From NCBI GenBank assembly GCA_021776475.1, contig JAJFFV010000005.1, positions 682,001 through 746,000 on the forward strand: a stretch of 64,000 bases of DNA, written 5' to 3'. Of this stretch, positions 1 through 64,000 are shown one piece after another. The position numbers were made by a program, and so were the translations under genes. Positions within the stretch are counted from its first letter, which is position 1. Every line of letters starts with the position of its first letter. The stretch comes from Parvularculaceae bacterium (GTDB taxonomy: Bacteria > Pseudomonadota > Alphaproteobacteria > Caulobacterales > Parvularculaceae). The notes under the pieces were generated by a model that made no database searches, was not told the origin of the DNA, and was given only the letters and a program-made list of their open reading frames with translations.

Positions 1-678
1 TGTTGGATGAAAATCCGTACAAATATTCTCCGAAATATCGATGTTTACCGTCCCTGACACGTTAATCCCGTCACGTTTTATGTCGCGAAAAGTGTTGCCG
101 GCTACTAAGATATTTTCGGCATCCCGAACCACTAGACCAATAAACGCGTCGTGAAGGACATTGTTCCTGATTGAAATGCTGTCTGACAGTCTTGCAGTCA
201 TCCCCATACCGTCATTAGCCCAGTTGCCATCCGCACTCCAACCGATATCACTTCCTTCTATACTAATGTTTCGACTATTCATGATGTTGAAGGCAAAATG
301 AAACCCTGGCTGGTCGGTTTTACCCGCTTCAATAACGATATTGCGGAAATGAAGGTTGGATACTTTTTTGAGCGATATTTTTCTAAAAATGGCCTCACCA
401 TTGCCATCCACGGTGACCGGCGCATCCAAGAATATATCATTCAGCCTTAGATCCCCATAACGGCCGGCAGCCAAATTGATTGTATCTCCAGGATTTGACT
501 GACGGATACGTGTTTCGAGTCTAGGTTCCACTACCGATGTTGTCGTCTGGGGTTGCTGCCGCAAGGTTGGGTGAGGCCCAGATGGCGTCGTATCTGTCTG
601 ACGAGCGGTGATGATGAGCCCCAACAATACGACGAGAAGCGTTGCGGCGATGCCTAAAGAAAACAAACTTCGCGGCAT
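1..678 (-). CDS. Right-handed parallel beta-helix protein, partial (C-terminus off the left edge)
   Basis: The visible 226 residues begin with MPRSLFSLGIAATLLVVLLG, a signal peptide or membrane anchor at about residues 5-24. A Thr/Pro/Gln-rich linker follows, then from about residue 60 the short repeating strands of a pectate-lyase/NosD-type beta-helix, with recurring units such as NISIEGSDI, SISIRNNVLHD, NILVAGNTFRD and NIDISENICTD. Such proteins in exopolysaccharide loci are usually polysaccharide lyases, epimerases or other carbohydrate-binding surface proteins; the activity cannot be told from this part. The ATG (678-676) directly abuts the TGA of the upstream glycosyltransferase (TGAATG), so it is translated as part of the same operon. 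The gene is open at the window edge, not truncated by mutation. Confidence 0.8.
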   Translation of the reverse strand, partial: MPRSLFSLGIAATLLVVLLGLIITARQTDTTPSGPHPTLRQQPQTTTSVVEPRLETRIRQSNPGDTINLAAGRYGDLRLNDIFLDAPVTVDGNGEAIFRKISLKKVSNLHFRNIVIEAGKTDQPGFHFAFNIMNSRNISIEGSDIGWSADGNWANDGMGMTARLSDSISIRNNVLHDAFIGLVVRDAENILVAGNTFRDIKRDGINVSGTVNIDISENICTDFHPT

Positions 679-1647
679 TCAATTGAACTTTCTGTTCGCG
701 TTCGGCAGGCAGCCCCTGGCGATGGCCAACGCCTGCAGCCACTGCCCACGCAGAATGCGTCGCATCATCTGAACCGCCGAAAGTACGCAGATTAAGGGAA
801 ATAGCCATGGCTGCCATTTGAGAGTGAACAGCATTCGTGAACGGATCATATGATAATCAGCTAATGGGCTCCGCATTTTCTCCGCCAGATGGCTTCCGGC
901 AACAGCGCCGCGATGATGATAAACAATGGCCTCACTCGCCCAGCCTGGCCGATACTTCTTCGCGCCACTTCTGACCCAGTCTATTTCCTCATAGTAGAGG
1001 AAGTACTGCTCATCCATAAATCCGGCATAGTCCAGCCAGTCACAGCGAAATGCCAGCGCAGCGCCGACAGGGTAGGACAGGGTCCTTTCGACTTCCTGTT
1101 CACTGAACCCAGCCTCACGCGTCTTTCCCTCGCTCAGATTTTGACCGAGCAATGACCAGTTGGATAGCTTGGCACCGCTCAACGCCTGAATTTTGTGGGG
1201 ATGTGCGGCATCCAGCAACGTCGCACCGACCAGACCATAAGATTGATCCGAAGACAGTTTCGCGGCAAATGCCCGCAAGGCCGCTCTGTGAAGACAGGCA
1301 TCTGGGTTGAGCAGGACAAAAAGGTCTGTGTCCGTTTGTTTCAACCAACGGAGGCCAATATTGCAGCCGGCGGCAAACCCGTCGTTTCTGCCAGCGTCGA
1401 TGATAACAACATCTGCTTGTTTTGAAAGATCGTTTATCCCATCCCTTGTCACCACAACGGAGAGCTTCAATCTCTTGTGTGCGGCGGCGACAAGCTGGCT
1501 GAATGAGTGAGTTGTTGAGGCGTTGTCAATCAAGACCACACGCGTCTTACCGGGCATCTGTTCTGCTTCAAACACACTCGCTATTGCTTCGAGCGATAGC
1601 TCCAGAGTGTTGTAGTTCACGATGACGACGCCAGGCGTGTTTAGCAT
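679..1647 (-). CDS. GT2-family glycosyltransferase (WbbL/rhamnosyltransferase-like)
   Basis: A 322-residue inverting GT-A glycosyltransferase, probably adding a sugar to the lipid-linked exopolysaccharide repeat on the cytoplasmic face. The GT2 landmarks are the opening strand VVIVNYNT (7-14), LIDNAST (39-45), GFAAGCNIGL (90-99), NPDA at 114-117 where the metal-binding DxD normally lies (as in WbbL-like enzymes), and FLYYEEIDW (216-224), the acceptor/base motif of rhamnosyltransferase-like members. A hydrophobic stretch at about 279-296 suggests membrane association. It starts 1 nt after the epsI stop codon and its own stop abuts the next ATG, so it sits inside the exosortase operon. The donor sugar cannot be predicted. 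Confidence 0.88.
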   Translation of the reverse strand: MLNTPGVVIVNYNTLELSLEAIASVFEAEQMPGKTRVVLIDNASTTHSFSQLVAAAHKRLKLSVVVTRDGINDLSKQADVVIIDAGRNDGFAAGCNIGLRWLKQTDTDLFVLLNPDACLHRAALRAFAAKLSSDQSYGLVGATLLDAAHPHKIQALSGAKLSNWSLLGQNLSEGKTREAGFSEQEVERTLSYPVGAALAFRCDWLDYAGFMDEQYFLYYEEIDWVRSGAKKYRPGWASEAIVYHHRGAVAGSHLAEKMRSPLADYHMIRSRMLFTLKWQPWLFPLICVLSAVQMMRRILRGQWLQALAIARGCLPNANRKFN

Positions 1648-1648
1648 T

Positions 1649-2323
1649 TCAACCGCCCTTACCCGTCATGTATGCGTCACCCGCAAGCAGGCGCTGGGTA
1701 TCCCTTGGCACGCTTGACAGTAGATCGTTGATAAACCGATTGTGCTGAGCGAAGTTCAGCCGCGAACCGGTACCAGCTGTCGATACTCTAACCAGTGTAC
1801 TGTCCGCAGATTTTCCTAAGCCGGCCTGTATGTTGGCGAATTGTTGTCCCGCCTGCCCGTTGGCCAGTTTGTCACCCACACGAATCCAATAAGAAACGCT
1901 CTCGCGGCGTAGGCTGCTATCGGCAGCCATATGGGAAATCCGCAACCCGTTTGCGAGATTGGATTGATCATTGTTTCTGCTGACCGCATAGCCCTGCGCA
2001 CGATAGCAGACTTCCGGCTGATGCAGGCGCACGGCATCACCGCGCGCGCTGCCATAAGCGACAACCAATGTCAGGAATTGGCCGCTCTTGTGGACATATG
2101 TGCGATAAAGCACCGCCGTGCCAGGCTCTTCAATATCCTCTGACGGCCGCACGACGGATGTCAGTGGGCTGAGTGACCAGTCACCAATATTTTCTGGGAT
2201 CAGTGTAGACAATTCCGGCGCTTGCGGCGTACCCATATCAGTACTACGCAAAGCAGACACCGCCAGCAGGGCCGTAACGCTTGCGATCGCCATCATCACC
2301 ACTCGAATCACGGGTTGTGTCAT
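1649..2323 (-). CDS. epsI: Exosortase-associated protein EpsI
   Basis: A 224-residue EpsI/DUF3485 protein, the usual partner of exosortases in exopolysaccharide loci. Residues 7-26 form an N-terminal membrane anchor. The periplasmic part carries the family hallmark RLHQPEVCYRAQGY at 99-112 (the H-x-PE-x-C block). A longer reading frame exists upstream, but the ATG at 2323 overlaps the exosortase stop as ATGA and is followed at once by the hydrophobic anchor, so it is chosen as the start. In some families EpsI is fused to the exosortase; here the two are separate and translationally coupled. Its exact role in polymer export or sorting is not settled. Confidence 0.87.
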   Translation of the reverse strand: MTQPVIRVVMMAIASVTALLAVSALRSTDMGTPQAPELSTLIPENIGDWSLSPLTSVVRPSEDIEEPGTAVLYRTYVHKSGQFLTLVVAYGSARGDAVRLHQPEVCYRAQGYAVSRNNDQSNLANGLRISHMAADSSLRRESVSYWIRVGDKLANGQAGQQFANIQAGLGKSADSTLVRVSTAGTGSRLNFAQHNRFINDLLSSVPRDTQRLLAGDAYMTGKGG

Positions 2324-3240
2324 GCCGGCGCCCCTTGGGTTCGCACAGCGCGCGCGCCTCGTAGCCATTCGGTGAATCCATCGATGCAGAATATCAATAT
2401 CAACGCGACGGCAAACATGAAAAAGCCAGCCAATTCATGCAGGAATCCCTGGCCCGCATCGTAACCTCCATAATAGGTAATCAATACAAGAAGGATAACA
2501 CGGCATAAATTTGCACATATCGCAATTGGTATGATCATCAGAAGGACGCTGGCGTTACGCGCGATGCCGGGCTGGCGCGTGACGTAAAGATATATAGCGC
2601 CGATGGATGTCAGAGATAACAGAGAGTTCAATCCGGCGCAGGCATCAGCGATCAAAAGCCTGTAGGGGCCAACGGCTAGTGTCACGCCTGAGTGTGCGAC
2701 AGGTAAATCGAATACGGATAGTATGTCAGCGGTGACAGCTGATATCCACAGCTTCAATGGTGAAGTCAGTTGATCCAGAACCCATCCGGGCCAAACGATC
2801 AAATAAGCGAGCATGACGATCGGGAACCAGAGCCCTCGCAACAACGCACCGCCACCAAGGATCAGGACGATGCCGATAGCAGTCGGCAATTGCGAGGCAG
2901 TTGCCAAAAGTTCCACATCCTCAACACGACCGAAGAAATAGGCTACCAGGCCGCTGCTGAACACGGCGGCACCCACTATCTGGTCGGTCTTGGTTGGCGT
3001 CAATAATGCGCTGATCGAGGATCGTCGCCGCAGGCTGTTCATGCGTACCGCTATAGCGCCAACACAAAAACACAAAAGCAAAGGTGCGTGGGCATTCTCG
3101 TCCCGAAGCCAGGCGTTGGCGGCCAGTTCACGGTATAGTGGCAGAAAGAGTATCAGCCAGATAAGTCCCGTGCCGAAAGCAATCAGGTATCCTTTCGAGA
3201 CAAACTTCTGCCCATAGTGCCTGGCGTGTTTCATCAGCAC
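2320..3240 (-). CDS. xrtV: Exosortase (EpsH family, probably XrtV type)
   Basis: A 306-residue polytopic transpeptidase-like membrane protein. The three catalytic residues of exosortases are all present: Cys201 in ADACAGLNSLLSL, Arg247 in ANLCRVILLV and His268 in FLHELAGFF, each near the end of a membrane helix. Exosortases recognise C-terminal PEP-CTERM-like signals and process the substrate at the membrane; loci with EPS genes also implicate them in polymer assembly. The V type is inferred from the small XrtV accessory-like gene at 8772-9017, not from a diagnostic motif in this protein. It follows the epsG-like gene with no gap and overlaps epsI by 4 nt. No obvious PEP-CTERM substrate gene was noticed in the window. 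Confidence 0.88.
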   Translation of the reverse strand: MLMKHARHYGQKFVSKGYLIAFGTGLIWLILFLPLYRELAANAWLRDENAHAPLLLCFCVGAIAVRMNSLRRRSSISALLTPTKTDQIVGAAVFSSGLVAYFFGRVEDVELLATASQLPTAIGIVLILGGGALLRGLWFPIVMLAYLIVWPGWVLDQLTSPLKLWISAVTADILSVFDLPVAHSGVTLAVGPYRLLIADACAGLNSLLSLTSIGAIYLYVTRQPGIARNASVLLMIIPIAICANLCRVILLVLITYYGGYDAGQGFLHELAGFFMFAVALILIFCIDGFTEWLRGARAVRTQGAPA

Positions 3241-4152
3241 TCATCTTGTCATTACCGTACCAACCAACTGGGCACGGCATTCTGTCATCAAGGAAGTGAT
3301 TTTGCGGATATCCGGTGTGCGCGTTCTGTCACGGCGCGCAACCAAAAGAACTGACTTGGTCAGTGCCCACACGAGTTGAGCATCTGCAGTGTCAAGGCTG
3401 TCGCCGGTGTTGACGATCACAGAGTCGTAGTGATCCATCTGCTCCATAATAGTCGTGGCATATTTTTCACTGCACAACAACTCCTGCGGGTTAAACGACG
3501 GCCTACCCGCTGGTAAATATGTCAGATTGCGAATAAGGCCAGGCGCATAGGCATCTTTGACGTTACAGGTACCCCTGACAACATCTGTCAAACCCATCCG
3601 TGGTCGAAGACCCAGGAGTTGATTCATGTGTGACAAACGCAGGTTCGAGTCGACGAGAAGTACCTTCCGGCCCAACTGCGATACTGCGACGGCTAGGTTA
3701 GCTGCGACGAACGAGCAGGCCGTTTCTGCACCAACACCTGAAACACACAACAAGCGAAGGGCAGTTCCTTCGCTTTTTGTGACCAGACGCGTGCGGACGC
3801 GGCGAAACTGTTCTGCCTCTTCCGTATGGGGACTATGCAACGTGATGAGCGACGCGGGCACCTTTACTCTATGGCGATCATCGTGGAACAAACCCTGCTG
3901 GATGCTCAGCGCGGCGTTGATATCCTTCTTCGCGACCATACCGAGGGCGAGAGCCGCTACACCGAATTTTTTGCCGGTCCGGGCTGAGTAGGCCAAAATT
4001 TTCGGAACATCGTCAGGCGTTATACAGCCCATACGAATTAACGTGTCACCAAGCGTCTGGGAGCGCTCAGGCAAAATAGTTTTATCTGCTTGACTGCTGT
4101 CGTCAGATCCCGTTTGCGGCGTTTCCGTGGCTAGTGCTGCCTCAGAAGTCAT
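3241..4152 (-). CDS. epsG: EpsG/CpsD-like chain-length regulator ATPase with degenerate P-loop
   Basis: A 303-residue protein resembling EpsG/BY-kinases, the cytoplasmic partners of Wzz-type chain-length determinants. Residues 34-90 look like an MshEN/GspE N-terminal-like domain (LGDTLIRMGCITPDDV, then a second LGMV..KKDINAAL unit). The nucleotide-binding fold follows: EAEQFRRVRTRL at 113-123, a Walker A position reading SGVGAETACS (138-147), and Walker A' VLLVDSNLR (164-172). The P-loop lysine of GxGKST is absent; EpsG proteins often carry Arg there, but this one has neither. There is no C-terminal tyrosine cluster. It may be a scaffold or nucleotide sensor instead of an active kinase. Its ATG overlaps the stop of epsF (ATGA). 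Confidence 0.82.
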   Translation of the reverse strand: MTSEAALATETPQTGSDDSSQADKTILPERSQTLGDTLIRMGCITPDDVPKILAYSARTGKKFGVAALALGMVAKKDINAALSIQQGLFHDDRHRVKVPASLITLHSPHTEEAEQFRRVRTRLVTKSEGTALRLLCVSGVGAETACSFVAANLAVAVSQLGRKVLLVDSNLRLSHMNQLLGLRPRMGLTDVVRGTCNVKDAYAPGLIRNLTYLPAGRPSFNPQELLCSEKYATTIMEQMDHYDSVIVNTGDSLDTADAQLVWALTKSVLLVARRDRTRTPDIRKITSLMTECRAQLVGTVMTR

Positions 4153-5534
4153 GCGTAATACCTCCCCTTCACCATGCCGGGGACACGGATTTCCGCCAGC
4201 ACGTCCGCTTTCGATGCAAGTTGCAACCCTTCACGTGAACGAAGCCTTGCTTCGAGAAGCTCGACGACAACAGCCGCGCTCATTCCCATACAAAAGCCAA
4301 GCATTGCGCCAGCCAGAATGATCAGGATATCAATTGGCAGGAGCGGTTCTTGTGGCGGCACCGCTCGAGAGAGAAGCAAAACATCAATTGTGTCAAACCG
4401 CGACTGCAGACCTTCCTGCAGCGTTCGCGCCGCAAGCAAATCGTAGGCTTGGCGATTTGTATCGAGATTTTTTTCCAGCGTATCAAAGCGCTGCCGCGTT
4501 TGTTGAAGATCTACAACGCGGCTCTTTTGCCCGGCAACTTCCTGTGAAAGTTTTTTAACCCGGCGCCCGGTATACTCAGCGCGCCCCTTAACTGTGCTGT
4601 AAATGATGTTCTGCTGGTTTTCGAGCTCGCTCAACGATTCCAGATAGTCTGGGTGATTCTCGCCGTAACGCTGACCGAGGCGCTCCAGTTGCGATGCGAT
4701 CGCGGCAAGTCGGGCCTGGGCGGTGCGGCCCGGTGTGTCGTAGGCCGGCAGTGGTATGGTGCCAAGTTTGTCTTTTGGTGTCTGCCGGACCTGATCAAAA
4801 AGAGATTGTGCTTCCGCGTGATCGGCCCGCGCCTCTGCCATTCGAGAGGTCAGTGAGGCGAGTTCCACTTCGGCAGATTCTGCCTGTTCAACACCGATCG
4901 TGACGATGCCACTTTGTTGCTGAAAGGCGGTCAGCTCTTCACGAGATTCCTGAACCTGTTGCTCGAGCGTGTCTGTTTCCTCAGAAAAATTCTCTGCGTT
5001 ACGCGCCGCCCGGCGTTGACGCTGTTCCAACACTGTAATCATATATGCATCAGCAAACGCGTTGGAAAACCGCGCCGCATTTGATGGGCTGTCACCGCGA
5101 TAGGTAATCGTCAGAGTGCTCTCGGCAACATTGGAGCGAACAACGAGGTCTTCAATCAATTGATCGGCCGTCCACAATCTTGAATCGTTACCAGGAACAA
5201 GTTCACCGCCGGTGATTTCGCGCCAGTTGCTCTCATATTGCGCTATCGAGATATACCCCTCTAGAGTGAGTATATCGACAACCTTGAGGGCAACCGTCCG
5301 GCTGGTGACGATAGCAGCTTGTTGTCCAAGAAATTCGGAAACGCGCAGGCGCGGCTCGACCAGGCCAGTAAGAAGGTTTTCCTGTATCGAGTCTACTTGG
5401 ACTTTGGCTGACGCCTCATAGGTCTGCGGCACAACGCGCGCGACAAGCAGCGCGGCAATCGTCGCGACCATAATAGCCCAGAAGATAATGATCGCACGGG
5501 CGCGTAACACGCTAAACAGGGCTAATAGGCTCAT
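4149..5534 (-). CDS. epsF: Wzz/GumC-family polysaccharide chain-length determinant (EpsF-like)
   Basis: A 461-residue inner-membrane polysaccharide co-polymerase. It has a first membrane helix at about 13-33, a Wzz-type strand region just after it (TYEASAKVQVDSIQENL), a long periplasmic coiled coil rich in Glu, Gln and Arg (about 165-370), a proline-rich PPQEPLLP segment before the second membrane helix (about 404-428), and a short cytoplasmic tail. No kinase domain is fused; the ATPase partner is the next gene, overlapping by 4 nt. Its ATG overlaps the EpsD-like stop codon in the same way. The EpsD-EpsF-EpsG-exosortase-EpsI order matches known exosortase EPS clusters, except that the outer-membrane exporter EpsE is not between EpsD and EpsF. 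Confidence 0.9.
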   Translation of the reverse strand: MSLLALFSVLRARAIIIFWAIMVATIAALLVARVVPQTYEASAKVQVDSIQENLLTGLVEPRLRVSEFLGQQAAIVTSRTVALKVVDILTLEGYISIAQYESNWREITGGELVPGNDSRLWTADQLIEDLVVRSNVAESTLTITYRGDSPSNAARFSNAFADAYMITVLEQRQRRAARNAENFSEETDTLEQQVQESREELTAFQQQSGIVTIGVEQAESAEVELASLTSRMAEARADHAEAQSLFDQVRQTPKDKLGTIPLPAYDTPGRTAQARLAAIASQLERLGQRYGENHPDYLESLSELENQQNIIYSTVKGRAEYTGRRVKKLSQEVAGQKSRVVDLQQTRQRFDTLEKNLDTNRQAYDLLAARTLQEGLQSRFDTIDVLLLSRAVPPQEPLLPIDILIILAGAMLGFCMGMSAAVVVELLEARLRSREGLQLASKADVLAEIRVPGMVKGRYYA

Positions 5535-6427
5535 TTTGCCCCCTCAACCATCTCAACTGTCGGTTTAACGCTTTCCCGATAGATTGCGACAGCTGTATTT
5601 TTTCGCAATTGTTCAATTTTACGACGCACACGGTTTTGCGACTCTTGTTGCTTCAGGAGTGCACGTGCCAGGGGTATGCTGCTGGTGAGTGAAAGACCGG
5701 CACTTTCGATCTTTGTGATTTTCATAATAGAAGTACGGACATCGCCCTGCAGCACAATGTTGTCGGTCGTGCTGTATTCAGAAAGCTGAAGGCGAATGGC
5801 TTCAGGAAATCCCGCCGCCGGCCGAACCGCTTCCGACAGGGTGTAGGTTATGCCCTTTACCTCAAGTGCTGCTCTCAAAACTGAGAAATCCGGTTTTTCA
5901 TCAAAAAGCGGCGTCAGCACTTCAAGGTCAAGATCCTTACTGTCAATCTCGATCACACTGAACGTGTAGTTCTTGGCCTTGGAGAACAAAGTCGGATTGT
6001 CCAGAATATATTCTTCAACTTCAATCTGTGACGGCTCAGGTGGCTGTGCAATAATACCCAGATAGAGTTCTGTCAGCGCCTGTTCGCGCGCAGCTTCCAT
6101 CCGCCATAAGGCTTCCGGGCGTTTGTGAATTTTGGCCGCTTCTGCTTCTTTCACAATCAAGATACGGTCCCGCAAGCTTTCAAACGCGCGTCGTTCTGCG
6201 GACGCTTCCAACGGATCAAGCCCGAGTTTCTGCATCTCGATACGTACCTCACTGATGGTAACTTCACGCCCCCCGACATTCGCAACAACTTGTGTTTCGC
6301 CAGATGTAACCTTTTTATCTTTGGCCGTTGCGGCAGGAACGCAGAAAAAACCAAGCGCCAGCACAACAACGAGGCCACTTTTCACGGCGATCCTGTTCCG
6401 TCTTTGCGCACCACGCTTACTCATCAC
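5531..6427 (-). CDS. epsD: EpsD-family peptidyl-prolyl isomerase-like protein
   Basis: A 298-residue secreted SurA/EpsD-like protein. A basic N-terminus (KRGAQRRNR) is followed by a signal sequence at about 16-36 ending near PAATAK. The next part, VANVGGREVTISEVRIEM (about 47-64) and the helical segment to about 120, is the SurA_N-like chaperone fold found in EpsD. The C-terminal half (about 120-260) occupies the place of the parvulin domain but lacks clear parvulin motifs, so isomerase activity is doubtful. The role inferred from the family is periplasmic help in assembling the export machinery. It lies directly after the GT2 gene and overlaps epsF by 4 nt. Confidence 0.8.
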   Translation of the reverse strand: MMSKRGAQRRNRIAVKSGLVVVLALGFFCVPAATAKDKKVTSGETQVVANVGGREVTISEVRIEMQKLGLDPLEASAERRAFESLRDRILIVKEAEAAKIHKRPEALWRMEAAREQALTELYLGIIAQPPEPSQIEVEEYILDNPTLFSKAKNYTFSVIEIDSKDLDLEVLTPLFDEKPDFSVLRAALEVKGITYTLSEAVRPAAGFPEAIRLQLSEYSTTDNIVLQGDVRTSIMKITKIESAGLSLTSSIPLARALLKQQESQNRVRRKIEQLRKNTAVAIYRESVKPTVEMVEGAK

Positions 6428-7372
6428 TCATACCTCCTGCATCGCAGAATCGTTTTTCGCGCCGATCCCGCGATTGTGCTCACCGATGTCGTCTTCATCG
6501 TTCAGCACCATCTGCAACATTCTGACGCATCGCCAGGTCCGGATACGAAATAGAATCTTCAACGCTGCCAGTTTATCCCGCTTGTCTGCCAATGCAGGAC
6601 TGATCGCTACAAACACAATATGCGGCACAGCAGATAGTGCCGTACCTAAAGCCATCAAACACCAGATCATCATACCCGACAGACGCCGGTCATATCTGTT
6701 CTGGTGTCCCCTCCATCGCTCGGCAATCAGGCGCGACCATTTTTGTGTCAAGGCTGCCCAATCCCTTCGCGCGGGATGACTAACGATGCATTTACCATAA
6801 AAGGATAAACGAAACCCTAGCACCAGCGCTCTGTGACACCAGTCGACATCCTCCGATAAACCATTTGTAAAGCATCCAGTTTCACGAACCACATCACGGC
6901 GTGTAATGATGTTTGCTGTGACCGAGAAGTTCTTCTGCTCTACATATTGCCTTTGACGAAAACCGAACACTTTTTCGAACGCCTCGACGCTGGTAAGACT
7001 TTTTTCATCATCTGCCGTAACCTGGACTGCCCCGCCGACAATGTCTGTATCGTCGATCGCGAGAGCTTCGATGCCCACAGCCAACCAGTTTCTATCTGGC
7101 ATGCAATCGCTGTCAGTGAACGCGATCACCTCGCCTGTTGCTACCTGAAGGGCTGCATTTCGAGCGCAGGCGGCACCGCGCTCTTCCACCTGAAGGAACG
7201 TGACACCTGGGTATCGGTTGACAATCTCTTCAATACCACCCGGCGTGTTGTTATCCGCGACAATGACTTGTTGGGGCCCGATATAGGATTGCAAGAGGAG
7301 ACCATCGAGGCATTTTCGCAAAAGATCTTGCTGATCGTAATGAGGGATAATTACGCTGACCGAGAGCATCAT
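6428..7372 (-). CDS. GT2-family glycosyltransferase
   Basis: A 314-residue GT-A glycosyltransferase. It opens with VSVIIPHYDQ (5-14), has VADNNTPGG (38-46), the conserved RGAACARNAAL region (65-75), and the metal-binding DSD motif in FTDSDCMPD (85-93). Hydrophobic residues around 220-250 probably dock it to the membrane. Two ATG codons are adjacent (7372 and 7369); the first gives an ATGA overlap with the upstream GT4 gene and is used here. It most likely adds one sugar of the exopolysaccharide repeat; donor and linkage cannot be read from sequence. Confidence 0.88.
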   Translation of the reverse strand: MMLSVSVIIPHYDQQDLLRKCLDGLLLQSYIGPQQVIVADNNTPGGIEEIVNRYPGVTFLQVEERGAACARNAALQVATGEVIAFTDSDCMPDRNWLAVGIEALAIDDTDIVGGAVQVTADDEKSLTSVEAFEKVFGFRQRQYVEQKNFSVTANIITRRDVVRETGCFTNGLSEDVDWCHRALVLGFRLSFYGKCIVSHPARRDWAALTQKWSRLIAERWRGHQNRYDRRLSGMMIWCLMALGTALSAVPHIVFVAISPALADKRDKLAALKILFRIRTWRCVRMLQMVLNDEDDIGEHNRGIGAKNDSAMQEV

Positions 7373-8646
7373 ACACTTCTCAGGACTTTGTTACAGGCAT
7401 CAATATAGGCGGATTTTTGCTGCGCCCAGGAGAACGATGAAGCAAGTCGGGCATGACCAAGGTTGCCCATTGCTGTCGCCTGTTCCTCATCGTGTAAAAG
7501 TGTACAGATTTTCGCCGCCAGGCTCGCGGGGTCGTTATCGTCTGCGATAAGTGCTGCCTCGCCTGCAATCCGGCGACACTCAGCGAGATCAAACATTACG
7601 ATGGGCAGTTTGTAAGCCATATACTCCATAACTTTGTTCATCGCGAGTTGATCATTAAAGTCGTTCTTGGGATCGGATCCGATGCCAATATCTGCCGTAC
7701 AAAAAGCTTCGGCGAACGCATGGCCGGAAAGAAAACCGGGGAAACTGACGGCGTCGCTTATTCCCAGGCGCTCAGCGTCGTCGATCAGATTGCTACGCTC
7801 TGGTCCGTCACCGGCGATAAGCAAATGGGCATCGGTTTCTTTTAGATCACCCCGGAGGATTTGCATTGCCTGCAACAACAAATCGACACCATCCTGTGAG
7901 CCCATCATACCCACCCACAAGAGGAGTTTTGACGCACCCTTTTTGAGCGCCGGGTTTGCCGATACAAAGGGCATGCGCGCGAGATCCGGTGCCGAATAGA
8001 CGACGGATGTATCCTCTTTTTTCTTATTTCCGCGCCCTATCGCCACGTTCTGGAACGCCGCATTGGTGGAAATCACATGATCAGCAACATGAAAAGTTTT
8101 CCGCTCCGCCCATTGCGCGAAGGCAAGCAACGGCCCCGTTGGTTTGCCGGTTTTCTCTACCAACAATTCGGGCGTCAGGTCATGATGATCAAAGATGATT
8201 TTTGCCTTGCCGAATACTTTTGCAAGTAGCGCCGGCATGAACAAGAAATCGGGGGGGTTGCATATTTGCACAACATCAATGCTGCCAAAGCCAACTCGAA
8301 CCAGAGCCGCAATCTCCATCAACAGAGCCGTGCCATATTCGAGAGCATAACCAGCCAGGCCATTCGCCTCAAACGGCAGCGAATGGCGATATATCTCAAC
8401 TCCCTCTAGGTACTCATGGGACTTGGTGTACCTGCCTGCCTTTGGACAAATTACAGAAACACGCCATCCTGCCTGAACCAATGCTGTCGCCTCTTGCCAA
8501 ACCCGTCGGTCTGCTGGCACCGGCATGTTCTCTACAATGATCACCATGTGAGGTGGACGCTGAACATCTGTCAATGCGGGCGATGCGATTGTCTCGGTTG
8601 ATACCGCCGATCCTCGTTCAGGATGAATAGTGCGTGTTGTTTTCAT
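7369..8646 (-). CDS. GT4-family glycosyltransferase (WbuB-like)
   Basis: A 425-residue GT-B retaining glycosyltransferase and the first gene of the visible EPS operon. The N-terminal Rossmann domain starts at about residue 33 (MVIIVENMPVPADRRVWQEA), has VVQICNPPDFL near 125-135 and FDHHDLTPEL near 151. The C-terminal nucleotide-sugar domain has LLWVGMMG (about 235-242), LIAGDGPER, and the GT4 E-x7-E region around MNKVMEYMAYKLPIVMF. The first 30 residues are not part of the fold, and a start at the internal Met34 is possible, although the operon-distal ATG at 8646 is kept. The 125 bp upstream should hold the operon promoter, but no clear consensus was identified. Confidence 0.88.
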   Translation of the reverse strand: MKTTRTIHPERGSAVSTETIASPALTDVQRPPHMVIIVENMPVPADRRVWQEATALVQAGWRVSVICPKAGRYTKSHEYLEGVEIYRHSLPFEANGLAGYALEYGTALLMEIAALVRVGFGSIDVVQICNPPDFLFMPALLAKVFGKAKIIFDHHDLTPELLVEKTGKPTGPLLAFAQWAERKTFHVADHVISTNAAFQNVAIGRGNKKKEDTSVVYSAPDLARMPFVSANPALKKGASKLLLWVGMMGSQDGVDLLLQAMQILRGDLKETDAHLLIAGDGPERSNLIDDAERLGISDAVSFPGFLSGHAFAEAFCTADIGIGSDPKNDFNDQLAMNKVMEYMAYKLPIVMFDLAECRRIAGEAALIADDNDPASLAAKICTLLHDEEQATAMGNLGHARLASSFSWAQQKSAYIDACNKVLRSV

Positions 8647-8771
8647 TATTGAACACCCGAGACTATCAATCAGGTTTAAAGAATTATGGTTTCCAGATCA
8701 TGAATTCATGAGGAGGTCGGACAATATATTCTGTTTACATATTATTAATGAGCATTGCCAAAACGCAAATA

Positions 8772-9017
8772 TCAGGCCTGTTCGTCATCTTCGAACGCCT
8801 GGCTCGCAAGATGCACAAGAAGGAACCCCACCGCAACCAGAATAATTGTGCCGGCGGATGCCGATCCTTCGTTGCCGGTCCAGTTGCCAAGCGCGCAAGC
8901 TGCAATCGAAACCAGATATGGCGTCAAAGGCGGATCTTCATATTGCAACCGATACAGGAACAATCCCGCGGCAGCAACAAACAGACCGGTCGCACAAAGA
9001 TCAAAAAACGTCGCCAT
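8772..9017 (-). CDS. XrtV sorting-system accessory-like small membrane protein
   Basis: An 81-residue protein with two predicted membrane helices (about 4-22 and 53-72), separated by a loop with CALGNWTGNEG. The start MATFFDLCATGLFVAAAGLFL, the short charged LQYEDPPLT segment and the ALGNW-x-GN motif match my recollection of the XrtV sorting-system accessory family; this is a memory-based match, not a search. A GAGGTG ribosome binding site lies 7 nt before the ATG. It is on the same strand as the exosortase operon and just upstream of it, which supports the assignment. Its function in exosortase systems is unknown. Confidence 0.6.
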   Translation of the reverse strand: MATFFDLCATGLFVAAAGLFLYRLQYEDPPLTPYLVSIAACALGNWTGNEGSASAGTIILVAVGFLLVHLASQAFEDDEQA

Positions 9018-9113
9018 AAAAGCACCTCAGATGCGAGCACTTTCGCATATTTGCGTTAATGCGATATTGCCAGCAGCGGTATTTATGCGCTGTAGGTTAA
9101 GGATTTATTTACC

Positions 9114-9902
9114 CTAAATGAGCCGGTACTTTGATGTTGCAACACGGAACTGCAGCCAGTCGCCAGATCTGACAACAGAGCCTTCGGCTTCAACAGCCTC
9201 CGCGACAAACGGCAGAATATCTGTGCTCACTGCATTGCCGTTTTCATCGGTGAGTAACATCACCACTTCGCGTCCATCTTTCGTATGAGCCCAAAATGAT
9301 GGTGGAATGCCACCGCGGATGCACAAAGAAGCGCACGCCTTATGCGTTTTACCGCGCCCGGGACGCATCACACCAAAAAAGCATTTGGTATCCATAATCA
9401 TTCCCTGAAGGGAAATACTCTCGATAACCACCTCAGATACGACATCCGGGATCGTGACATTTGTGGGGGCGGGTGATAACCATGCTGCATCATCGAATGG
9501 CACTTCCAACATATGTCGTCCGCGGCGCTCGATCAGCACGCCAGTGCCTGTATGGACGCCGCCTGCCGCCATCGCGAGTTCAAGGGATGAAGTGCACTTA
9601 CCCATTGCAACGACCAAGGTCGTTTTATAATTACCGTTTGGATCAACACTTCTGATCATAGGATACGGGTCACGAACAAGCTGGCCGGTTACCGTATGAG
9701 TTGAGCTTGTTTGCCAACTGCCGGCACCGGGATCTGCAAGCTCATTCGCAACAAGCCAACCCAAACCACCTGAAAAAGCAGCTATTGTCGGTACAGCCCC
9801 TAACAAAAAACGCCGGTCCACGGCAGGCGGTTTTGCCCAGCCAATGAAGAAATCATCTTCGCGATGCGGCCGTGGAATAAGAATACTTCCAGCGCGCTTC
9901 AT
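9114..9902 (-). CDS. Tat-like exported protein with Cys/His cluster, function unknown
   Basis: A 262-residue protein with an unusual 30-residue cytoplasmic extension, then DRRFLLGAV at 29-37 (resembling the Tat RRxFL motif) and a hydrophobic segment to about residue 52. The exported part seems to have two related beta-rich units, one starting TVTGQLVRDPYPMI (70-83) and one starting SLQGMIMDTKCFFGVM (164-179). The second carries Cys174, His187, Cys190 and Cys194 in CFFGVMRPGRGKTHKACASLC; Cys103 is in the first. This spacing suggests a metal, heme or disulfide site. It overlaps the upstream Rieske/ferric-reductase gene by 4 nt (ATGA), so the two probably work together in membrane electron transfer. 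I know no named function for it. Confidence 0.75.
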   Translation of the reverse strand: MKRAGSILIPRPHREDDFFIGWAKPPAVDRRFLLGAVPTIAAFSGGLGWLVANELADPGAGSWQTSSTHTVTGQLVRDPYPMIRSVDPNGNYKTTLVVAMGKCTSSLELAMAAGGVHTGTGVLIERRGRHMLEVPFDDAAWLSPAPTNVTIPDVVSEVVIESISLQGMIMDTKCFFGVMRPGRGKTHKACASLCIRGGIPPSFWAHTKDGREVVMLLTDENGNAVSTDILPFVAEAVEAEGSVVRSGDWLQFRVATSKYRLI

Positions 9903-10957
9903 GATCTCTGCTCCGCAGTTTGTCCGATAACAAGAGGGTCAACATAAGTCCCTGGCGCATTGGCATCAGGATTGAGAAAAACCATCCCATTCATCATTTT
10001 CAGATTGTATGTTGCAATTTTTTCGGTGAACGGCGGCGGTGATATGCCGTCTTCCATCCGGTATTGCCATCCATGCCAGGGACAGGTGACACAACCGTCA
10101 ATAATGCGGCCCTCTCCCAACGGACCATTTTGATGGCGGCAGACATTTGTGACCGCAGAGATTTTTTTTCCATCCCGAAAGACAGCGACGCGTTCACCGC
10201 CCGGTAACGGCACAATAACGGCACGCTTGTCAGGAATGTCATTTGGTGCAGCAACCGAAACCCAGCTCTTGGCTTCCATCTTGTTGAGGAGAGCATCGTT
10301 CTTTGCTTCTCTCAGACCCGTTATGAGGTGGAGCCCTGAAACCAAGCCAAAGGCGGCGATAACCAGAACCGGATATACGGGCGATTTTTCGGTTACCAGT
10401 GCACCTGCCGCAATATGAATAACCAGTAGTCCGTATGCCACATATACAAGCATATGCAACGCCTTCCAGACAGGGGCCGAAAGGTTGTTGAGCCAGAAAT
10501 CATGGCTTGTCGCCGCCATCAGCAACAAAATGATGAATGCAGCAAGGCCCAAAAGCTCAAACGGAAATCCAGGAAACGTGCCACCAGACTGATTGCTGAG
10601 GAATAAAGACACTAGGGGATTGAGAGGACCAAAGCCATGATACCAGGTAAGCGCCAGTCCAAAATGTGCCAAAGCCACTAGAAATGTGAAAACACCAAAA
10701 TGGCGTCGATTGTAGAGCATGGGCTTAAAGCGGTCTGAAATCCGTGCCAAGGGGCCAATCAACAAAATAAATGTCAGCAACAGGAAGGCGCATGTGCCCA
10801 GCGCGCGGATCATCAACACTATCGGATCTGAAGTTGCAAAAGCCATCAGGCCAACAGCCATGAAGATCGCAATGTAAATGACGGCAAAAGTCACGATAGC
10901 GATGTCGTATTGAACTTTGCCTTTGTTCCACTGGATCGCCTGGTACTGATGACCCAT
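9899..10957 (-). CDS. Ferric-reductase-like membrane domain fused to a Rieske 2Fe-2S domain
   Basis: A 352-residue fusion. Residues 20-215 hold about six membrane helices with histidines placed as in the heme-binding ferric reductase/YedZ family (His86, His98, His168, His181 among candidates). Residues 230-340 are a soluble Rieske domain with the full motif Cys273-x-His275 (VCRHQNGPLG) and Cys292-x2-His295 (CPWHGWQ). The arrangement suggests a b-type cytochrome passing electrons to or from a 2Fe-2S centre. There is no FAD/NAD(P)H domain of the kind found in Fre or NADPH oxidases. Its ATG overlaps the stop of a 50-aa membrane gene (TAATG) and its stop overlaps the Tat-like gene. The substrate is unknown. 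Confidence 0.88.
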   Translation of the reverse strand: MGHQYQAIQWNKGKVQYDIAIVTFAVIYIAIFMAVGLMAFATSDPIVLMIRALGTCAFLLLTFILLIGPLARISDRFKPMLYNRRHFGVFTFLVALAHFGLALTWYHGFGPLNPLVSLFLSNQSGGTFPGFPFELLGLAAFIILLLMAATSHDFWLNNLSAPVWKALHMLVYVAYGLLVIHIAAGALVTEKSPVYPVLVIAAFGLVSGLHLITGLREAKNDALLNKMEAKSWVSVAAPNDIPDKRAVIVPLPGGERVAVFRDGKKISAVTNVCRHQNGPLGEGRIIDGCVTCPWHGWQYRMEDGISPPPFTEKIATYNLKMMNGMVFLNPDANAPGTYVDPLVIGQTAEQRS

Positions 10958-11109
10958 TATTCCGCCTCCCCCTGAATCAGATCAAGGGCTGCGTCCGATA
11001 CCAGGGGATCAGGTTGCTTGAGATATAAAGACAGAAAAAACATAAAAACTGTCACCGGCACAAGGGCTGACCAAAGCAGCAGGTGAGCCCGGCGGTGCGT
11101 GCGCTTCAT
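10957..11109 (-). CDS. 50-aa single-span membrane protein
   Basis: A very short gene (50 residues): a basic N-terminus MKRTHRRAHLLLWSAL, one membrane helix at about 10-30 and an acidic tail ending LIQGEAE. It is supported by context: its ATG overlaps the stop of the upstream 80-aa-class gene (ATGA at 11109-11106) and its TAA overlaps the ATG of the Rieske/ferric-reductase gene by one base. The positive-inside pattern puts the N-terminus in the cytoplasm. It may be a small subunit of the same redox complex. Automated callers are likely to miss it because of its size. Confidence 0.7.
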   Translation of the reverse strand: MKRTHRRAHLLLWSALVPVTVFMFFLSLYLKQPDPLVSDAALDLIQGEAE

Positions 11110-11339
11110 GAGGCATCTCCTGCGTGAATGTTCTGATTAATCTGACGCCCTGAAAGCCAGCGCCCAAGAATGATGGGCCACAGCAGGATGAGGCCGGGAA
11201 GAACAATCAATCGAAACGGCCACTTTGCACCGTTCGCGGCATGATCAGCACGAGAGATCCCCAACAACAGAAAAAGTACGGCAACAACCAGGCCAACGCC
11301 AAGATAGCCTGCAGCGATAAGTAATCCAGTTTCAACCAC
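11106..11339 (-). CDS. Small two-helix membrane protein, first gene of the Rieske operon
   Basis: About 77 residues with two predicted membrane helices (roughly 3-27 and 42-62) joined by the polar loop SRADHAANGAKWP, and a short tail. The frame has GTG codons at 11348 and 11339; the GGAG at about 8 nt before the second favours 11339. It overlaps the 50-aa gene by 4 nt. Together with the two following genes it forms a compact four-gene operon, so it is probably a subunit or assembly factor of the ferric-reductase/Rieske protein. No family is recognised. Confidence 0.7.
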   Translation of the reverse strand: MVETGLLIAAGYLGVGLVVAVLFLLLGISRADHAANGAKWPFRLIVLPGLILLWPIILGRWLSGRQINQNIHAGDAS

Positions 11340-11439
11340 GCAGTACACTCCCTCGCCTTGATTATTCTCAAGCGAGCTTAGACCAGATTATCCGGAAATC
11401 AAAAATCACAAATTGTAGAAACTCTCCCAAGCCCCGTGT

Positions 11440-11970
11440 CTATTTGCATTCAGTGAAAATGGTCCCGACCACAGGCTTGCATTCTTTTTCTCGGTTGGCT
11501 GTACCTGTCTTTTTGGCCGCTTCCTTTGGCTCGACCACCGGCAATCTGAGCAGTCTCACCTGACTGTCGAGTTGATTGAGCGGTCCTGCGAAACTGCTGA
11601 ACCTGCTGTTGTTGGTCTGCCATTCGCTCTGCTCCCTGCCACATCTTGTCAGATCTTTTTTGAACGCGGCGGCACAATTAGCCAACGCCCTGCAGGCGTT
11701 TTCGGTTTTTGCATAACTCACATCGATTTGCGCCTTCACACTCTTAAGATCCTGGAGCAACACCATCGCGGGCGCCGGGTCGACGTTCCTTGTCGACATT
11801 TTGTCGGCCAGACGGTTTTTCAAGGTTGTGTTTTTGGCACTGTAGGTTCTGCGCAAGTCTTCGACATTCCGCACATCGCACGCAGGCGGCTCTTCTTTTT
11901 TTTGCCAGCCATTGTGGCCGCAGGCCGTAAGGACAATGAGTAAAATCGCCGCTGGCAAAAAAATCTTCAT
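11440..11970 (-). CDS. Putative lipoprotein, Cys-rich, function unknown
   Basis: A 176-residue protein starting MKIFLPAAILLIVLTACGHN, a lipoprotein signal with lipobox LTAC (Cys17). An in-frame ATG five codons upstream (11985) is also possible, but the hydrophobic signal begins right at the chosen Met. The mature protein is helical and charged, with five further cysteines, three of them in CRALANCAAAFKKDLTRC, suggesting disulfides, and a C-terminal KECKP...FTECK. No known domain is recognised. It precedes nothing obvious on its strand and follows the Sel1/peptidoglycan-binding gene (12025-13935) after about 50 bp, so both could be one transcript with an envelope role. Confidence 0.7.
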   Translation of the reverse strand: MKIFLPAAILLIVLTACGHNGWQKKEEPPACDVRNVEDLRRTYSAKNTTLKNRLADKMSTRNVDPAPAMVLLQDLKSVKAQIDVSYAKTENACRALANCAAAFKKDLTRCGREQSEWQTNNSRFSSFAGPLNQLDSQVRLLRLPVVEPKEAAKKTGTANREKECKPVVGTIFTECK

Positions 11971-12024
11971 TTCTCTTTTCCTCATCTCTTAGACCAATAT
12001 CTTAAGACAGGTGATTGCGTTCCT

Positions 12025-13935
12025 CTAATTCGGATCGCATCCTTCCCCTACATTTTTGAGACGCTTGTTATAGAAATCAACTTGTTCGAGCTGTTCGTTT
12101 TTAATTCGTTGCCAGCGCTCCTGCGAAGACAACGGGCCATACTTCTTTACCAGCTCTTTCGCGAACGGGTGGTTGGCCTCTACAGCCTCCTGAAGATAGG
12201 CGTCAGCTCGCTCAGTACTCTCAACAACATCGCAAAGACGATAGCTGCTCAAAACCGTGCCGCTGCCGTAGATGATTGCCAGATTATATAAGGCATCTAC
12301 ATCGCCGCTGTCGGCTGCGTCTTTTAGCCACAATAGTCCCGTGTCCGTGTTCTGAACAACACCAAGTCCAGTAACATACATGATACCAAGGACGTTTTTA
12401 GCGTCCCTGTCGCGCGCGTTATCGGCGGCGCTACAAATCAGATACACTGTTTCCAGGGGTGACAGATCGCCGGTTTCCTGGAATCCCAGTTCGCGCTGAA
12501 AATCCGAAATCGCGCGCCGGGTCATTGGCCCATATTTGCTATCAATATTCCCCTGATAGTGCCCAAGTGCCTTGAGAGCCTTCTGCCGGATTGGGAGATC
12601 AATAATGTCACCCCCATCAGGATTTTGGCGGGCATCGCGCGAAATACGGGCGAGACTCTGTGCAGAGTATTCGCAAGTCAGGTTCAAGGCACCGAGGCGC
12701 TTGGAAGCCAGGACCGCTGATTCAGCACCGCATTTGCGGCCTACTTTGATAGCTTCAGAAAAAAAGGCACGCGCCTGAGTTGTCTGGCCAATTGCCATCT
12801 CCGCCTCGCCCCGATTAAACCAGTACCTCGATTCATCTGCACAGGTAAGGAACTGTTTCCTGTCGACGCAGTTGGGTGGTGAATTGTTAGTGATGCAATT
12901 TGGTGGAATACCACCGCTGTCATCGACCGCGGCACTTCCCGGATTGTCACGGTAAGCGCGTGAGGCGTCATCGATACCCAGAACTAATCCACCGACACGA
13001 TCCTCCAGCGGTTCGTTTGGCCTTGCAGCACCGGCGCAGAACGTCGCCCTGACTTGCTTTGAGTCGGCCACTATCTTCTGCAACTTCTCCTCTGCCTCAC
13101 GGCTGAGTTGATCGCGGTATGGGGGAGAAAACCCGTCTCTTTTTGCCATGTAGGTCAGCCAGTCATATGCCTCACCGTATCCGCACAATGCGGCCATTTG
13201 AAACTGCACAAACGCTTCCGAATCACTTCTCGCGGGTAGATAATATCCGTATAAAACATAATACTGATCAGCGACTGCGATTGGACCAGATTTCTCATAG
13301 GATTCATCGAGATAAAGTTGTCCAAGCCGCAGAAACCCGCGGCCACCATTTCTCGTGTGGTACTTTACAAAAGTTTCCTTGAGCCTTCCAACCTGTTGGG
13401 TTGTCAGGCTCAAACCCTTAAGCAGGTCATTTGCTTTTTCGTATCCGCCCAGGCCAGCCATAAGATAATGGAAGGCTGCTTCGATCTTTTCATCCCGTTG
13501 ATATTGCTCAAAGAGACCCAGCAAGAGGTTGTCGGACTGTGATGCGGACAACAAAAGCGCCTGGGCTTTCTTCCGGCCATAGTATTTTTTATTTGTTTGC
13601 GCCAGCCACTCGGTCAGGGAAGCCTGCTGCAGTTCGACCATGCCGTAGCTTCGTTGACTCTGTTCCGCGCACGCGATCTTACACGCATCATCTGATAAAT
13701 GGTCGGTTTTTAGTTGGGTTAACGATAATGTCGCCCATATGGTCATAGAGGACAAAAGCAGGACGCCTAACAAAAGAGAAATAACCTGTAGTTTGTCGAG
13801 CTTAATATGCCACGGCGGCGCTGCCGACCCCTTAGTGGCTACAATAATATTATTCTGATCAAACGTAGTCCGCAGATGTTTCGGACTTCGTCTTAAATAT
13901 ATATTCTCATTACTGTCCGACATAACCCGCGACAC
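12025..13935 (-). CDS. Membrane-anchored Sel1-repeat protein with peptidoglycan-binding domain
   Basis: A 636-residue protein: about 48 cytoplasmic residues, one membrane helix (about 49-71), then a helical periplasmic region with Sel1/TPR-like repeats. A PG_binding_1-type domain lies at about 450-500 (IRQKALKALGHYQGNIDSKY... MTRRAISDFQRELGF), followed by two more Sel1 repeats (NVLGIMYVTGLGVVQNTDTG and ALYNLAIIYGSGTV). Sel1 proteins act as protein-protein scaffolds, and the added peptidoglycan-binding fold points to the cell wall. The start is GTG 13935 with a purine-rich upstream stretch; ATG 13923 is an alternative. The partner is unknown. Confidence 0.75.
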   Translation of the reverse strand: MSRVMSDSNENIYLRRSPKHLRTTFDQNNIIVATKGSAAPPWHIKLDKLQVISLLLGVLLLSSMTIWATLSLTQLKTDHLSDDACKIACAEQSQRSYGMVELQQASLTEWLAQTNKKYYGRKKAQALLLSASQSDNLLLGLFEQYQRDEKIEAAFHYLMAGLGGYEKANDLLKGLSLTTQQVGRLKETFVKYHTRNGGRGFLRLGQLYLDESYEKSGPIAVADQYYVLYGYYLPARSDSEAFVQFQMAALCGYGEAYDWLTYMAKRDGFSPPYRDQLSREAEEKLQKIVADSKQVRATFCAGAARPNEPLEDRVGGLVLGIDDASRAYRDNPGSAAVDDSGGIPPNCITNNSPPNCVDRKQFLTCADESRYWFNRGEAEMAIGQTTQARAFFSEAIKVGRKCGAESAVLASKRLGALNLTCEYSAQSLARISRDARQNPDGGDIIDLPIRQKALKALGHYQGNIDSKYGPMTRRAISDFQRELGFQETGDLSPLETVYLICSAADNARDRDAKNVLGIMYVTGLGVVQNTDTGLLWLKDAADSGDVDALYNLAIIYGSGTVLSSYRLCDVVESTERADAYLQEAVEANHPFAKELVKKYGPLSSQERWQRIKNEQLEQVDFYNKRLKNVGEGCDPN

Positions 13936-14034
13936 GAGAATTCTCGCCCCTCAATTCCCACTCAAACCAAGGTTAACGCAGATAATTTCCCGGGTAAACC
14001 GGGAACACTGTTGCTGCCGAAGATTATATCAAAT

Positions 14035-17000
14035 TCAGGGACTTACAGGTTCTGGCGGGGTGAGGCCCGGTGCATCACCTGTAAAGCCAGACGTATCATC
14101 TAGATTCTCGGCAAACCGCGGCTGTTTTTTGCCGGTGACGATGTAAATGAAGAAGCGGCGGATATCGGCCCCGATCCCATACACCGCAGGGACGAAAAAC
14201 AGTGTCACGAACAAAGCGAACAACACACCGAAAGCCAGTCCAATGCCTACTGGAATCAAGAACTTAGCCTGAATAGACCGCTCCATCATCAAGGGCAGAA
14301 GACCGACAAAAGTCGTCAGTGACGTCAGCAGGATCGGCCGGAAGCGCTTGGTGCCAGCTTCGAGTAACGCCCGCCCGCCGCCAAGCCCCTGCGCTCGTAA
14401 CCGGTGCACATAGTCGACCAGCACAAGATTGTCGTTCACCGCGACCCCTGCAGCTGCCATGAAGCCGAGGAAAGAGAACAACGACATCGCGTGGCCCATA
14501 ACGAGATGACCGACGATCGCCCCGGTAAAACAGAACGGGATTGCCGCAAACAGGATGAGTAGAGGTTCGAAATAGGACTTAAACGCAACCGCCACGAGGA
14601 AATAAGCGATCCCGATCGCTATCAAAGACAGGATCATCATCTCGGACAAGAATTCTGCTTGGCCTTGCGCCCTGCCGATGTTGCCTCGGCGAATGGTCGG
14701 GTGATTTTTATCAAAATCGTCGAAGTAGTTTTCGGACAAATCCTTACGGATCTCTTCAATACGATCGGAAACTACTTCGGCGCTAACAATGACAGCACGC
14801 TGGCGCTCTCGCCGCAGAATCTGACTGACGCCTATATCAAAAGAAATATCAGCAACCGAATACAGAGGTAGTTCACGGCCATCATTTGTCCGGACGCGCA
14901 TGTTGCGCAAATAATCAAGCGACTGTCTGTCAGCCTGCGGATAACGGACAAAAACCCGCACGTCGGCGCCATCGCGCGGCAGACGCTGAACTTCTTCGCC
15001 GTAGAATCCCTGACGCACCTGCTGTGCGACTGAACCGGTAGTAATGCCCAGTGATTCTGCGCCCGGTTTTAAGGCAAACTGTACCTCCTGCGAGGAGCTT
15101 TGTGTGTCGTTCACAACATTGTAGACGCCTTCATAGGATCGAAGCTTCTCCATTAAATCTTCTGCTGCAAAGGTCAGATCTTCAAGGCTTGTGGAATTGA
15201 GAACGTACTGAATAGGCGGATCATTATCGGTGTCTTTGTAGACAACAGATATCGTTTCAGCGTCCGGTACTTCGCCGATCAATTCGCGAAGCCGCTCCGC
15301 TGTTTCCTGAGCACCAAGCGTTCGTTCTTCAGGCGGAACAAGTTGCACGATCGCAAGCACCTGGTTGTCGCGTGATCTGGTGTACCAGTTTTCGATCAAT
15401 TCACCTTGTTGCGATGAAATCTCTTGTTCCAGCTGCCTTTCGGCAATCTGTATCTGCTCAAGGACTTCGAGAGATCTTGCGTAAGGTGTGCCCTGGGGCA
15501 GCTCTACAGTAATGATTACCTGATCAGACTCAGGCTCCGGCATGAATGAGAACTTGACGAGCCCGTTAGACACCAGTCCGATAGACATAATCATTGCACC
15601 AACAAAAACGGCAGCCGTCAAGTACCGGCGTTTCAGCGCGCCTGCCATGAGGGGGCGATAAATTTTGTGACCGAACCGCACGATACTGTCGGCAAGTTTC
15701 TTCTGAAATTTCAAAATGCCCTTATCCGCTTTAGCCGGTTTCAAATGCGAAAGGTGTGACGGGAGGATCAATAAAGATTCTACGAGAGAAAAAGTTAGCG
15801 CGAGGATTACAACCAGCGAGATCGCCCGGGTAAATTGTGCTGTGCCACCTGACACCATCATCCAGGGAGCGAAAAAAATCATTGTCGTAAGCACGGCGAA
15901 GATAACGGGTTTGATCACCATCTTGGTGCCATTCACGGCTGCTGTGAGCCCTGATTCACCATCTTCTGTTTTGCTGTGTATCGCCTCCCCCACGATGATC
16001 GCATCGTCAACAATCACACCGATGACGAGCAGAAATGCGAAAGTCGATAACATATTAAACGAAACGTCGAACAAAGGCAGAAGCGCGACGCCCCCGGCGA
16101 ATGCTGTCGCAATGCCGACAGATACCCATAAGGCGATCATGGGTCTCAAGAACAGCATCAGTGTTATAAGGACCAATACAAGTCCACTAAAAAAACTGCT
16201 GCTAATCGTTGTGATCCGGCTTGAATAGGTCTCCGATTGATCGTCCCATATGGTTAGGCTCATGCCCTCAGGAAGATTCTCACGAGCCTCCTCTACATAT
16301 TCTGTCACATGTTTCGAAATATTGACGATGTCCATCGTCGGGCCGCTCATCACCTGAACGAGGATTGTTCGCTCACCATTGATCGTTGCCAACAGATTAA
16401 CTTCCTCAAACCCGTCTTTGACGTTTGCAATGTCGCCAACCTTGATGACCGCGCCGTTAGCCAACTGACGGATCACGATGTCTTCAAAGTCAGACTGTGT
16501 GTCGGCGAGCTGGCGCGTGCGTAACTGGACGTCACCCAGTTCAGTGCGAACATTGCCTGAAGAGAGGTTCACGGAAGAACCACGTACTGCATCGGCAACC
16601 TCACTGAAGGTCAGGTTGTATCGACGCAAAGCTTCTTCGGAAACTTCAATAGAGACCTCTTCGTTACGAACACCGAACAAATCTACTGACGGCACATTCG
16701 GTAGCAACGCGATGTCACGCCGAATTTTTTCCGCCATACGCTTTAGCTCACGCTCGTCCACATCTCCCGAAACAGCAACACGCATGACTTCATTTTGAGC
16801 GGCAAAGAGCCTAAGGTTTGGTTGTTCCGCTGCTGCTGGAAACGTGTTGATGGAATCCACTTCACGCTTTATATCTTGGAGGAAAGCAGCTTTATCGAGA
16901 TCCATTTTGCCAATGACAAAAACTCTACCGCCACCTTCTGCGGCGACCGACCAAAGCTGATCGACACCCTCAACCCGGCTAATTGCCTCTTCCAGCCTGA

Positions 17001-17196
17001 CAACAATTTGTTCTTCAACATCCTGCGGCGATGCACCGAGCCAGGCAACCGAGACCTGTGCGCCTGGAAACTCCACATAGGGCCAGGTTTCTCGTTCGAT
17101 CGAAGAAAGACTGATAACACCGCCGATCATGATGATAATCATGAGCAGGTTTGCGGCTACCCTGTTACTTGCCCACCAGCTAACAATACCGTTCAT
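14035..17196 (-). CDS. RND efflux transporter, AcrB/HAE family
   Basis: A 1053-residue inner-membrane pump of normal RND length. It begins MNGIVSWWASNRVAANLLM, has the typical first periplasmic strand (VEFPGAQVSVAWLGASPQDVEEQI) and helices 2-6 from about residue 335 with the proton-relay motif in VIGVIVDDAIIVGE (about 400). The second half repeats this, with helix 10 reading AAAGVAVNDNLVLVDYVHR. The tail after about 1020 is acidic and proline-rich. It would export hydrophobic compounds together with the adaptor encoded just upstream and an outer-membrane channel that is not encoded here. The adaptor stop lies 10 nt upstream, so the two genes are one operon. Confidence 0.93.
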   Translation of the reverse strand: MNGIVSWWASNRVAANLLMIIIMIGGVISLSSIERETWPYVEFPGAQVSVAWLGASPQDVEEQIVVRLEEAISRVEGVDQLWSVAAEGGGRVFVIGKMDLDKAAFLQDIKREVDSINTFPAAAEQPNLRLFAAQNEVMRVAVSGDVDERELKRMAEKIRRDIALLPNVPSVDLFGVRNEEVSIEVSEEALRRYNLTFSEVADAVRGSSVNLSSGNVRTELGDVQLRTRQLADTQSDFEDIVIRQLANGAVIKVGDIANVKDGFEEVNLLATINGERTILVQVMSGPTMDIVNISKHVTEYVEEARENLPEGMSLTIWDDQSETYSSRITTISSSFFSGLVLVLITLMLFLRPMIALWVSVGIATAFAGGVALLPLFDVSFNMLSTFAFLLVIGVIVDDAIIVGEAIHSKTEDGESGLTAAVNGTKMVIKPVIFAVLTTMIFFAPWMMVSGGTAQFTRAISLVVILALTFSLVESLLILPSHLSHLKPAKADKGILKFQKKLADSIVRFGHKIYRPLMAGALKRRYLTAAVFVGAMIMSIGLVSNGLVKFSFMPEPESDQVIITVELPQGTPYARSLEVLEQIQIAERQLEQEISSQQGELIENWYTRSRDNQVLAIVQLVPPEERTLGAQETAERLRELIGEVPDAETISVVYKDTDNDPPIQYVLNSTSLEDLTFAAEDLMEKLRSYEGVYNVVNDTQSSSQEVQFALKPGAESLGITTGSVAQQVRQGFYGEEVQRLPRDGADVRVFVRYPQADRQSLDYLRNMRVRTNDGRELPLYSVADISFDIGVSQILRRERQRAVIVSAEVVSDRIEEIRKDLSENYFDDFDKNHPTIRRGNIGRAQGQAEFLSEMMILSLIAIGIAYFLVAVAFKSYFEPLLILFAAIPFCFTGAIVGHLVMGHAMSLFSFLGFMAAAGVAVNDNLVLVDYVHRLRAQGLGGGRALLEAGTKRFRPILLTSLTTFVGLLPLMMERSIQAKFLIPVGIGLAFGVLFALFVTLFFVPAVYGIGADIRRFFIYIVTGKKQPRFAENLDDTSGFTGDAPGLTPPEPVSP

Positions 17197-17206
17197 TTCG
17201 CCCTCC

Positions 17207-18460
17207 CTAATTTACAGAGGCTTGGGAAGGTGCGGCACCATCATCAGAAGCCGTTCGCTCGACAACCTCGATTTTCATGCCATCCGCCGCGCCGCGTATG
17301 GGCGACGTTATGACCTGTTCGCCAGGACTTAAGCCCGCTGTCAAAACTACCCGGTCACGATCTGATGATGCAACGGTCACCGTTCTGATCTCGATTTCCT
17401 TGTCCGCGGTGGCGACATAAACCTCATCTTCACCACGCAGAGCGCTTCGCGGCACGACAACACCAGAGTCAAGCGCGCGGCCGACGATCGCTGCGGTCAC
17501 AAACAGGCCTGAGGCAAGAGGCGTCCCATCATCCGCCCCGGCGCCATATGGATCAGCAACTTCAGCGTAAGCGAATAGAGCTCTTGTAGAAGGATCGTAG
17601 CCGCTATCTGTACGAACAATACGACCTTTCCATTCGTGTGGTCGTCCCGCGACAGTCGCGGTCAAGACAACTTCTGGCCCGGGTCGTTCAGCAGATTCGG
17701 CAAAACCCACTTCAAGACCCAACTGACCTAACTCGTTGTCAGTCAACGGCAGCGGTATTTCCATGGTTTGTACGGAGAAAATTTTTCCAAGATTGGTCCC
17801 GGGTGCAACATACTGGCCAACACCCGCTTCTTGTTCCCGTACACGCCCGTCAAACGGCGCTTTGAGCGTTGCCCGCTGGAACTGAAGTTCTGCTTCGCCG
17901 AGCGCTGCTTCCGCAGAGTTGATCATCGCACGTGCTTCTGCAACCTGCGGTTCGCGCAGTGCCAAGGAACTGGTTTCATTAAGGCCAAGTTCATCAGCCT
18001 CTTTTCGAGCCACTTCAGCTTCGGCTTCTTCACTTTGTAACCGGGTGCGGGACTGAGCGACATTCGCGCGCGCTTGCACGACTCGCAGTCGATACTCTTC
18101 CGGATCAATACGCAACAGCACATCACCCTTCCGGAACGCACCACCTTCGACAAACGAAGGCGAGACATAGACAATTTTGCCGGACACCTGAGGCACCAAA
18201 CTGATCTCTGTGCGCGATTTAACTTCCCCCTGAGTTTGGACTGAAAGACGGACGTTTTCTGACGAGGCCTCTGCCACCAAAACAGGTGCGGCCTTTACCG
18301 TCTCTTCCTTCTCGTCAGGTTTGGGTTTGAGGGCTCCCATGGCAAATGTCAGGCCGATGGCTCCGATCAGAACCAATGCGGGCAAACCGCCGACCAAAAT
18401 TCGACGCACTAACAGGCCAATATCTCGCGGCTTTCTCGCAAGCGTAGAACGGGTCTCCAT
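17207..18460 (-). CDS. RND periplasmic adaptor (HlyD/MFP family)
   Basis: About 417 residues: a short basic N-terminus, a membrane anchor (about 22-44), a barrel-sandwich half (LVPQVSGKIVYVSPSFVEGG), an alpha-helical hairpin of about 80 residues (RANVAQSRTRLQSEEAEAEV...), the second lipoyl half (LKAPFDGRVREQEAGVGQYV) and beta-barrel and membrane-proximal domains. It links the RND pump to an outer-membrane channel. Several starts are in frame (GTG 18532, ATG 18475, ATG 18460); 18460 is chosen because GGAG lies 9 nt upstream, while the ATG at 18475 has its purine box too close. The assignment to the family is secure, the exact start is not. Confidence 0.9.
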   Translation of the reverse strand: METRSTLARKPRDIGLLVRRILVGGLPALVLIGAIGLTFAMGALKPKPDEKEETVKAAPVLVAEASSENVRLSVQTQGEVKSRTEISLVPQVSGKIVYVSPSFVEGGAFRKGDVLLRIDPEEYRLRVVQARANVAQSRTRLQSEEAEAEVARKEADELGLNETSSLALREPQVAEARAMINSAEAALGEAELQFQRATLKAPFDGRVREQEAGVGQYVAPGTNLGKIFSVQTMEIPLPLTDNELGQLGLEVGFAESAERPGPEVVLTATVAGRPHEWKGRIVRTDSGYDPSTRALFAYAEVADPYGAGADDGTPLASGLFVTAAIVGRALDSGVVVPRSALRGEDEVYVATADKEIEIRTVTVASSDRDRVVLTAGLSPGEQVITSPIRGAADGMKIEVVERTASDDGAAPSQASVN

Positions 18461-18767
18461 CTTCAATGGCTCCATACTCCAATGCCGACAGCCGCCACGC
18501 CCTAAAAAGACGCTGTCAAAACGTAAGTTCACTCAAACCAGGTCCCAGAGTAGAAACAGATGCTTTTAAATCTGTTAACCAAGACGCCTCCGGTATGGAT
18601 TGCGAAATGCCTCCCTCGAATGACGTGAACACGTTCCACTGCTGACATGATCTCTCAGAAAACAAATTACAAGTCAGCAGGTTGAACTTGCGCCCAAATA
18701 CCGAGCGATTGCTACTCTGGCGCGATTAAATTTTGGCAATACAATGAATAAATGAGCGTGCGCAGCC
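18461..18767. other. Intergenic region upstream of the RND operon
   Basis: No credible gene is seen between the adaptor start and the sthA stop. There is a perfect 7-bp inverted repeat AACAGAT/ATCTGTT with an 8-nt spacer at 18555-18576, placed where an operator for the efflux operon could lie; a regulator gene for the pump was not found nearby. The promoter itself could not be picked out with confidence. Confidence 0.4.
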
Positions 18768-20231
18768 TCAAGCGACCATCTTGCCGCTCTCCATTTTATC
18801 GTCGCTGGCTTCATGACATAGCTGCGCATTTTCTTTACCTGAATGCTCCATCCGGTTCCAGGCGTCCAGCGCTGCAATTTTGTAAGCCTCTGCCAGAGTC
18901 GGATAGTTGAATATATTGTTGACGAAATAGTCGACCGTACCGCCCAAATTAAGGACAGCCTGACCGATATGGATGAGCTCAGTTGCGCCCTCTCCTAGAA
19001 TATGCACACCAAGAAGCCGGCGATCTTCGAGCGAGAAAAGCATTTTCATGATGCCATTGCTAATCCCCAGAATGTGCCCCCTTGAGGTTTCCCGAAACCG
19101 TGCAACCCCGCATTCATAGGGAATAGACTTTTTCTTTACCTCTTCCTCAGTCATACCAATCATCGAAATTTCCGGTACTGAATAGATACCATACGGAAAA
19201 TGTTCCGGCACGTTTGCAATAGGCGTACCGAAAGCATGGCAACAGGCGATTCTGCCCTGCTCCATCGAGGTTGAGGCAAGGCTTGGAAAACCAATTACAT
19301 CTCCTGCTGCATATATATTCGGAACTTCTGTCTGAAAACATTCGCGGTTTACAGTTAAGCGACCTCTATGGTCTGGCTCGAGATTGCATGCGGCAAGATT
19401 GAGATCATGCGTTGCTCCAAGGCGACCTGCTGCAAAGAGAACAACATCGGAATGAAGCACACGGCCATCTTCAAGCGTGGTGATGCAACCTGTATCTGAT
19501 CTCGCAATTTTTGCAGCCTTGGCGCCTAGGCGCATTTGTATACCGCGATCCCTGAGGTCATGAAGAAATTCTGCGATTATTTCCTGATCACTAAAATCGA
19601 GCATCGATTCACGCGGCTCGACAACGCTCACCCGAATGTCCAGCGCACTGAATATTGTCGCGTATTCGATCCCGATCACGCCCGCGCCGATCACAACGAT
19701 CGATTTCGGCAAATGCTCGATATTCAGAATATCGTCACTATCGAGAATATGAGTATCATCGAACGGGACATCATCTGGACGAAACGGTATTGTGCCGACA
19801 GTGATGATCGCCTTGTCAAAGGAAAAGTACTGTTGCTCACCGTTGTCACTGATAACTTCGATTTTGTGTTGCGATAAAAATTTGGCTTTGCCCCACACTG
19901 TATCAACACCGTTTCTTGCGAACTGGTGCTCAAGAACCTCTACTTCATGGTCAAGCGTTGCGAATAAACGCTGCTTCAGATCACCCGCCGAAATATTAGC
20001 TTTCACCTTATAATTTTGACCGTAGAAACCACGCTCGCGCCAACCGGAAAGGTTAAGAACCGTTTCGCGCAACGTCTTGCTGGGTATTGTGCCGGTATGA
20101 ACGGAAACACCGCCGACGCGCCTTCCTTTCTCAACAATAAGTACCGATTTACCGAGTTTGGCGGCCTGAATCGCCGCACGTCGGCCAGCCGGACCACTAC
20201 CGATTACCACAAGATCATACCGTACCGCCAT
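18768..20231 (-). CDS. sthA: Soluble pyridine nucleotide transhydrogenase (Si-specific)
   Basis: A 487-residue flavoprotein of the pyridine nucleotide-disulfide oxidoreductase family, moving hydride between NADPH and NAD+. The FAD-binding VIGSGPAGRRAA is at 9-20, the second dinucleotide fold IVVIGAGVIGIEYATIFSAL near 175-195, FAD contact YAAGDVIGFP near 311-320, and the C-terminal dimerisation domain ends with the HILGEGATELIHIGQ segment. In the active-site region GGVSVHTGTIPSK (40-52) both positions of the redox disulfide are replaced (Ser43 and Thr48), which fits a transhydrogenase and excludes lipoamide or mercuric reductase. About 20 residues after the family core (HSGKENAQLCHEASDDKM...) look like an added tail. 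It is transcribed alone. Confidence 0.88.
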   Translation of the reverse strand: MAVRYDLVVIGSGPAGRRAAIQAAKLGKSVLIVEKGRRVGGVSVHTGTIPSKTLRETVLNLSGWRERGFYGQNYKVKANISAGDLKQRLFATLDHEVEVLEHQFARNGVDTVWGKAKFLSQHKIEVISDNGEQQYFSFDKAIITVGTIPFRPDDVPFDDTHILDSDDILNIEHLPKSIVVIGAGVIGIEYATIFSALDIRVSVVEPRESMLDFSDQEIIAEFLHDLRDRGIQMRLGAKAAKIARSDTGCITTLEDGRVLHSDVVLFAAGRLGATHDLNLAACNLEPDHRGRLTVNRECFQTEVPNIYAAGDVIGFPSLASTSMEQGRIACCHAFGTPIANVPEHFPYGIYSVPEISMIGMTEEEVKKKSIPYECGVARFRETSRGHILGISNGIMKMLFSLEDRRLLGVHILGEGATELIHIGQAVLNLGGTVDYFVNNIFNYPTLAEAYKIAALDAWNRMEHSGKENAQLCHEASDDKMESGKMVA

Positions 20232-20321
20232 TTACCGGGCTCCCACTCAAACTGGAACTTATGGTTAATAGCTACTAATGGTTGAAATATGATTTATGCG
20301 CTACCTATGGGCGTTTTGTGA

Positions 20322-21488
20322 TCACAACGACGAGGTGTCTGTCTCTACGCCCAACATCACGCGGCCGACCATTTCATACATAACCGGAGCGATCATAATA
20401 TGCTGTGTCATCGTATGCGCATCGCGAAACCGCCGCTGCAGCTCATTGGACAAAAACACCGAATTGCCGCCACCAAGATCATAGGCTGTCCGACAAACGT
20501 CCGCACTCTTGCGGGTTGCATTTATGCAGGCAAGGCGCAAATCGGCGCGTAATTGAATATCAAGATTACCGGTTGTTTTCGCTGTTTCCCAGTTGCTGCT
20601 GGTACTCTCATACAAATAGGTCCGTGCGGAGCGCCACTCAGCTTCCGCTTTTGCAATTTCTGCCTGAACCAGCTGCCGGTTTGCCATCGATTTTGAAGAC
20701 CCCAGCCCCGTTTTGTGACTGGTAAGATCAATAATATTATCAAGGGCAGCGCGCGCGTTACCGATTGCAACAGAAGCAATACCAAGTGCCAACAGGCCAA
20801 AAACCGGAAAGGCATACAATGGTCCCTCCGCCACAGGATTATCTGTCAGGAATGAAACCGAGCGTTGCTTCGGCACGATTGCCTCTCGCACAGCTATATC
20901 ACCGGAACCGGTGCCCTTTAGGCCTGATGCATGCCATGTATCTATCAACTCTACATCCGCAGACGGAAAAATCATCATCCGCTGCTCAGGCCTACCATTC
21001 GATAATGTGCGTGGCTTGCCATCAGCCATAATTATGGCGCCACCGGAAAGCCAGTTGGCGTTTGCTGACCCGGAAGCCCAATGCCAGCAGCCTGAGACTC
21101 TATAATAAGATCCTTCATCCTGCGCTTTTCCCATCGGAGCAAAAACGCCGGCGAGAATAACTTCCGGGTCCGCGAAGATTTCCCTGGCAACAGACTTGTC
21201 AAGATAAGCGCCAACTAAGGCAGCCGTATCTGCAATCATCGTACACCAACCAACGCTGGCATCTCCCCTGCCTAATATCTGTAAGACTTTGCTGAAAGTT
21301 TGGGGGCTGACCTCAAGGCCACCAAGATATGAGGGCGTCAGTAACCTGAACAAACCCTTGATTGCTAGTTGGCGCGCAAGATCAGATGGAAGCCTTCTGG
21401 CTTCTTCTACCGCATAGCTTTTTTCGGTTAGAAGCGGCACAATGCCTTCTGCGACTGCAAAAATCTCGGTCGTTTTCTTTGTCGTCAT
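20322..21488 (-). CDS. Acyl-CoA dehydrogenase-like flavoprotein (HsaA/DszC-type monooxygenase group)
   Basis: A 388-residue protein with the acyl-CoA dehydrogenase fold: N-terminal helices (about 10-110), a beta domain with WHWASGSANANW (about 135-147) and WHASGLKGTGSGDIAV (about 185-200), and the C-terminal helical bundle. The GSGS-type loop and lack of a clear catalytic Glu suggest the flavin-dependent monooxygenase subgroup (HsaA, DszC, nitroalkane oxidase relatives) instead of a beta-oxidation enzyme. Those need a flavin reductase, which is not next to it. The ATG at 21488 has GGGGAG 5 nt upstream; a GTG two codons earlier is less likely. The substrate is unknown. It stands 27 bp after the regulator gene on the same strand. 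Confidence 0.8.
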   Translation of the reverse strand: MTTKKTTEIFAVAEGIVPLLTEKSYAVEEARRLPSDLARQLAIKGLFRLLTPSYLGGLEVSPQTFSKVLQILGRGDASVGWCTMIADTAALVGAYLDKSVAREIFADPEVILAGVFAPMGKAQDEGSYYRVSGCWHWASGSANANWLSGGAIIMADGKPRTLSNGRPEQRMMIFPSADVELIDTWHASGLKGTGSGDIAVREAIVPKQRSVSFLTDNPVAEGPLYAFPVFGLLALGIASVAIGNARAALDNIIDLTSHKTGLGSSKSMANRQLVQAEIAKAEAEWRSARTYLYESTSSNWETAKTTGNLDIQLRADLRLACINATRKSADVCRTAYDLGGGNSVFLSNELQRRFRDAHTMTQHIMIAPVMYEMVGRVMLGVETDTSSL

Positions 21489-21515
21489 GGACACTCCCCA
21501 TCTGTCGCGGCTGGT

Positions 21516-21833
21516 TTAATCAGAATTCTGACCGTGCCTTCGATCAAGCACAAGCCGATAACCTTGATGAGGCTCGCTTCTCAAAAACCTAGCGACACGA
21601 GCTATCGTCGTCGTACTGACCCCTGTCTCCCGGTGTATTTCACGGTATGAGAGGTCTGTGTCTTGTAGGAGTTTTGCAACATGCCAGCGCTCTGAAAGCA
21701 CGTGAATCTCTGCTGGCGTACACAGGTCACCTAGAAACCGTCTGACCTCATCAGGTGTTTTCAGCACCATAAAAGCGTTACAAAGCGCCTTATCATGCTC
21801 TGACGGATCACGTTGCTTTCGCCCGGGGGACAT
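21516..21833 (-). CDS. TrpR/YerC-family DNA-binding regulator
   Basis: A 105-residue TrpR-like protein. The core is TPAEIHVLSERWHVAKLLQDTDLSYREIHRETGVSTTTIARVARFL (about 39-83; quoted here as key parts TPAEIHVL, SYREIHRETGVS and TTIARVARFL), the tandem helix-turn-helix of YerC/YecD-type regulators. It may control itself, the acyl-CoA-dehydrogenase-like gene 27 bp downstream, or the divergent TPR gene. YerC members are usually of unknown ligand; there is no evidence here for tryptophan control. The divergent promoter region of about 190 bp lies upstream. Confidence 0.85.
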   Translation of the reverse strand: MSPGRKQRDPSEHDKALCNAFMVLKTPDEVRRFLGDLCTPAEIHVLSERWHVAKLLQDTDLSYREIHRETGVSTTTIARVARFLRSEPHQGYRLVLDRRHGQNSD

Positions 21834-22024
21834 ACCACAACCCTTTTTTGCTTAATGTTGTATCAGTGCGTTAATACAGCAACCCGTTTGAAAGCAAGAA
21901 AATAGTTCAACCGTTAATCACTTATTGCCCGGATATGTTCTTGTCGTTTGCACTTGAAAATTGACCCGTAGTATTGTTGTGCCGGCACGGCTGCGCAAAG
22001 AGCGCGCTGTACATCGGGGGAGTT

Positions 22025-24367
22025 ATGGCAGAAAAAAACATTAAGGGCGCTCCTGAACCAAAAAGCATCACCAGAGATGTCGATGCCTTGCGCAAAAATC
22101 TGGACGTCGACAGCAAGTATCAAAGCGCTGTCCACAGGCTAACACCGGTCATCATACTCCTGTTTATTCTCGCGGCCGGTTCGCTGTTCTTTCGGCAGAA
22201 AGGAGCAGCCGGCTCAATCTTGATTTTTAGTGATGGTGTCAGTTCAGAAAGTCTGGAACCAGCTCAGGGCTGGATTGGCGACGCCATGGAGCAAGCGCTG
22301 GACGCTTATCTCGACGTCGGGGAACAGATTCAAATAATTAATCAAGCAGCTGCAGCGGAACTAACAACGAAACTTGGTGCCCAATGGATCGTATCAGGAA
22401 CGATTTCCAGCGCTACCGAGACCACTGACGCTATCGTGCTTGAACTTGAACTTCAATCCATCGATATGCCAGGAAGATTGTTTCAAGCACAACTGACCGG
22501 CGTGCCTGCGGGTCTGAATGATTTGTCGGCCCGCGCGTCAGCTCAAGTATTGGCGTGGCTTGAACAGCAGCCACTGTCCACGGTTCAACTGGCTGAAGCC
22601 GAGGCCGAGTTGCCGGTCCCAGGCCCGGCACAGATCGCGTTTGCCGAGGGTACACGCGCTCTTTCGCACTTTGAAGCGAGACTGGCCGTTGAAAAATTTG
22701 AGGCAGCACTGGTGGCCGGCGGTGATCACCCGGTAGTGCATTCCCGGCTTGCCCAAGCCTGGACTCAACTTGGTTACAGTGGAAAAGCCCGACAAGCAGC
22801 GGCGCGCGCCTTTGAAATGCGTTCGGACTTGTCGCGTGAATCTCAACTCGAAATTGAGGGTCAGTTCCGCTTAACGCAAGCCGAATGGGCCCGAGCTGCG
22901 GAAGTTTTCAACGCCCTTAAGGAATTTCATCCAAACGATATGTCGTATCGCCTACAGCTTGCCGAAGCACAGCTGAACTCAAGTGATCTAGATGAAGTTT
23001 CGCAAAATATCACTGATATGCGGGCGCTACCTGCTCCGTATCGGGAAGACCCAAGGATTGACTTAGTTGAATCAAGCTATTGGCATCAAAAAGGCAACTA
23101 CGAAGAGAGCTCGGCAATAGCGGACAAGGCGGTCGTAAAAGCTAGAGACTCTGAAGATTTAGCTATCTTGGCATTAGCACTAATTGCAGCCGTCAACAGC
23201 GAAAGCAGTAACAAAACTGAGTATCTGGCGGAGGCCGAGAGCCTGTTTCCAATTCTCAACAATCCCAGATACCAGTCCGCCGTCTTGTCAGAAATTGCCA
23301 AGCAGGAGCGATATGACGGTCGGATAGACCCCGCTAAAGAGTACTACCGTCAGGCATTGGCGGTTGCCCAAAGCATCGGTGATGAACCACAAGTCGCGGA
23401 TGCGAAGAACGGCCTCTCAATCGCATTGGATCTCGAGGGTCAACTATCCAACGGTCTGGCCCTCAAACAAGAGGTCATGAACTATTATGCCGTGCGGGGA
23501 ATAAAGGCTCGGCACTCTATCATGTTGGAAAACATAGGTATCTCGTTGTTCAAAATGGGCCGCCTTTCCGAGGCGGAACAAAGTTTCGATGAAGCCCTGG
23601 AGATTTTCTCGGTCGTTGATGATTCAATCGGTATTGCGTGGGCACCTTATCACCGCTCCCGTCTGAGATCGCGCGCCGGCGACTTAATCAATGCTGCTCA
23701 GTTAGCGGATGAAGCCGTCGCCAATTCGGTGGACAATCCGGAAGGATCTCTTGAGCTCAACGCACAGTTTGAAGTTGCCCAGATTCTGTTTCATCAAGGG
23801 AGAATTGATGAAGCGAAGACAATGTTCACGGCGCTTGAACAGTCCTTTGAAGAAATTGAAAACTCAATCAGTACTGGCGAATCCGCACATATGCTGGCGC
23901 GAATCGCACTGCGTCGGGGTGAGTATAGCATTGCTCGCGAAAAACTTGAGAAGGCCGCAAAGATTTATGCCGATTCTGACACTGGATACTACGCCCTTGA
24001 CGCACTCATAACACGCGCGGATTTGGCCTTCGTGAATTTTGACAATGACTTTGAATCAGCGTGCGGCGCCCTGGCACCACTGGCGAGAAAGGTGGAACAC
24101 GCACTTATTGGTCTGCGTGCGCAGCTTCGGCTGACCCGTTGTCTCACGCCGATCAGCGCCCAATCGACGTCTGAGGCAATCGCCGCCACTAGGCTTGTCG
24201 AAGATCGTGCCAGAGATCTTGGGCTATTTGAACCGCTGTTAGAAGCAAGTATGATTCGAACCCAGATCTTCGAAAGCTCGGGACAAGTTGCTGAGGCAAG
24301 CAAGGAACGTGAAAGGCTGCTGAGCCTTGCCGCCAGCAAAGGCTGGTCAATGGATTGGACACTTTGA
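22025..24367 (+). CDS. Membrane-anchored TPR protein (CadC-type sensor tail without HTH)
   Basis: A 780-residue protein: about 39 polar residues, one membrane helix at 40-56, a small alpha/beta region (about 62-170, GSILIFSDGVSS..., QWIVSGTISS) like the TolB-N/FlgO-like domain of CadC-type and adenylate-cyclase-associated proteins, then TPR-like helices to the end (for example YSGKARQAAARAFEMR, GRLSEAEQSFDEALEIF, GDLINAAQLADEAV, GRIDEAKTMFTALEQ). It looks like the membrane and sensory half of a CadC-like regulator without the winged-helix DNA-binding domain. ATG 22025 is preceded by GGGGGAG; a longer frame from 21974 lacks such a site. Function unknown. Confidence 0.78.
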   Translation: MAEKNIKGAPEPKSITRDVDALRKNLDVDSKYQSAVHRLTPVIILLFILAAGSLFFRQKGAAGSILIFSDGVSSESLEPAQGWIGDAMEQALDAYLDVGEQIQIINQAAAAELTTKLGAQWIVSGTISSATETTDAIVLELELQSIDMPGRLFQAQLTGVPAGLNDLSARASAQVLAWLEQQPLSTVQLAEAEAELPVPGPAQIAFAEGTRALSHFEARLAVEKFEAALVAGGDHPVVHSRLAQAWTQLGYSGKARQAAARAFEMRSDLSRESQLEIEGQFRLTQAEWARAAEVFNALKEFHPNDMSYRLQLAEAQLNSSDLDEVSQNITDMRALPAPYREDPRIDLVESSYWHQKGNYEESSAIADKAVVKARDSEDLAILALALIAAVNSESSNKTEYLAEAESLFPILNNPRYQSAVLSEIAKQERYDGRIDPAKEYYRQALAVAQSIGDEPQVADAKNGLSIALDLEGQLSNGLALKQEVMNYYAVRGIKARHSIMLENIGISLFKMGRLSEAEQSFDEALEIFSVVDDSIGIAWAPYHRSRLRSRAGDLINAAQLADEAVANSVDNPEGSLELNAQFEVAQILFHQGRIDEAKTMFTALEQSFEEIENSISTGESAHMLARIALRRGEYSIAREKLEKAAKIYADSDTGYYALDALITRADLAFVNFDNDFESACGALAPLARKVEHALIGLRAQLRLTRCLTPISAQSTSEAIAATRLVEDRARDLGLFEPLLEASMIRTQIFESSGQVAEASKERERLLSLAASKGWSMDWTL

Positions 24368-24536
24368 ATTTGGCGACTACAGATGGATCGTTTGCCAGAG
24401 AGCAAATCGTATTCCCGCACAGCACACCATCGATCAACCAAGTGTACACATTTCAGCCTATCGAAGAGATCAAGATCGCAGAGCAAGGGTTCGCCCTTCG
24501 TGCCAAAACCATCTATATAAAATTTGTGAGGTGAGC

Positions 24537-24815
24537 ATGAAAACAACTTTGATTATTATGTCGGCTATCACCGCGTTTGCGGTTATCGGCCATTCAGTAG
24601 CGGCCGGAAATACGGAAAACGTTGCCAATCCAACAGTGGTCACAACTGCGGCAACTTGCAGTGCCGCTCAGTTATCCGAAAACTGTTCCTATAGTGAAAT
24701 TGCACTGAAAGTTTGCAAAACATTGGGATTTGACCGGGCGGCCGGAATGTTTATCGAAGATCCCTATGTTGCGCCAGACAAACCTGTTCAGAAACTTATC
24801 TCGTGCACTAACTGA
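24537..24815 (+). CDS. Small secreted protein with four cysteines
   Basis: A 92-residue protein with a signal peptide MKTTLIIMSAITAFAVIG.. cleaved near SVAAG-N (about 23). The mature part has four cysteines (ATCSAAQLSENC and KVCKTLGF, plus a C-terminal SCTN), likely two disulfides. GAGGTGAGC precedes the ATG. A longer frame exists upstream but has no good site and would bury the signal peptide. No family is recognised. It follows the TPR gene by about 170 bp. Confidence 0.65.
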   Translation: MKTTLIIMSAITAFAVIGHSVAAGNTENVANPTVVTTAATCSAAQLSENCSYSEIALKVCKTLGFDRAAGMFIEDPYVAPDKPVQKLISCTN

Positions 24816-24832
24816 ATGAGCTGACAGCTGAT

Positions 24833-24878
24833 GCGCGCCAAGAACACCATGTTGTGGATTGCATTTGCGCGCCTTTTT
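24833..24878 (+). terminator. Possible rho-independent terminator after the small secreted gene
   Basis: GCGCGC at 24833-24838 can pair with GCGCGC at 24867-24872, followed by CTTTTT. The loop is long (28 nt) and holds a weak inner CCA/TGG pair, so the hairpin is only moderately convincing. Its place, just after the stop at 24815, fits termination. Confidence 0.35.
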
Positions 24879-24975
24879 CGCCGTTCGAAGGGTTAGGAAT
24901 TTCAATAATTGGCAACTCAACGGTTGCGCTTTATGAACGCACGGCCTATTGTACAGACAACCAGGGGGTGGCGGA

Positions 24976-25437
24976 TTGAGTATTCACAAAGACCAGGACC
25001 GAATTGAAAAGATCGTCCACCTTGCAGCGCCTGTCGCGCGGGTCTGGACGGCCATTACAGATCACCAAGAATTTGGTGAGTGGTTTCGAGTTCGACTTGA
25101 TAACCCGTTCAAAGTTGGGACGACAACCACCGGGAATATCACCTATCCAGGCCACGAAGATATGAAATGGCTGTCGGTGACCGAACAAATGGATCAACAG
25201 CGCTTGTTTGCCTTTTCCTGGCCACCAAGTGCCATTGATCCTGACACAGAGTACGATACAGAAGCGAAAGTACGGGTCGAGTTTCGGCTAGAGCCGACAG
25301 AGTTAGGCACACGTCTCACCATTACGGAAACGGGCTTTCAACAATTTCCAGAAGCAAAACGACTGGAAGTGCTGCGTTCAAACGCAGAAGGTTGGGACAT
25401 TCAGGCCAAAAACGTCGCCGCCCATGTCGAAGGTTAG
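24976..25437 (+). CDS. SRPBCC (AHSA1/activator of Hsp90-like) protein
   Basis: A 153-residue START/SRPBCC fold protein: RIEKIVHLAAPVARVWTAITDHQEFGEWF at the N-terminus is the family signature (its two halves being IEKIVHLAAPVARVW and ITDHQEFGEWF), and the last part has FRLEPTELGTRLTITETGF and a long C-terminal helix. Such proteins bind hydrophobic ligands and are very often encoded with an ArsR-type regulator, as here, where the next gene overlaps by 14 nt. A TTG at 24976 with AGGGGGT upstream is the likely start; another TTG at 24949 lacks one. The ligand is unknown. Confidence 0.85.
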   Translation: MSIHKDQDRIEKIVHLAAPVARVWTAITDHQEFGEWFRVRLDNPFKVGTTTTGNITYPGHEDMKWLSVTEQMDQQRLFAFSWPPSAIDPDTEYDTEAKVRVEFRLEPTELGTRLTITETGFQQFPEAKRLEVLRSNAEGWDIQAKNVAAHVEG

Positions 25438-25753
25438 CGCCGCTATTGGTTCTGCCCCGGTGTTTGCAGCTCTTGGCGACATTACCCGCCTCGAGCTTGT
25501 TTCTCGCCTTAGTGACGGGAAGCATTACTCTATTGTGCAGCTGGCGGATGGTCTCAATCTGACGCGCCAGGGTGTCACCAAACACCTGCATGTACTGAAA
25601 CAAGCCGGCATGGTCTCTTGCAAGCGTATCGGAAGGGAAAGCAGATTTACCATCAGCCCCGATCCTATCGCGAAAGCCAGAGACTACTTGACCCGCGCTT
25701 CCGCACAGTGGGACGAGGCGATCGAGCGATTGAAAACATCCGTCGAGGAATGA
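25424..25753 (+). CDS. ArsR-family winged-helix regulator
   Basis: A 109-residue ArsR/SmtB-fold regulator: FAALGDITRLELVSRL (14-29), the recognition helix in LADGLNLTRQGVTKHLHVLKQAGMV (parts LADGLNLTRQ and VTKHLHVLKQAG, about 41-64), and the beta-wing CKRIGRESRFTISP (66-79). There are no metal-binding cysteines of the ELCVCDL type, so it belongs to the metal-free group usually paired with SRPBCC proteins. It overlaps the upstream gene and is probably autoregulatory. Confidence 0.88.
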   Translation: MSKVSAAIGSAPVFAALGDITRLELVSRLSDGKHYSIVQLADGLNLTRQGVTKHLHVLKQAGMVSCKRIGRESRFTISPDPIAKARDYLTRASAQWDEAIERLKTSVEE

Positions 25754-26056
25754 TGCAGCAAACAAGAGTTTTGCTTGCTGCCGCGCGCCACTGGTACCGT
25801 CGTGTTTTAGAAGTGATATGCTTTGCATAAATTGAGATATTTGTTAGGATGGATTTACACTACGAGCGAGCCAATCCAGCGCAGTCAGATTGTTTCGAGC
25901 GCCCTTCTTGCGAGTTGTTGGAAAAGGGCTCGATCACTTAGGTCCGATTGTGAACTTCGGCTTCTTCATGAAATTCTCCTTTTCTCATACAGGAGATCAT
26001 AAACGGAAAATCCCCGTTTTAATTGGCCGATTTATCAAGCAGTCGATTGATTAAAA
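25754..26056. other. Intergenic region at the left edge of the A+T-rich region
   Basis: No gene is seen. A 6-bp inverted repeat AAACGG/CCGTTT (26001-26006 and 26014-26019) lies about 40 nt past the stop of the minus-strand oxidoreductase and could be a weak terminator. The G+C content visibly drops to the right of this stretch. No copy of the tRNA-Thr 3' end was noticed here, so an attachment site is not shown. Confidence 0.4.
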
Positions 26057-27073
26057 CTAGGGTTGTAGCAAAACTTTGCCAAAATTCTTTCTGTTGTGAA
26101 TGTGTTGATGAGCTTTTCCGGCGTCTTCAAAGCTGAAGATGCTATCGATCACAGGAGACAAAACGTCATCTTTTCCAAGTTGAATGATTTCTTGAAAGGC
26201 CTGCTGCAAAGTATCAATTTCATCCCATAAATGAGCCAGATTACAACCCATAATTCCTTTGTTATCATTCATCAAATCCAATGGCTTAAAACGTGGCATG
26301 CTCATAATACCGCTAACCATTGTGAGCAGATTCCTCTTTGATCCGGGTACTAAACCGGAGGCACCAAACATAAACAGCCTTCCCAATGGCGAAAGGTACG
26401 CATAACTTTTTCTAAATGAGCTTCCACCTCGAGAGTCCAGTACAATGTTCACCCCGTCATCACCAGTTAAGTTCCGAATTGCCGTCGCGACTGAACGGTC
26501 TTTGTAATTAACACAGCAGGTTGCTCCTAGCTCGTACAATCGTTCATGTTTTTCTTCGCTTGCCACGGCGATAATTCTTGCACTTTTGTGAATGCAAATC
26601 TGCAAAGCCGCCAGCCCAACTCCGCCTGCACCACTGTAAACCAATACCGTTTGGTTTGGCTGTAGGTTGCCCAATTTATCCAACATCAACCATGCCGTTA
26701 GGTAATTTACTGGAAAAGCAGCCCCCGATTCATCGCTCACATTTGACGGCAGCACAACTAAATGAGACTCTGGGACGATTACGGAACTTGAATATCCACG
26801 AAATCGGGTTAGTGCAGAAACTCTGTCACCCGCTTTAAGCCTGGTTACTCCTTTTCCCACTGCGTCAATAACTCCCGACACTTCATATCCGACAACAGTC
26901 GGAATTGGTGGAGCGTCAGGATATGCACCCATTCTCGCCATGAGGTCTGCAAAATTAATTCCAGAAAAGCTAGTCTTTACCCTAACAGTGCCTTCTACCG
27001 GCGTCGGTTCAGCAGCTTCTCTAACTTCGAGAACCTTTGGAGAGCCCGCCTTTGATATCCATATTTCCTTCAT
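26057..27073 (-). CDS. Zinc-type/quinone-oxidoreductase-like MDR enzyme (VAT-1-like)
   Basis: A 338-residue medium-chain dehydrogenase/reductase. It starts MKEIWISKAGSPKVLEVRE, has NFADLMARMGAYPDAPPIP (about 46-64, the substrate-side loop of quinone oxidoreductase-type MDRs), GYEVSGVI near 68, the Rossmann motif YSGAGGVGLAALQI near 145-158 and the C-terminal FGKVLLQP. The catalytic-zinc ligands are not conserved, so it is a zinc-free NADPH reductase. The ATG at 27073 overlaps the SDR stop (ATGA). Its place in an operon with an SDR and an RND exporter suggests a role in making or tailoring an exported lipid-like compound; this is inference. Confidence 0.87.
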   Translation of the reverse strand: MKEIWISKAGSPKVLEVREAAEPTPVEGTVRVKTSFSGINFADLMARMGAYPDAPPIPTVVGYEVSGVIDAVGKGVTRLKAGDRVSALTRFRGYSSSVIVPESHLVVLPSNVSDESGAAFPVNYLTAWLMLDKLGNLQPNQTVLVYSGAGGVGLAALQICIHKSARIIAVASEEKHERLYELGATCCVNYKDRSVATAIRNLTGDDGVNIVLDSRGGSSFRKSYAYLSPLGRLFMFGASGLVPGSKRNLLTMVSGIMSMPRFKPLDLMNDNKGIMGCNLAHLWDEIDTLQQAFQEIIQLGKDDVLSPVIDSIFSFEDAGKAHQHIHNRKNFGKVLLQP

Positions 27074-28062
27074 ATCCACCCTTGCTCTTTGTACCAATTC
27101 GATGCGGCCTTTAAGCCATCGGACAAATACACTTTTTGTTTAAATTTCAAATCCCTGATGGCTTTTTCATTCGAGATATACCATGGACCAGAAAGGAGTT
27201 CTCGGGTTTTGTCGATTGAAATCAGGTTTGGTTTTCGCGTCACCAAAGAAATAAGTGAGAAAAATGCGCCGTAACATCGAGTGATATATTTTGGAATTTG
27301 ACGAGGTTTCGCTCTCGGTACATCTAATGCATCCGCAATCAAATAGCCAAATTCGTCAAGTCTAGGCGCTTCAATGCCAGCAGCTTGATATATCCCTTGA
27401 CTGGAATTCTGGTCGCTTGCCAAGCTCTCGCCGTCTACCGATAACAGAAGAAGTTCAATAAGATCGTGTACGTTAATCAGAGACATTTTCCATTCTGGTG
27501 ATCCCACTATGTAGTTTGCACCAGTTGAAATTGGTTTGAACAGTTCCAAGCTTGACAGATCGCCTTCTCCGTAAACCACAGCGGGGCGAACAACAGTTAC
27601 CCGTATGTTATCAGAATATTTTCTGAATTCGTACTCACCACCCAGTTTCGTTCTGCCATATGTAGAAACGGGATGTGGCGTTTCCGATTCTGTTCTGGGA
27701 CTAGAGGCCGTAGCTGGTCCGCCCGCCGCCATTGACGAAATGTAAACCGTAGTCGAACTTGTACTCGATTTAGTTATCGCCGCCGCGAGATTTCTGCATC
27801 CAATTACATTTGTGTCGTAGAATTCCTTGGCAGAAAGCCCTTTGATTGCACCGGCAGCATGAAAGATTATGTCCATTCCTTTTACTGCATCATGCAAGCA
27901 ATCATTATCAAGAATATCTCCTCGAATTTGCTCTACGTCTGAATTAAAGATATTTTTTGTTGGTTTTCGAACCAAACAGCGCACCTCACCGATTTGTTGA
28001 AGTCGATTGACGAGATGCTGCCCGATGAATCCAGTACCACCTGTCACTAGAAATCGCGTCAT
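27070..28062 (-). CDS. Extended SDR, NAD-dependent epimerase/dehydratase
   Basis: A 330-residue extended short-chain dehydrogenase. The nucleotide-binding motif VTGGTGFIGQHL is at 6-17, the acidic GDILDND near 49, the catalytic triad is Ser in ISSMAAGG (about 109) and Tyr-x3-Lys in YGRTKLGGEYEF (Y about 135). The C-terminal part is variable and would set substrate. The start lies 1 nt after the RND stop codon and its stop overlaps the MDR start. Possible substrates are nucleotide sugars, beta-hydroxy sterol-like lipids or ketones. The gene is visibly A+T-richer than the main chromosome. Confidence 0.88.
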   Translation of the reverse strand: MTRFLVTGGTGFIGQHLVNRLQQIGEVRCLVRKPTKNIFNSDVEQIRGDILDNDCLHDAVKGMDIIFHAAGAIKGLSAKEFYDTNVIGCRNLAAAITKSSTSSTTVYISSMAAGGPATASSPRTESETPHPVSTYGRTKLGGEYEFRKYSDNIRVTVVRPAVVYGEGDLSSLELFKPISTGANYIVGSPEWKMSLINVHDLIELLLLSVDGESLASDQNSSQGIYQAAGIEAPRLDEFGYLIADALDVPRAKPRQIPKYITRCYGAFFSLISLVTRKPNLISIDKTRELLSGPWYISNEKAIRDLKFKQKVYLSDGLKAASNWYKEQGWI

Positions 28063-28063
28063 A

Positions 28064-30352
28064 TCAATGCTTCTCCCGGAATGACAATTTCATGAGAGCT
28101 GGCAAGAAAATCAAATCGCAAAATATTGCTGATACGACAGCAGTGACGGTCAGCAAACCCACCATATAGAGAACTTCAAATCCAGATAAGAGCAAAAGCG
28201 AAAAACCAGCACCGAACACGAGCGAACTGACTATGATCGCTCGACCACTTTTATCGAGAGAACGCCGTATGATTTTTTCAATATCGTACCCTTTGCTAAT
28301 ACCATCTTGAACACTCGCCAACATATGTATTGTGTCATCAACAATGATGCCAAAAGCTACTGCAAAAACCAAAACCGTTGTGGGTTTAAGATCATAACCT
28401 ATGAAGTGCATGATTGCGCCCAATATCAGCAATGGTAACAAATTTGGCAGAAGCGCTAACAATCCGAACCGGACAGATTTGAACAAGGCTGTCATCGCTA
28501 TCCATATAAAGACAATGGCTATTAATAAGCTTGCAAGCAGAGATGCAACTAGAGTTTCAAACACGGATTGCGCTAATTTTACTGTTCCGGTTACTTCTGC
28601 CGAGATGCCGAATGGCAGAGGGTAGTCTGTGATGAACGATTCTAACTCATTAATTAAGGGAACAATGGTTTGTGACCCTTCATCACGAATGCTGATAATT
28701 ACCTGCCCCGCCTCGAAAAACTCATTATAGAAATCCTCCACGTGAGTAGCGCTGGAAAGTTGCATTAGAAGTAATAGTTGAGCTGCCTCTTCGGTTGTTT
28801 CAGGGAGACGGTACTCACTATCCGCGCCGCCAAAAATTGCTTGTCTTGCTTGTTTTAAATGATCGGGCAATGCAAACGTGTTGACGACCGCGTCGTTTTT
28901 CGCCGCATACTCTCGGAGCGATTCGATCCAACGTAGCACTTCCACATCATGCAATTCAGTTTTTCCCTCCTTTTTAAGAAATATGTTTAGAGTGAAAATG
29001 CCAAAGCCTCTATCTTCGACAAATTTTAGGTCTTTTTTTAGAGGATGATTAGTACGTACATCATCGAACATCTTTGTGTTAGCTTCCAAATTTAGAGTCG
29101 CAAGCCCGGTAAATGCAGCGATAAGCATGAAAACGGTCACCGACCGTATCGGCGAACGAGTTGATACGCGATTTGCTATTCTAATAATGTGATCTGTATA
29201 CAATATATTACTCGAGGCCGGATATGAGGCGCTAGAACCAAAAGCCAACAATGCTGGCAACAAGAGCATACAAAATAAGTAACCAGACATTATGGATAGT
29301 GCTGCAAATATACCTAGATCAATCATAATATCGATCTGGGTGAAAACAAGACTAAAGAAACCTAAAGCTGTCGTGAGGGATGTAAAAAAACAGGGTAGTG
29401 CTAATTCAGAAAATGCTTTATCTATTGCACAAGCCTTTGAAAAACCGTTGCGCAAAAAATTATAATACCGAAGCAATATGTGAATTGTATCACTCAATAG
29501 AACAACCAATACAACAGTAGGTATTATACTGGTCATTACAGTGATGGGTTTGTCGAGCAATGCCATTAACGCAAAGCCCGTAAGGTATCCTGGAATTACC
29601 GATGCCAACCCAATTAATGCGTGTCCCAAATTCCTGAATACTAAGAATAAAATCAAAAAACTGATTATTAGACCGCCGCCCAAAAACTTTATTTGATCGA
29701 CTTCAAGAAGTTGCAGGGCGCGGGCTCGAATAACGGGTAATCCAGTTAATACAAACTTTGATGTATCCGTATCCAGAACCTGCAAAGATTGAGATATTGT
29801 GCGCTCAGTTTCTCGCCTCTCAACATCATTATTATTTTCTGAACTGATAAATCCATGGACGACATGCACTTGTTGTCTTTCATTCCATATAACCCCTGAG
29901 TAAAGTGGGTCATTTCTATACCTTTTTAGCAAACTGGGAATATCGTCGGTTTTATACTCATCAATCATCTGTTTAATGACGAGTGACTCCTCGCCATCAA
30001 TCACCTCGTTTGTTGCAACATTGACCGATCCGATCCAATCAACAGATTCAAGTTCTGCATTTTCGAATATTTCTGCAACTTGGTTAAGAGTATCGAAATC
30101 TTGATTCTCGAAGTTTTTGTCAATTTCCAAAAATAACGCGAATTGAGAATCTTCTTTCGTGAAGCTTTTTTTGTATTCTACAAAAATGTCTTTGTTCGGA
30201 CCCGAAGCAGGGAAGAACGCTTCAAAACTGAAGTCTATGCGTGCTTTGGTACAAGCAATGATCAACAATGCTGCGAGCATTATCGCAACAAAGGATACAG
30301 CATGCCGATACTGTTGCAAAAACAAAAAGATCGATTTTCTTTGCAACAGCAT
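28064..30352 (-). CDS. RND/MMPL-family exporter (HpnN-like, sterol-sensing-domain type)
   Basis: A 762-residue protein with two repeats, each one helix, a large periplasmic loop and five more helices, as in MMPL/HpnN-type transporters. Motifs include VVLVVLLSDTIHILLRYYN (about 285) and FAVAFGIIVDDTIHMLASV (about 675), matching the conserved D-D/T-I-H helix-4 and helix-10 motifs of lipid exporters. At 762 residues it is shorter than AcrB-type pumps, and no adaptor gene is near, which fits lipid transport instead of drug efflux. It is the first gene of a three-gene operon (RND-SDR-MDR) in the A+T-rich region. Substrate unknown. Confidence 0.88.
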   Translation of the reverse strand: MLLQRKSIFLFLQQYRHAVSFVAIMLAALLIIACTKARIDFSFEAFFPASGPNKDIFVEYKKSFTKEDSQFALFLEIDKNFENQDFDTLNQVAEIFENAELESVDWIGSVNVATNEVIDGEESLVIKQMIDEYKTDDIPSLLKRYRNDPLYSGVIWNERQQVHVVHGFISSENNNDVERRETERTISQSLQVLDTDTSKFVLTGLPVIRARALQLLEVDQIKFLGGGLIISFLILFLVFRNLGHALIGLASVIPGYLTGFALMALLDKPITVMTSIIPTVVLVVLLSDTIHILLRYYNFLRNGFSKACAIDKAFSELALPCFFTSLTTALGFFSLVFTQIDIMIDLGIFAALSIMSGYLFCMLLLPALLAFGSSASYPASSNILYTDHIIRIANRVSTRSPIRSVTVFMLIAAFTGLATLNLEANTKMFDDVRTNHPLKKDLKFVEDRGFGIFTLNIFLKKEGKTELHDVEVLRWIESLREYAAKNDAVVNTFALPDHLKQARQAIFGGADSEYRLPETTEEAAQLLLLMQLSSATHVEDFYNEFFEAGQVIISIRDEGSQTIVPLINELESFITDYPLPFGISAEVTGTVKLAQSVFETLVASLLASLLIAIVFIWIAMTALFKSVRFGLLALLPNLLPLLILGAIMHFIGYDLKPTTVLVFAVAFGIIVDDTIHMLASVQDGISKGYDIEKIIRRSLDKSGRAIIVSSLVFGAGFSLLLLSGFEVLYMVGLLTVTAVVSAIFCDLIFLPALMKLSFREKH

Positions 30353-30455
30353 GCCAAACCATCACTTTTAGTAGTGCGCTTATTACATGCCCTAATGGAC
30401 AAGCTTATATCTTAGCATTGAACCTGTTTATCTGCCACCCTTGCTCGAGTTCCAT

Positions 30456-30830
30456 TGTCCTGCCCCCTTATAACTGAGGCACAAAATTTGTTTTATTCTA
30501 CAAGATTGCGGAGGTTATCGAGATGGCAAGGAAACGGTTTTCCGAAAAAGGCATCTCGAACACCTACGCCGGCAGATTGAGTCGAGTTTGGCTCTGGCAG
30601 CGACGTGTAGACAGCTTGTCGGTCAGCTTGTGTGAGCGATGCGACCGATTGCAGTTGGCGTAAGGTCCGGATCATCCTCTTTGGGTGGGTGCAAAAAATC
30701 AGCCCGAATGACCATTCGGGAAATACACTTCGGAGAACGAAGTAACCAGCTTAATGAGGCATTGGTAAAAAATGTTCGGCTCGAAGAGCAATCTCTCGCC
30801 TGCGCTTGAGACATAAGCAAAAATTCAGCT
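30456..30830 (+). mobile_element. Relic of an IS3-family insertion sequence (left end and broken orfA)
   Basis: TGTCCTGCCCCCTTATAACT at 30456 resembles the terminal repeat of IS3-family (IS51/IS407-like) elements. An ATG at 30523 after GGAGG opens MARKRFSEKGI, the usual OrfA beginning. In shifted frames the sequence then reads GSDV-stop-TACRSACVSDATDCSWR, close to the OrfA helix-turn-helix consensus (CR-x-GVSDATYY-WR), and later RSNQLNEALVKNVRLEEQ, like the leucine-zipper part. Frameshifts and stops break the gene, orfB is missing and no right end is seen. It is an old remnant, not an active element. Confidence 0.55.
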
Positions 30831-30838
30831 GAGTGAGA

Positions 30839-31203
30839 TCAGAACAATGGCTCTCCAATAGGCTCCATCAGATATGGTTCATTGACGCCGTTGCCTCTGG
30901 TTTTGCTGACATCTTGTTGACTGGGGAGGCGGTCAATACATCATCTTCGCACGGGCGGATCAGACCGCGTTTGTCCTCATCCCGTTCACCTCCCAGCCAT
31001 GGGTCCACATCCTTGGGGTCAAGTATCGCAGGCATCCGATTGTGCACTTTTTGTGTGGCGTTGTTTGGCCCACCGGTGATCACCGCACACGAGCGCTTGT
31101 CGCCGCTGACGGGCTCATTGAACGATTATCGTCCAGCCATGTCGATACTGTCGTCACGGGCATTGAAGGTTGCGAATTTCGGTTTTTCCTTCGCCCAGAC
31201 CGG
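30839..31203 (-). pseudogene. Broken SRAP/YedK (HMCES-type) gene
   Basis: The minus strand still encodes pieces of an SOS-response-associated peptidase, the protein that cross-links to abasic sites in single-stranded DNA. In order: PVWAKEKPKFATFNARDD, then an in-frame TAA (31128-31126), EPVSGDKRSCAVITGGPN, KVHNRMPAILDPKDVDPWLG and DDVLTASPVNKM, and in another frame the tail VNEPYLMEPIGEPLF followed by a stop at 30841-30839. About 70 or more residues are missing between the first and second pieces, a frameshift precedes the tail, and the N-terminal catalytic Cys2 region was not found. The gene is dead by at least three lesions. It lies next to the IS3 relic. Confidence 0.65.
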
Positions 31204-31545
31204 TTTCAAACCTTATCCACATTATGTTTCCGCAACACATGGGCCTTGTTGGAAAGCACATAACGCCGGTGCGGCATCAATCTAACAGCTTCCTCAAACA
31301 CAGCAGTGCCATAGGTTGGCAGCGCTGTTCTTGCCAACACTTGATAGATGTTTCCATGGGTATCGTATTCAGTGAGAGTCACGGGCAGGTCATCTTGCAT
31401 GGGTGTTCCCTCAAGTTGAGTTGTTCCCAGTTGCCCGGTCGATTTACTAGTTCAACGATATGATCTGTTGTGAGTCAAGCCTCGACCATTCAACAGGGCC
31501 TTCAAAAAACCAAAGCGCTTTGGTTGGATATCAGTAGGTCTCCGG
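31204..31545. other. Non-coding or decayed stretch upstream of the SRAP relic
   Basis: No intact gene is seen. A 64-codon minus-strand frame (31206-31400) has no ribosome binding site and no recognisable family; it may be decayed N-terminal SRAP sequence or unrelated DNA. The stretch probably belongs to the same debris as the IS3 and SRAP relics. Confidence 0.4.
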
Positions 31546-33114
31546 TCACATCTGCTGATACCACCCACACACTTTCTTATACTCTGGATCATTCTTCAGC
31601 TTCGCACTCGGTGTTACAAGAGCGCTTTCGCACAAACAGACAGCCACCAGCTTGATGAAGTTATCGACATCGAAATAGGCGGTATGGATGAGTTCTTTCC
31701 ATGAGAGCGTGTCGCTGATTTGGTCCGTTATTGGGTTATCGGACGAGGCAATGTTGGAACCGATGAGGGCTCTAATCTTGCGGATGGCGTCAATGGCGTA
31801 TTGTTCCGTGTAGTCTTCGATTTCATTAGCCAGTTCCTGAGGAAATGCTCGATCTAATATGTCGTTTCCGGTTGGCGTATTCGACACGACGGCAACTCGT
31901 TCTCCGTAACTATCTGCACCATAAGCCTTCGACTTAACTCTGTTCGAAATCTGGCCATTCAAAAATGCAGCTGCTGGGTATGAAAGGGCAATACCAAGCC
32001 CACGAGTAACAATCCATGTGCTTACCAAAGCTAAGAGAATGAAAATTGGGCCAGAAGATAACGCCATGATCCAATTACGCGTTTCGTAATCGCTTCCCAT
32101 ATTTCGCTCTTCAATAATGAACGTTCCAAGAGCTCCTCTGAACGTGTTGTAAGAATCAAAATATTCCCGCAGCCACGAAGGATCGTTTCCATCTATACCA
32201 TAAGAATACATCGACAGATAAACGTTTGCCGATACATTACACAGAAAGGCTGGATTGATACAGCTGTCAGCATAGACAACATTCAATCGCAACATTTGGA
32301 AGATGAATTCATGTGCACCCCAAAGGGCGGCAACGAATATTACCGATATTGGTGCTATTCCACGACCTAATGATTTTCGATCAAATATTTTTAACTCAAG
32401 CAGATTAGCGTTTTGCAACCCTTTTATAGCTTCGTCTTTTGGGTGGTTAAAATTAGTCCACTTTTGTTGAAACTTGGTGCAATATCGGTTTTTGTGTCGG
32501 ATATTCAGGCGTTTGTCCGGGCGTATTGTATACATCCTTGCCGCAATAATTATCAGTATGCCGACGAATAGTCCACTAACGATCTGTTGATCTGAGTATT
32601 CAACCAACGACAATGCGCCTTCCATATTATCGATACTAAATGCCAAAGCAAGTATGAGACCGCTCAGTGCGCTTACGAAGGCAATTATGAGACCGACTTT
32701 GCCGATGAAATTGAATCTGTTGAAATACGACCCCTGCCGATCTGTAAGGATAAATGGCGTTCCTACCGTCACCCATGACTTCATATGGAGCAGGCTTAGG
32801 TTCTTGGCATAAACTGAGAACAACGCATGGTTCAGTACAGACCCACCATGACTATGGCCAATCACTGAGTAGGGTTCTTCTTCCTTCTCCAACTCCAGCA
32901 TTTCTCGACGAAGATCATTACCGGCATCACGTCGCTTCAGTTCACTGTTTGGTCCAACACCCCAATGAAAAGGCTTAAACTCCAGACGACCATCCGATGC
33001 TTCAACATACTCACTCAGCTTTTCCTGAAACTCAGAGCCTTGCTGCCACCACTGATCACCAGTGTCGCTTTCGTCACCGGCGTTAGTACCGTGCACCGTT
33101 ATGATTGTGGTCAT
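31546..33114 (-). CDS. Membrane-embedded alpha/beta hydrolase, function unknown
   Basis: A 522-residue protein. The N-terminal 130 residues are an alpha/beta-hydrolase half: ITVHGTNAG (5-13, an HG oxyanion loop), WWQQG, HWGVGPNSE, and the nucleophile elbow GHSHGG with Ser88. From residue 138 there are at least four membrane helices (about 138-160, 179-192, 257-275, 343-365) in place of a complete hydrolase C-terminus, then a soluble helical tail. This looks like a lipase-like domain on a membrane body. The Asp/His partners of the triad were not identified. ATG 33114 has GGGGAA upstream. It stands alone in the accessory region; a lipid-directed, defence or toxin role is possible but only a guess. 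Confidence 0.65.
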   Translation of the reverse strand: MTTIITVHGTNAGDESDTGDQWWQQGSEFQEKLSEYVEASDGRLEFKPFHWGVGPNSELKRRDAGNDLRREMLELEKEEEPYSVIGHSHGGSVLNHALFSVYAKNLSLLHMKSWVTVGTPFILTDRQGSYFNRFNFIGKVGLIIAFVSALSGLILALAFSIDNMEGALSLVEYSDQQIVSGLFVGILIIIAARMYTIRPDKRLNIRHKNRYCTKFQQKWTNFNHPKDEAIKGLQNANLLELKIFDRKSLGRGIAPISVIFVAALWGAHEFIFQMLRLNVVYADSCINPAFLCNVSANVYLSMYSYGIDGNDPSWLREYFDSYNTFRGALGTFIIEERNMGSDYETRNWIMALSSGPIFILLALVSTWIVTRGLGIALSYPAAAFLNGQISNRVKSKAYGADSYGERVAVVSNTPTGNDILDRAFPQELANEIEDYTEQYAIDAIRKIRALIGSNIASSDNPITDQISDTLSWKELIHTAYFDVDNFIKLVAVCLCESALVTPSAKLKNDPEYKKVCGWYQQM

Positions 33115-33457
33115 TCCCCAATTCCCCAATTATGCTTTAATATAGCCAAAGCACACGAGAGCTACAACTGTCGTTCCATCACGGAAAAAAATCGTAGTGA
33201 TTGGCTAAATGTTGAATTAAGTGGCTGAAGCATCCTTCAATCCTTAGTCGCTCTTTGGTGAGTTGATTTCAGAAAAGGCCAATTAGTAAGTTTGGTATCG
33301 TTGGGAGCTGCTATCAATGCATAGGATGAGCTGCTATTGTCAGAACTGAGCACCGCTGAGTTCTGACAATTGGTCCATATTCGACCCCTGAAAAAAACGA
33401 ATGTTTTGAATTTTGGAAGTTAATCGGTGTATGGATCGAAAGAGGAGAGACCCCAAA
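33115..33457. other. Intergenic region with a perfect 12-bp hairpin
   Basis: No gene is seen. The main feature is a perfect inverted repeat ATTGTCAGAACT/AGTTCTGACAAT at 33336-33347 and 33359-33370 with an 11-nt loop. It is not followed by a T-run on the plus strand. It could be an operator, an end of a decayed mobile element or a processing hairpin. Confidence 0.45.
33336..33370. repeat. Perfect 12-bp inverted repeat
   Basis: Arms ATTGTCAGAACT and AGTTCTGACAAT with the loop GAGCACCGCTG. The match is exact and long enough to be unlikely by chance within a short spacer. It lies about 90 bp before the start of the small secreted gene at 33458. Confidence 0.7.
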
Positions 33458-33793
33458 ATGAAAATATTACTTGGAATGATCTGCCTCCTCTTGTTGATAG
33501 CCTCTGCTCATGCACAAAGCTCTATCGAAAAAACAGTTCGTCTTGATCCTGCATTAGGCAGTGATGAATTTGTTCTTTATGAAAGTGCAGACGGATCAGC
33601 TCGGACCCTAGAAATTTGTGCAGGTAGCGATTGGCCCGCTTGGGTTAGGGCCAGGGGGGTTTCTGGGGTCCAAATTGTCCAATTAGATACATGCCGCATA
33701 TGGACTTCAGATCGGATAACATTGGAACGCCCCGAAAATGCGAACTTAGCCAAAGTCCCTGTATTTGTAACTTATAGATATTTGGGAAAGTAG
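33458..33793 (+). CDS. Small secreted protein, function unknown
   Basis: A 111-residue protein with a clear signal peptide MKILLGMICLLLLIASAHAQ cleaved after AHA (about 19). The mature 92 residues are beta-rich with two cysteines (EICAGSD and LDTCRIW), probably one disulfide. GAGGAGAGA precedes the ATG; a longer upstream frame would hide the signal peptide. No family is recognised. It lies in the accessory region with other small exported products. Confidence 0.65.
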   Translation: MKILLGMICLLLLIASAHAQSSIEKTVRLDPALGSDEFVLYESADGSARTLEICAGSDWPAWVRARGVSGVQIVQLDTCRIWTSDRITLERPENANLAKVPVFVTYRYLGK

Positions 33794-34115
33794 AGAGTAG
33801 TCTCAAAATCAAAGGTATAATCACTACAAGGACGGACCGATGAATCTTAATGCGCGCGTATTCCAGCAGGGGAAGAAGGAAAGTATAATTATTGGTTTGA
33901 TAACCCCAATCAGCTGAAGGGCAAGCTTTAATTCGCGGCAAATGCTAATTTGTGCTTTCCATCACCCAATTTCTTGGAGCATTTAAAGCTTTGTCTGAGA
34001 GTAAGAGAATCTCATAAGTAAAGTCGAATTTCGTGGTCACTCCAATCTGTTGGCGTCTTGCCTCTGAGCGGCTAATCTCAGTTGTTACATTTGTAATACC
34101 TTCGCTAGCTGCTCT
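33794..34115. other. Intergenic stretch without a recognisable gene
   Basis: Only frames below 30 codons are seen on the plus strand, for example a 26-codon frame from about 33841 after GGACGGACCG. None has family support. No terminator or repeat was recognised. Confidence 0.4.
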
Positions 34116-34523
34116 TCAATCACACCAATCTGGCTTTGCTACTAAAGCCCTTCCATTTTCATGTGGCCAAGCTCTCAAGTATCCAGCAGCAATACCACTA
34201 GCGCCAACATCAATACCATCTGCTGACAGATCAACCACAAGCCTGTCATATCGATCCGTTCCATAAGAGTGAGTGATCTCAATGTCTGCATCACGGGTCA
34301 GGGTAACGATGTATGCTTTGGCTTCGAATCCCATTGCGCGTTCTTGTTCACATTTCGCACCACCTGATTGTTTCATCGATCCTGTCTCTGGTGCATCAAC
34401 ATTGGCCAGTCGAAGTCTCTGTCCGTTGAAACGGCCTGAATCTCCGTCGCTCCAATAAATGGCAGAAGGTGAGGAGCTGGCAGCGATGATGACTGCTAGA
34501 AGGGTAAGGGAGTTGAATTTCAT
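34116..34523 (-). CDS. Secreted staphylococcal-nuclease-like (SNase) protein
   Basis: A 135-residue thermonuclease-type protein. A signal peptide MKFNSLTLLAVIIAASSSPSA comes first (about 1-21; given here as MKFNSLTLLA then VIIAASSSPSA). The active site is complete by alignment to SNase: Arg38 and Asp43 and Glu46 in LRLANVDAPE, and Arg94 in DRYDRLVVDL. Cys58 and Cys134 may pair. It would cut DNA or RNA outside the cell or in the periplasm. Upstream in-frame Met codons exist (34580, 34637), but the signal peptide supports 34523. The ribosome binding site is weak. It is divergent from the 34660 gene. Confidence 0.75.
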   Translation of the reverse strand: MKFNSLTLLAVIIAASSSPSAIYWSDGDSGRFNGQRLRLANVDAPETGSMKQSGGAKCEQERAMGFEAKAYIVTLTRDADIEITHSYGTDRYDRLVVDLSADGIDVGASGIAAGYLRAWPHENGRALVAKPDWCD

Positions 34524-34659
34524 CACAAAATTATGTGAGGTTTTGTGAGTTTCAGCAATCCTGCTTTCTCGTTGATCCATAAATAGGCCATTTCTTGGCC
34601 TTAACGTTGTAGCTGATTTCGTGTACAATTTTTGCATTCAGCAATGGAAGGTCGAGACA

Positions 34660-35130
34660 TTGGCTGGTTCACTAAAATGGACATTTGGACTTTTTGCATT
34701 CTTGACGTTGGGAATTGTGGGCAACGGCGCCGCAGTTCAACCGTCAAACCTAGATCGCAAAATTGAACAAATAAGTGAGAATCTAGACCGGCAAAAGTCT
34801 TTTGCATTCTTGCTACAGCCAGAACAAAATGGTTGTGAGATATTATATAGTTATCAATCGCACACGGATAACGACATTTACTATGTCGAGAAGTTTAATC
34901 TGCGTGACTTTGCGAGATACAAGGCCAAAGAAGTAACAAAACCGAGCCTCGTTGTGTATACAGAGGAAGATATGCCTTCGGTTTATAGCGCTTTGTATCG
35001 ATTGAGCAATAAGGAGACTTATCAACCATACTATACAAATTCAGTGTATTTTTTATTCGTTGATGATGAACGTCGAGCGCTGGCAACTAAGGCGCTGGAG
35101 CGCGCTATTGCAATTTGCAAGAATAGGTAA
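34660..35130 (+). CDS. Hypothetical exported protein
   Basis: About 156 residues starting at TTG 34660 with GGAAGG 8 nt upstream; GTG 34621 is an alternative. The N-terminus AGSLKWTFGLFAFLTLGIVG is a signal peptide or anchor. The mature part is mixed helix and strand with many Tyr and Asp/Glu residues (EILYSYQSHTDNDIYYVEKF), and cysteines at the start and near the C-terminus (AIAICKNR). No family is recognised. It is divergent from the nuclease gene, so the two may share a control region. Confidence 0.6.
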   Translation: MAGSLKWTFGLFAFLTLGIVGNGAAVQPSNLDRKIEQISENLDRQKSFAFLLQPEQNGCEILYSYQSHTDNDIYYVEKFNLRDFARYKAKEVTKPSLVVYTEEDMPSVYSALYRLSNKETYQPYYTNSVYFLFVDDERRALATKALERAIAICKNR

Positions 35131-35196
35131 TGTGCCAGACCCCATACCAATCGAGTCTTTCGAAGGGCATGAATACATAAACCCATAGGTGCCTCG

Positions 35197-35295
35197 ATGA
35201 AGCAAATTCTGATCTCACTTACTCTCGGTGTTGTGTTTCTCACTGCAGGCAGTGTGCATAAAACCGAGTATCCGTCTCCAGTAGCCGGCGAATAA
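35197..35295 (+). pseudogene. Possible remnant of a small lipoprotein gene
   Basis: A 32-residue frame with a typical lipoprotein-like signal ending LTAGSVHKTEYP, where LTAC would be expected, then a stop after PVAGE. No downstream frame clearly continues it. It could also be a chance frame. Confidence 0.3.
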
Positions 35296-35589
35296 TCACA
35301 AAGGCGATAGGTACCATGGGGGGTCCTCACAGACATTCCGAATTGTGTCCATGTGATTGGTGATGTTGATCAGCTAACAGGGAAACCAGTGAAAACGACC
35401 CAACGGTGATTTTAACGTCACAGAGCAACGACATTGTGGTTTGAAGATCGCATAATCGCTGAAAGTATGTTACTTGATAAAGAAACGTACTCGAACAAAC
35501 TTGTGGGAGCAGGTCAAAAACAATGCCCGTTGAGAGTCAGAAAACGCGCTCGCGGTAGCATCGTGGTCGCTTAAAGGAGAATAGAGAAA

Positions 35590-35612
35590 TGCCATTATGC
35601 CATTATGCCATA
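35590..35612 (+). repeat. Short tandem repeat of TGCCATTA next to the tRNA 3' end
   Basis: Two full copies of TGCCATTA and a third ending TGCCATA. The place, just beyond the 3' end of the tRNA gene where islands insert, is suggestive, but the repeat does not match the tRNA. Confidence 0.6.
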
Positions 35613-35627
35613 AGTTATTGATTTCTT

Positions 35628-35703
35628 TGGTGCCGCATAGGTGATTTGAACACCTGACCCCATCATTACGAATGATGTGCTCTACCAACTGAGCTAATGC
35701 GGC
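35628..35703 (-). tRNA. tRNA-Thr (anticodon CGT)
   Basis: Read on the minus strand: acceptor GCCGCAT pairs with ATGCGGC, D arm GCTC-AGTTGGTA-GAGC, anticodon arm CATCA-TTCGTAA-TGATG giving anticodon CGT, variable GGGTC, T arm AGGTG-TTCAAAT-CACCT, discriminator A and an encoded CCA (35630-35628). All stems pair fully. It decodes ACG. The accessory region lies on its 3' side, the usual side for tRNA-targeted islands. Confidence 0.95.
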
Positions 35704-35726
35704 ATCTCAAGGTTCTAATTACTGTC

Positions 35727-36419
35727 TCAGTCTTTTTTCTGCAAGTGGTTTTGGAATGATACGAGGCTTTGCTTTTGTTGCCCGTAGGGATCGAAATTTT
35801 GTGGATCGAGCCAGGCTTCGAACATTTTTTTTATGGCCGACCATTCGTGATCAAGCATTGAGAACCAAGCTGTGTCGCGATTTTTGCCCCGGGTAATCAT
35901 GTCCTGCCGAAAGGTGCCTTCGTAGGTGAATCCAAAGCGTTCGGCAGCGCGGCAGGAGGCTTTGTTTTCACTGTTACATTTCCACTCGTAGCGGCGGTAT
36001 CCGCAATCCTCGAAGATATGCTTTGCTGACAGATAAAGCGCTTCTGTTGTCGCACTCGTGCGTTGAATTTTTTTCTCGTAAAGAATGGCACCTATTTCGG
36101 CTGACCCGGCTTCCGGACGAAGCCGCATGAATGAAAACATGCCGGATGGAACGGAACAATCCCGCATCAAAAGCACCAACGGTCGCCATCCCAGATCTGT
36201 CATCGCAGTTTGGAAAGTCTCCCGGAATTTTTTTTCCGTTTCAACCGGTCCGAAAGGAATGTAATCCCAAATATTGTGAGCATTCTCACCGCACAGGGCA
36301 TTAAACAGACCTTCGGCGTGGATATCGGCATCGTATGGCTCCAGCCGGGCGAGCCGGCCTGCAAGTTTTTTTTCTCCGGGGAGCGGGCCTGGTTGCCAAT
36401 TTGACAGGTCTCGCGCCAT
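35727..36419 (-). CDS. GNAT-family N-acetyltransferase (RimJ/RimL-like)
   Basis: A 230-residue acetyltransferase of the RimJ/RimL type. Its recognisable parts are LARLEPYDADIHAEGLFNAL (23-42), the beta4-5 region GMFSFMRLRPEAGSAEIGAILY (parts GMFSFMRLRP and SAEIGAIL, about 93-114), the acetyl-CoA loop TSATTEALYLSAKHIF, and EWKCNSENKASCRAAERFGFTYEG (key parts CNSENKASCRAAER and FGFTYEG, about 145-168). The acceptor may be a protein N-terminus or a small amine. It starts 2 nt after the pheT stop (TAAGGATG), so it is translationally coupled to pheT. Confidence 0.88.
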   Translation of the reverse strand: MARDLSNWQPGPLPGEKKLAGRLARLEPYDADIHAEGLFNALCGENAHNIWDYIPFGPVETEKKFRETFQTAMTDLGWRPLVLLMRDCSVPSGMFSFMRLRPEAGSAEIGAILYEKKIQRTSATTEALYLSAKHIFEDCGYRRYEWKCNSENKASCRAAERFGFTYEGTFRQDMITRGKNRDTAWFSMLDHEWSAIKKMFEAWLDPQNFDPYGQQKQSLVSFQNHLQKKD

Positions 36420-36421
36420 CC

Positions 36422-38830
36422 TTAGCTTCTCAGCGTTGCGCCGGTTGCTTTTTCGGCCTGCGCAATGATGCGCTGGCTCACCGCGTCAATTTCTTCGTCA
36501 GTCAGGGTTTTTTCCATCGGCTGAAGCGTTACTTCAATAGCCAGAGATTTTTTTCCGTCTTCGATGCCTTTGCCTTCGTAGACATCAAACAGCGCAACAT
36601 TGGAGATAAGTTTTTTTTCTGCGCCGCGGACCGCCTTCAAAAGATTTTCGGCGGGCAGGTCAGAAGTGACAACAAATGCAAAATCACGCGACAGCGGCAT
36701 TAGGTCCGATGCGTTCAGCGCCGGTTTTGATTTTGTCGGTCTCAGCTTACCCGGAGGGATCTTGTCGAGAATGACCTCGAAGGCATAAAGCGGTCCGTCG
36801 ACATCCATTTCCCGCATGACGCGGGGATGAAGTTCACCAAAATACGCGAGATGATTTTTTGGCCCCATGCTGAGGATGCCGGATCGGCCGGGATGATAGT
36901 GACCGGGGGCGGTCTCAAGGATCATCAACGCACCGGTCTGGACACCGGCGGCCGCGAGCACGTTCAGCGCGTCAGCCTTGGACGCAAAGACACCATCACC
37001 AGTGCTGTTCTCCTGCCAATGACGTTGGGCGTGACCTGCTCTGACACCGGCAGCAACCGTTCGCTGACCATCAGGCTGGTCGGTGATGTAGGCAGGGCCA
37101 ACCTCAAATAAGGCAAGATTTTTTCTGCCTCGTGCGGCATTGCGGCCGATCGCTGCGACAAGACCCGGCAGTACTGATGGACGCATCACACCGAGGTCTG
37201 ACGAAATAGGATTGGCGAGAACCAGGTCAGGATTTGATTGCCCAGCACCAAACAAGGCAGCAACAGGCCCGTCGCAGAACGACCAGGTCACCGCTTCCAG
37301 AAGGCCGCGTCCTGACAACGCGCGCTTGGCAAGACGGACACGGTCCTGTGCTTTGGAGTATTTCGGGCGCTCCACTGCATCAAGCGGTGGCAATGTCGCC
37401 TCCGGCAATTCATCAAATCCTTTAATCCGGGCAATCTCTTCGACCAGATCCGCTTTGCCTTCAATATCCGGGCGGGCTGAAGGCGCTGTTACTGTCCACG
37501 TGGCGCCGCGCTCGACTTCGAAATCGAGTGCCGATAGAATTTTTTCCATTTCCTCTTCCGACATATCAAGACCGGTGAGCCGTTTTACTTCGGCCGGTGG
37601 AAAATTGATTTTTTTTGTGCCGGCAGGCGGATCGCCGGCGAGCTCGATCCGGCTTGGTTCGCCACCACACATGTCGGTAACCATCGCCACCGCCTGTGCA
37701 AGACCTGGGGTGATCGACTGCGGGTCGATACCGCGTTCAAACCGATAGCGGGCGTCGGAAATTATGCCGGTCCTGCGGCCGGTTCTGGCGGTTCGGGCAG
37801 GGTCAAAATAGGCGCACTCAATGAACACGTTTTTTGTTTGTTCCGTACACCCCGTATCTTCACCGCCCATAATTCCACCGAAGCCGAGAACATTTTTTTC
37901 GTCCGCAATCACAGTCATGGTTTCGTCGGGTTTGTATTCCTTGCCGTCGAGGGCAACGAAAGACGGATCATCGGCGCGGCCAAGGCGGGCGCGGATCGGG
38001 CCATTCAGTTTATCGGCATCATAAACGTGGAGCGGACGGGCGCGGTCAACCGACACATAATTGGTCATGTCGACCAGGGCGTTGATCGGGCGAAGGCCGA
38101 TCCCGCGCAAAATGTCCTGCAGCCATTGCGGCGAAGGCCCATTCTTGACGCCGCGCACATAAATACCGCCGAAAGCTGGGCAGGCATTTTTATTGTCATC
38201 GTCGAACTCGAGTTCAATTTTTTGCGGGCTGGCGAAATCGCTTTCCGGCAAGTTGTAGCTTTCGCTAACCAGGCGACCGAGACCCGCCGCCGCGAGATCG
38301 CGGGCAACACCCATGACACCGTTGGTATCCGGCCTATTCGGCGTCACCTCAAAATCAATAACAGGGTCGTTAGCCCCGAGCAAATTGGCGACCGGTTCCC
38401 CAACTTTTGCATCCTGAGGTGCTTCAATAATACCGTCATGATCGTCGCCGAGTTCAAGTTCACGCGCTGAACACATCATGCCAAAGCTTTCGACGCCGCG
38501 AATTTTTGCTTTTGACAGCGTTACGTCAATACCGGGTACATATGTACCGACAGCAGCATAAGCAATTTTGATACCGGTTCTGGCGTTGGGGGCACCACAC
38601 ACGATTTGTTTCTCGCCGTCTTTGGTAGCGACACGGCAAACTTTCAGCTTATCCGCGTCAGGATGTTTTTCAGCGTGTAGGACCTCGCCGATGGAAAAGT
38701 CTTTCAACTTCTCCGCCGGATTTTCAACTTGTTCAACTTCCAAACCGACACGCACCATTGTCTCGACGACTTGGTCGAGCGTTGCGTCTGTTTCGAGATG
38801 CTTTTTTAGCCAGGACAGGGAGAATTTCAT
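36422..38830 (-). CDS. pheT: Phenylalanine--tRNA ligase beta subunit
   Basis: An 802-residue beta chain of the alpha2-beta2 synthetase that charges tRNA-Phe. Domains in order: N-terminal B1 and tRNA-binding EMAP-like (about 40-150, VGLEVEQVENPAEKL, GAPNARTG), B3/B4 editing domain (about 200-400, with RPDTNGVMGVARDLAA and GGIMGGEDTGC), B5 (about 405-470, FPPAEVKRLTGLDMS), the synthetase-like core (from PKYSKAQDRVR) and a C-terminal anticodon-binding FDX-ACB domain (SRDFAFVV to the end). The length is normal. Its ATG overlaps the stop of a possible 49-aa frame that lies between pheS and pheT. Confidence 0.97.
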   Translation of the reverse strand: MKFSLSWLKKHLETDATLDQVVETMVRVGLEVEQVENPAEKLKDFSIGEVLHAEKHPDADKLKVCRVATKDGEKQIVCGAPNARTGIKIAYAAVGTYVPGIDVTLSKAKIRGVESFGMMCSARELELGDDHDGIIEAPQDAKVGEPVANLLGANDPVIDFEVTPNRPDTNGVMGVARDLAAAGLGRLVSESYNLPESDFASPQKIELEFDDDNKNACPAFGGIYVRGVKNGPSPQWLQDILRGIGLRPINALVDMTNYVSVDRARPLHVYDADKLNGPIRARLGRADDPSFVALDGKEYKPDETMTVIADEKNVLGFGGIMGGEDTGCTEQTKNVFIECAYFDPARTARTGRRTGIISDARYRFERGIDPQSITPGLAQAVAMVTDMCGGEPSRIELAGDPPAGTKKINFPPAEVKRLTGLDMSEEEMEKILSALDFEVERGATWTVTAPSARPDIEGKADLVEEIARIKGFDELPEATLPPLDAVERPKYSKAQDRVRLAKRALSGRGLLEAVTWSFCDGPVAALFGAGQSNPDLVLANPISSDLGVMRPSVLPGLVAAIGRNAARGRKNLALFEVGPAYITDQPDGQRTVAAGVRAGHAQRHWQENSTGDGVFASKADALNVLAAAGVQTGALMILETAPGHYHPGRSGILSMGPKNHLAYFGELHPRVMREMDVDGPLYAFEVILDKIPPGKLRPTKSKPALNASDLMPLSRDFAFVVTSDLPAENLLKAVRGAEKKLISNVALFDVYEGKGIEDGKKSLAIEVTLQPMEKTLTDEEIDAVSQRIIAQAEKATGATLRS

Positions 38831-38976
38831 TGTGTGCTTGCGTCCTCGATTGTATCCGATGCGTCCTCGGTTTGGTTTTCGCTGCCAACGGCCCCAACCA
38901 GCACAACACTAAAGTCGTCCGGCGCGGGGCATGATCGCAGCCGGTCAGGTTGGAGCCGGTTGCTGTCACCTGGCAT
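38827..38976 (-). CDS. Possible 49-aa ORF between pheS and pheT
   Basis: A short frame MPGDSNRLQPDRLRSCPAPD... followed by DDFSVVLVGAVGSENQ and an acidic tail. It begins 5 nt after the pheS stop, has GGTGAG 5 nt before its ATG, and its TGA overlaps the pheT ATG (ATGA). This tight fit suggests it is translated, at least to couple pheT to pheS. The peptide has no recognised family and codon evidence is too short to judge, so it may be only a coupling frame. Confidence 0.35.
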   Translation of the reverse strand: MPGDSNRLQPDRLRSCPAPDDFSVVLVGAVGSENQTEDASDTIEDASTQ

Positions 38977-38981
38977 CTTGC

Positions 38982-40055
38982 TCACCGGCTCAACCCCGTT
39001 GCGGTGCTCGGTTGATCAAGCGGATCAAAGCCGTAATGCTCGAGCCATCTGGCGTCCGCCGCAAAGAAATCGCGCAAGTCGGGGATGCCGTATTTCAGCA
39101 TAGCAAGGCGGTCAACCCCCATGCCGAAGGCAAAACCCTGATATTCGTCGGGGTCGAGGCCGACATTGCGCAGCACGTTCGGGTGAACCATGCCTGAGCC
39201 GAGAATCTCCATCCAGTCATCGCCCTGGCCGATGCGTAACTCGCCGCCGACGCGTTCATAGCCGACATCCATTTCGGCGGAAGGCTCCGTGAACGGAAAG
39301 AAGTGAGGGCGGAAGCGGGTCTTGACGCTGTCGACTTCAAAGAACGCCTTGACGAATTCGGTCAGGGTGCCCTTGAGGTGACCCATATGGGTTTCCTTGT
39401 CGATGACGAGACCCTCAACCTGATGAAACATAGGCGTGTGGGTCTGGTCACTGTCGCAGCGGAAGGTGCGGCCCGGAATGATGACGCGCAAGGGCGGTTG
39501 CTCATTCATCATGGTACGGATCTGGACAGGACTTGTGTGGGTGCGCAGAACCATGCGCTCACCATTTCCTTTCTCGTTCATGAAGAAAGTGTCGTGCATC
39601 TCTCGAGCCGGGTGGTCCGGCGGGAAGTTGAGGGCCGTGAAGTTATGGAAATCATCTTCGATATCGGGGCCTTCGCGGATTTCAAAACCCATATCGGCAA
39701 AGATGGCTGCTACTTCCTCGAATACCTGGGTCACCGGATGGATTTTGCCTTTTGGCTCAGGCCGCACGGGCAAGGTGACATCGACTTTTTCGGTCGCGAG
39801 GCGTGCATCGAGGGCGGCTTCTTCAAGGATTGCCTTGCGGGCGGATATCGCGTCGGCGATTCGAGTCTTCAAACCGTTGAGGGCCGGCCCCAATGTCTTG
39901 CGCTCCTCCGGTGTGACCTTGCCGAGGACTTTCATCTTTTCGCTGATGACACCCTTTTTGCCGAGGGCGGCAACGCGGATTTCCTCCAGTGCCGATTCTG
40001 CTCCAGCTGAAGATATCTTTTCCGTCAGGTCCTGTTCGAGTTGGTCGAGTTCCAT
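38982..40055 (-). CDS. pheS: Phenylalanine--tRNA ligase alpha subunit
   Basis: A 357-residue catalytic alpha chain. An N-terminal coiled coil (about 1-85) binds tRNA. The class II aminoacyl-tRNA synthetase core follows: motif 1 near [20 protein letters not shown] (about 107-126), motif 2 [12 protein letters not shown] (about 172) and [13 protein letters not shown] near 197, phenylalanine-pocket HQVEGLVID near 215, motif 3 with [17 protein letters not shown] near 315-331. The order pheS-pheT is the usual operon. A tail after LRDFFAAD ([20 protein letters not shown]) is slightly longer than in E. coli. Between it and rplT lies a terminator, so pheST probably has its own promoter. Confidence 0.97.
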
Positions 40056-40357
40056 ATTTATTCATTTTCCAATAGGCGTGAGGCGGCCTGCCGTATATCC
40101 GGTGAGATCGAGGGATAAACTGACCCTGCAACCAGATCAACAAACTGGACGCTGGCGGCATCAGAAGATTCGGCAAAGTCCGTTTATCACCAACAACACA
40201 CCATCACTGTGGGATTTGATAATAGTATCGTCTGGTGCAAATTCTATCGCAAATTCTTTGGTTCGCCTTGTTTGTTGTTCTCCTTCACCAATAAAAAAGC
40301 CGCTACGTTTTACCGAGCGGCCTTTGTAACGCAGCCCAAGGGGCCTTGCGTAAGTTT
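40056..40357. other. Intergenic region rplT-pheS with terminator
   Basis: It holds the rplT terminator (40293-40325). No Phe-rich leader peptide or clear T-box-like structure was seen upstream of pheS, so attenuation by a leader is not supported. A promoter for pheST is expected here but was not resolved. Confidence 0.5.
40293..40325 (-). terminator. Rho-independent terminator after rplT
   Basis: On the minus strand GCCGCT pairs with AGCGGC around the loop CGGTAAAACGT, followed by TTTTTT (40298-40293). It lies 33 nt past the rplT stop codon. Confidence 0.85.
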
Positions 40358-40714
40358 TTAGGAAAGTGCCGCTTCAGCCTGTTTTGCAAGCTCTGTAAAA
40401 GCTGCCGGCTCCTGTGCAGCAATGTCAGACAGGACTTTACGATCAACATCAATGCCGGCTCGTGAAAGACCGTTCATGAATGTAGCGTAGGTCATGCCGT
40501 TCAAGCGGGCCGCAGCATTGATCCGCGATATCCACAGACGACGGAATTGCCGCTTGCGGACTTTACGGTCGCGATAGGCATATTGTGCCGCTTTTTCGAC
40601 AGCCTGATTGGCGGTGCCAAACAGATTTTTACGGGCGCCGCGATAACCTTTGGCAGCCTTGATTACTTTTCGGTGACGGGCGTGGGCAGAAGCGCCCCCT
40701 TTAACACGTGACAT
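40358..40714 (-). CDS. rplT: 50S ribosomal protein L20
   Basis: A 118-residue L20 with the family opening [18 protein letters not shown], the basic helical [20 protein letters not shown] and [16 protein letters not shown]. It binds 23S rRNA early in assembly and, in several bacteria, represses its own operon. It follows rpmI after 18 nt and ends at a good terminator. No pseudoknot operator was analysed. Normal length and sequence. Confidence 0.97.
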
Positions 40715-40732
40715 GGGTTTCGATCCTCCGGC

Positions 40733-40933
40733 TTAGCGTGCGTATGGCATGAATTTTTTGACGATGCGGGCATCTGCCGCTTCAAGCAGAGCTGTACCGC
40801 GTTTCTGGCGGATTTGCTTGGGTGTGCGCTTGATCATGCCGTGGCGTTTGCCGGACTGGCCTGCCTTGATCTTGCCGGTGCCGGTTACCTTGAACCGTTT
40901 TTTGGCCCCTGATTTGGTCTTCATTTTGGGCAT
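40733..40933 (-). CDS. rpmI: 50S ribosomal protein L35
   Basis: A 66-residue L35: [20 protein letters not shown], then [20 protein letters not shown], and the end [14 protein letters not shown] lies 8 nt before the ATG. infC, which often precedes rpmI-rplT, is not upstream; instead a divergent gene begins at 41123, so this operon has a private promoter in the 190-bp gap. Confidence 0.97.
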
Positions 40934-41122
40934 TTTATATTCCTCTTACGATAAGGTGCACGGCAGACGAGGCATACCCTTATGGCCAGCCTGCCTTGAA
41001 AGATCACGGGTTATAGCCGGGGGCATGCGGGAATCAAGCGGATTCTAAGGTGAAATGCCCGTTTGCCCGATTTTAACGAAAGTTTGGCACAATCAAAGGC
41101 AGCAAATGGGGGAACCGACCCG

Positions 41123-42034
41123 ATGAACAAGCTGCTGCATTCTATAACCGAGAAGCATTTCGTGACAGCGGAAGACGTTTTACGCCTGCGCCGTGAAGTT
41201 TTTGGCGATCACCTAGTCGATCGGCATGAGGCCTATCAACTGTTTCAGTTAGCTGATTCAGCGCCCGCGGGCGACCATGACTGGCATGATTTCCTGTGCG
41301 AGGCAGCAACAGATTTTTTTGTTCGGCAAAAGGATCCCTGCGGGTACATGACGGAAGCCGATGCCGTATTTCTGATGAAATGTTTTGGCGCACCGGAAAC
41401 GGTGAGCACGATCAAGACCGATGTTCTTTGTCATATGCTGAAGCACGCGACGCTGGTGCCGAGGAGCCTGGTTGAATTCGGGTTTGAAATTGTTCGCGCG
41501 CATGTGCTGGCCGATGGCCGGATTGATGCAGACGAAGTAAACCGGCTACGCTGTTTTCTGTTTGCCGCCGGTGGTGACGGCAATATCGCCATCACGCGGG
41601 CAGAGGCAGAGCTATTGTTTGATATCAACGACCTCACTCATGGCGAGGCCAACGCGCCGGCCTGGACGCATTTTTTTGCGCAGGGCGTTGCCAACCATTT
41701 GATGGCCCATATCGGTTATCAGCCATTAAACCGGGCAGAAGTTCTGCGGCTGGAAGACAACCTCGCGGACCACAGCGTCAACATCGGGCGCTTTGTCTCA
41801 CGCATGTTCTCCCGCGGCCCGGCTGAGCTACCCAAGCAGGCGAACAAAAACCGGTTACGGGAAGGAGAAGCCGCCGTTGCAGCCCAGGTGACTGCATCGG
41901 AAGCCGACTGGCTCGCTGACCGGATTGGCCGTGACGGTGTCTACAACGACGCGGAAAAAGCTGTTATCGCACATTTGAAGAGCTTGAGCGGACAATTGCC
42001 ACCGCGGCTCGAGGAGCTGGCTCGAAGCGCCTGA
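41123..42034 (+). CDS. Helical hypothetical protein with TerB-like repeats
   Basis: A 303-residue all-helical acidic protein. It seems to contain several repeats of about 70 residues with a pattern like TerB or EF-hand-like domains, for example EIVRAHVLADGRIDADEVNRLR (about 133-155, quoted as AHVLADGRIDADEVNRLR) and the C-terminal LADRIGRDGVYNDAEKAVIAHL (about 267-288). Each has a loop with D-G-x-I/Y-x-D/N before an acidic helix, as in TerB. No signal peptide is seen, so it is cytoplasmic. ATG 41123 is preceded by GGGGGA. Function unknown; a metal-binding or stress role is only a guess. Confidence 0.7.
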   Translation: MNKLLHSITEKHFVTAEDVLRLRREVFGDHLVDRHEAYQLFQLADSAPAGDHDWHDFLCEAATDFFVRQKDPCGYMTEADAVFLMKCFGAPETVSTIKTDVLCHMLKHATLVPRSLVEFGFEIVRAHVLADGRIDADEVNRLRCFLFAAGGDGNIAITRAEAELLFDINDLTHGEANAPAWTHFFAQGVANHLMAHIGYQPLNRAEVLRLEDNLADHSVNIGRFVSRMFSRGPAELPKQANKNRLREGEAAVAAQVTASEADWLADRIGRDGVYNDAEKAVIAHLKSLSGQLPPRLEELARSA

Positions 42035-42051
42035 CAGACTAATAAGTCTGT
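42034..42051. terminator. Hairpin between convergent genes
   Basis: ACAGACT (42034-42040) and AGTCTGT (42045-42051) pair perfectly around the loop AATA. It begins in the stop codon of the upstream gene and lies 8 bp from the end of the convergent permease gene, so it could act in both directions. There is no T-run on either side. Confidence 0.4.
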
Positions 42052-42058
42052 GTCCGCC

Positions 42059-43213
42059 TCATGCCAGCGGGATCATGAAAAATGCGGCAGACGCTGTTGC
42101 GAGCAATACCGATAAAATAATCATCCGCGGTTTAGTGTTGTTCATCAAGAAGGCAGTAACCGGGATCATCAAAATGTTTGCAATCACAATAAACCAACCA
42201 TAGGCCAGCGTCGGAACAAATTGGTCCATCGGAAACCCACCACCGGCAAGGCCTCGCGCCAGGAAGGGCAGGCCAACAGCCATATTAATCGATAACACAA
42301 GCCCGATATAGGCCTTTGAAAGGTCGGAAAGGGTGATCGTTGCTGTTTGTAGCAAACTCACGGCTTGCGTTGTCAGCGCAAACGCGTATTCGCGACCAGC
42401 GATCAGACCGAGGAAAACGAATGTCGTACTCATCGGGATGTTGTTGAGTTCCTTAAAATAAAACAACAGTGTGGCATAAGTGAAATCAATAATGGTCGCG
42501 GACCGAATGTCCGTCACAGCGGTCTTGGAATTTAAGATACGCTGGACCGGACCACCCTTGTTCGCGAACGTGAATGCTAACAGGATGACAATGATGAACA
42601 TCGCTCCGAAGCTCTCGGCGGCTGATAACTGGCGCGGCAAAAACACAAAGATATTGGCGAAATCCTGGATCAACCACACCCCCCACAAATAGGCCGTCGC
42701 TGTCCACTGCAGTACGACCCAATAAAAAGCATGTTGCTTATCAGCCGTTTTGAGAAAGAACTTTTCGAGTGTGCTTGCAAGGATCACATACAAAAAACCA
42801 CCAACGACAAAGGCCAATCCGAACCCAATCAGGGATTTTTGCAACATCGACGTCATGCCCGCGAACGTCGCAAATACCGTCAGTACCATGAAGGATGTTG
42901 AAACCGGCACCCCAAATCGGGTGACGATCAGGAGGACCAATGGTGGCAGCGTATGATACCACTCGATGGCGATGGCCGGATATTTTTTAGCGTTGTCGAG
43001 ACGACCCCATGAGGGATCGCCGCCATTGACGAACCAGCCATAAGTAAACGTTGCAACAAGGATCGTCGCTGCGAACAGGAATAGCCAGCTCCAATGCAGG
43101 CGCGAATTGGAATTAATGAACGTCCCAAGCGTCTGCAACGCGTCATTTCCGACCACCGCGTAGGCGGCGAAAATGAAGCCGATCGCGGCAAAAAAACTAA
43201 TATCGAATTCCAT
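42059..43213 (-). CDS. PiT-like polytopic membrane permease (distant phosphate transporter family)
   Basis: A 384-residue protein with about ten membrane helices. It has two PiT-like repeats: AVVGNDALQTLGTF (about 19-32) resembles the GxNDVxNAxG motif, and VPVSTSFMVLTVFA (about 101-114) and IPMSTTFVFLGLIAG (about 259-273) resemble the PVSTT motif of each half. This suggests an inorganic-anion (perhaps phosphate) permease. The resemblance is partial, so substrate is uncertain. It stands alone, convergent to the helical hypothetical gene, with a hairpin between them. Confidence 0.65.
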   Translation of the reverse strand: MEFDISFFAAIGFIFAAYAVVGNDALQTLGTFINSNSRLHWSWLFLFAATILVATFTYGWFVNGGDPSWGRLDNAKKYPAIAIEWYHTLPPLVLLIVTRFGVPVSTSFMVLTVFATFAGMTSMLQKSLIGFGLAFVVGGFLYVILASTLEKFFLKTADKQHAFYWVVLQWTATAYLWGVWLIQDFANIFVFLPRQLSAAESFGAMFIIVILLAFTFANKGGPVQRILNSKTAVTDIRSATIIDFTYATLLFYFKELNNIPMSTTFVFLGLIAGREYAFALTTQAVSLLQTATITLSDLSKAYIGLVLSINMAVGLPFLARGLAGGGFPMDQFVPTLAYGWFIVIANILMIPVTAFLMNNTKPRMIILSVLLATASAAFFMIPLA

Positions 43214-43374
43214 ATGAAGTGCGCCCCAGACCCAACACTTGTCCGGACCGCGTACGCCAAACGGGTGACACTTTTATGACGAAGGAGGGGAACCAGCGTG
43301 ACTACTTCCGGCCGCAGGCAGCGCTCACATCTGAACCGGGTATTTTCAGTTTTTAGACTGGAAACAGGCTGTTT

Positions 43375-43560
43375 TTAGTCTTTCAGATCGGCGTAAATAA
43401 CTGCATCATCGCACTCTGCGTCAAAGCATTCGACGAACAGGTCACCGGCATCACTATTATTTGTTGCAATCGCAAGTGGCAGCGCCACGGCCAGAGCTAA
43501 CGCTCCGGTCAAGATGTAAAATACGGCTTTAGGGGTATTTTTCACTTTAATATCAGACAT
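43375..43560 (-). CDS. Small 61-aa membrane protein
   Basis: A 61-residue protein: MSDIKVKNTPKAVFYILTG, one membrane helix at about 13-33, and an acidic C-terminal tail with two cysteines (FVECFDAECDDAV) likely outside the membrane. GGGAG lies 8 nt before the ATG, which supports translation. No family is recognised. It is divergent from hemH across a 180-bp gap that holds an inverted repeat. Confidence 0.6.
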   Translation of the reverse strand: MSDIKVKNTPKAVFYILTGALALAVALPLAIATNNSDAGDLFVECFDAECDDAVIYADLKD

Positions 43561-43639
43561 TTACGTACTCCCGGGGAGAGGAATATACCCCTCGAAACAT
43601 TAACAAGACATTGTCATATAACTGTCACAAAATGAATAT

Positions 43640-43686
43640 TGCGCACCAAATGCGCATTGTCAAGCAAATAAGCGCAACTGGTGCGC
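43640..43686. promoter_or_regulatory. Inverted repeat in the hemH divergent promoter region
   Basis: TGCGCACCA (43640-43648) is matched by TGGTGCGC(G) at 43679-43686, and a further TGCGCA lies at 43651-43656, all within the gap between hemH and the 61-aa gene. The repeated GCGC/TGCGCA units could be an operator or form a cruciform. No promoter was fixed, and no iron-responsive consensus is claimed. Confidence 0.35.
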
Positions 43687-43743
43687 GCGGCTGATTTTCG
43701 AATGGGTCTGGTCTGATGATCCAATACCGGTATATCAGACGGC

Positions 43744-44799
43744 ATGACCGCGATAACCATCAATGAACCTGGCCATCCTACCCTAAAACACGGCAAAACA
43801 GGCGTGCTGCTTGTTAATCTCGGCACACCCGAGGCGACCGACGCCAGATCCGTGCGTCGCTACCTTGCCGAGTTCCTTTCGGACCGACGGGTGGTGGACT
43901 ATCCGCGGCTGCTTTGGTTGCCGATCCTTTATGGCATCATCCTCAATGTCCGGCCGGCAAAGACAGGGCGGAATTACGAAAAAATCTGGCGCAAAGAGAG
44001 CAATGAAAGCCCGCTTAGATATTTTACCCGGCGACAGGCAGAGCTGCTCAGTGAGCGAATCGCCACAGATGACCTGATCATTGAGTGGGCGATGCGTTAT
44101 GGCTTGCCGTCGATCGCCGATAAGTTGGCGCGGTTGAAAGAGCTGGATTGTGACCGCTTGCTGATATTTCCTCTGTATCCGCAATATTCCGGGACCACGA
44201 CTGGAACCGTGGAGGACAAGGTTTCTGATGTACTCAAAGCGATGTCGTGGAATCCGGCGCTTGATTTCGTTCAGCCTTTTTTTGATGACCCCGATTACAT
44301 AAATGCGCTCGCCCGCAGCGTCGACAAGGCTAGCGCGGACAATGGTCAACCCGAGCAGATCATTTTATCTTTTCACGGATTGCCTGTGCGCTATGTGCGG
44401 CAAGGTGACCCGTATGAGAAGCACTGTCAAAACACGGCGGCCTCATTCCGTTTAAAAATGGGTTACAGTAAAGACTTTGCACCGATTGCGTACCAATCCA
44501 TTTTCGGCAGCGAGAAATGGCTGGAGCCGACGACGGAAGGTTTGCTGATCAAAGCAGCGGAGGCTGGGACGAAACACGTCGCTGTCATCGCGCCAGGATT
44601 TGTAGCGGATTGTATTGAGACACTCGAGGAAGTCGGCATAGGTCTCAGTGAGATATTCAAGGCGAAGGGCGGCGAGAAGTTGACCCTGATCCCGTGTCTC
44701 AACGACAGCACAGATATGATTGACCTCCTCGAAACACTTGTTGGACGCGAGATAGGGGAGTGTCTTGCCGTCGCTGCGCAAGCGCAACCAACCGCCTGA
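43744..44799 (+). CDS. hemH: Ferrochelatase
   Basis: A 351-residue enzyme that inserts Fe2+ into protoporphyrin IX to give heme. Family parts are GVLLVNLGTPEATDARSVRR (about 19-38), the LSDRRVVDYPRLLW region, WAMRYGLPSIADKL (active region), FPLYPQYSGTTTG (about 149-161, with the conserved SGTTTG), ILSFHGLPVRYVRQGDPY (with catalytic His) and YQSIFGSEKWLEP (near 245). There is no C-terminal Fe-S cluster motif. Its TGA overlaps the ATG of the HDAC-like gene (TGATG), so the pair is co-translated. Confidence 0.96.
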   Translation: MTAITINEPGHPTLKHGKTGVLLVNLGTPEATDARSVRRYLAEFLSDRRVVDYPRLLWLPILYGIILNVRPAKTGRNYEKIWRKESNESPLRYFTRRQAELLSERIATDDLIIEWAMRYGLPSIADKLARLKELDCDRLLIFPLYPQYSGTTTGTVEDKVSDVLKAMSWNPALDFVQPFFDDPDYINALARSVDKASADNGQPEQIILSFHGLPVRYVRQGDPYEKHCQNTAASFRLKMGYSKDFAPIAYQSIFGSEKWLEPTTEGLLIKAAEAGTKHVAVIAPGFVADCIETLEEVGIGLSEIFKAKGGEKLTLIPCLNDSTDMIDLLETLVGREIGECLAVAAQAQPTA

Positions 44800-45698
44800 T
44801 GCGGTTCTTCTATTCTGAAGATTTCAATCTGCGATTGCCGCCGAAACATCGCTTCCCCGGGCACAAATACGAGCTACTCCGCCAGAAGCTGCTATCCGAC
44901 GACGTTCTGACCAACGATACGTTAGCGCTGTGCGAGCCTGCCGCGCGGGAGGATGTTATCCGGGCCCATCACAGCGATTATATCGTGTCGCTTGAAGATG
45001 GGTCAATTGATCCAAAAGCGATGCGCCGGATTGGGTTTCCGTGGTCGCCGCAAATTCCGCTGCGCGGCTTTCGGACAGCGGGCGGCGCCTTGCTTGCGGC
45101 CGAACAGGCTCTGCAGACGGGTCTTTCAGGTCAGCTCGCCGGCGGCACCCACCACGCCCATGCAGATTTTGGCGCCGGCTTCTGTGTCCTGAATGATTTT
45201 GCCATTGTTGCATTAAAACTGATACAAGACCGGCGGATCGACCGCGTCGCGATTATTGATCTCGATGTGCACCAGGGGGATGGTAACGCCGCGATTCTGT
45301 GCGATGATCCAAATATCTTTATTCTTGATATGTTTGGCCGGAAAAACTTCCCCTTTCGTAAATTTCCAGCGACGCTTGATGTTGCTTTCGAGGATAATCC
45401 GGGTGACGCGCAGTATCTCGAAGAATTGCGCAAAGTCCTGCCGCAGGTCTGGAACTTCGCGCCCGACATCGTGCTTTATCAGGCAGGTGTTGACCCCCTC
45501 ATCCATGACAAGCTCGGACGCATGGATCTCAGTTTTGACGGCCTGATGAGACGGGACCGACTTGTCCTGGAAGGCTGCCACCGCCGCGGCATCCCGTGCT
45601 CAATGGGCATCGGTGGTGGCTATGCCGACCCGATTGATCTGACGGTGGAAGCCTATGCCAATACCTATCGGGTAGCCAAAGACGTGTACGGATTTTAG
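44799..45698 (+). CDS. Histone-deacetylase-family protein, class IV-like
   Basis: A 299-residue arginase/deacetylase-fold protein, the shorter HDAC11-like group found in bacteria. Catalytic histidines are His118-His119 in GGTHHAHADFGAGFCVLND; zinc ligands are Asp156 and His158 in DLDVHQGDG and Asp232 in AGVDPL; the transition-state Tyr275 is in GIGGGYAD. The probable reaction is hydrolysis of an acetyl or acyl amide on a protein lysine or polyamine. The true start is the ATG at 44799 that overlaps the hemH stop; a longer frame inside hemH is not used. Confidence 0.9.
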   Translation: MRFFYSEDFNLRLPPKHRFPGHKYELLRQKLLSDDVLTNDTLALCEPAAREDVIRAHHSDYIVSLEDGSIDPKAMRRIGFPWSPQIPLRGFRTAGGALLAAEQALQTGLSGQLAGGTHHAHADFGAGFCVLNDFAIVALKLIQDRRIDRVAIIDLDVHQGDGNAAILCDDPNIFILDMFGRKNFPFRKFPATLDVAFEDNPGDAQYLEELRKVLPQVWNFAPDIVLYQAGVDPLIHDKLGRMDLSFDGLMRRDRLVLEGCHRRGIPCSMGIGGGYADPIDLTVEAYANTYRVAKDVYGF

Positions 45699-45709
45699 AT
45701 CCCGTCCGA

Positions 45710-47146
45710 TCACTTTCTGTAATCAAGCGGCGGCTGGCGATCACCGAGCAATGGCTCGTAGACATAGTTCACACCGCGGCGCTCATCAAACTCAGTACGG
45801 GCAGCATTTAGCAATTGCACGTCACTGAAGAGGCGCACCGCTGCGTTTGCCAATGTTTTTGACGCGAGATCCATCCCCTTGTGGCCGATCGATGTGCCGC
45901 CGGCAGCGACCGCCTGCCAGGAATGCGCAGACGTACCGGGTACCCAGGTTGCTGTATTGATGCTGCCGGTGGGGGCGCTCCAACTGACGTCCCCGACATC
46001 GGTTGAGCCGGCAGTAAAAAATTCTTCCTGGGACTTTATAGTGGTTGCTCTTTGCATTGCGGCGCCGCCATCCGGCATTGTTTTTTGAATCTGCTCGGCG
46101 AACTTGCGTTCCTCAGCAGTGTACTGAAGGCCGCCCAGTTTCGTCATCTCTTCGTGGAGCAATACCTGTAATGCGGTGTTGGGTAGCAGCGAAAGATTGC
46201 CGTGAATGATCTCCCAATCGACGTTAGTCCCTGTGCCAACGGCCGCCCCTTCGGCTGCCTTCTCGATCCGCGGCCATAGCTCCCGCAAATAGTCAGGATC
46301 AGGGTGACGGACATAATAATAAACCTCGGCAAAGTCAGGAACGACATTTGGTGCCGATCCGCCGGAGGTGATCACATAATGGATCCGGGTTCGGTCAGGT
46401 GTGTGCTCGCGCAGCATGTTGATCATCATGTTCATCGCTTCCACCCCGTCGAGAGCTGAACGCCCTTTCTCAGGCGAAGCGGCGGCATGGGTGGCGACAC
46501 CGTTGAATCGGAATTTCGCGGACCGGTTGGCGTTATTGGTCGGGATGTCGGCGGAGTTTGTATCGCTTGGATGCCAATGCAGCACGACATCAATATCGCT
46601 AAAGAGCCCGGCCCGAACCATATAGACCTTGCCCGAACCTCCTTCTTCCGCCGGTGTGCCGTAAAGGCGGATTTCACCTTTTGTACCAGTCGCCACGAGC
46701 CAGCGCTTCACCGCAATGGCGGCAGAAATACTGCCGGCGCCAAACAGATGATGCCCGCAGGCGTGGCCCGCCGTCAGCCCGGCAAAGGCTGTTTTCTTCG
46801 GAACTGCGTCTTGAGAAAAACCGGGCAAGGCGTCCATTTCTGCAAGGATACCGATCACCGGGCCGCCAGCGCTACCCTGGCGATACCGCGCAACGAAGGC
46901 TGTCGGGATATCGGCTACCGCTTTTTGAATCGTGAACCCTTCATCCGCAAGGATTTGCTGCATGAGCGCGGTCGTTTCGGTTTCCTGATAACCAAGTTCA
47001 GCCGTCGCCCAGATTGTCCTCGCAAGATTGTTTGTCGCCTCTGCCCTGATATTGATATCAGCTGTGACATCAAAATCCGTCGCCTGTGAACAGGCAGGCA
47101 CTATGGCGGCGAAGCATATCGCTGCCGCGAAGGTTTTCCTGAGCAT
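45710..47146 (-). CDS. M20-family amidohydrolase, lipoprotein
   Basis: A 478-residue zinc aminoacylase/carboxypeptidase of the AbgB-like M20D group. It starts MLRKTFAAAICFAAIVPACS, a lipoprotein signal with Cys19. Metal-site regions are GILAEMDALPG (about 96) and TAGHACGHHLFGAG (about 124), GTPAEEGGSGK (about 164) and LHWHPSDTNS (about 187); the dimerisation insert is THAAASPEKGRSALDG. Related enzymes cleave p-aminobenzoyl-glutamate or N-acyl amino acids. The ATG at 47146 has AGGAG upstream; an ATG at 47164 follows directly on the stop of the next gene but gives no signal start. It is cotranscribed with the aldolase gene. Confidence 0.88.
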   Translation of the reverse strand: MLRKTFAAAICFAAIVPACSQATDFDVTADINIRAEATNNLARTIWATAELGYQETETTALMQQILADEGFTIQKAVADIPTAFVARYRQGSAGGPVIGILAEMDALPGFSQDAVPKKTAFAGLTAGHACGHHLFGAGSISAAIAVKRWLVATGTKGEIRLYGTPAEEGGSGKVYMVRAGLFSDIDVVLHWHPSDTNSADIPTNNANRSAKFRFNGVATHAAASPEKGRSALDGVEAMNMMINMLREHTPDRTRIHYVITSGGSAPNVVPDFAEVYYYVRHPDPDYLRELWPRIEKAAEGAAVGTGTNVDWEIIHGNLSLLPNTALQVLLHEEMTKLGGLQYTAEERKFAEQIQKTMPDGGAAMQRATTIKSQEEFFTAGSTDVGDVSWSAPTGSINTATWVPGTSAHSWQAVAAGGTSIGHKGMDLASKTLANAAVRLFSDVQLLNAARTEFDERRGVNYVYEPLLGDRQPPLDYRK

Positions 47147-47164
47147 ATTCAGACATCTCCTCAT

Positions 47165-48214
47165 TTATTCAGTACACAGCTCTTTCGTCTTGAGCAAAAA
47201 CATATCTACTTCTTGCGGTGTTGTTATGTAGCTTGTGACGAAGCGCTTTAGACGGCCCTGCCACTTGTCGCCTGGGTAGACCCAGTCGTAGAACTGGGCA
47301 CCTGATCCCAACAGCGCTTCCGCCACACCGTGCGGAAACGTCGCAAAGATTTCATTGATCTGCGTTACGTAGGCAACTTCACATCCGTCAATTTGGGAAA
47401 GACCGTTGGCCAGCCGTGTTGCCATGGCATTCGCATCGCCGGCAAGTTTGAGCCACAGATCATCAGCCAGAAAGGCATCCCACTGCGCCGCCATGAACCG
47501 GTTCTTGGACCAGACATGACCAGACCTCTTGTGCCGCCAGGCAAAGTCCTTTGTCTGCGCTGGCTCAAAAAATACAATTGCTTCTGCTGCAAGAGCGCCG
47601 TTTTTGGTAGCACCAAAAGACAGCACATCAACACCTGCACGCCAGGTAATATCTGCTGGCGCGCAGCCGAGATGCGCCACTGCGTTTGAGAACCGTGCTC
47701 CATCCATATGCACTTTGAGGTCATATTGTTTTGCGACGTTAGTCAGCGCAGTCACATCGGCGACCGTGTAAACCGTTCCGGCTTCGGTTCCCTGTGTCAG
47801 GCTCACAGCCTTTGGTTTCACGTGATGCGTTGTTTCGGGGAAGTAGAACCCCAGCGCTTGTTCAAGGGCCGCTACCGTCAGCTTGCCGTCATCACCGGCA
47901 AGAGTGAGCAATTTAGCACCGCCAGTATACATTTCAGGTGTGCCGACTTCATCCATCTGGATATGCGATATTTCGTGACAAAAAATACCGCCATAGGGTG
48001 GTACGAACTGAGACAGGGCGAGGCTGTTTGCAGCGCCGCCTGTGGTAACAAAAAAAACAGAACACTCGTGCTCGAATAGCTCGCTGAACCGGTCCCCCAC
48101 GCGTTTTGTCAATTGATCTCCACCATATGCCGGCATGGCGCCGCTATTGGCCTTGTTGAGGGCATCCATAATAGTGGGGTGAACGCCGGCCCAGTTGTCG
48201 GAAGTAAAAAGCAT
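47165..48214 (-). CDS. L-threonine aldolase (low-specificity, PLP type)
   Basis: A 349-residue fold-type-I PLP enzyme that splits threonine or allo-threonine to glycine and acetaldehyde. It starts MLFTSDNWAGVHPTIMDAL, the family opening. GGDQLTKRVGDRF (31-43), HISHIQ-like EISHIQMDEVG (81-91), Asp171 in HMDGARFSNA (binding the PLP ring nitrogen) and the Schiff-base Lys204 in SFGATKNGALAAEA are all present. Upstream Met codons in the same frame lie inside the HAD gene and were not used. The neighbouring phosphatase and M20 amidohydrolase do not define a pathway. Confidence 0.92.
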   Translation of the reverse strand: MLFTSDNWAGVHPTIMDALNKANSGAMPAYGGDQLTKRVGDRFSELFEHECSVFFVTTGGAANSLALSQFVPPYGGIFCHEISHIQMDEVGTPEMYTGGAKLLTLAGDDGKLTVAALEQALGFYFPETTHHVKPKAVSLTQGTEAGTVYTVADVTALTNVAKQYDLKVHMDGARFSNAVAHLGCAPADITWRAGVDVLSFGATKNGALAAEAIVFFEPAQTKDFAWRHKRSGHVWSKNRFMAAQWDAFLADDLWLKLAGDANAMATRLANGLSQIDGCEVAYVTQINEIFATFPHGVAEALLGSGAQFYDWVYPGDKWQGRLKRFVTSYITTPQEVDMFLLKTKELCTE

Positions 48215-48245
48215 CCGCGAAACTTGACGCCCCGGACCTCGTGCG

Positions 48246-48941
48246 TCAACCAGCGAGAGCCTCCGCCATCTGATCTGCAAGAGTGCCGTGATCTTCGACA
48301 ATGCGCGCTGCCCCAGCCTCTGACAATCGATCACCATGCCCGTCGAAGCAATGCCCGCCACCCGTAAACCCCCAAACCGTCATGCCCGCGCTCACCCCAG
48401 CCCTGACGCCGTTAGCACTGTCTTCAATTACCAAGCATTTTGCCGGTGCAATACCGATTTTTGCCGCGGTATACAGAAAGATGTCTGGGGCTGGTTTGCC
48501 GGCGGCGACCAGTTCGGCTGAATAGGCATGTGGCGCGAAATGTTGAAGCAGATCGAACCGGGATAATTTGTCTTCGAGGTATTGCGCTCTTGTGGAAGAG
48601 GCGACGGCTCTCGCCACAGGTAGCGCCTCAAGCGCAATGACCATCTCTTTTGTCCCCGGCACCGCTTGTAGCATGTGACGGTTTCGGCGCCGGTTTTCGA
48701 TCATCGTCGCGAACAGCTCGGTTGCTTCATCTTCGGTTGGTGGTCGTCCCAATATTAGCGCGTATTCTTTGGCCAATCTTGCCGCAAAAACGTCGTCGCG
48801 TAATCCTGTGAAAAGCTGAACCAAATCGACAGCCTGCCAAGCAAACCCTTTGCTGCGCATGAACGCCGCGGTGTCTTCAAGGCCGACTATTTCGCTGTCG
48901 ACCAGGACACCATCGCAATCGAAGATGATTGCGTCAAACAT
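48246..48941 (-). CDS. HAD-family phosphatase (beta-phosphoglucomutase-like)
   Basis: A 231-residue HAD hydrolase of subfamily IA. Motif I is FDCDGVLVDSE (7-17) with the nucleophile Asp8 and acid/base Asp10, motif II is ASSTRAQ (about 115-121), motif III Lys lies in AAGKPAPDIFLYTA, and motif IV is LVIEDSANGVRAG. The helical cap at about 18-85 points to sugar-phosphate or phosphoglycolate-like substrates. It overlaps the TM2 gene by 8 nt and precedes the aldolase by 31 bp. Confidence 0.9.
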   Translation of the reverse strand: MFDAIIFDCDGVLVDSEIVGLEDTAAFMRSKGFAWQAVDLVQLFTGLRDDVFAARLAKEYALILGRPPTEDEATELFATMIENRRRNRHMLQAVPGTKEMVIALEALPVARAVASSTRAQYLEDKLSRFDLLQHFAPHAYSAELVAAGKPAPDIFLYTAAKIGIAPAKCLVIEDSANGVRAGVSAGMTVWGFTGGGHCFDGHGDRLSEAGAARIVEDHGTLADQMAEALAG

Positions 48942-49383
48942 TCAAGTGGGAAAACTCCCTTGTATGCCCACCAATATGTTCGGCAAACTTTTCTACCTTG
49001 GCAATATTATATCTGCGGGTCGCTGCCGGCATCAGAAAATAATCAACAAGAATCCAAATTGAAATGGGGATTGATATGAGATTGGCAAAAAGAACCAAGG
49101 CCATTCCCACATCATCTTCCACAGATATACCGCCGTACACACTGGCGGCGATACCGCCAATAAATCCCAATACGCCCAGAGCCAGTTTCAAAAACGCGAT
49201 TCCGGTGTGGCCAAGAGTAAACCGCCCCACAGCAAAATAGCCGAGGAAATAATTGTACCCATATTGAATAATCGGGTTTTTCATCTCAGCAAAAAACACC
49301 TGGTCAAATCTTTGCAGCCCCTCGGAGGCGTCGATGCTGTCTCTGGTTTGATACAACTGCTTGAGAAATTCGTTTTCTGTCAC
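48934..49383 (-). CDS. TM2-domain membrane protein (second of a pair)
   Basis: A 149-residue protein with a soluble N-terminus (about 1-40) and a TM2 region: NYFLGYFAVGRFTLGHTGIAFLKLALGVLG (about 44-73, key parts FLGYFAVGRFTLG and AFLKLALGVLG), then a longer middle and a third hydrophobic segment (about 95-118). The start is GTG, overlapping the stop of the preceding TM2 gene as GTGA. TM2 domains occur in small membrane proteins of unknown function, sometimes as adaptors. It overlaps the HAD gene by 8 nt. Confidence 0.8.
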   Translation of the reverse strand: MTENEFLKQLYQTRDSIDASEGLQRFDQVFFAEMKNPIIQYGYNYFLGYFAVGRFTLGHTGIAFLKLALGVLGFIGGIAASVYGGISVEDDVGMALVLFANLISIPISIWILVDYFLMPAATRRYNIAKVEKFAEHIGGHTREFSHLNV

Positions 49384-49706
49384 GCCATCAACTCCCCACT
49401 TTGTTGGCTTATGTATTCTCTGGCTATATTCAAATTCTTCCTGCGTGCAGAACCTCCAACTAGGAACAGATCAATCAGCGCCCAGACCAGAAAACCACCT
49501 AGGGTAAGCAGCTTCAAAATGCCAAGCACCGGTTGCCCGAGAGCGAACCTATCAACCCCAATAAATCCGAGAAACAGGCTGAAAACAAAAATATGGGTCT
49601 GGTTTTTCCTATTTGCAAAAAAAAAGCTGTCAAACTCTGGGCGCATATCTGGTGAAAGCGTATCGCGAAGAGTAACCAGTTCTCTATAATATTCTCTGCT
49701 TTCCAA
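49380..49706 (-). CDS. TM2-domain membrane protein (first of a pair)
   Basis: A 108-residue protein with an N-terminal helix pair (about 1-32) and a TM2 unit: FSLFLGFIGVDRFALGQPVLGILKLLTLGGFLVWALIDLFLV (about 42-83; key motifs GFIGVDRFALG and LIDLFLVG). The conserved G-x-x-G-x-D-R-F motif is complete. It starts with TTG 49706, with GGGGT 6 nt upstream. It resembles the following gene, so the two are paralogues in tandem. Confidence 0.82.
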   Translation of the reverse strand: MESREYYRELVTLRDTLSPDMRPEFDSFFFANRKNQTHIFVFSLFLGFIGVDRFALGQPVLGILKLLTLGGFLVWALIDLFLVGGSARRKNLNIAREYISQQSGELMA

Positions 49707-49724
49707 TCTGTACCCCGCAAGAAT

Positions 49725-49750
49725 AAAGCCCCGGCTGAGGCCGGGGCTTT
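49725..49750. terminator. Strong hairpin terminator after hppA
   Basis: AAAGCCCCGG (49725-49734) pairs perfectly with CCGGGGCTTT (49741-49750) around CTGAGG. It lies 37 bp past the hppA stop and about 20 bp upstream of the TM2 pair; on the minus strand it is followed by TTTATT. Confidence 0.85.
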
Positions 49751-49786
49751 ATCAAAACACTTATTGTTTCTTTGAGCAAGTAGCGC

Positions 49787-51931
49787 CTACCCAAGACCTG
49801 CGAGGAATGCCAGCAGGAGGAGTGCGATGATATTGGTTATCTTGATCATCGGGTTCACGGCCGGGCCAGCTGTATCCTTGTACGGATCACCAACAGTATC
49901 GCCGGTGATCGCGGCTTTGTGGGCTTCTGACCCTTTGCCGCCATGGTTACCATCTTCGATATACTTTTTGGCATTGTCCCAGGCACCGCCGCCTGCTGTC
50001 ATCGAGAGAGCGACGAACAGGCCCGTGATGATGACACCCATCAGCATCGCCCCGAGCGCGGACAGCGCTTGTGATGGTCCCGCAACAATCCCGACCAACA
50101 CATAAAGAAGTATTGGGGTCAGAATTGGCAACATCGATGGCACAATCATTTCCTTGATCGCGGCGTTTGTCAGAATAGTAACGGCCTGTGCGTAGTCAGG
50201 TTTCTCCGTGCGCTCCATGATGCCCGGTTTTTCCCTGAACTGTCGGCGAACTTCCTCAACGATAGCGCCCGCTGCACGGCCGACCGATTGCATCGCCATA
50301 GAGCCAAACAGATACGGCAACATGCCGCCGACAAAAAGACCAACGACAACGTATGGGTTCGACAAAGAAAAATCGACAACAATGTCCTGGAAGAAGGGGT
50401 ACAACTCAGCAGAAGATTCTTCAACAAAGTGTTTCAAATCTTCCGTATACGCAGCGAACAAAACCAGTGCACCGAGACCCGCAGAACCAATCGCATAACC
50501 TTTAGTAACCGCTTTGGTCGTGTTCCCTACCGCATCAAGCGTGTCTGTGGTCTTGCGTACTTCCGGATCGAGCTCAGCCATTTCAGCAATGCCGCCGGCA
50601 TTATCCGTCACCGGGCCAAACGCATCAAGCGCGACGATCATGCCGGCGAGCGCCAGCATCGTCGTCACGGCAGTAGCAATCCCATAAAGGCCACCGAGGC
50701 TATAGGTTGCGATGATCCCGACCACAATGACGATTGCCGGAGCCGCTGTTGATTCCATTGCGACCGCTAGGCCCTGAATAACATTTGTCCCATGACCACT
50801 TTCCGATGCCTTCGCAACGGATCGCACCGGGCGAAACCCGGTACCGGTATAATACTCGGTGATCCAGACGATCAGGCCAGTGATCACCAGCCCGACAGCA
50901 CCACACCAGAACAAGCTGCCGCCGGTAAACGTCTTGTCGGCAACGGTGTATGCCTCACCCCAGCCAAGAACGCTTGTCGTGACAAGGAAAAGAGCACCAA
51001 GCGACAAAATGCCGGTTGCGATCAGTCCTTTATAAAGAGCGCCCATAACGTTCGTCGACCCTGGGCTTAACCGCACGGCAAAAGTGCCGGCGATTGATGT
51101 GACAATACACGCAGCACCGATCGCCATGGGATAGAACATGAAGTTTGACACGGTCTCCGCGCCCAAACTGACAAAGAGTATTGAGCCCAGCACCATCGTT
51201 GCAGCGAGGGTGACAACATAGGTCTCGAACAAGTCGGCCGCCATGCCGGCACAATCACCAACATTATCGCCGACATTGTCAGCAATTGTTGCTGGGTTGC
51301 GTGGGTCATCTTCGGGGATCCCAGCTTCAACCTTACCAACCAGATCGCCGCCGACATCTGCACCTTTGGTGAAGATGCCGCCACCAAGACGGGCAAAAAC
51401 CGAAATCAGAGAGGCCCCAAGAGACAACGAGATCAGCCCCGTAACGACGCCGCGGCTTTCTGGGGCGTAGCCCAGCATGCCGGTGAGAAAACCGTAATAT
51501 CCCGCGATCCCGATCAGGGCGAGACCAGCAACCAGCATGCCGGTTACGGCGCCGGACTTGAAAGCGATGTCGAGACCTTTTGCGAGACTGTGCCGGGATG
51601 CTTCGGTGGTGCGCACATTGGCCCGCACAGAAACCAGCATACCGATATATCCGGCCGCCCCTGACAGGACGGCGCCGATGACAAACCCAAGCGGCGGGAC
51701 AAAATCAAACCCAAAAAACAAAAACAGGGCAAATGTTACCGCGACGCCGACAATGGCAATTGTTGTATATTGCTTGTTCAGATAGGCTTGCGCGCCTTCC
51801 TGAATGGCAACAGCAATTTCCTGCATTCGCTCATTACCCTTGGGCGCTGACATCAACCCCCGAATGGTCAAAAACCCGTACAGAACTGCCAGGAAACCCG
51901 CCCCAATGACGAGCCACAACGCTAGAGACAT
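49787..51931 (-). CDS. hppA: K+-independent H+-translocating pyrophosphatase
   Basis: A 714-residue membrane pyrophosphatase with about 16 helices; it pumps H+ using PPi. Substrate residues are in [20 protein letters not shown] (about 186-205), [19 protein letters not shown] follows, and the third site is in [11 protein letters not shown]-like [15 protein letters not shown] near the C-terminus. The Lys in [18 protein letters not shown] marks the K+-independent class (Ala in the K+-dependent class). ATG 51931 has GGAGG 6 nt upstream; the upstream in-frame ATG at 51943 has none. A terminator follows. The soluble pyrophosphatase gene lies about 165 bp upstream on the same strand. Confidence 0.95.
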
Positions 51932-52095
51932 GTAATCCTCCAAAATAATTTTCTTTTGCTAGATGGGCGGTGACAGACCTTGCCCTTCGGATCAAGTCCG
52001 GAAACTGGCAAAGCCCGCAGGTGAAATCAACAAGAAAGGTTGGTAGAGCTATGAAATGAAGGCCAGAGCGGTTTGTTTATTCGCGACAAGCTCTG

Positions 52096-52623
52096 TTATT
52101 CTGAATAAGCAGTAACACCTTCCCTAATCAGACGCATGGCCTCTTCTCTACCCCGCCATTCCTTCACTTTAACCCATTTGCCGGGCTCCAGGTCCTTATA
52201 GTGCTCGAAGAAATGCTGGATGCGATCGAGCATGATTTGCTGAACGTCGTTGTAATCATCGATATTGTCATAGTAGCGGGTCAATTTGGGGTGCGGCGCT
52301 GCCAGGATTTTTTCATCGAGACCGGCCTCATCTTCCATGATCAAAACACCCAATGGGCGGGCCCGCAGAACGGCGCCGGGTACCAGTGCGCGATTTGCCA
52401 GACACATAACATCGACGGCATCGCCATCGTTGGAGAGAGTGCGGGGGATAAAACCGTAGTTACAGGGATAGCGCATCGCGGTGTAGATGAAGCGGTCGAC
52501 AAACATCGCCCCGGAGGCCTTGTCGATCTCATACTTGATAGGCTCACCGCCAAGGGGGACTTCTATGACGACATGAATATCTTCCGGCGGGTTTGGCCCG
52601 GCATCAATTTTGGAGAGATCCAT
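52096..52623 (-). CDS. ppa: Soluble inorganic pyrophosphatase (family I)
   Basis: A 175-residue hexameric pyrophosphatase that drives PPi-releasing reactions by hydrolysis. Active-site parts are VVIEVPLGGEPIKYEID (about 18-34), RFIYTAMRYPCNYGFIP (about 44-60), and the metal-binding DGDAVDVMCLA (about 65-75) with the family Asp residues, then KWVKVKEWRGREEA. ATG 52623 with AGGA 9 nt upstream is chosen over a longer frame. With hppA next to it, the cell has both a heat-wasting and an energy-conserving PPi route at one locus. Confidence 0.95.
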   Translation of the reverse strand: MDLSKIDAGPNPPEDIHVVIEVPLGGEPIKYEIDKASGAMFVDRFIYTAMRYPCNYGFIPRTLSNDGDAVDVMCLANRALVPGAVLRARPLGVLIMEDEAGLDEKILAAPHPKLTRYYDNIDDYNDVQQIMLDRIQHFFEHYKDLEPGKWVKVKEWRGREEAMRLIREGVTAYSE

Positions 52624-52765
52624 GATTTCAATTCCTGTCTGTGGAAACCGGCGGTTTATGACCTTTCTGCCGCAGTGCAGCAAGAGTAAATTTAGCCACA
52701 CCCTATTCCCTGCCGTCGCTCAGTCAGTTACTATATTTGACTGACCTAATTGGAAACACTCAAAA

Positions 52766-53230
52766 ATGCGCTTTGTTGTTGCTCTAGTTTTTGCTCTTCT
52801 TATTTTTGGTTCTGGCGCCCGGGCCGAAGTGGCTGATATTCAGCTCGTCAGCTTCACCGCTGAATGGTGCCCGAACTGCAAAGTCCTTAATCCGAAGATG
52901 GAACAAGCCCTTGATCGGTTTTCTCCGTCCGAGGTTGAGCATGTGGTTCTTGATATGACCGATGATACAGCACGTTTTGCGTCATATGACCTGGTCGATG
53001 GGACTATTTTGGCGGGCGTTTATGGTGATTATCTCGGTCTGACGGGCATCGGAATCTTAACCGCTCCGGACTCGGGAGAAAAAATTGGCTGTATTGACCG
53101 CGAACATTCGGTCGAGGAAATTGTCAGCATCATTAGCAAAGCGCGTGAAATAGTGCTCACACAGGCGCCATTGCAACGACAGACCGGTCTTGGAGACTGT
53201 CCCGCAGCAAACGACAAAATCGCCCTTTAA
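52766..53230 (+). CDS. Thioredoxin-fold exported protein
   Basis: A 154-residue protein with a signal peptide MRFVVALVFALLIFGSGARA cleaved after ARA (20), followed by a thioredoxin-like domain. The redox motif is Cys35-Pro-Asn-Cys38 in FTAEWCPNCKVL. Two more cysteines (IGCID and GDCPAAND) lie further on. A role in periplasmic disulfide or cytochrome maturation is possible. It is convergent with the lysozyme-like gene; the stop codons overlap by 4 nt. No partner gene is adjacent. Confidence 0.82.
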   Translation: MRFVVALVFALLIFGSGARAEVADIQLVSFTAEWCPNCKVLNPKMEQALDRFSPSEVEHVVLDMTDDTARFASYDLVDGTILAGVYGDYLGLTGIGILTAPDSGEKIGCIDREHSVEEIVSIISKAREIVLTQAPLQRQTGLGDCPAANDKIAL

Positions 53231-53862
53231 GAAGTCAGGAACAGCGCGCGTTCTCTCTGCCGCCGGTCGGTCAGGTGTTCAAGAACAACGCCGCCGCTAC
53301 GATTGTGAGTGAGAAACGCATCAGCCGCACCCGAAATATCACCGTCGTTAAACTTCACATGCACTTGCGAGCCGCCGAAGCCACCTGCCCCCAAATTATA
53401 GGCCAGTGATACCATGGCGGAGAACTGATTTTCCGTAGCAGGACGGGTTAGTGTTTTTCGTACAACGTCTTCTGCCTGGCCAACATCCTGCCGCAAAAGT
53501 CGATCTGCTTGATCCTCCGTGATGGTCCGCGGCTCGCCCGAGCGCATTTGATGAGCATACCCGATATAAAGTTTGCCGCCGGCCTCATATGCTTCAAGCC
53601 GCAAACCTTCTGACATCTTGATGATGTCCAGACCTGCTTTATTGATTCGAATATTGGCGTTTGCGGTCGGACTATCTGGATCTGCGGTAGATGCAGCAGC
53701 AAAAACTCTTTTCTTGAGATGGCAGGCCGCAGTCTCGGCAAAAGCGAAGCCGCGATCGCTGACACCGGTAAGCCAGGACGGGGCCCCGTAGCGCGCTCCT
53801 GCGAGCCAGAAAAATCCCAAAAACACGATCCATAACAGGGATGTAACCCAAAACTTTTTCAT
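53227..53862 (-). CDS. GH24 lysozyme-like membrane protein with altered catalytic site
   Basis: A 211-residue protein with a basic start, an uncleaved-looking helix (about 5-22), a linker, and a T4-type lysozyme domain from about residue 74. The catalytic Glu is Glu85 in SEGLRLEAY. By alignment with T4 lysozyme (Glu11, Asp20, Thr26) the Asp position is Ala94 and the Thr position Tyr99, and the usual IGxGH reads IGYAH. The remainder (TITEDQADRLLRQDV, VSLAYNLGAG) is well conserved. It may be a peptidoglycan-binding protein or have a changed mechanism. ATG 53862 has GAGG 6 nt upstream. It is anchored in the inner membrane facing the periplasm. Confidence 0.78.
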   Translation of the reverse strand: MKKFWVTSLLWIVFLGFFWLAGARYGAPSWLTGVSDRGFAFAETAACHLKKRVFAAASTADPDSPTANANIRINKAGLDIIKMSEGLRLEAYEAGGKLYIGYAHQMRSGEPRTITEDQADRLLRQDVGQAEDVVRKTLTRPATENQFSAMVSLAYNLGAGGFGGSQVHVKFNDGDISGAADAFLTHNRSGGVVLEHLTDRRQRERALFLTS

Positions 53863-53941
53863 ACTCGTCCTCTTTCGACCCGCTGCCGCGTTTATGCCCA
53901 CGTGGCGCCCTCAAAAAACAAATGGACTTCAACCACATATA

Positions 53942-54613
53942 TCAAGAATGGAATTTCACAAATGCCTCGATCGGCATTCTTGATGTCTCCAACCTGTTGA
54001 CGGCGGCCTCTTGGTCAGCAAACCCGAGAGCCATACCGCAAAACAGCATTCTTTCCTCTGGCATCTCGAAATAACGTCCGACCGTTTTGTGAAAAACCGC
54101 CCACGCCTCCTGCATACAGGTGGCCATCCCCCTTTCGACCGCGAGCAACGCAATGGTTTGTATGAACATGCCGAGATGCGCCCACTGATTTTGGGCCATT
54201 TGCCTATCGATAGAAAAGAACAATCCGACGGGTGCGTCAAAAAACTCGTAGTTACGGGCCATCTGCATCACTCTGCCGAGCTTATCCTCACGGCTGATGC
54301 CGAGCAGCGCATACATGTCAGCAGCAACCTGGCGCTGCCTTGTTTTGTAAGGCGCCGACAGCGCCGCTGGATAAATCGGATATTCAGTACCCTCCCCATC
54401 TGGGCAGCGTGCCATCGCACCTTTTATACATGCCTTCAAATCCCTCAGTGCTTCGTCGCTGACGACATCGACAAACCATGGTTGCAGATTGCCACCCGAC
54501 GGGGCACGTGATGCCTGCGCCAGAATGTCTCGGATCAGTTCAGCCGGAACTTTCTTGTTCAAAAAGGCACGTGTCGATTTGCGTGAGGCAACCGCGTCGC
54601 TAACAGAGATCAT
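53942..54613 (-). CDS. Nitroreductase-family flavoprotein
   Basis: A 223-residue FMN-dependent nitroreductase. Motifs: the FMN phosphate-binding RKSTRAFLNKKVP (11-23), ASRAPSGGNLQPWFVDVV (about 34-51, key part PSGGNLQPW), and near the C-terminus MLFCGMALGFADQEAAVNRLE with the FMN-contact GMALGF. It would reduce quinones, nitro-aromatics or flavin-like substrates with NAD(P)H. It overlaps the upstream membrane-protein gene by 4 nt, so they share a transcript. The natural substrate is unknown. Confidence 0.9.
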   Translation of the reverse strand: MISVSDAVASRKSTRAFLNKKVPAELIRDILAQASRAPSGGNLQPWFVDVVSDEALRDLKACIKGAMARCPDGEGTEYPIYPAALSAPYKTRQRQVAADMYALLGISREDKLGRVMQMARNYEFFDAPVGLFFSIDRQMAQNQWAHLGMFIQTIALLAVERGMATCMQEAWAVFHKTVGRYFEMPEERMLFCGMALGFADQEAAVNRLETSRMPIEAFVKFHS

Positions 54614-55167
54614 CCCTCTGCCATTTGCGTCTCGTCCGTGACCTCAGGGGCTGGCAGGCTTATTTCTGTCTCTGTTTTGGCCAGGTGATTATTGTTGACA
54701 TAGGTCGCGCCAAAATAGCAAACGCCAACGGCGATGAGGTAGCCAGCCAAAATGCTGCTGTGATCGCGTGCAAATTTACTAACGATCTGCAAACGAACTG
54801 CTTTCCAAACCAGGAAGACAATTCCAATTGGCCAGGCAATGGACAGACCGGAGCTCTTTACCCCATCAACAAACCCTTCACGGCTCGCAATCCCAAGACC
54901 GCTTGCTGCGACGGCTGAAGCGCTGGCCGCGTAGGCAACAAGCGCGTGAACTGACCATTTCGGCAACTCAAAGTTGAAGCGATCATTCAACAAACCCTGT
55001 GCCGCGGAGAAAATCTGATCCGAAAGCACCGCATAGAATTTTCCCATAGTTGAAAAGGGAGCCTGCCAATTCGTGCTGACGCCCCAAAACTCGTAGAGAA
55101 GGCCAGTCAGCGCAAACACATTGACGCCGACTGTCAGCGCCACCCAAATAATTGCCAAAAGTCTCAT
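54610..55167 (-). CDS. Polytopic membrane protein, function unknown
   Basis: A 185-residue protein with about four hydrophobic segments (roughly 3-25, 76-95, 105-125, 143-160), and a hydrophilic C-terminus EISLPAPEVTDETQMAEG. No domain is recognised. Its ATG and the preceding 390-bp gap place it first in a two-gene transcript with the nitroreductase (ATGA overlap). The link to the flavoprotein may be chance or a redox partnership. Confidence 0.65.
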   Translation of the reverse strand: MRLLAIIWVALTVGVNVFALTGLLYEFWGVSTNWQAPFSTMGKFYAVLSDQIFSAAQGLLNDRFNFELPKWSVHALVAYAASASAVAASGLGIASREGFVDGVKSSGLSIAWPIGIVFLVWKAVRLQIVSKFARDHSSILAGYLIAVGVCYFGATYVNNNHLAKTETEISLPAPEVTDETQMAEG

Positions 55168-55557
55168 AATACACCGCCCAACATTTTCCGGTTAACGACG
55201 ATTGGACCGCGAAAACAGCCTGTGGTCAACCTCCAAAACCGAACCGCCTCTTGCGTGGGCAATTGCTCAATTTTGGCATAACTTGCTATTTTTATTCAGT
55301 TTGGTTCTGAAAAAAATATCGGCCCTTTGAATCCGCTTATAGAATTCAGGTCGAATTTCTTTGGGCAGCGGCAAAATGATCGCGCCGCTGGCGTGACGAT
55401 CAACATCACCTCTCTTCCAATTCCCGATCAACTACATGTATACAGTCAGCGTCAATCGTACGTTTACGGACCGACCACCATTCAGCAGCAAATGGGATCC
55501 AGCCATTGTTGCCCCAACGCCCGCAATCCGCCGGGCTTTTCACCTGCCTCGAGGCCG
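55168..55557. other. Intergenic stretch upstream of the membrane-protein gene
   Basis: It separates the membrane-protein/nitroreductase transcript from oligopeptidase B, both on the minus strand. No gene is convincing: plus-strand frames here (for example from 55327) run antisense into the oligopeptidase gene and have no ribosome binding site. A promoter for 55167 should lie at its left end. Confidence 0.4.
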
Positions 55558-57780
55558 TTATTCGGAATGGCTTACGGGTTTCTTGCCCTCAAGACCGAAA
55601 AGCTCAAGAGCGAAAGCATAAAGATGCGCCCGCTCCTCCAGTCGTTCGAACCGGGCGGCTGAACCGCCATGTCCGGCAGACATATTCATCCGTAACAGGA
55701 ATGGCCCACCCGTTGCCTCATCCCGCAGACGAGCAACCCATTTCGACATTTCCCAGTACGTGACACGATAGTCAGCGAGGCCTCCAGTTGCCAGGATTGG
55801 CGGATAGGACATACCTTGGCCGATATTGTCATAAGGGGAGTATGACGCGATCCAGTCATAACCTTCTTTGGTGCGGATCGGATCACCCCATTCTGGCCAT
55901 TCCGGCGGCGTCAGCGGCAGGCTTTCGTCAGAAATCGTGTTGATTACATCCACAAACGGGACCGCAGCAAGAACACCGGCGAAGAGATCCGGCTGCAGAT
56001 TAACCGCAGCGCCCACGAGCAGGCCCCCAGCAGAACCGCCATAGATGATAATGTTGCCCTTGGTTGTATACCCTTTTTCGATCAAGGCTTCTCCGGAGCG
56101 GACAAAATCCGTGAACGTGTTCATTTTCTTGCCAAGCTTGCCGTCAAGATACCATCCTTGCCCTTTGGCAGAACCCCCACGGACGTGGGACAGGGCATAG
56201 ATGACACCGCGATCCACCAGAGACAGAATGCTGGTCGAGAACCCGTCGTCGATATACGAGCCGTATGATCCATAGCCGTACAGTAGCACGGGTGCGGACC
56301 CATCAAGCGGCGTTTGTTTCAGGCGAATAATTACAACCGGAATTTCGGCGCCGTCATCAGCTACTGCGTCTATGCGCTCGACGACATATAAATCCGGATT
56401 GTGGCCGCTGGGTACTTCCTGCACCTTGCGCACCGTGCGCGCGCCGGTTGCCATATTATAGTCGACTGTTTCAGCCGGCCGCGACATACTTTCATAGTCG
56501 TAGCGGAGCGTAACCGTGTCGTATTCGCGGCCATCTGAAAAATAGACGCTATACGCTGCTTCATCGAAGGTGATCTCACGCTCATGGCCATCATAATCCG
56601 CGATGACAATGCGCGGGCGCGCATCCTTGCGTTCTGATCGAACCATATAGTCTTTGAACGTGGTCAGACCGCTGATCATTGTGCCCACTTCATACGGCAC
56701 GACGTCTTCCCAGTTTTCGCGTGCGGTGGCTGCAACTGGTGTCTTCATGATCTTGAAGTCGACTGCGCCATCCTTGTTGGTGCGGATGAAGAACCAGTCA
56801 TCGTGATGATCGATATAATATTCCTGATCGACTACGCGGGGCGCGAAGATCACCGGCTTGGCGGTTGGATCGTTGGCTGGAATGAGCTGGTATTCATTCG
56901 TCACCTGGTCGCCGGCATAAATGATGATATAGGCAGCGCTGGTTGTTTTACCAACCGAGAGGAACATCCCGTCATCGGCTTCTTCGTAAACCAGGCGGTC
57001 TTCCGCAGGGCTTGTGCCCAAGAAGTGGTGTTTGATCCGCTTAGGGCGCTGATTGTCATCCCGCTCGATATAGAAAAAGCTTTTGGAATCAGCAGCCCAG
57101 ATCGCATCGCCATCAGTGCTTTCAATCGGTTCACCAATATCTTCGCCTGTTGCGACATCACGCACCTGCAATGTGTAATACTCAGAACCGAGACGGTCCG
57201 TGGCGTGGACAATCAGCTTGTGATCGGGAGAATTGTTGACACTGCCGATGGAAAAGAAATCACTGTCGCCGGCTTCTTTGTCGCCATCGAACAAAACTGT
57301 TTCCGCGCCGCCGCCGCGCGGCTGGCGCGCATAGATACGGTAGTTGCCGCCTTCGCGGAATTTTGAGAAATATTCGAAATCGCCATCCGGGGTTGGCACC
57401 GACGAATCGTCTTCCTTGATCCGGCCTCGCATCTCGGCAACCAGGGTTTTTCGTAAATCATCCAAATCGGCAGTGGATGCCTCGTAATAGGCAACTTCCG
57501 CTTGCAGGTGCTCGCGGATGTCAGCGCGCAGGATCGACGGATCACGCAACACGTCTTGCCAGTTGTCGTCCTTCATCCATGCATAGTTATCAACGCGGGT
57601 GACGCCATGTTGGGTAATTTCCTTTGGCTCCTTGCGCGCGACAGGCGCGGACAGTTCAGCCGTCTTTCCGGTAACCGATATTTTGGTTTGATTTACCACT
57701 TCTGTTTCCTTGTTTACTTCTCCGCATGCAGCAACTCCAAGCGCGGCGGCGACCGCGAAAAGAAATCTCAACCCATTCAT
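55558..57780 (-). CDS. ptrB: Oligopeptidase B (S9A prolyl-oligopeptidase family), lipoprotein
   Basis: A 740-residue serine peptidase that cuts after basic residues in short peptides. It begins with a lipoprotein signal MNGLRFLFAVAAALGVAAC (lipobox VAAC, Cys19). A seven-bladed beta-propeller (about 70-470) precedes the alpha/beta-hydrolase domain. The catalytic triad is Ser583 in GGSAGG, Asp670 in GGLADYRVTYWE and His704 in AGHGG. VLLYGYGSYGSY and HVRGGSAKGQGWY are typical of the family. The lipid anchor implies the periplasm or outer membrane, unlike cytosolic E. coli PtrB. GGAGG precedes the ATG by 7 nt. Confidence 0.92.
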   Translation of the reverse strand: MNGLRFLFAVAAALGVAACGEVNKETEVVNQTKISVTGKTAELSAPVARKEPKEITQHGVTRVDNYAWMKDDNWQDVLRDPSILRADIREHLQAEVAYYEASTADLDDLRKTLVAEMRGRIKEDDSSVPTPDGDFEYFSKFREGGNYRIYARQPRGGGAETVLFDGDKEAGDSDFFSIGSVNNSPDHKLIVHATDRLGSEYYTLQVRDVATGEDIGEPIESTDGDAIWAADSKSFFYIERDDNQRPKRIKHHFLGTSPAEDRLVYEEADDGMFLSVGKTTSAAYIIIYAGDQVTNEYQLIPANDPTAKPVIFAPRVVDQEYYIDHHDDWFFIRTNKDGAVDFKIMKTPVAATARENWEDVVPYEVGTMISGLTTFKDYMVRSERKDARPRIVIADYDGHEREITFDEAAYSVYFSDGREYDTVTLRYDYESMSRPAETVDYNMATGARTVRKVQEVPSGHNPDLYVVERIDAVADDGAEIPVVIIRLKQTPLDGSAPVLLYGYGSYGSYIDDGFSTSILSLVDRGVIYALSHVRGGSAKGQGWYLDGKLGKKMNTFTDFVRSGEALIEKGYTTKGNIIIYGGSAGGLLVGAAVNLQPDLFAGVLAAVPFVDVINTISDESLPLTPPEWPEWGDPIRTKEGYDWIASYSPYDNIGQGMSYPPILATGGLADYRVTYWEMSKWVARLRDEATGGPFLLRMNMSAGHGGSAARFERLEERAHLYAFALELFGLEGKKPVSHSE

Positions 57781-57852
57781 GATGTGCCCTCCATAAACTC
57801 AGACATCTACGCGTGAACTAAAGGATATCCGGTCACGGGACCAGTACGTTTT

Positions 57853-59673
57853 TTAATCCTGAGATGCGGAAACTTCCATCAACTCGCGGAGGTTTTTGTC
57901 GTTGTTCAAGAAATAAATCTGTTGATCACCAATCTTCATGGTTCGGAAAGTGATCGTTCCTGCCGTGATATCACCGTCTTTGATACGCTCAAGGAAGTCC
58001 TCATAGGCCTCCTTGGTTGAGAGCTCCAGATAGTCACCGAATGCCTGTTGCCATCCCCCGTTATTTTGAAACAACAGCCGTATATTGACGTTGTTCGCCC
58101 GTGGATAACCCATAAAAAGGACATATTGCGGCGTATCGGATTCGAATATGCGGGTCTCAAGCAAAATGCACTCGGCCTCGTCCGTGTCGCGGCACTCGTA
58201 TTGCAGCAACCCCTCCTGTTCAGCATACACAACGAAACTGAGGTCGAGGATTGTGTTTTCAGGCACCAGCGTCAATCGGCCGTCAGCAATTGCGGCTTCA
58301 AACCTGTCTTCGTCCCGCACGACTTCTCGGCGGAAGCCGTATCGATTTTCCGCCGCCTCGACACGGGCGATCTGGCCGAGTATTTTTTCACGCGCCGGCA
58401 AGGTCTCATCCGTTTTCAGATTTGCCAACGCCGTCTTGCCGACTTTCCCAAGCTCGAACTGGAAATAGGCATAGTCAAAAGTTTCAGCGTCAAGGCGGCC
58501 ATCTTTCAACCGGGCAATCTGGTCGTCAGCAGTCATTTGCCAGGTGTTAAGTACCGGTGTCTGGACGAGAACAGCAACAACGAACAGCGCACCAGCCAGC
58601 CAGATATTTGCCTGCCGCAGAAAGCCATAGCCGGATGACAAAAGTGTACTGATGAACCAGACCACAGCGTATGCTGCAGCAAAAAGAACCAGGATCAGGG
58701 CATAAATTCGGGCAACCGTGAGGCCGTATTCAGACAGTCGCAGATACATTGCATAGAGAGCGAAGGCCGCAAGCAATGGCAAGACCCAGGATTGAAGGCG
58801 TACTGACCAGCGCAAAGCAAAATTTTCCGGCCTTCCCTCTTCTCCGATAACCGCGTTTGAGAAAACAATAGCTGCGACGATTGCGGAGACCATCAAAGAC
58901 GCAGCGCTCCAGCCATCCCAAAGCTTATCGAGCCCTTGGACCAGAGCCGAAACTGCAAACAGTAACGTTGCCGCCATCAGTACTGGAGAGAGCACGCGCA
59001 ATAACGCAAACAAAACATTACGTAGAGCAAGGACAATCCCTTCGCGTTCCCGAACAATCCCTATCGCGACCGCACTGGCCCCAAATGTTGCTGGAAGGGC
59101 AAAGGATTCGTCAAAAAACAAATCGGCGAAGAAATCTATGGAGATGAGATTGAATAAGGCGGCCCAGATACCGAGCACGGCCCAAACGGCAAGCGTAAAC
59201 AACCCAGCGGAAATCGTAATAACCGGCAGGTTCCAGGCGAATTCGAATAACGATGGATAATGATTAACTCTTGCGCGGCGCTCAAACACCGTTCGGAAGA
59301 ACGGTGGTGCGATATAACAGATAACTAGATTGGCCCAGACGCTGACCAGAAGCACTTGCGGTGTGATCTCGCCGGGATCCCCGAATGCTGCCTCGGCCAG
59401 CATATAGAGCAACGCTGTTGCAGCGCCTAGAATAATGGAAAACAACGCAGATGGTATCCGTGTCGCCTTGGTGCTGGTCAGGAAATGGGCGCTGGGCGCC
59501 ACCAGGGCAAAAATGAACCCGGCTATCAGCAGCGGTGAGTTGATATCCTCACCTGCCAGTTCAACCAGACCATAAAGGGCAAGACCTTGAATGATTCCCG
59601 GGAGCAGGAACAAAAGCGCCGCCTCCCGCGGCGACCCGTAGATGTTGTGTTTGCGATCTGTCTGGTCCGGCAT
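57853..59673 (-). CDS. DUF4153-family membrane protein
   Basis: A 606-residue protein with about twelve membrane helices in its first 390 residues (starting near 18) and a soluble C-terminal domain of about 200 residues, which holds ILDLSFVVYAEQEGLLQYEC and a second conserved part YVLFMGYPRANNVNIRLLF. This is the arrangement of DUF4153 proteins. GAGGAG lies before the ATG. Function is unknown in the family. It is between the oligopeptidase gene (73-nt gap) and aceA, and on the same strand as both. Confidence 0.85.
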   Translation of the reverse strand: MPDQTDRKHNIYGSPREAALLFLLPGIIQGLALYGLVELAGEDINSPLLIAGFIFALVAPSAHFLTSTKATRIPSALFSIILGAATALLYMLAEAAFGDPGEITPQVLLVSVWANLVICYIAPPFFRTVFERRARVNHYPSLFEFAWNLPVITISAGLFTLAVWAVLGIWAALFNLISIDFFADLFFDESFALPATFGASAVAIGIVREREGIVLALRNVLFALLRVLSPVLMAATLLFAVSALVQGLDKLWDGWSAASLMVSAIVAAIVFSNAVIGEEGRPENFALRWSVRLQSWVLPLLAAFALYAMYLRLSEYGLTVARIYALILVLFAAAYAVVWFISTLLSSGYGFLRQANIWLAGALFVVAVLVQTPVLNTWQMTADDQIARLKDGRLDAETFDYAYFQFELGKVGKTALANLKTDETLPAREKILGQIARVEAAENRYGFRREVVRDEDRFEAAIADGRLTLVPENTILDLSFVVYAEQEGLLQYECRDTDEAECILLETRIFESDTPQYVLFMGYPRANNVNIRLLFQNNGGWQQAFGDYLELSTKEAYEDFLERIKDGDITAGTITFRTMKIGDQQIYFLNNDKNLRELMEVSASQD

Positions 59674-59742
59674 TCTTCTTGCTCCTCGTCAGGAAGCACC
59701 AGAATGCCCTTTTTACTGACCAAAATGAAGCAACTTTACGAC

Positions 59743-59776
59743 AAAAAACCGCCCGCTGGTACTCAGCGGGCGGTTT
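59743..59776 (-). terminator. Strong rho-independent terminator after aceA
   Basis: On the minus strand AAACCGCCCGCT (59776-59765) pairs perfectly with AGCGGGCGGTTT (59757-59746), followed by TTTTTT-like bases ending at 59743. It lies about 65 nt past the isocitrate lyase stop codon. Confidence 0.9.
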
Positions 59777-59842
59777 CGGGGAAGGAGGACCAACTCCAGG
59801 GCACGGCGTTGATACTCCCCCAACACCGATTAATGTGGTTTG

Positions 59843-61462
59843 TTAAGAAAACTGGTTCATCGTATTGTCTTTTCCGCCTGCTTTCAGCGCGGCGTCGCCG
59901 GCGAAATATCCCTTGTGGTCATCGCCAAGATCGGACCCGGCCATATTCTGGTGTCTGACACAAGCAATTCCCTGGCGGATCTCCTCACGCTGAATGTTCT
60001 TGACGTATCCAAGCATGCCCTGCTCACCAAAATATTCCCGTGCCAGGTTGTCGGTGGACAAGGCCGTTGTGTGGTAGGTCGGCAAAGTGATGAGGTGATG
60101 GAAGATACCGGCGCAGTTTGATCCTTCGGCCTGGAACGTGCGGATCTTTTCATCCGCCGCCAGCGCAAGATCGCTGGTGTCGTATTTTTCATGCATCAGC
60201 TTGCTGCGATCGTAAGATGAAATATCCCTGCCCTCTTTTTCCCAAGAATCGAAGATCTGTTGGCGGAAATTGAGGGTCCAGTTGAACGATGGAGAGTTGT
60301 TATAGACCAGCTTGGCATTCGGCACGACCTCGCGGATGCGATCAACCATTCCGGCGATCTGATCAAGATGCGGTTTTTCGGTTTCGATCCACAACAGATC
60401 GGCGCCGTGCTGCAGTGATGTGATGCAATCGAGGACGCAGCGATCTTCCCCGCTTCCTGGTTTAAACTGGTATAAGTTACTTGGCAGACGCTTCGGTCGC
60501 ATTAGCTTACCGTCACGGTTCAAAATGACTTCGCCGTTAGCGATATCACCTGGCAGCACCTCATCGCAATCAAGGAACGAGTTATACTGATCACCAAGGT
60601 CGCCAGGCTCATGGCTGATAGCGATCTGCTTGGTCAAGCCGGCGCCGAGGGAGTCTGTTCTGGTGACAATAACACCATCTTCAACGCCGAGTTCTAAAAA
60701 GGCGTAGCGGCAGGCACGTACTTTGGCGAGGAAATCTTCATGCGGAACGGTAACCTTGCCATCCTGGTGACCACACTGCTTTTCATCCGAGACCTGATTT
60801 TCTATTTGCAGGGCGCAAGCACCTGCCTCGATCATTTTCCTGGCCAAAAGATAAGTTGCTTCTGCGTTACCGAAACCAGCGTCAATGTCAGCGATGATCG
60901 GCACAATGTGCGTTTGATGATCATCGATGGCAGCCTGGCATTCTGCCTCCATTGCAACATCAGCAACCTCCCGGGCTGCATCAAGTTGGCGGAACAGCAT
61001 GCCAAGTTCCCTTGCATCCGCCTGACGAAGGAATGTGTACAGCTCCTCAATCAGGGCCGGTACGGAGGTTTTCTCGTGCATCGACTGATCTGGCAGAGGG
61101 CCAAACTCAGACCGGAGCGCTGCAACCATCCAGCCGGAAAGATACAGATAGCGGCCTTGGGTGCTGCCAAAATGTTTCTTGATCGAGATCATCTTTTGCT
61201 GGCCAATGAACCCGTGCCAACAGCCGAGCGACTGGGTGTAGTTGGAAGGGTCAAGGTCGTAGGCCTGCATATCCTTTCGCATGATCGCGGCGGTGTATTT
61301 CGCGATATCAAGACCGGTTTTGAATCGATTCTGGGCGCGCATGCGGGCAACGGATTCGGCATTGATGCTGCTCCATGTTCCGTCATAGCTTTTGATCAGG
61401 TTGTCTACCTGCTCGAGATCAGTTGAAAACAGGCTTGACTCAACAACAGTGTCGTAAGGCAT
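59843..61462 (-). CDS. aceA: Isocitrate lyase (long 530-540-aa type)
   Basis: A 539-residue enzyme of the glyoxylate shunt that splits isocitrate to succinate and glyoxylate, needed on acetate, fatty acids or ethanol. Key parts are PIIADIDAGFGN (about 187), the catalytic-loop EKQCGHQDGK (Cys about 229, in KQCGH), IVTRTDSLGAG, NNSPSFNWTLNF (about 403-414) and GIFHHLITLPTYHT. The length matches the Pseudomonas-type AceA (about 530 aa), longer than E. coli's 434. AAGGA lies 7 nt before the ATG. It is divergent from the XRE/IrrE-type regulator, across an operator-like palindrome, and ends at a strong terminator. No malate synthase gene is in the window. Confidence 0.96.
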   Translation of the reverse strand: MPYDTVVESSLFSTDLEQVDNLIKSYDGTWSSINAESVARMRAQNRFKTGLDIAKYTAAIMRKDMQAYDLDPSNYTQSLGCWHGFIGQQKMISIKKHFGSTQGRYLYLSGWMVAALRSEFGPLPDQSMHEKTSVPALIEELYTFLRQADARELGMLFRQLDAAREVADVAMEAECQAAIDDHQTHIVPIIADIDAGFGNAEATYLLARKMIEAGACALQIENQVSDEKQCGHQDGKVTVPHEDFLAKVRACRYAFLELGVEDGVIVTRTDSLGAGLTKQIAISHEPGDLGDQYNSFLDCDEVLPGDIANGEVILNRDGKLMRPKRLPSNLYQFKPGSGEDRCVLDCITSLQHGADLLWIETEKPHLDQIAGMVDRIREVVPNAKLVYNNSPSFNWTLNFRQQIFDSWEKEGRDISSYDRSKLMHEKYDTSDLALAADEKIRTFQAEGSNCAGIFHHLITLPTYHTTALSTDNLAREYFGEQGMLGYVKNIQREEIRQGIACVRHQNMAGSDLGDDHKGYFAGDAALKAGGKDNTMNQFS

Positions 61463-61538
61463 GATCGGTCCTTTTTACGCTAATGGCGCTTTTTCGTATT
61501 CCTTGTCTGCGTGTTTCACACACATGTCGCCCGCTTTC

Positions 61539-61562
61539 GTGTGTTGTCGTACAACAACACAC
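61539..61562. promoter_or_regulatory. 9-bp palindrome in the aceA/regulator divergent region
   Basis: GTGTGTTGT (61539-61547), spacer CGTACA and ACAACACAC (61554-61562) form a perfect 9-bp inverted repeat. It lies 77 bp before the aceA start and 45 bp before the regulator start. Further short repeats GTCAC/GTGAC (61581-61594) lie by the regulator start. The natural reading is a binding site for the adjacent regulator; no experimental consensus is claimed. Confidence 0.6.
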
Positions 61563-61606
61563 TTTAATTCTTGTGCGTTTGTCACTTTTGTGACACGTGT
61601 GGTGTC

Positions 61607-63022
61607 ATGGAGCAAAAGCGGAAACTTTTCATCGGGCCGCGACTGCGGCGCTTAAGACGGGAGCTTGGCCTGACCCAGGCCGGTATGGCAGAGGAGCTGG
61701 AAGTTTCACCTTCCTATATCAACCTGATCGAACGCAACCAACGACCCTTGACCGCAGACCTCCTGCTCCGCCTGGCTAAAACCTATGAACTTGATATCAA
61801 GACCTTTGCCGGCGATGGCGGCGAGGAACTTTTTGATCGGCTGGCGGAAGCATTCAGGGATCCGATTTTTCAGGAACTTGAAATCACCCGATCCGATATG
61901 CAGGAACTGGCTGCCGGCAACCCGGTTGTCGCTGAAGCGGTTGCGACCCTCTACAAGGCCTATCGCGAGAACAATCTTACCCTGACCGATATTCAAAGCG
62001 TTGGCAGTGATGAAGCCTCCGGTACGCCGCTGGAAGAAGCCTGGGCCTTCATTCAACACCACAACAACTATTTCGCCAGCCTTGACGAAGCAGCGGAACG
62101 GATCGCCCGCGAGACGGGATTGCGCGATGGCGATGGTCGCGCGGCCCTTGCCCGCCGGTTTGCTGACGCGCACGGGTTCGAAGTAAAAATTCTGCCTGCT
62201 GACATTATGATGGGCGCTTACCGCCGACTTGACCGGCACCGACGACAGCTGGTGGTTTCTGAAGCAATGGATGGCGCAAGCAGGCATTTTCAGATGGCGC
62301 TCCAGCTGGTCTATCTCGAACTAGGTGAACGGCTTCAAACAATTATCAACGATCTGTTTTCAGGGTCTGAGGCGGGGCAGCGGATTACCCGCACCGCGCT
62401 CGCCAACTACACTGCGGGTGCCATCCTCATGCCATATGACGAGTTCCGATCAAGCGCTGCTGAACTGATGTATGATGTTGAAACACTCGGCCGGCGTTTT
62501 GGCACCAGCTTTGAACAAGTCTGTCATCGACTGACCACACTACAACGCCCAGGACACGAGGGCGTGCCGTTTTTCTTTCTCCGAGTTGACGCCGCCGGCA
62601 ATGTCTCGAAGCGCTACGATGGCGGCGGATTCCCGTTCGCACGTTATGGCGGCTCGTGTCCGCTGTGGAATGTTCATGCGACATTCCGGACCCCGCGGGA
62701 AATCCTGACCCAGATTATCGAACTGCCAGGCGGCGAGCGGTTTTTCTCAATTGCCCGGACAGTTTCCGGCGGCGCTGGCGGCTACACAGCAGCGCGCGCG
62801 GAACGCGCGATCGCCCTTGGCTGCCCCATCGATCACGCCGTCGACCTCATCTATGCGCAGAGCGTCGATCTCAATGCAGACAACGCAAAACCGATCGGCG
62901 TTACCTGTCGTTTGTGTGACCGGCAGGACTGCGTTGCCCGCGCGCATCCACCGTTGCACAAGCGCCTTCTCGCCGATGACTATCGCCGCACGACAGCCCC
63001 CTTTGCCTTTGCGTTTGATTAA
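61607..63022 (+). CDS. XRE/IrrE-type short-chain-acyl transcriptional regulator (RamB/ScfR-like)
   Basis: A 471-residue protein. The N-terminal helix-turn-helix is at about 8-62 (IGPRLRRLRRELGLTQAGMA, then VSPSYINLIERNQRPL). A helical linker leads to an IrrE/ImmA-like domain (about 150-275, with FQMALQLVYLELGERLQ) and a DUF2083 domain at the C-terminus (about 280-460), with the Cys-containing CPLWNVHATF and ITCRLCDRQDC-like VTCRLCDRQDC end. RamB and its relatives control glyoxylate-shunt and propionate genes, so it likely governs aceA, which it faces. The ATG at 61607 is chosen; longer frames lie over the operator. Confidence 0.85.
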   Translation: MEQKRKLFIGPRLRRLRRELGLTQAGMAEELEVSPSYINLIERNQRPLTADLLLRLAKTYELDIKTFAGDGGEELFDRLAEAFRDPIFQELEITRSDMQELAAGNPVVAEAVATLYKAYRENNLTLTDIQSVGSDEASGTPLEEAWAFIQHHNNYFASLDEAAERIARETGLRDGDGRAALARRFADAHGFEVKILPADIMMGAYRRLDRHRRQLVVSEAMDGASRHFQMALQLVYLELGERLQTIINDLFSGSEAGQRITRTALANYTAGAILMPYDEFRSSAAELMYDVETLGRRFGTSFEQVCHRLTTLQRPGHEGVPFFFLRVDAAGNVSKRYDGGGFPFARYGGSCPLWNVHATFRTPREILTQIIELPGGERFFSIARTVSGGAGGYTAARAERAIALGCPIDHAVDLIYAQSVDLNADNAKPIGVTCRLCDRQDCVARAHPPLHKRLLADDYRRTTAPFAFAFD

Positions 63023-63052
63023 GGCATAACCTCCCGATCGAACAGGACGGGT

Positions 63053-63922
63053 ATGAACGATCTCTCATCAATCCCCTCTGGCCCGCCGTCAGGTTTTCAA
63101 GAACAGGTGCGCCGACTGGCGCGTCGCTTGCCATTGACAAATGCCAACCGAACGCTGGCGTCCATTTTGTTGCGGCTTGCTGGCGGAAAGCACCGCAAAG
63201 CATACGACGTCCCAGTCTTCGGGTCGCAGAAAGCACGCCTCTATCCATTTGATAATATATGTGAAAAGCGCGTTTATATCACGCCGCAGTTCTGGGATCC
63301 GGAAGAACGGCACTTTCTAAAAACATTCATACACACTCACGACAAGGATGATTTCATCTTTCTCGATGTGGGCGCCAATGCCGGCCTCTACTCATTGTTC
63401 ACCCTTGCAGTTTGCGACAAGGCCGATAAAAAAGCGACCATCATCGCCATTGAACCGGACCCGCTGATGAAGGAGCGCATGGCGCACAACATAAAAGTGT
63501 CCGGCGCAGGCGAACAGACCACAATACTGCCCTGGGCTGTCACCGGCGAACGGCAGGAAGCATTCCTGCATCTCAACATCAAAAGCCGGGGCATGAACCG
63601 CCTCGATGCGGCCGCCAAGTCAGGCGAGGACGATGTCATCAAAGTTCAGGGTCATCCGCTCGTTGATATCTTTGCCGAGCGACGACTTGAACGAATCGAT
63701 GTTATGAAAATAGACATAGAAGGGGCTGAGTATGCGGCGCTCGAAGCGTTTTTCAAAACCGCTAGTGACTGGCAGAAACCCGAAATGATCCTTATCGAGA
63801 CATCCCATGAAGAACCGGAGAAATCCGCCTTGAAGCTGTGCATTGAGGATGGTTATGAAGTTGCCATGACGAACAAAAAAAATTCAATCCTTTTAAGGAA
63901 TTCGCTGTCTGATGTCGCATGA
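63053..63922 (+). CDS. FkbM-family methyltransferase
   Basis: A 289-residue S-adenosylmethionine-dependent enzyme. The SAM-binding motif is DFIFLDVGANAGLYSLF (about 101-117), followed by TIIAIEPDPLM (about 130-140), and the conserved LERIDVMKIDIEGAEYAALE motif (about 215-234) that defines FkbM. The typical substrates are sugar or polyketide hydroxyls. The first 60 residues resemble the N-terminal helix of polysaccharide-linked members, but there is no EPS gene directly beside it. AGGACGGG precedes the ATG. It starts 30 nt after the regulator and overlaps the next gene by 11 nt. Confidence 0.9.
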   Translation: MNDLSSIPSGPPSGFQEQVRRLARRLPLTNANRTLASILLRLAGGKHRKAYDVPVFGSQKARLYPFDNICEKRVYITPQFWDPEERHFLKTFIHTHDKDDFIFLDVGANAGLYSLFTLAVCDKADKKATIIAIEPDPLMKERMAHNIKVSGAGEQTTILPWAVTGERQEAFLHLNIKSRGMNRLDAAAKSGEDDVIKVQGHPLVDIFAERRLERIDVMKIDIEGAEYAALEAFFKTASDWQKPEMILIETSHEEPEKSALKLCIEDGYEVAMTNKKNSILLRNSLSDVA

Positions 63923-64000
63923 CTATGCTCTTGATCCACGCAACGACGAGATTCTGATCGATATCAACGGTGAGCTGTTTCCGCGCGATGAAGCCAAGGT
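63912..64000 (+). CDS. Class IV aminotransferase, partial (N-terminus)
   Basis: The last 89 bases give MSHDYALDPRNDEILIDINGELFPRDEAKV, open at the right edge. NGELFPRDEAKV matches the N-terminus of class IV PLP aminotransferases (branched-chain, D-alanine or aminodeoxychorismate lyase group), which normally continue with VSVFDSGF. The short N-terminal extension (about 12 residues) is common in the BCAT-like members. The ATG at 63912 overlaps the FkbM gene by 11 nt. The exact subtype cannot be set from this piece. Confidence 0.55.
   Translation, partial: MSHDYALDPRNDEILIDINGELFPRDEAK

Follow-up and report, generated by a model that had tools for sequence, protein, structure and literature searches.

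The membrane domains of the FRD superfamily act as haem wires in several described systems. The inputs described for them are flavin/NADPH modules or, for MsrQ, the partner is a periplasmic molybdoenzyme. STEAP proteins are ferric and cupric reductases, and an arginine plus three histidines has been described for both YedZ (MsrQ) and STEAP1; this pattern was read as probably binding only the surface-proximal haem (available part of PMC3591440). In MsrPQ, an FRD protein works with a periplasmic partner (available part of PMC5449189), and the corresponding context for NOX comes from the available part of PMC5676040. The accessible text of PMC3591440 (2013) also lists Rieske among the architectures and extensions of FRD proteins.

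We analyzed a stretch of 64,000 nt from a Parvularculaceae bacterium (contig JAJFFV010000005.1, positions 682,001-746,000, forward strand), and we refer to this whole stretch as the window. It includes four adjacent genes, which we call A to D:

11106..11339, minus strand: A, a 77-aa membrane protein with two helices (ORF and hydropathy)
10957..11109, minus strand: B, a 50-aa protein with a single helix (ORF and hydropathy)
9899..10957, minus strand: C, 352 aa, an FRD membrane domain with a C-terminal Rieske [2Fe-2S] domain (Pfam and AF2 model)
9114..9902, minus strand: D, 262 aa, an N-terminal anchor followed by two OB-like domains (AF2 model and conservation)

We think it probable that these four proteins form a membrane electron-transfer complex, which would carry electrons out of the cytoplasm to the periplasmic face in the manner of MsrQ or STEAP, but would take them in through a Rieske domain and have a new partner in the periplasm. 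The evidence that we computed consists of gene order, conservation, domain identities, invariant residues, predicted folds, the A-B fusion, and co-occurrence with Rieske enzymes.

The four minus-strand ORFs are chained by overlaps, as an earlier note on this DNA had read them: the A/B, B/C, and C/D junctions overlap by 4, 1, and 4 bases. (Our scripted gene calls are longest-ORF calls. For A, the longest ORF begins at 11348, and the best start is the GTG at 11339.) By hydropathy, A has two helices, B and D have one each, and C has six. A, B, and D had no matches in Pfam or NCBIfam at E values of up to 1. Scans for promoters and terminators were uninformative, with two promoter-like sites against 3.4 expected and nine terminator-like sites against 4.9 expected. 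(At 8772-9017, downstream of D, is an XrtV sorting accessory protein (NF045607, 69.5 bits, cut-off 35), which belongs to another system.)

We found that the module is widely conserved. A search of a genome collection with a profile of D gave 159 relatives, of which the best 80 were retained; together with two Rhizobium plasmid loci and the window, these make up 83 loci. By HMM scan, 73 of the 83 have the order A-B-C-D, which rules out a chance origin. (These locus counts are not independent, because close relatives contributed many of the loci as MAG contigs, and several of the genomes recur in the set of 61 genomes discussed below.) The remaining ten comprise four with D only, three with C-D, and one each with B-C-D, A-C-D, and A-B-D. 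All eight of the D-only, C-D, and B-C-D loci are at contig ends. A tblastn search recovered C at 7901-8962 in the A-B-D locus (L115), and L097 has a readable, divergent B ahead of C; both are threshold misses. Several alphaproteobacterial groups are represented among the loci, as are MAG contigs labelled as betaproteobacteria, gammaproteobacteria, or Planctomycetota (mostly Phycisphaerales). A caveat is that MAG labels may carry binning errors: one contig is labelled Nitrosomonas (L067), yet its neighbours are as in Marinicaulis loci.

We also looked at samples of genomes. (The phylum and class names of the sampled genomes were taken from named relatives.) In an even phylum sample, C (E <= 1e-40) and full-length D were present in the identical 7 of 398 genomes, a count that includes the genome of the window. 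In a class sample, C was present in 18 of 385 genomes, again including the window's own; beside it we found A in 18/18, D in 16/18, and B in 15/18 (the exceptions for D are L195 and L197, those for B are L162, L196, and L200). Overall, the small genes stay with C in nearly every locus that is not cut by a contig end, which is what the neighbourhood survey proposed in the earlier note was to look at. For counting residues, 105 loci were considered; those that gave no C (7) or no D (6) of sufficient length were dropped from the respective count, leaving 98 sequences of C and 99 of D.

C belongs to the FRD superfamily (PF01794) by its match to Ferric_reduct at residues 53-178 (49.7 bits against a Pfam cut-off of 28), and it matches Rieske at residues 231-317 (58.3 bits against a cut-off of 20.3). 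The Pfam scan found no FAD or NAD domain in C, so the description of the protein as a fusion without FAD/NADPH modules holds. The fusion had also been called unusual. It is indeed uncommon (the 7/398 and 18/385 genomes above), but it is not new, as the available part of PMC3591440 already includes it.

The AF2 model of C (pLDDT 89.2) shows a Rieske domain in addition to six membrane helices. The Rieske ligands (C273, H275, C292, and H295) are invariant in all 98 sequences, and so are R84, R85, H86, H98, H152, H168, and H181 in the membrane part; H210 is kept in 95/98. Both the Rieske ligands and those of haem type are thus present in the orthologues, H98 (TM3) and H181 (TM5) being the putative His pair for an outer haem. 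By spacing, R84 (R84-x13-H98), H98, H168, and H181 correspond to the pattern of an arginine plus three histidines. The extra histidines H86, H152, and H210 could complete an inner site. A profile of the membrane part of C had no matches to PDB sequences at E values of up to 10, so the mapping of these residues onto NOX and STEAP is by spacing and fold match, without a sequence alignment. The loop after TM2 contains 4 Lys/Arg and the long TM3-TM4 loop contains none. This distribution of charges, together with the six helices, favours an N-in/C-in topology, which would place the Rieske domain in the cytoplasm.

In 8 loci (L089, L124, L128, L129, L158, L163, L198, and L201), A and B are encoded by one ORF, which ties them to each other, and the earlier view of them as subunit-like fits these results. 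The N-terminus of B has a conserved Arg/His-rich stretch and then a tryptophan (MKRxHRRxHxxxW type). In a locus with a diverged C and with A and D undetected (L029/L199), C is directly followed by the gene of a cytochrome c (PF00034), and the first 34 residues of this cytochrome match the profile of B (E 1.2e-4). This fusion suggests that B has its C-terminal side in the periplasm and serves to dock a partner there. A cytochrome c beside C is not the rule, however: ORFs with CxxCH motifs were found within 3.5 kb of C in 2 of 79 loci (L069 and L128). The ORF in L128, immediately upstream of the A-B ORF, has two such motifs and looks real. The one in L069 is a single motif within the glutamate-synthase-like ORF.

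What might the electron donor be? The commonest neighbours of A-B-C-D are enzymes that have their own Rieske domain. Two of these recur. One, of about 541 aa, combines a Rieske domain with a glutamate-synthase FMN domain (Rieske-GltS); the other, of about 670 aa, combines a Rieske domain with a three-domain TPP enzyme that is nearest to pyruvate oxidase (Rieske-POX). (The top model for the TPP enzyme is pyruvate oxidase PRK08611, at 403.9 bits, which is under the cut-off of 742.) The GltS-like cluster is present in 33 of the 83 loci and the POX-like cluster in 30, with the Rieske motif verified in 28/83 for each; these are lower bounds, because only 46/83 loci have 7.5 kb of sequence on both sides. 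For each enzyme, a Rieske-verified copy was not seen in 55/83 loci, within the sequence around each locus. Five glutamate-synthase-like ORFs (327-524 aa, some of them clearly shortened) have no Rieske motif, and two TPP-enzyme neighbours in Rhizobium have no Rieske domain. In four loci (L158, L162, L163, and L201), there is a co-directional run of Rieske-GltS, A(-B), C, D, and Rieske-POX, and in the first three of these the run includes a small membrane-type ORF after D. A third kind of enzyme, with Rieske and FMN_red domains, is encoded directly after C in L195 and L197.

These enzymes also co-occur with C across genomes. Of 61 related genomes, 21 have C (E <= 1e-60), 8 have Rieske-POX, and 10 have Rieske-GltS (a count that required the Rieske part), and all of the genomes with either enzyme are within the 21. 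(G040, which lacks C, has one GltS match, with the Rieske part missing.) Fisher tests for co-occurrence with C gave 7e-5 for Rieske-POX and 4e-6 for Rieske-GltS, uncorrected for phylogeny. The link is not purely physical, since at least one of the genes is distant or on another contig in four genomes (G008, G010, G012, and G016). Genome-wide, 13 of the 21 C-positive relatives have no Rieske-POX and 11 have no Rieske-GltS. The window's own genome has six Rieske matches: C, three ring-hydroxylating oxygenases, one Rieske-only match, and the bc1 Rieske protein. None of the five others has a flavin domain by Pfam, and these matches include no Rieske-POX, Rieske-GltS, or other Rieske-flavoenzyme. 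The earlier note had left the donor as unknown. For some relatives, the neighbours and the co-occurrence now point to Rieske-fused enzymes, but the window's genome has none.

The AF2 model of D (pLDDT 89.5) has one N-terminal helix (residues 27-54) and two beta-rich OB-type domains. Fold matches to VIA have Z scores of 7.6 for residues 65-149 and 6.8 for 155-262; as these are below 8, they may reflect only the common OB arrangement. Ten residues are invariant in 99/99 sequences (D171, K173, C174, G177, M179, P181, G184, H187, C190, and C194). The Cys/Met/His/Cys/Cys set among them (C174, M179, H187, C190, and C194) sits in the second OB-like domain, so D was rightly seen as a Cys/His-cluster protein. 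(C103 is present in 58/99.) D had also been described as Tat-like, which we do not support as a defining feature: the twin arginine is lineage-specific, being present in 70/99 sequences and lacking in 29/99, including both Rhizobium loci and most of those from Phycisphaerales. A more fitting description of D is that of a protein anchored at its N-terminus. As the twin arginine is present in the window's D, export by Tat may occur in its lineage. With no match in either Pfam or NCBIfam, we rejected the assignment of D to a known family. A comparison to DUF5818 (PF19135) was weak (2/62 members at E <= 0.1, best 0.046). Against PDB sequences, D alone had a best E value of 0.074, and the two MalE1 matches of the D profile (E 0.03, to the first domain) were judged to be chance. 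D is not indispensable: L195 and L197 have no D next to C, and what remains of it after C in L052 is a 53-aa peptide resembling only its N-terminal anchor.

In the phylum sample, the second domain of the D profile matches short ORFs of 141-194 aa in 8 places (E 1e-7 to 6e-11), and five of these eight genomes also carry a full-length D. The short relatives retain the Cys, Met, His, and Cys-x3-Cys. Their neighbours in 8/8 loci include another small protein and SCO1/SenC (the latter identity was confirmed with Pfam for L150 and L156); three of the 8 also have a rhodanese-like protein. Given the conservation of these residues and the SCO linkage of the distant relatives, the second domain of D is most likely a redox-metal site, with copper as our first guess for the metal.

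This raises the alternative that the module is a periplasmic metalloreductase: C would be STEAP-like and would reduce Cu(II) or Fe(III), while D would bind copper and pass on Cu(I). The top solved folds for the membrane part of C are STEAP2, STEAP4, and STEAP1 (Z 16.9-16.2), and besides the SCO1/SenC proteins next to the short relatives, a YHS-domain gene cluster is near 8/83 cassettes (one member of the cluster was scanned). Nevertheless, we consider this explanation unlikely. No SCO gene was found in the 83 + 22 cassette loci themselves, the commonest neighbours are Rieske-fused enzymes instead, and the cytochrome c partners in L029/L199 and L128 are better suited to an electron relay.

Another explanation starts from the Rieske-fused enzymes themselves. 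Pyruvate oxidase from E. coli is a quinone-reducing enzyme, and the best model for the TPP enzyme is pyruvate oxidase. C might then be an anchor that feeds the electrons of such enzymes into the quinone pool, perhaps at a quinone site built from its further conserved histidines, with A, B, and D as structural components. But D has fully invariant residues although it is predicted to be outside, and the fusion of a B-like segment to cytochrome c in L029/L199 points outward, so we regard a quinone-linked anchor as quite unlikely.

We see still less reason to favour a thiol route, in which the three cysteines of D that are invariant in 99/99 sequences (C174, C190, and C194) would form a redox disulfide and supply reducing power to periplasmic proteins, in a repair role like that of MsrPQ. 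MsrPQ does have the same layout of an FRD protein with a periplasmic partner (available part of PMC5449189). However, the equally invariant M179 and H187 suit a metal site better than a dithiol, and the fold matches shown for D are of OB type, with none that is thioredoxin-like, which makes this improbable. Finally, the idea that C is an ordinary bacterial FRD protein, with unrelated small genes and a neighbourhood preserved by chance, can cite the fact that FRD-Rieske proteins were already known, but it is contradicted by the order kept in 73/83 loci across deep divergence and by the single A-B ORF in 8, and we dismiss it.

We return to the electron relay as the probable function. C would be the core of the complex. 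Its Rieske domain, at the cytoplasmic face, would accept single electrons from a cytoplasmic donor, which in some relatives would be an enzyme of the pyruvate-oxidase-like, glutamate-synthase-like, or FMN-reductase-like kind that has a Rieske domain itself. The electrons would traverse the FRD helices of C via at least one b haem, the outer one at H98/H181; a second, inner cofactor site is probable and would involve H168 and the further conserved histidines (H86, H152, and H210). Outside, they would arrive at the Cys/Met/His/Cys/Cys set of D or at another periplasmic carrier. A and B would be small accessory subunits, with B aiding the docking of the periplasmic partner. Complex formation, the number of haems, the direction of transfer, the metal in D, the donor in the window's genome, and the final acceptor are the parts of this scheme that we infer. 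In particular, the outward direction is suggested by the oxidative chemistry that is expected of pyruvate-oxidase-like donors and by the cytochrome c partner in L029/L199.

A more specific version is that C is a socket for Rieske-to-Rieske transfer: a membrane hub that accepts varied Rieske-tagged cytoplasmic enzymes and has one haem wire and an outer OB-fold metal site. We put this forward as a tentative and rather doubtful possibility. If it is true, the socket would be a modular entry to periplasmic electron transfer without an NADPH module, and if Rieske-tagged enzymes do dock on C, then tagging with a domain would be a simple way of wiring cytoplasmic oxidations to the periplasm. The relay would also give a first functional lead for the family of D and for its short SCO1-linked relatives. 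We found no description of the A-B-C-D operon in the literature, of which we covered mainly the open part. Taken as a whole, the interpretation in the earlier note is partly supported. Its view of the small genes as subunits has stood, and neither of the observations that it named as refuting (small genes not conserved beside the fusion, ligands absent in orthologues) was made. The Tat-like label and wholly unknown donors are weaker or wrong, and the fusion that it called unusual is uncommon but had been catalogued before.

How does the module compare to known systems? Like MsrQ (YedZ), C is a six-helix FRD protein with an arginine at the position of the first canonical histidine, the other three histidines, and a putative periplasmic partner. 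But C carries a Rieske domain, its partner D is an anchored OB-like protein rather than a recognised molybdoenzyme, and there are two extra small subunits. The three further conserved histidines of C, beyond the canonical ones, may be another difference. C is not MsrQ, as it scores 50.5 bits against the NCBIfam equivalog cut-off of 130, and no MsrP-type molybdoenzyme is found among the nine proteins at 6428-13935 or the two RND genes at 14035-18532.

The best solved fold for the membrane part of C is STEAP2 (Z 16.9, 4.0 A, 207 residues). STEAP proteins have an NADPH domain where C has the Rieske domain, and C belongs to a bacterial four-gene module. The membrane domain of csNOX5 is also similar (Z 15.8, 3.7 A, 187 residues), but C has no FAD/NADPH domain by Pfam and, by spacing, its first canonical histidine is an arginine (R84). 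We rejected C as a NOX, which would have four canonical histidines and FAD/NADPH domains.

The Rieske domain of C resembles the CarAc-type Rieske ferredoxins of dioxygenases (Z 15.6, 1.8 A, 104 residues). Both the fold and the ligands (C-x-H ... C-x2-H) are of the ferredoxin type, although in C the domain is fused to a membrane haem domain. Rieske proteins of the bc1 type have an extra pair of disulfide-forming cysteines beside the ligands. The ligand loops of C (CRHQNG and CPWHGW) lack this pair, so we rejected a bc1-type assignment.

The short SCO1/SenC-linked proteins, for which we found no family name, match the second domain of D and have the C, M, H, C, and C in common with it, but they are encoded by separate ORFs (141-194 aa), contain a single domain of this kind, and belong to another operon. 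The FRD-Rieske architecture in PMC3591440 has the same combination of domains as C; the small subunits, D, and the partner enzymes are not described in the available part of that account. Compared to the known haem wires of the superfamily, this module combines an FRD wire that has a Rieske domain at its entry with two very small subunits and a predicted periplasmic protein from outside the described families, and the combination has been kept across distant bacteria.

Genes of polysaccharide and exosortase type lie beside the four-gene cassette A-B-C-D in the window, and transporter genes lie upstream of it:

1649-8646 (span containing them), glycosyltransferases
2320-3240, exosortase (PF09721)
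8772-9017, minus strand, XrtV sorting accessory protein (NF045607)
14035-18532, minus strand, RND transporter (ACR_tran) and HlyD-type adaptor

Polysaccharide-type genes adjoin the cassette at 4 of the 83 loci in the scan set (the window, L053, L073 and L081). The upstream position of the transporter/adaptor pair is shared with the closest relatives, L033-L035.

Several other proteins are encoded near A, B or C (the two-helix protein, the one-helix protein and the ferric-reductase/Rieske fusion) at other loci. At L195 (6257-7384) and L197 (3359-4474), an FMN_red domain fused to a Rieske domain immediately follows C. Another enzyme, at L062 (5871-7496) and L158 (3314-4924), has a glutamate-synthase-type FMN domain fused to a Rieske domain. 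At L185, the protein directly upstream of A (5445-6524) contains a SPASM (iron-sulfur) domain according to the domain scan; the one in the same position at L186 (5475-6569) looks similar by eye. A Ferritin_2-domain protein (L199, 8312-8890) is upstream of a diverged C with a B-cytochrome c fusion, and an open reading frame with two CxxCH motifs (L128, 6624-7457) is just upstream of an A-B reading frame.

Near the cassette at L031, L032, L191 and L192 (Rhizobium plasmids and two other genomes) is a TPP enzyme that has no Rieske domain; its neighbours are a CoA-transferase of family III and a protein of TPR type.

Short relatives of the second domain of D (the anchored protein with two OB-like domains) occur separately from the cassette, at L150-L157. 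Neither they nor the second small, Cys-containing protein beside them had a confident match in Pfam or NCBIfam, where scanned. Both are grouped with SCO1/SenC at all eight loci, and a rhodanese-like protein joins the group at three.
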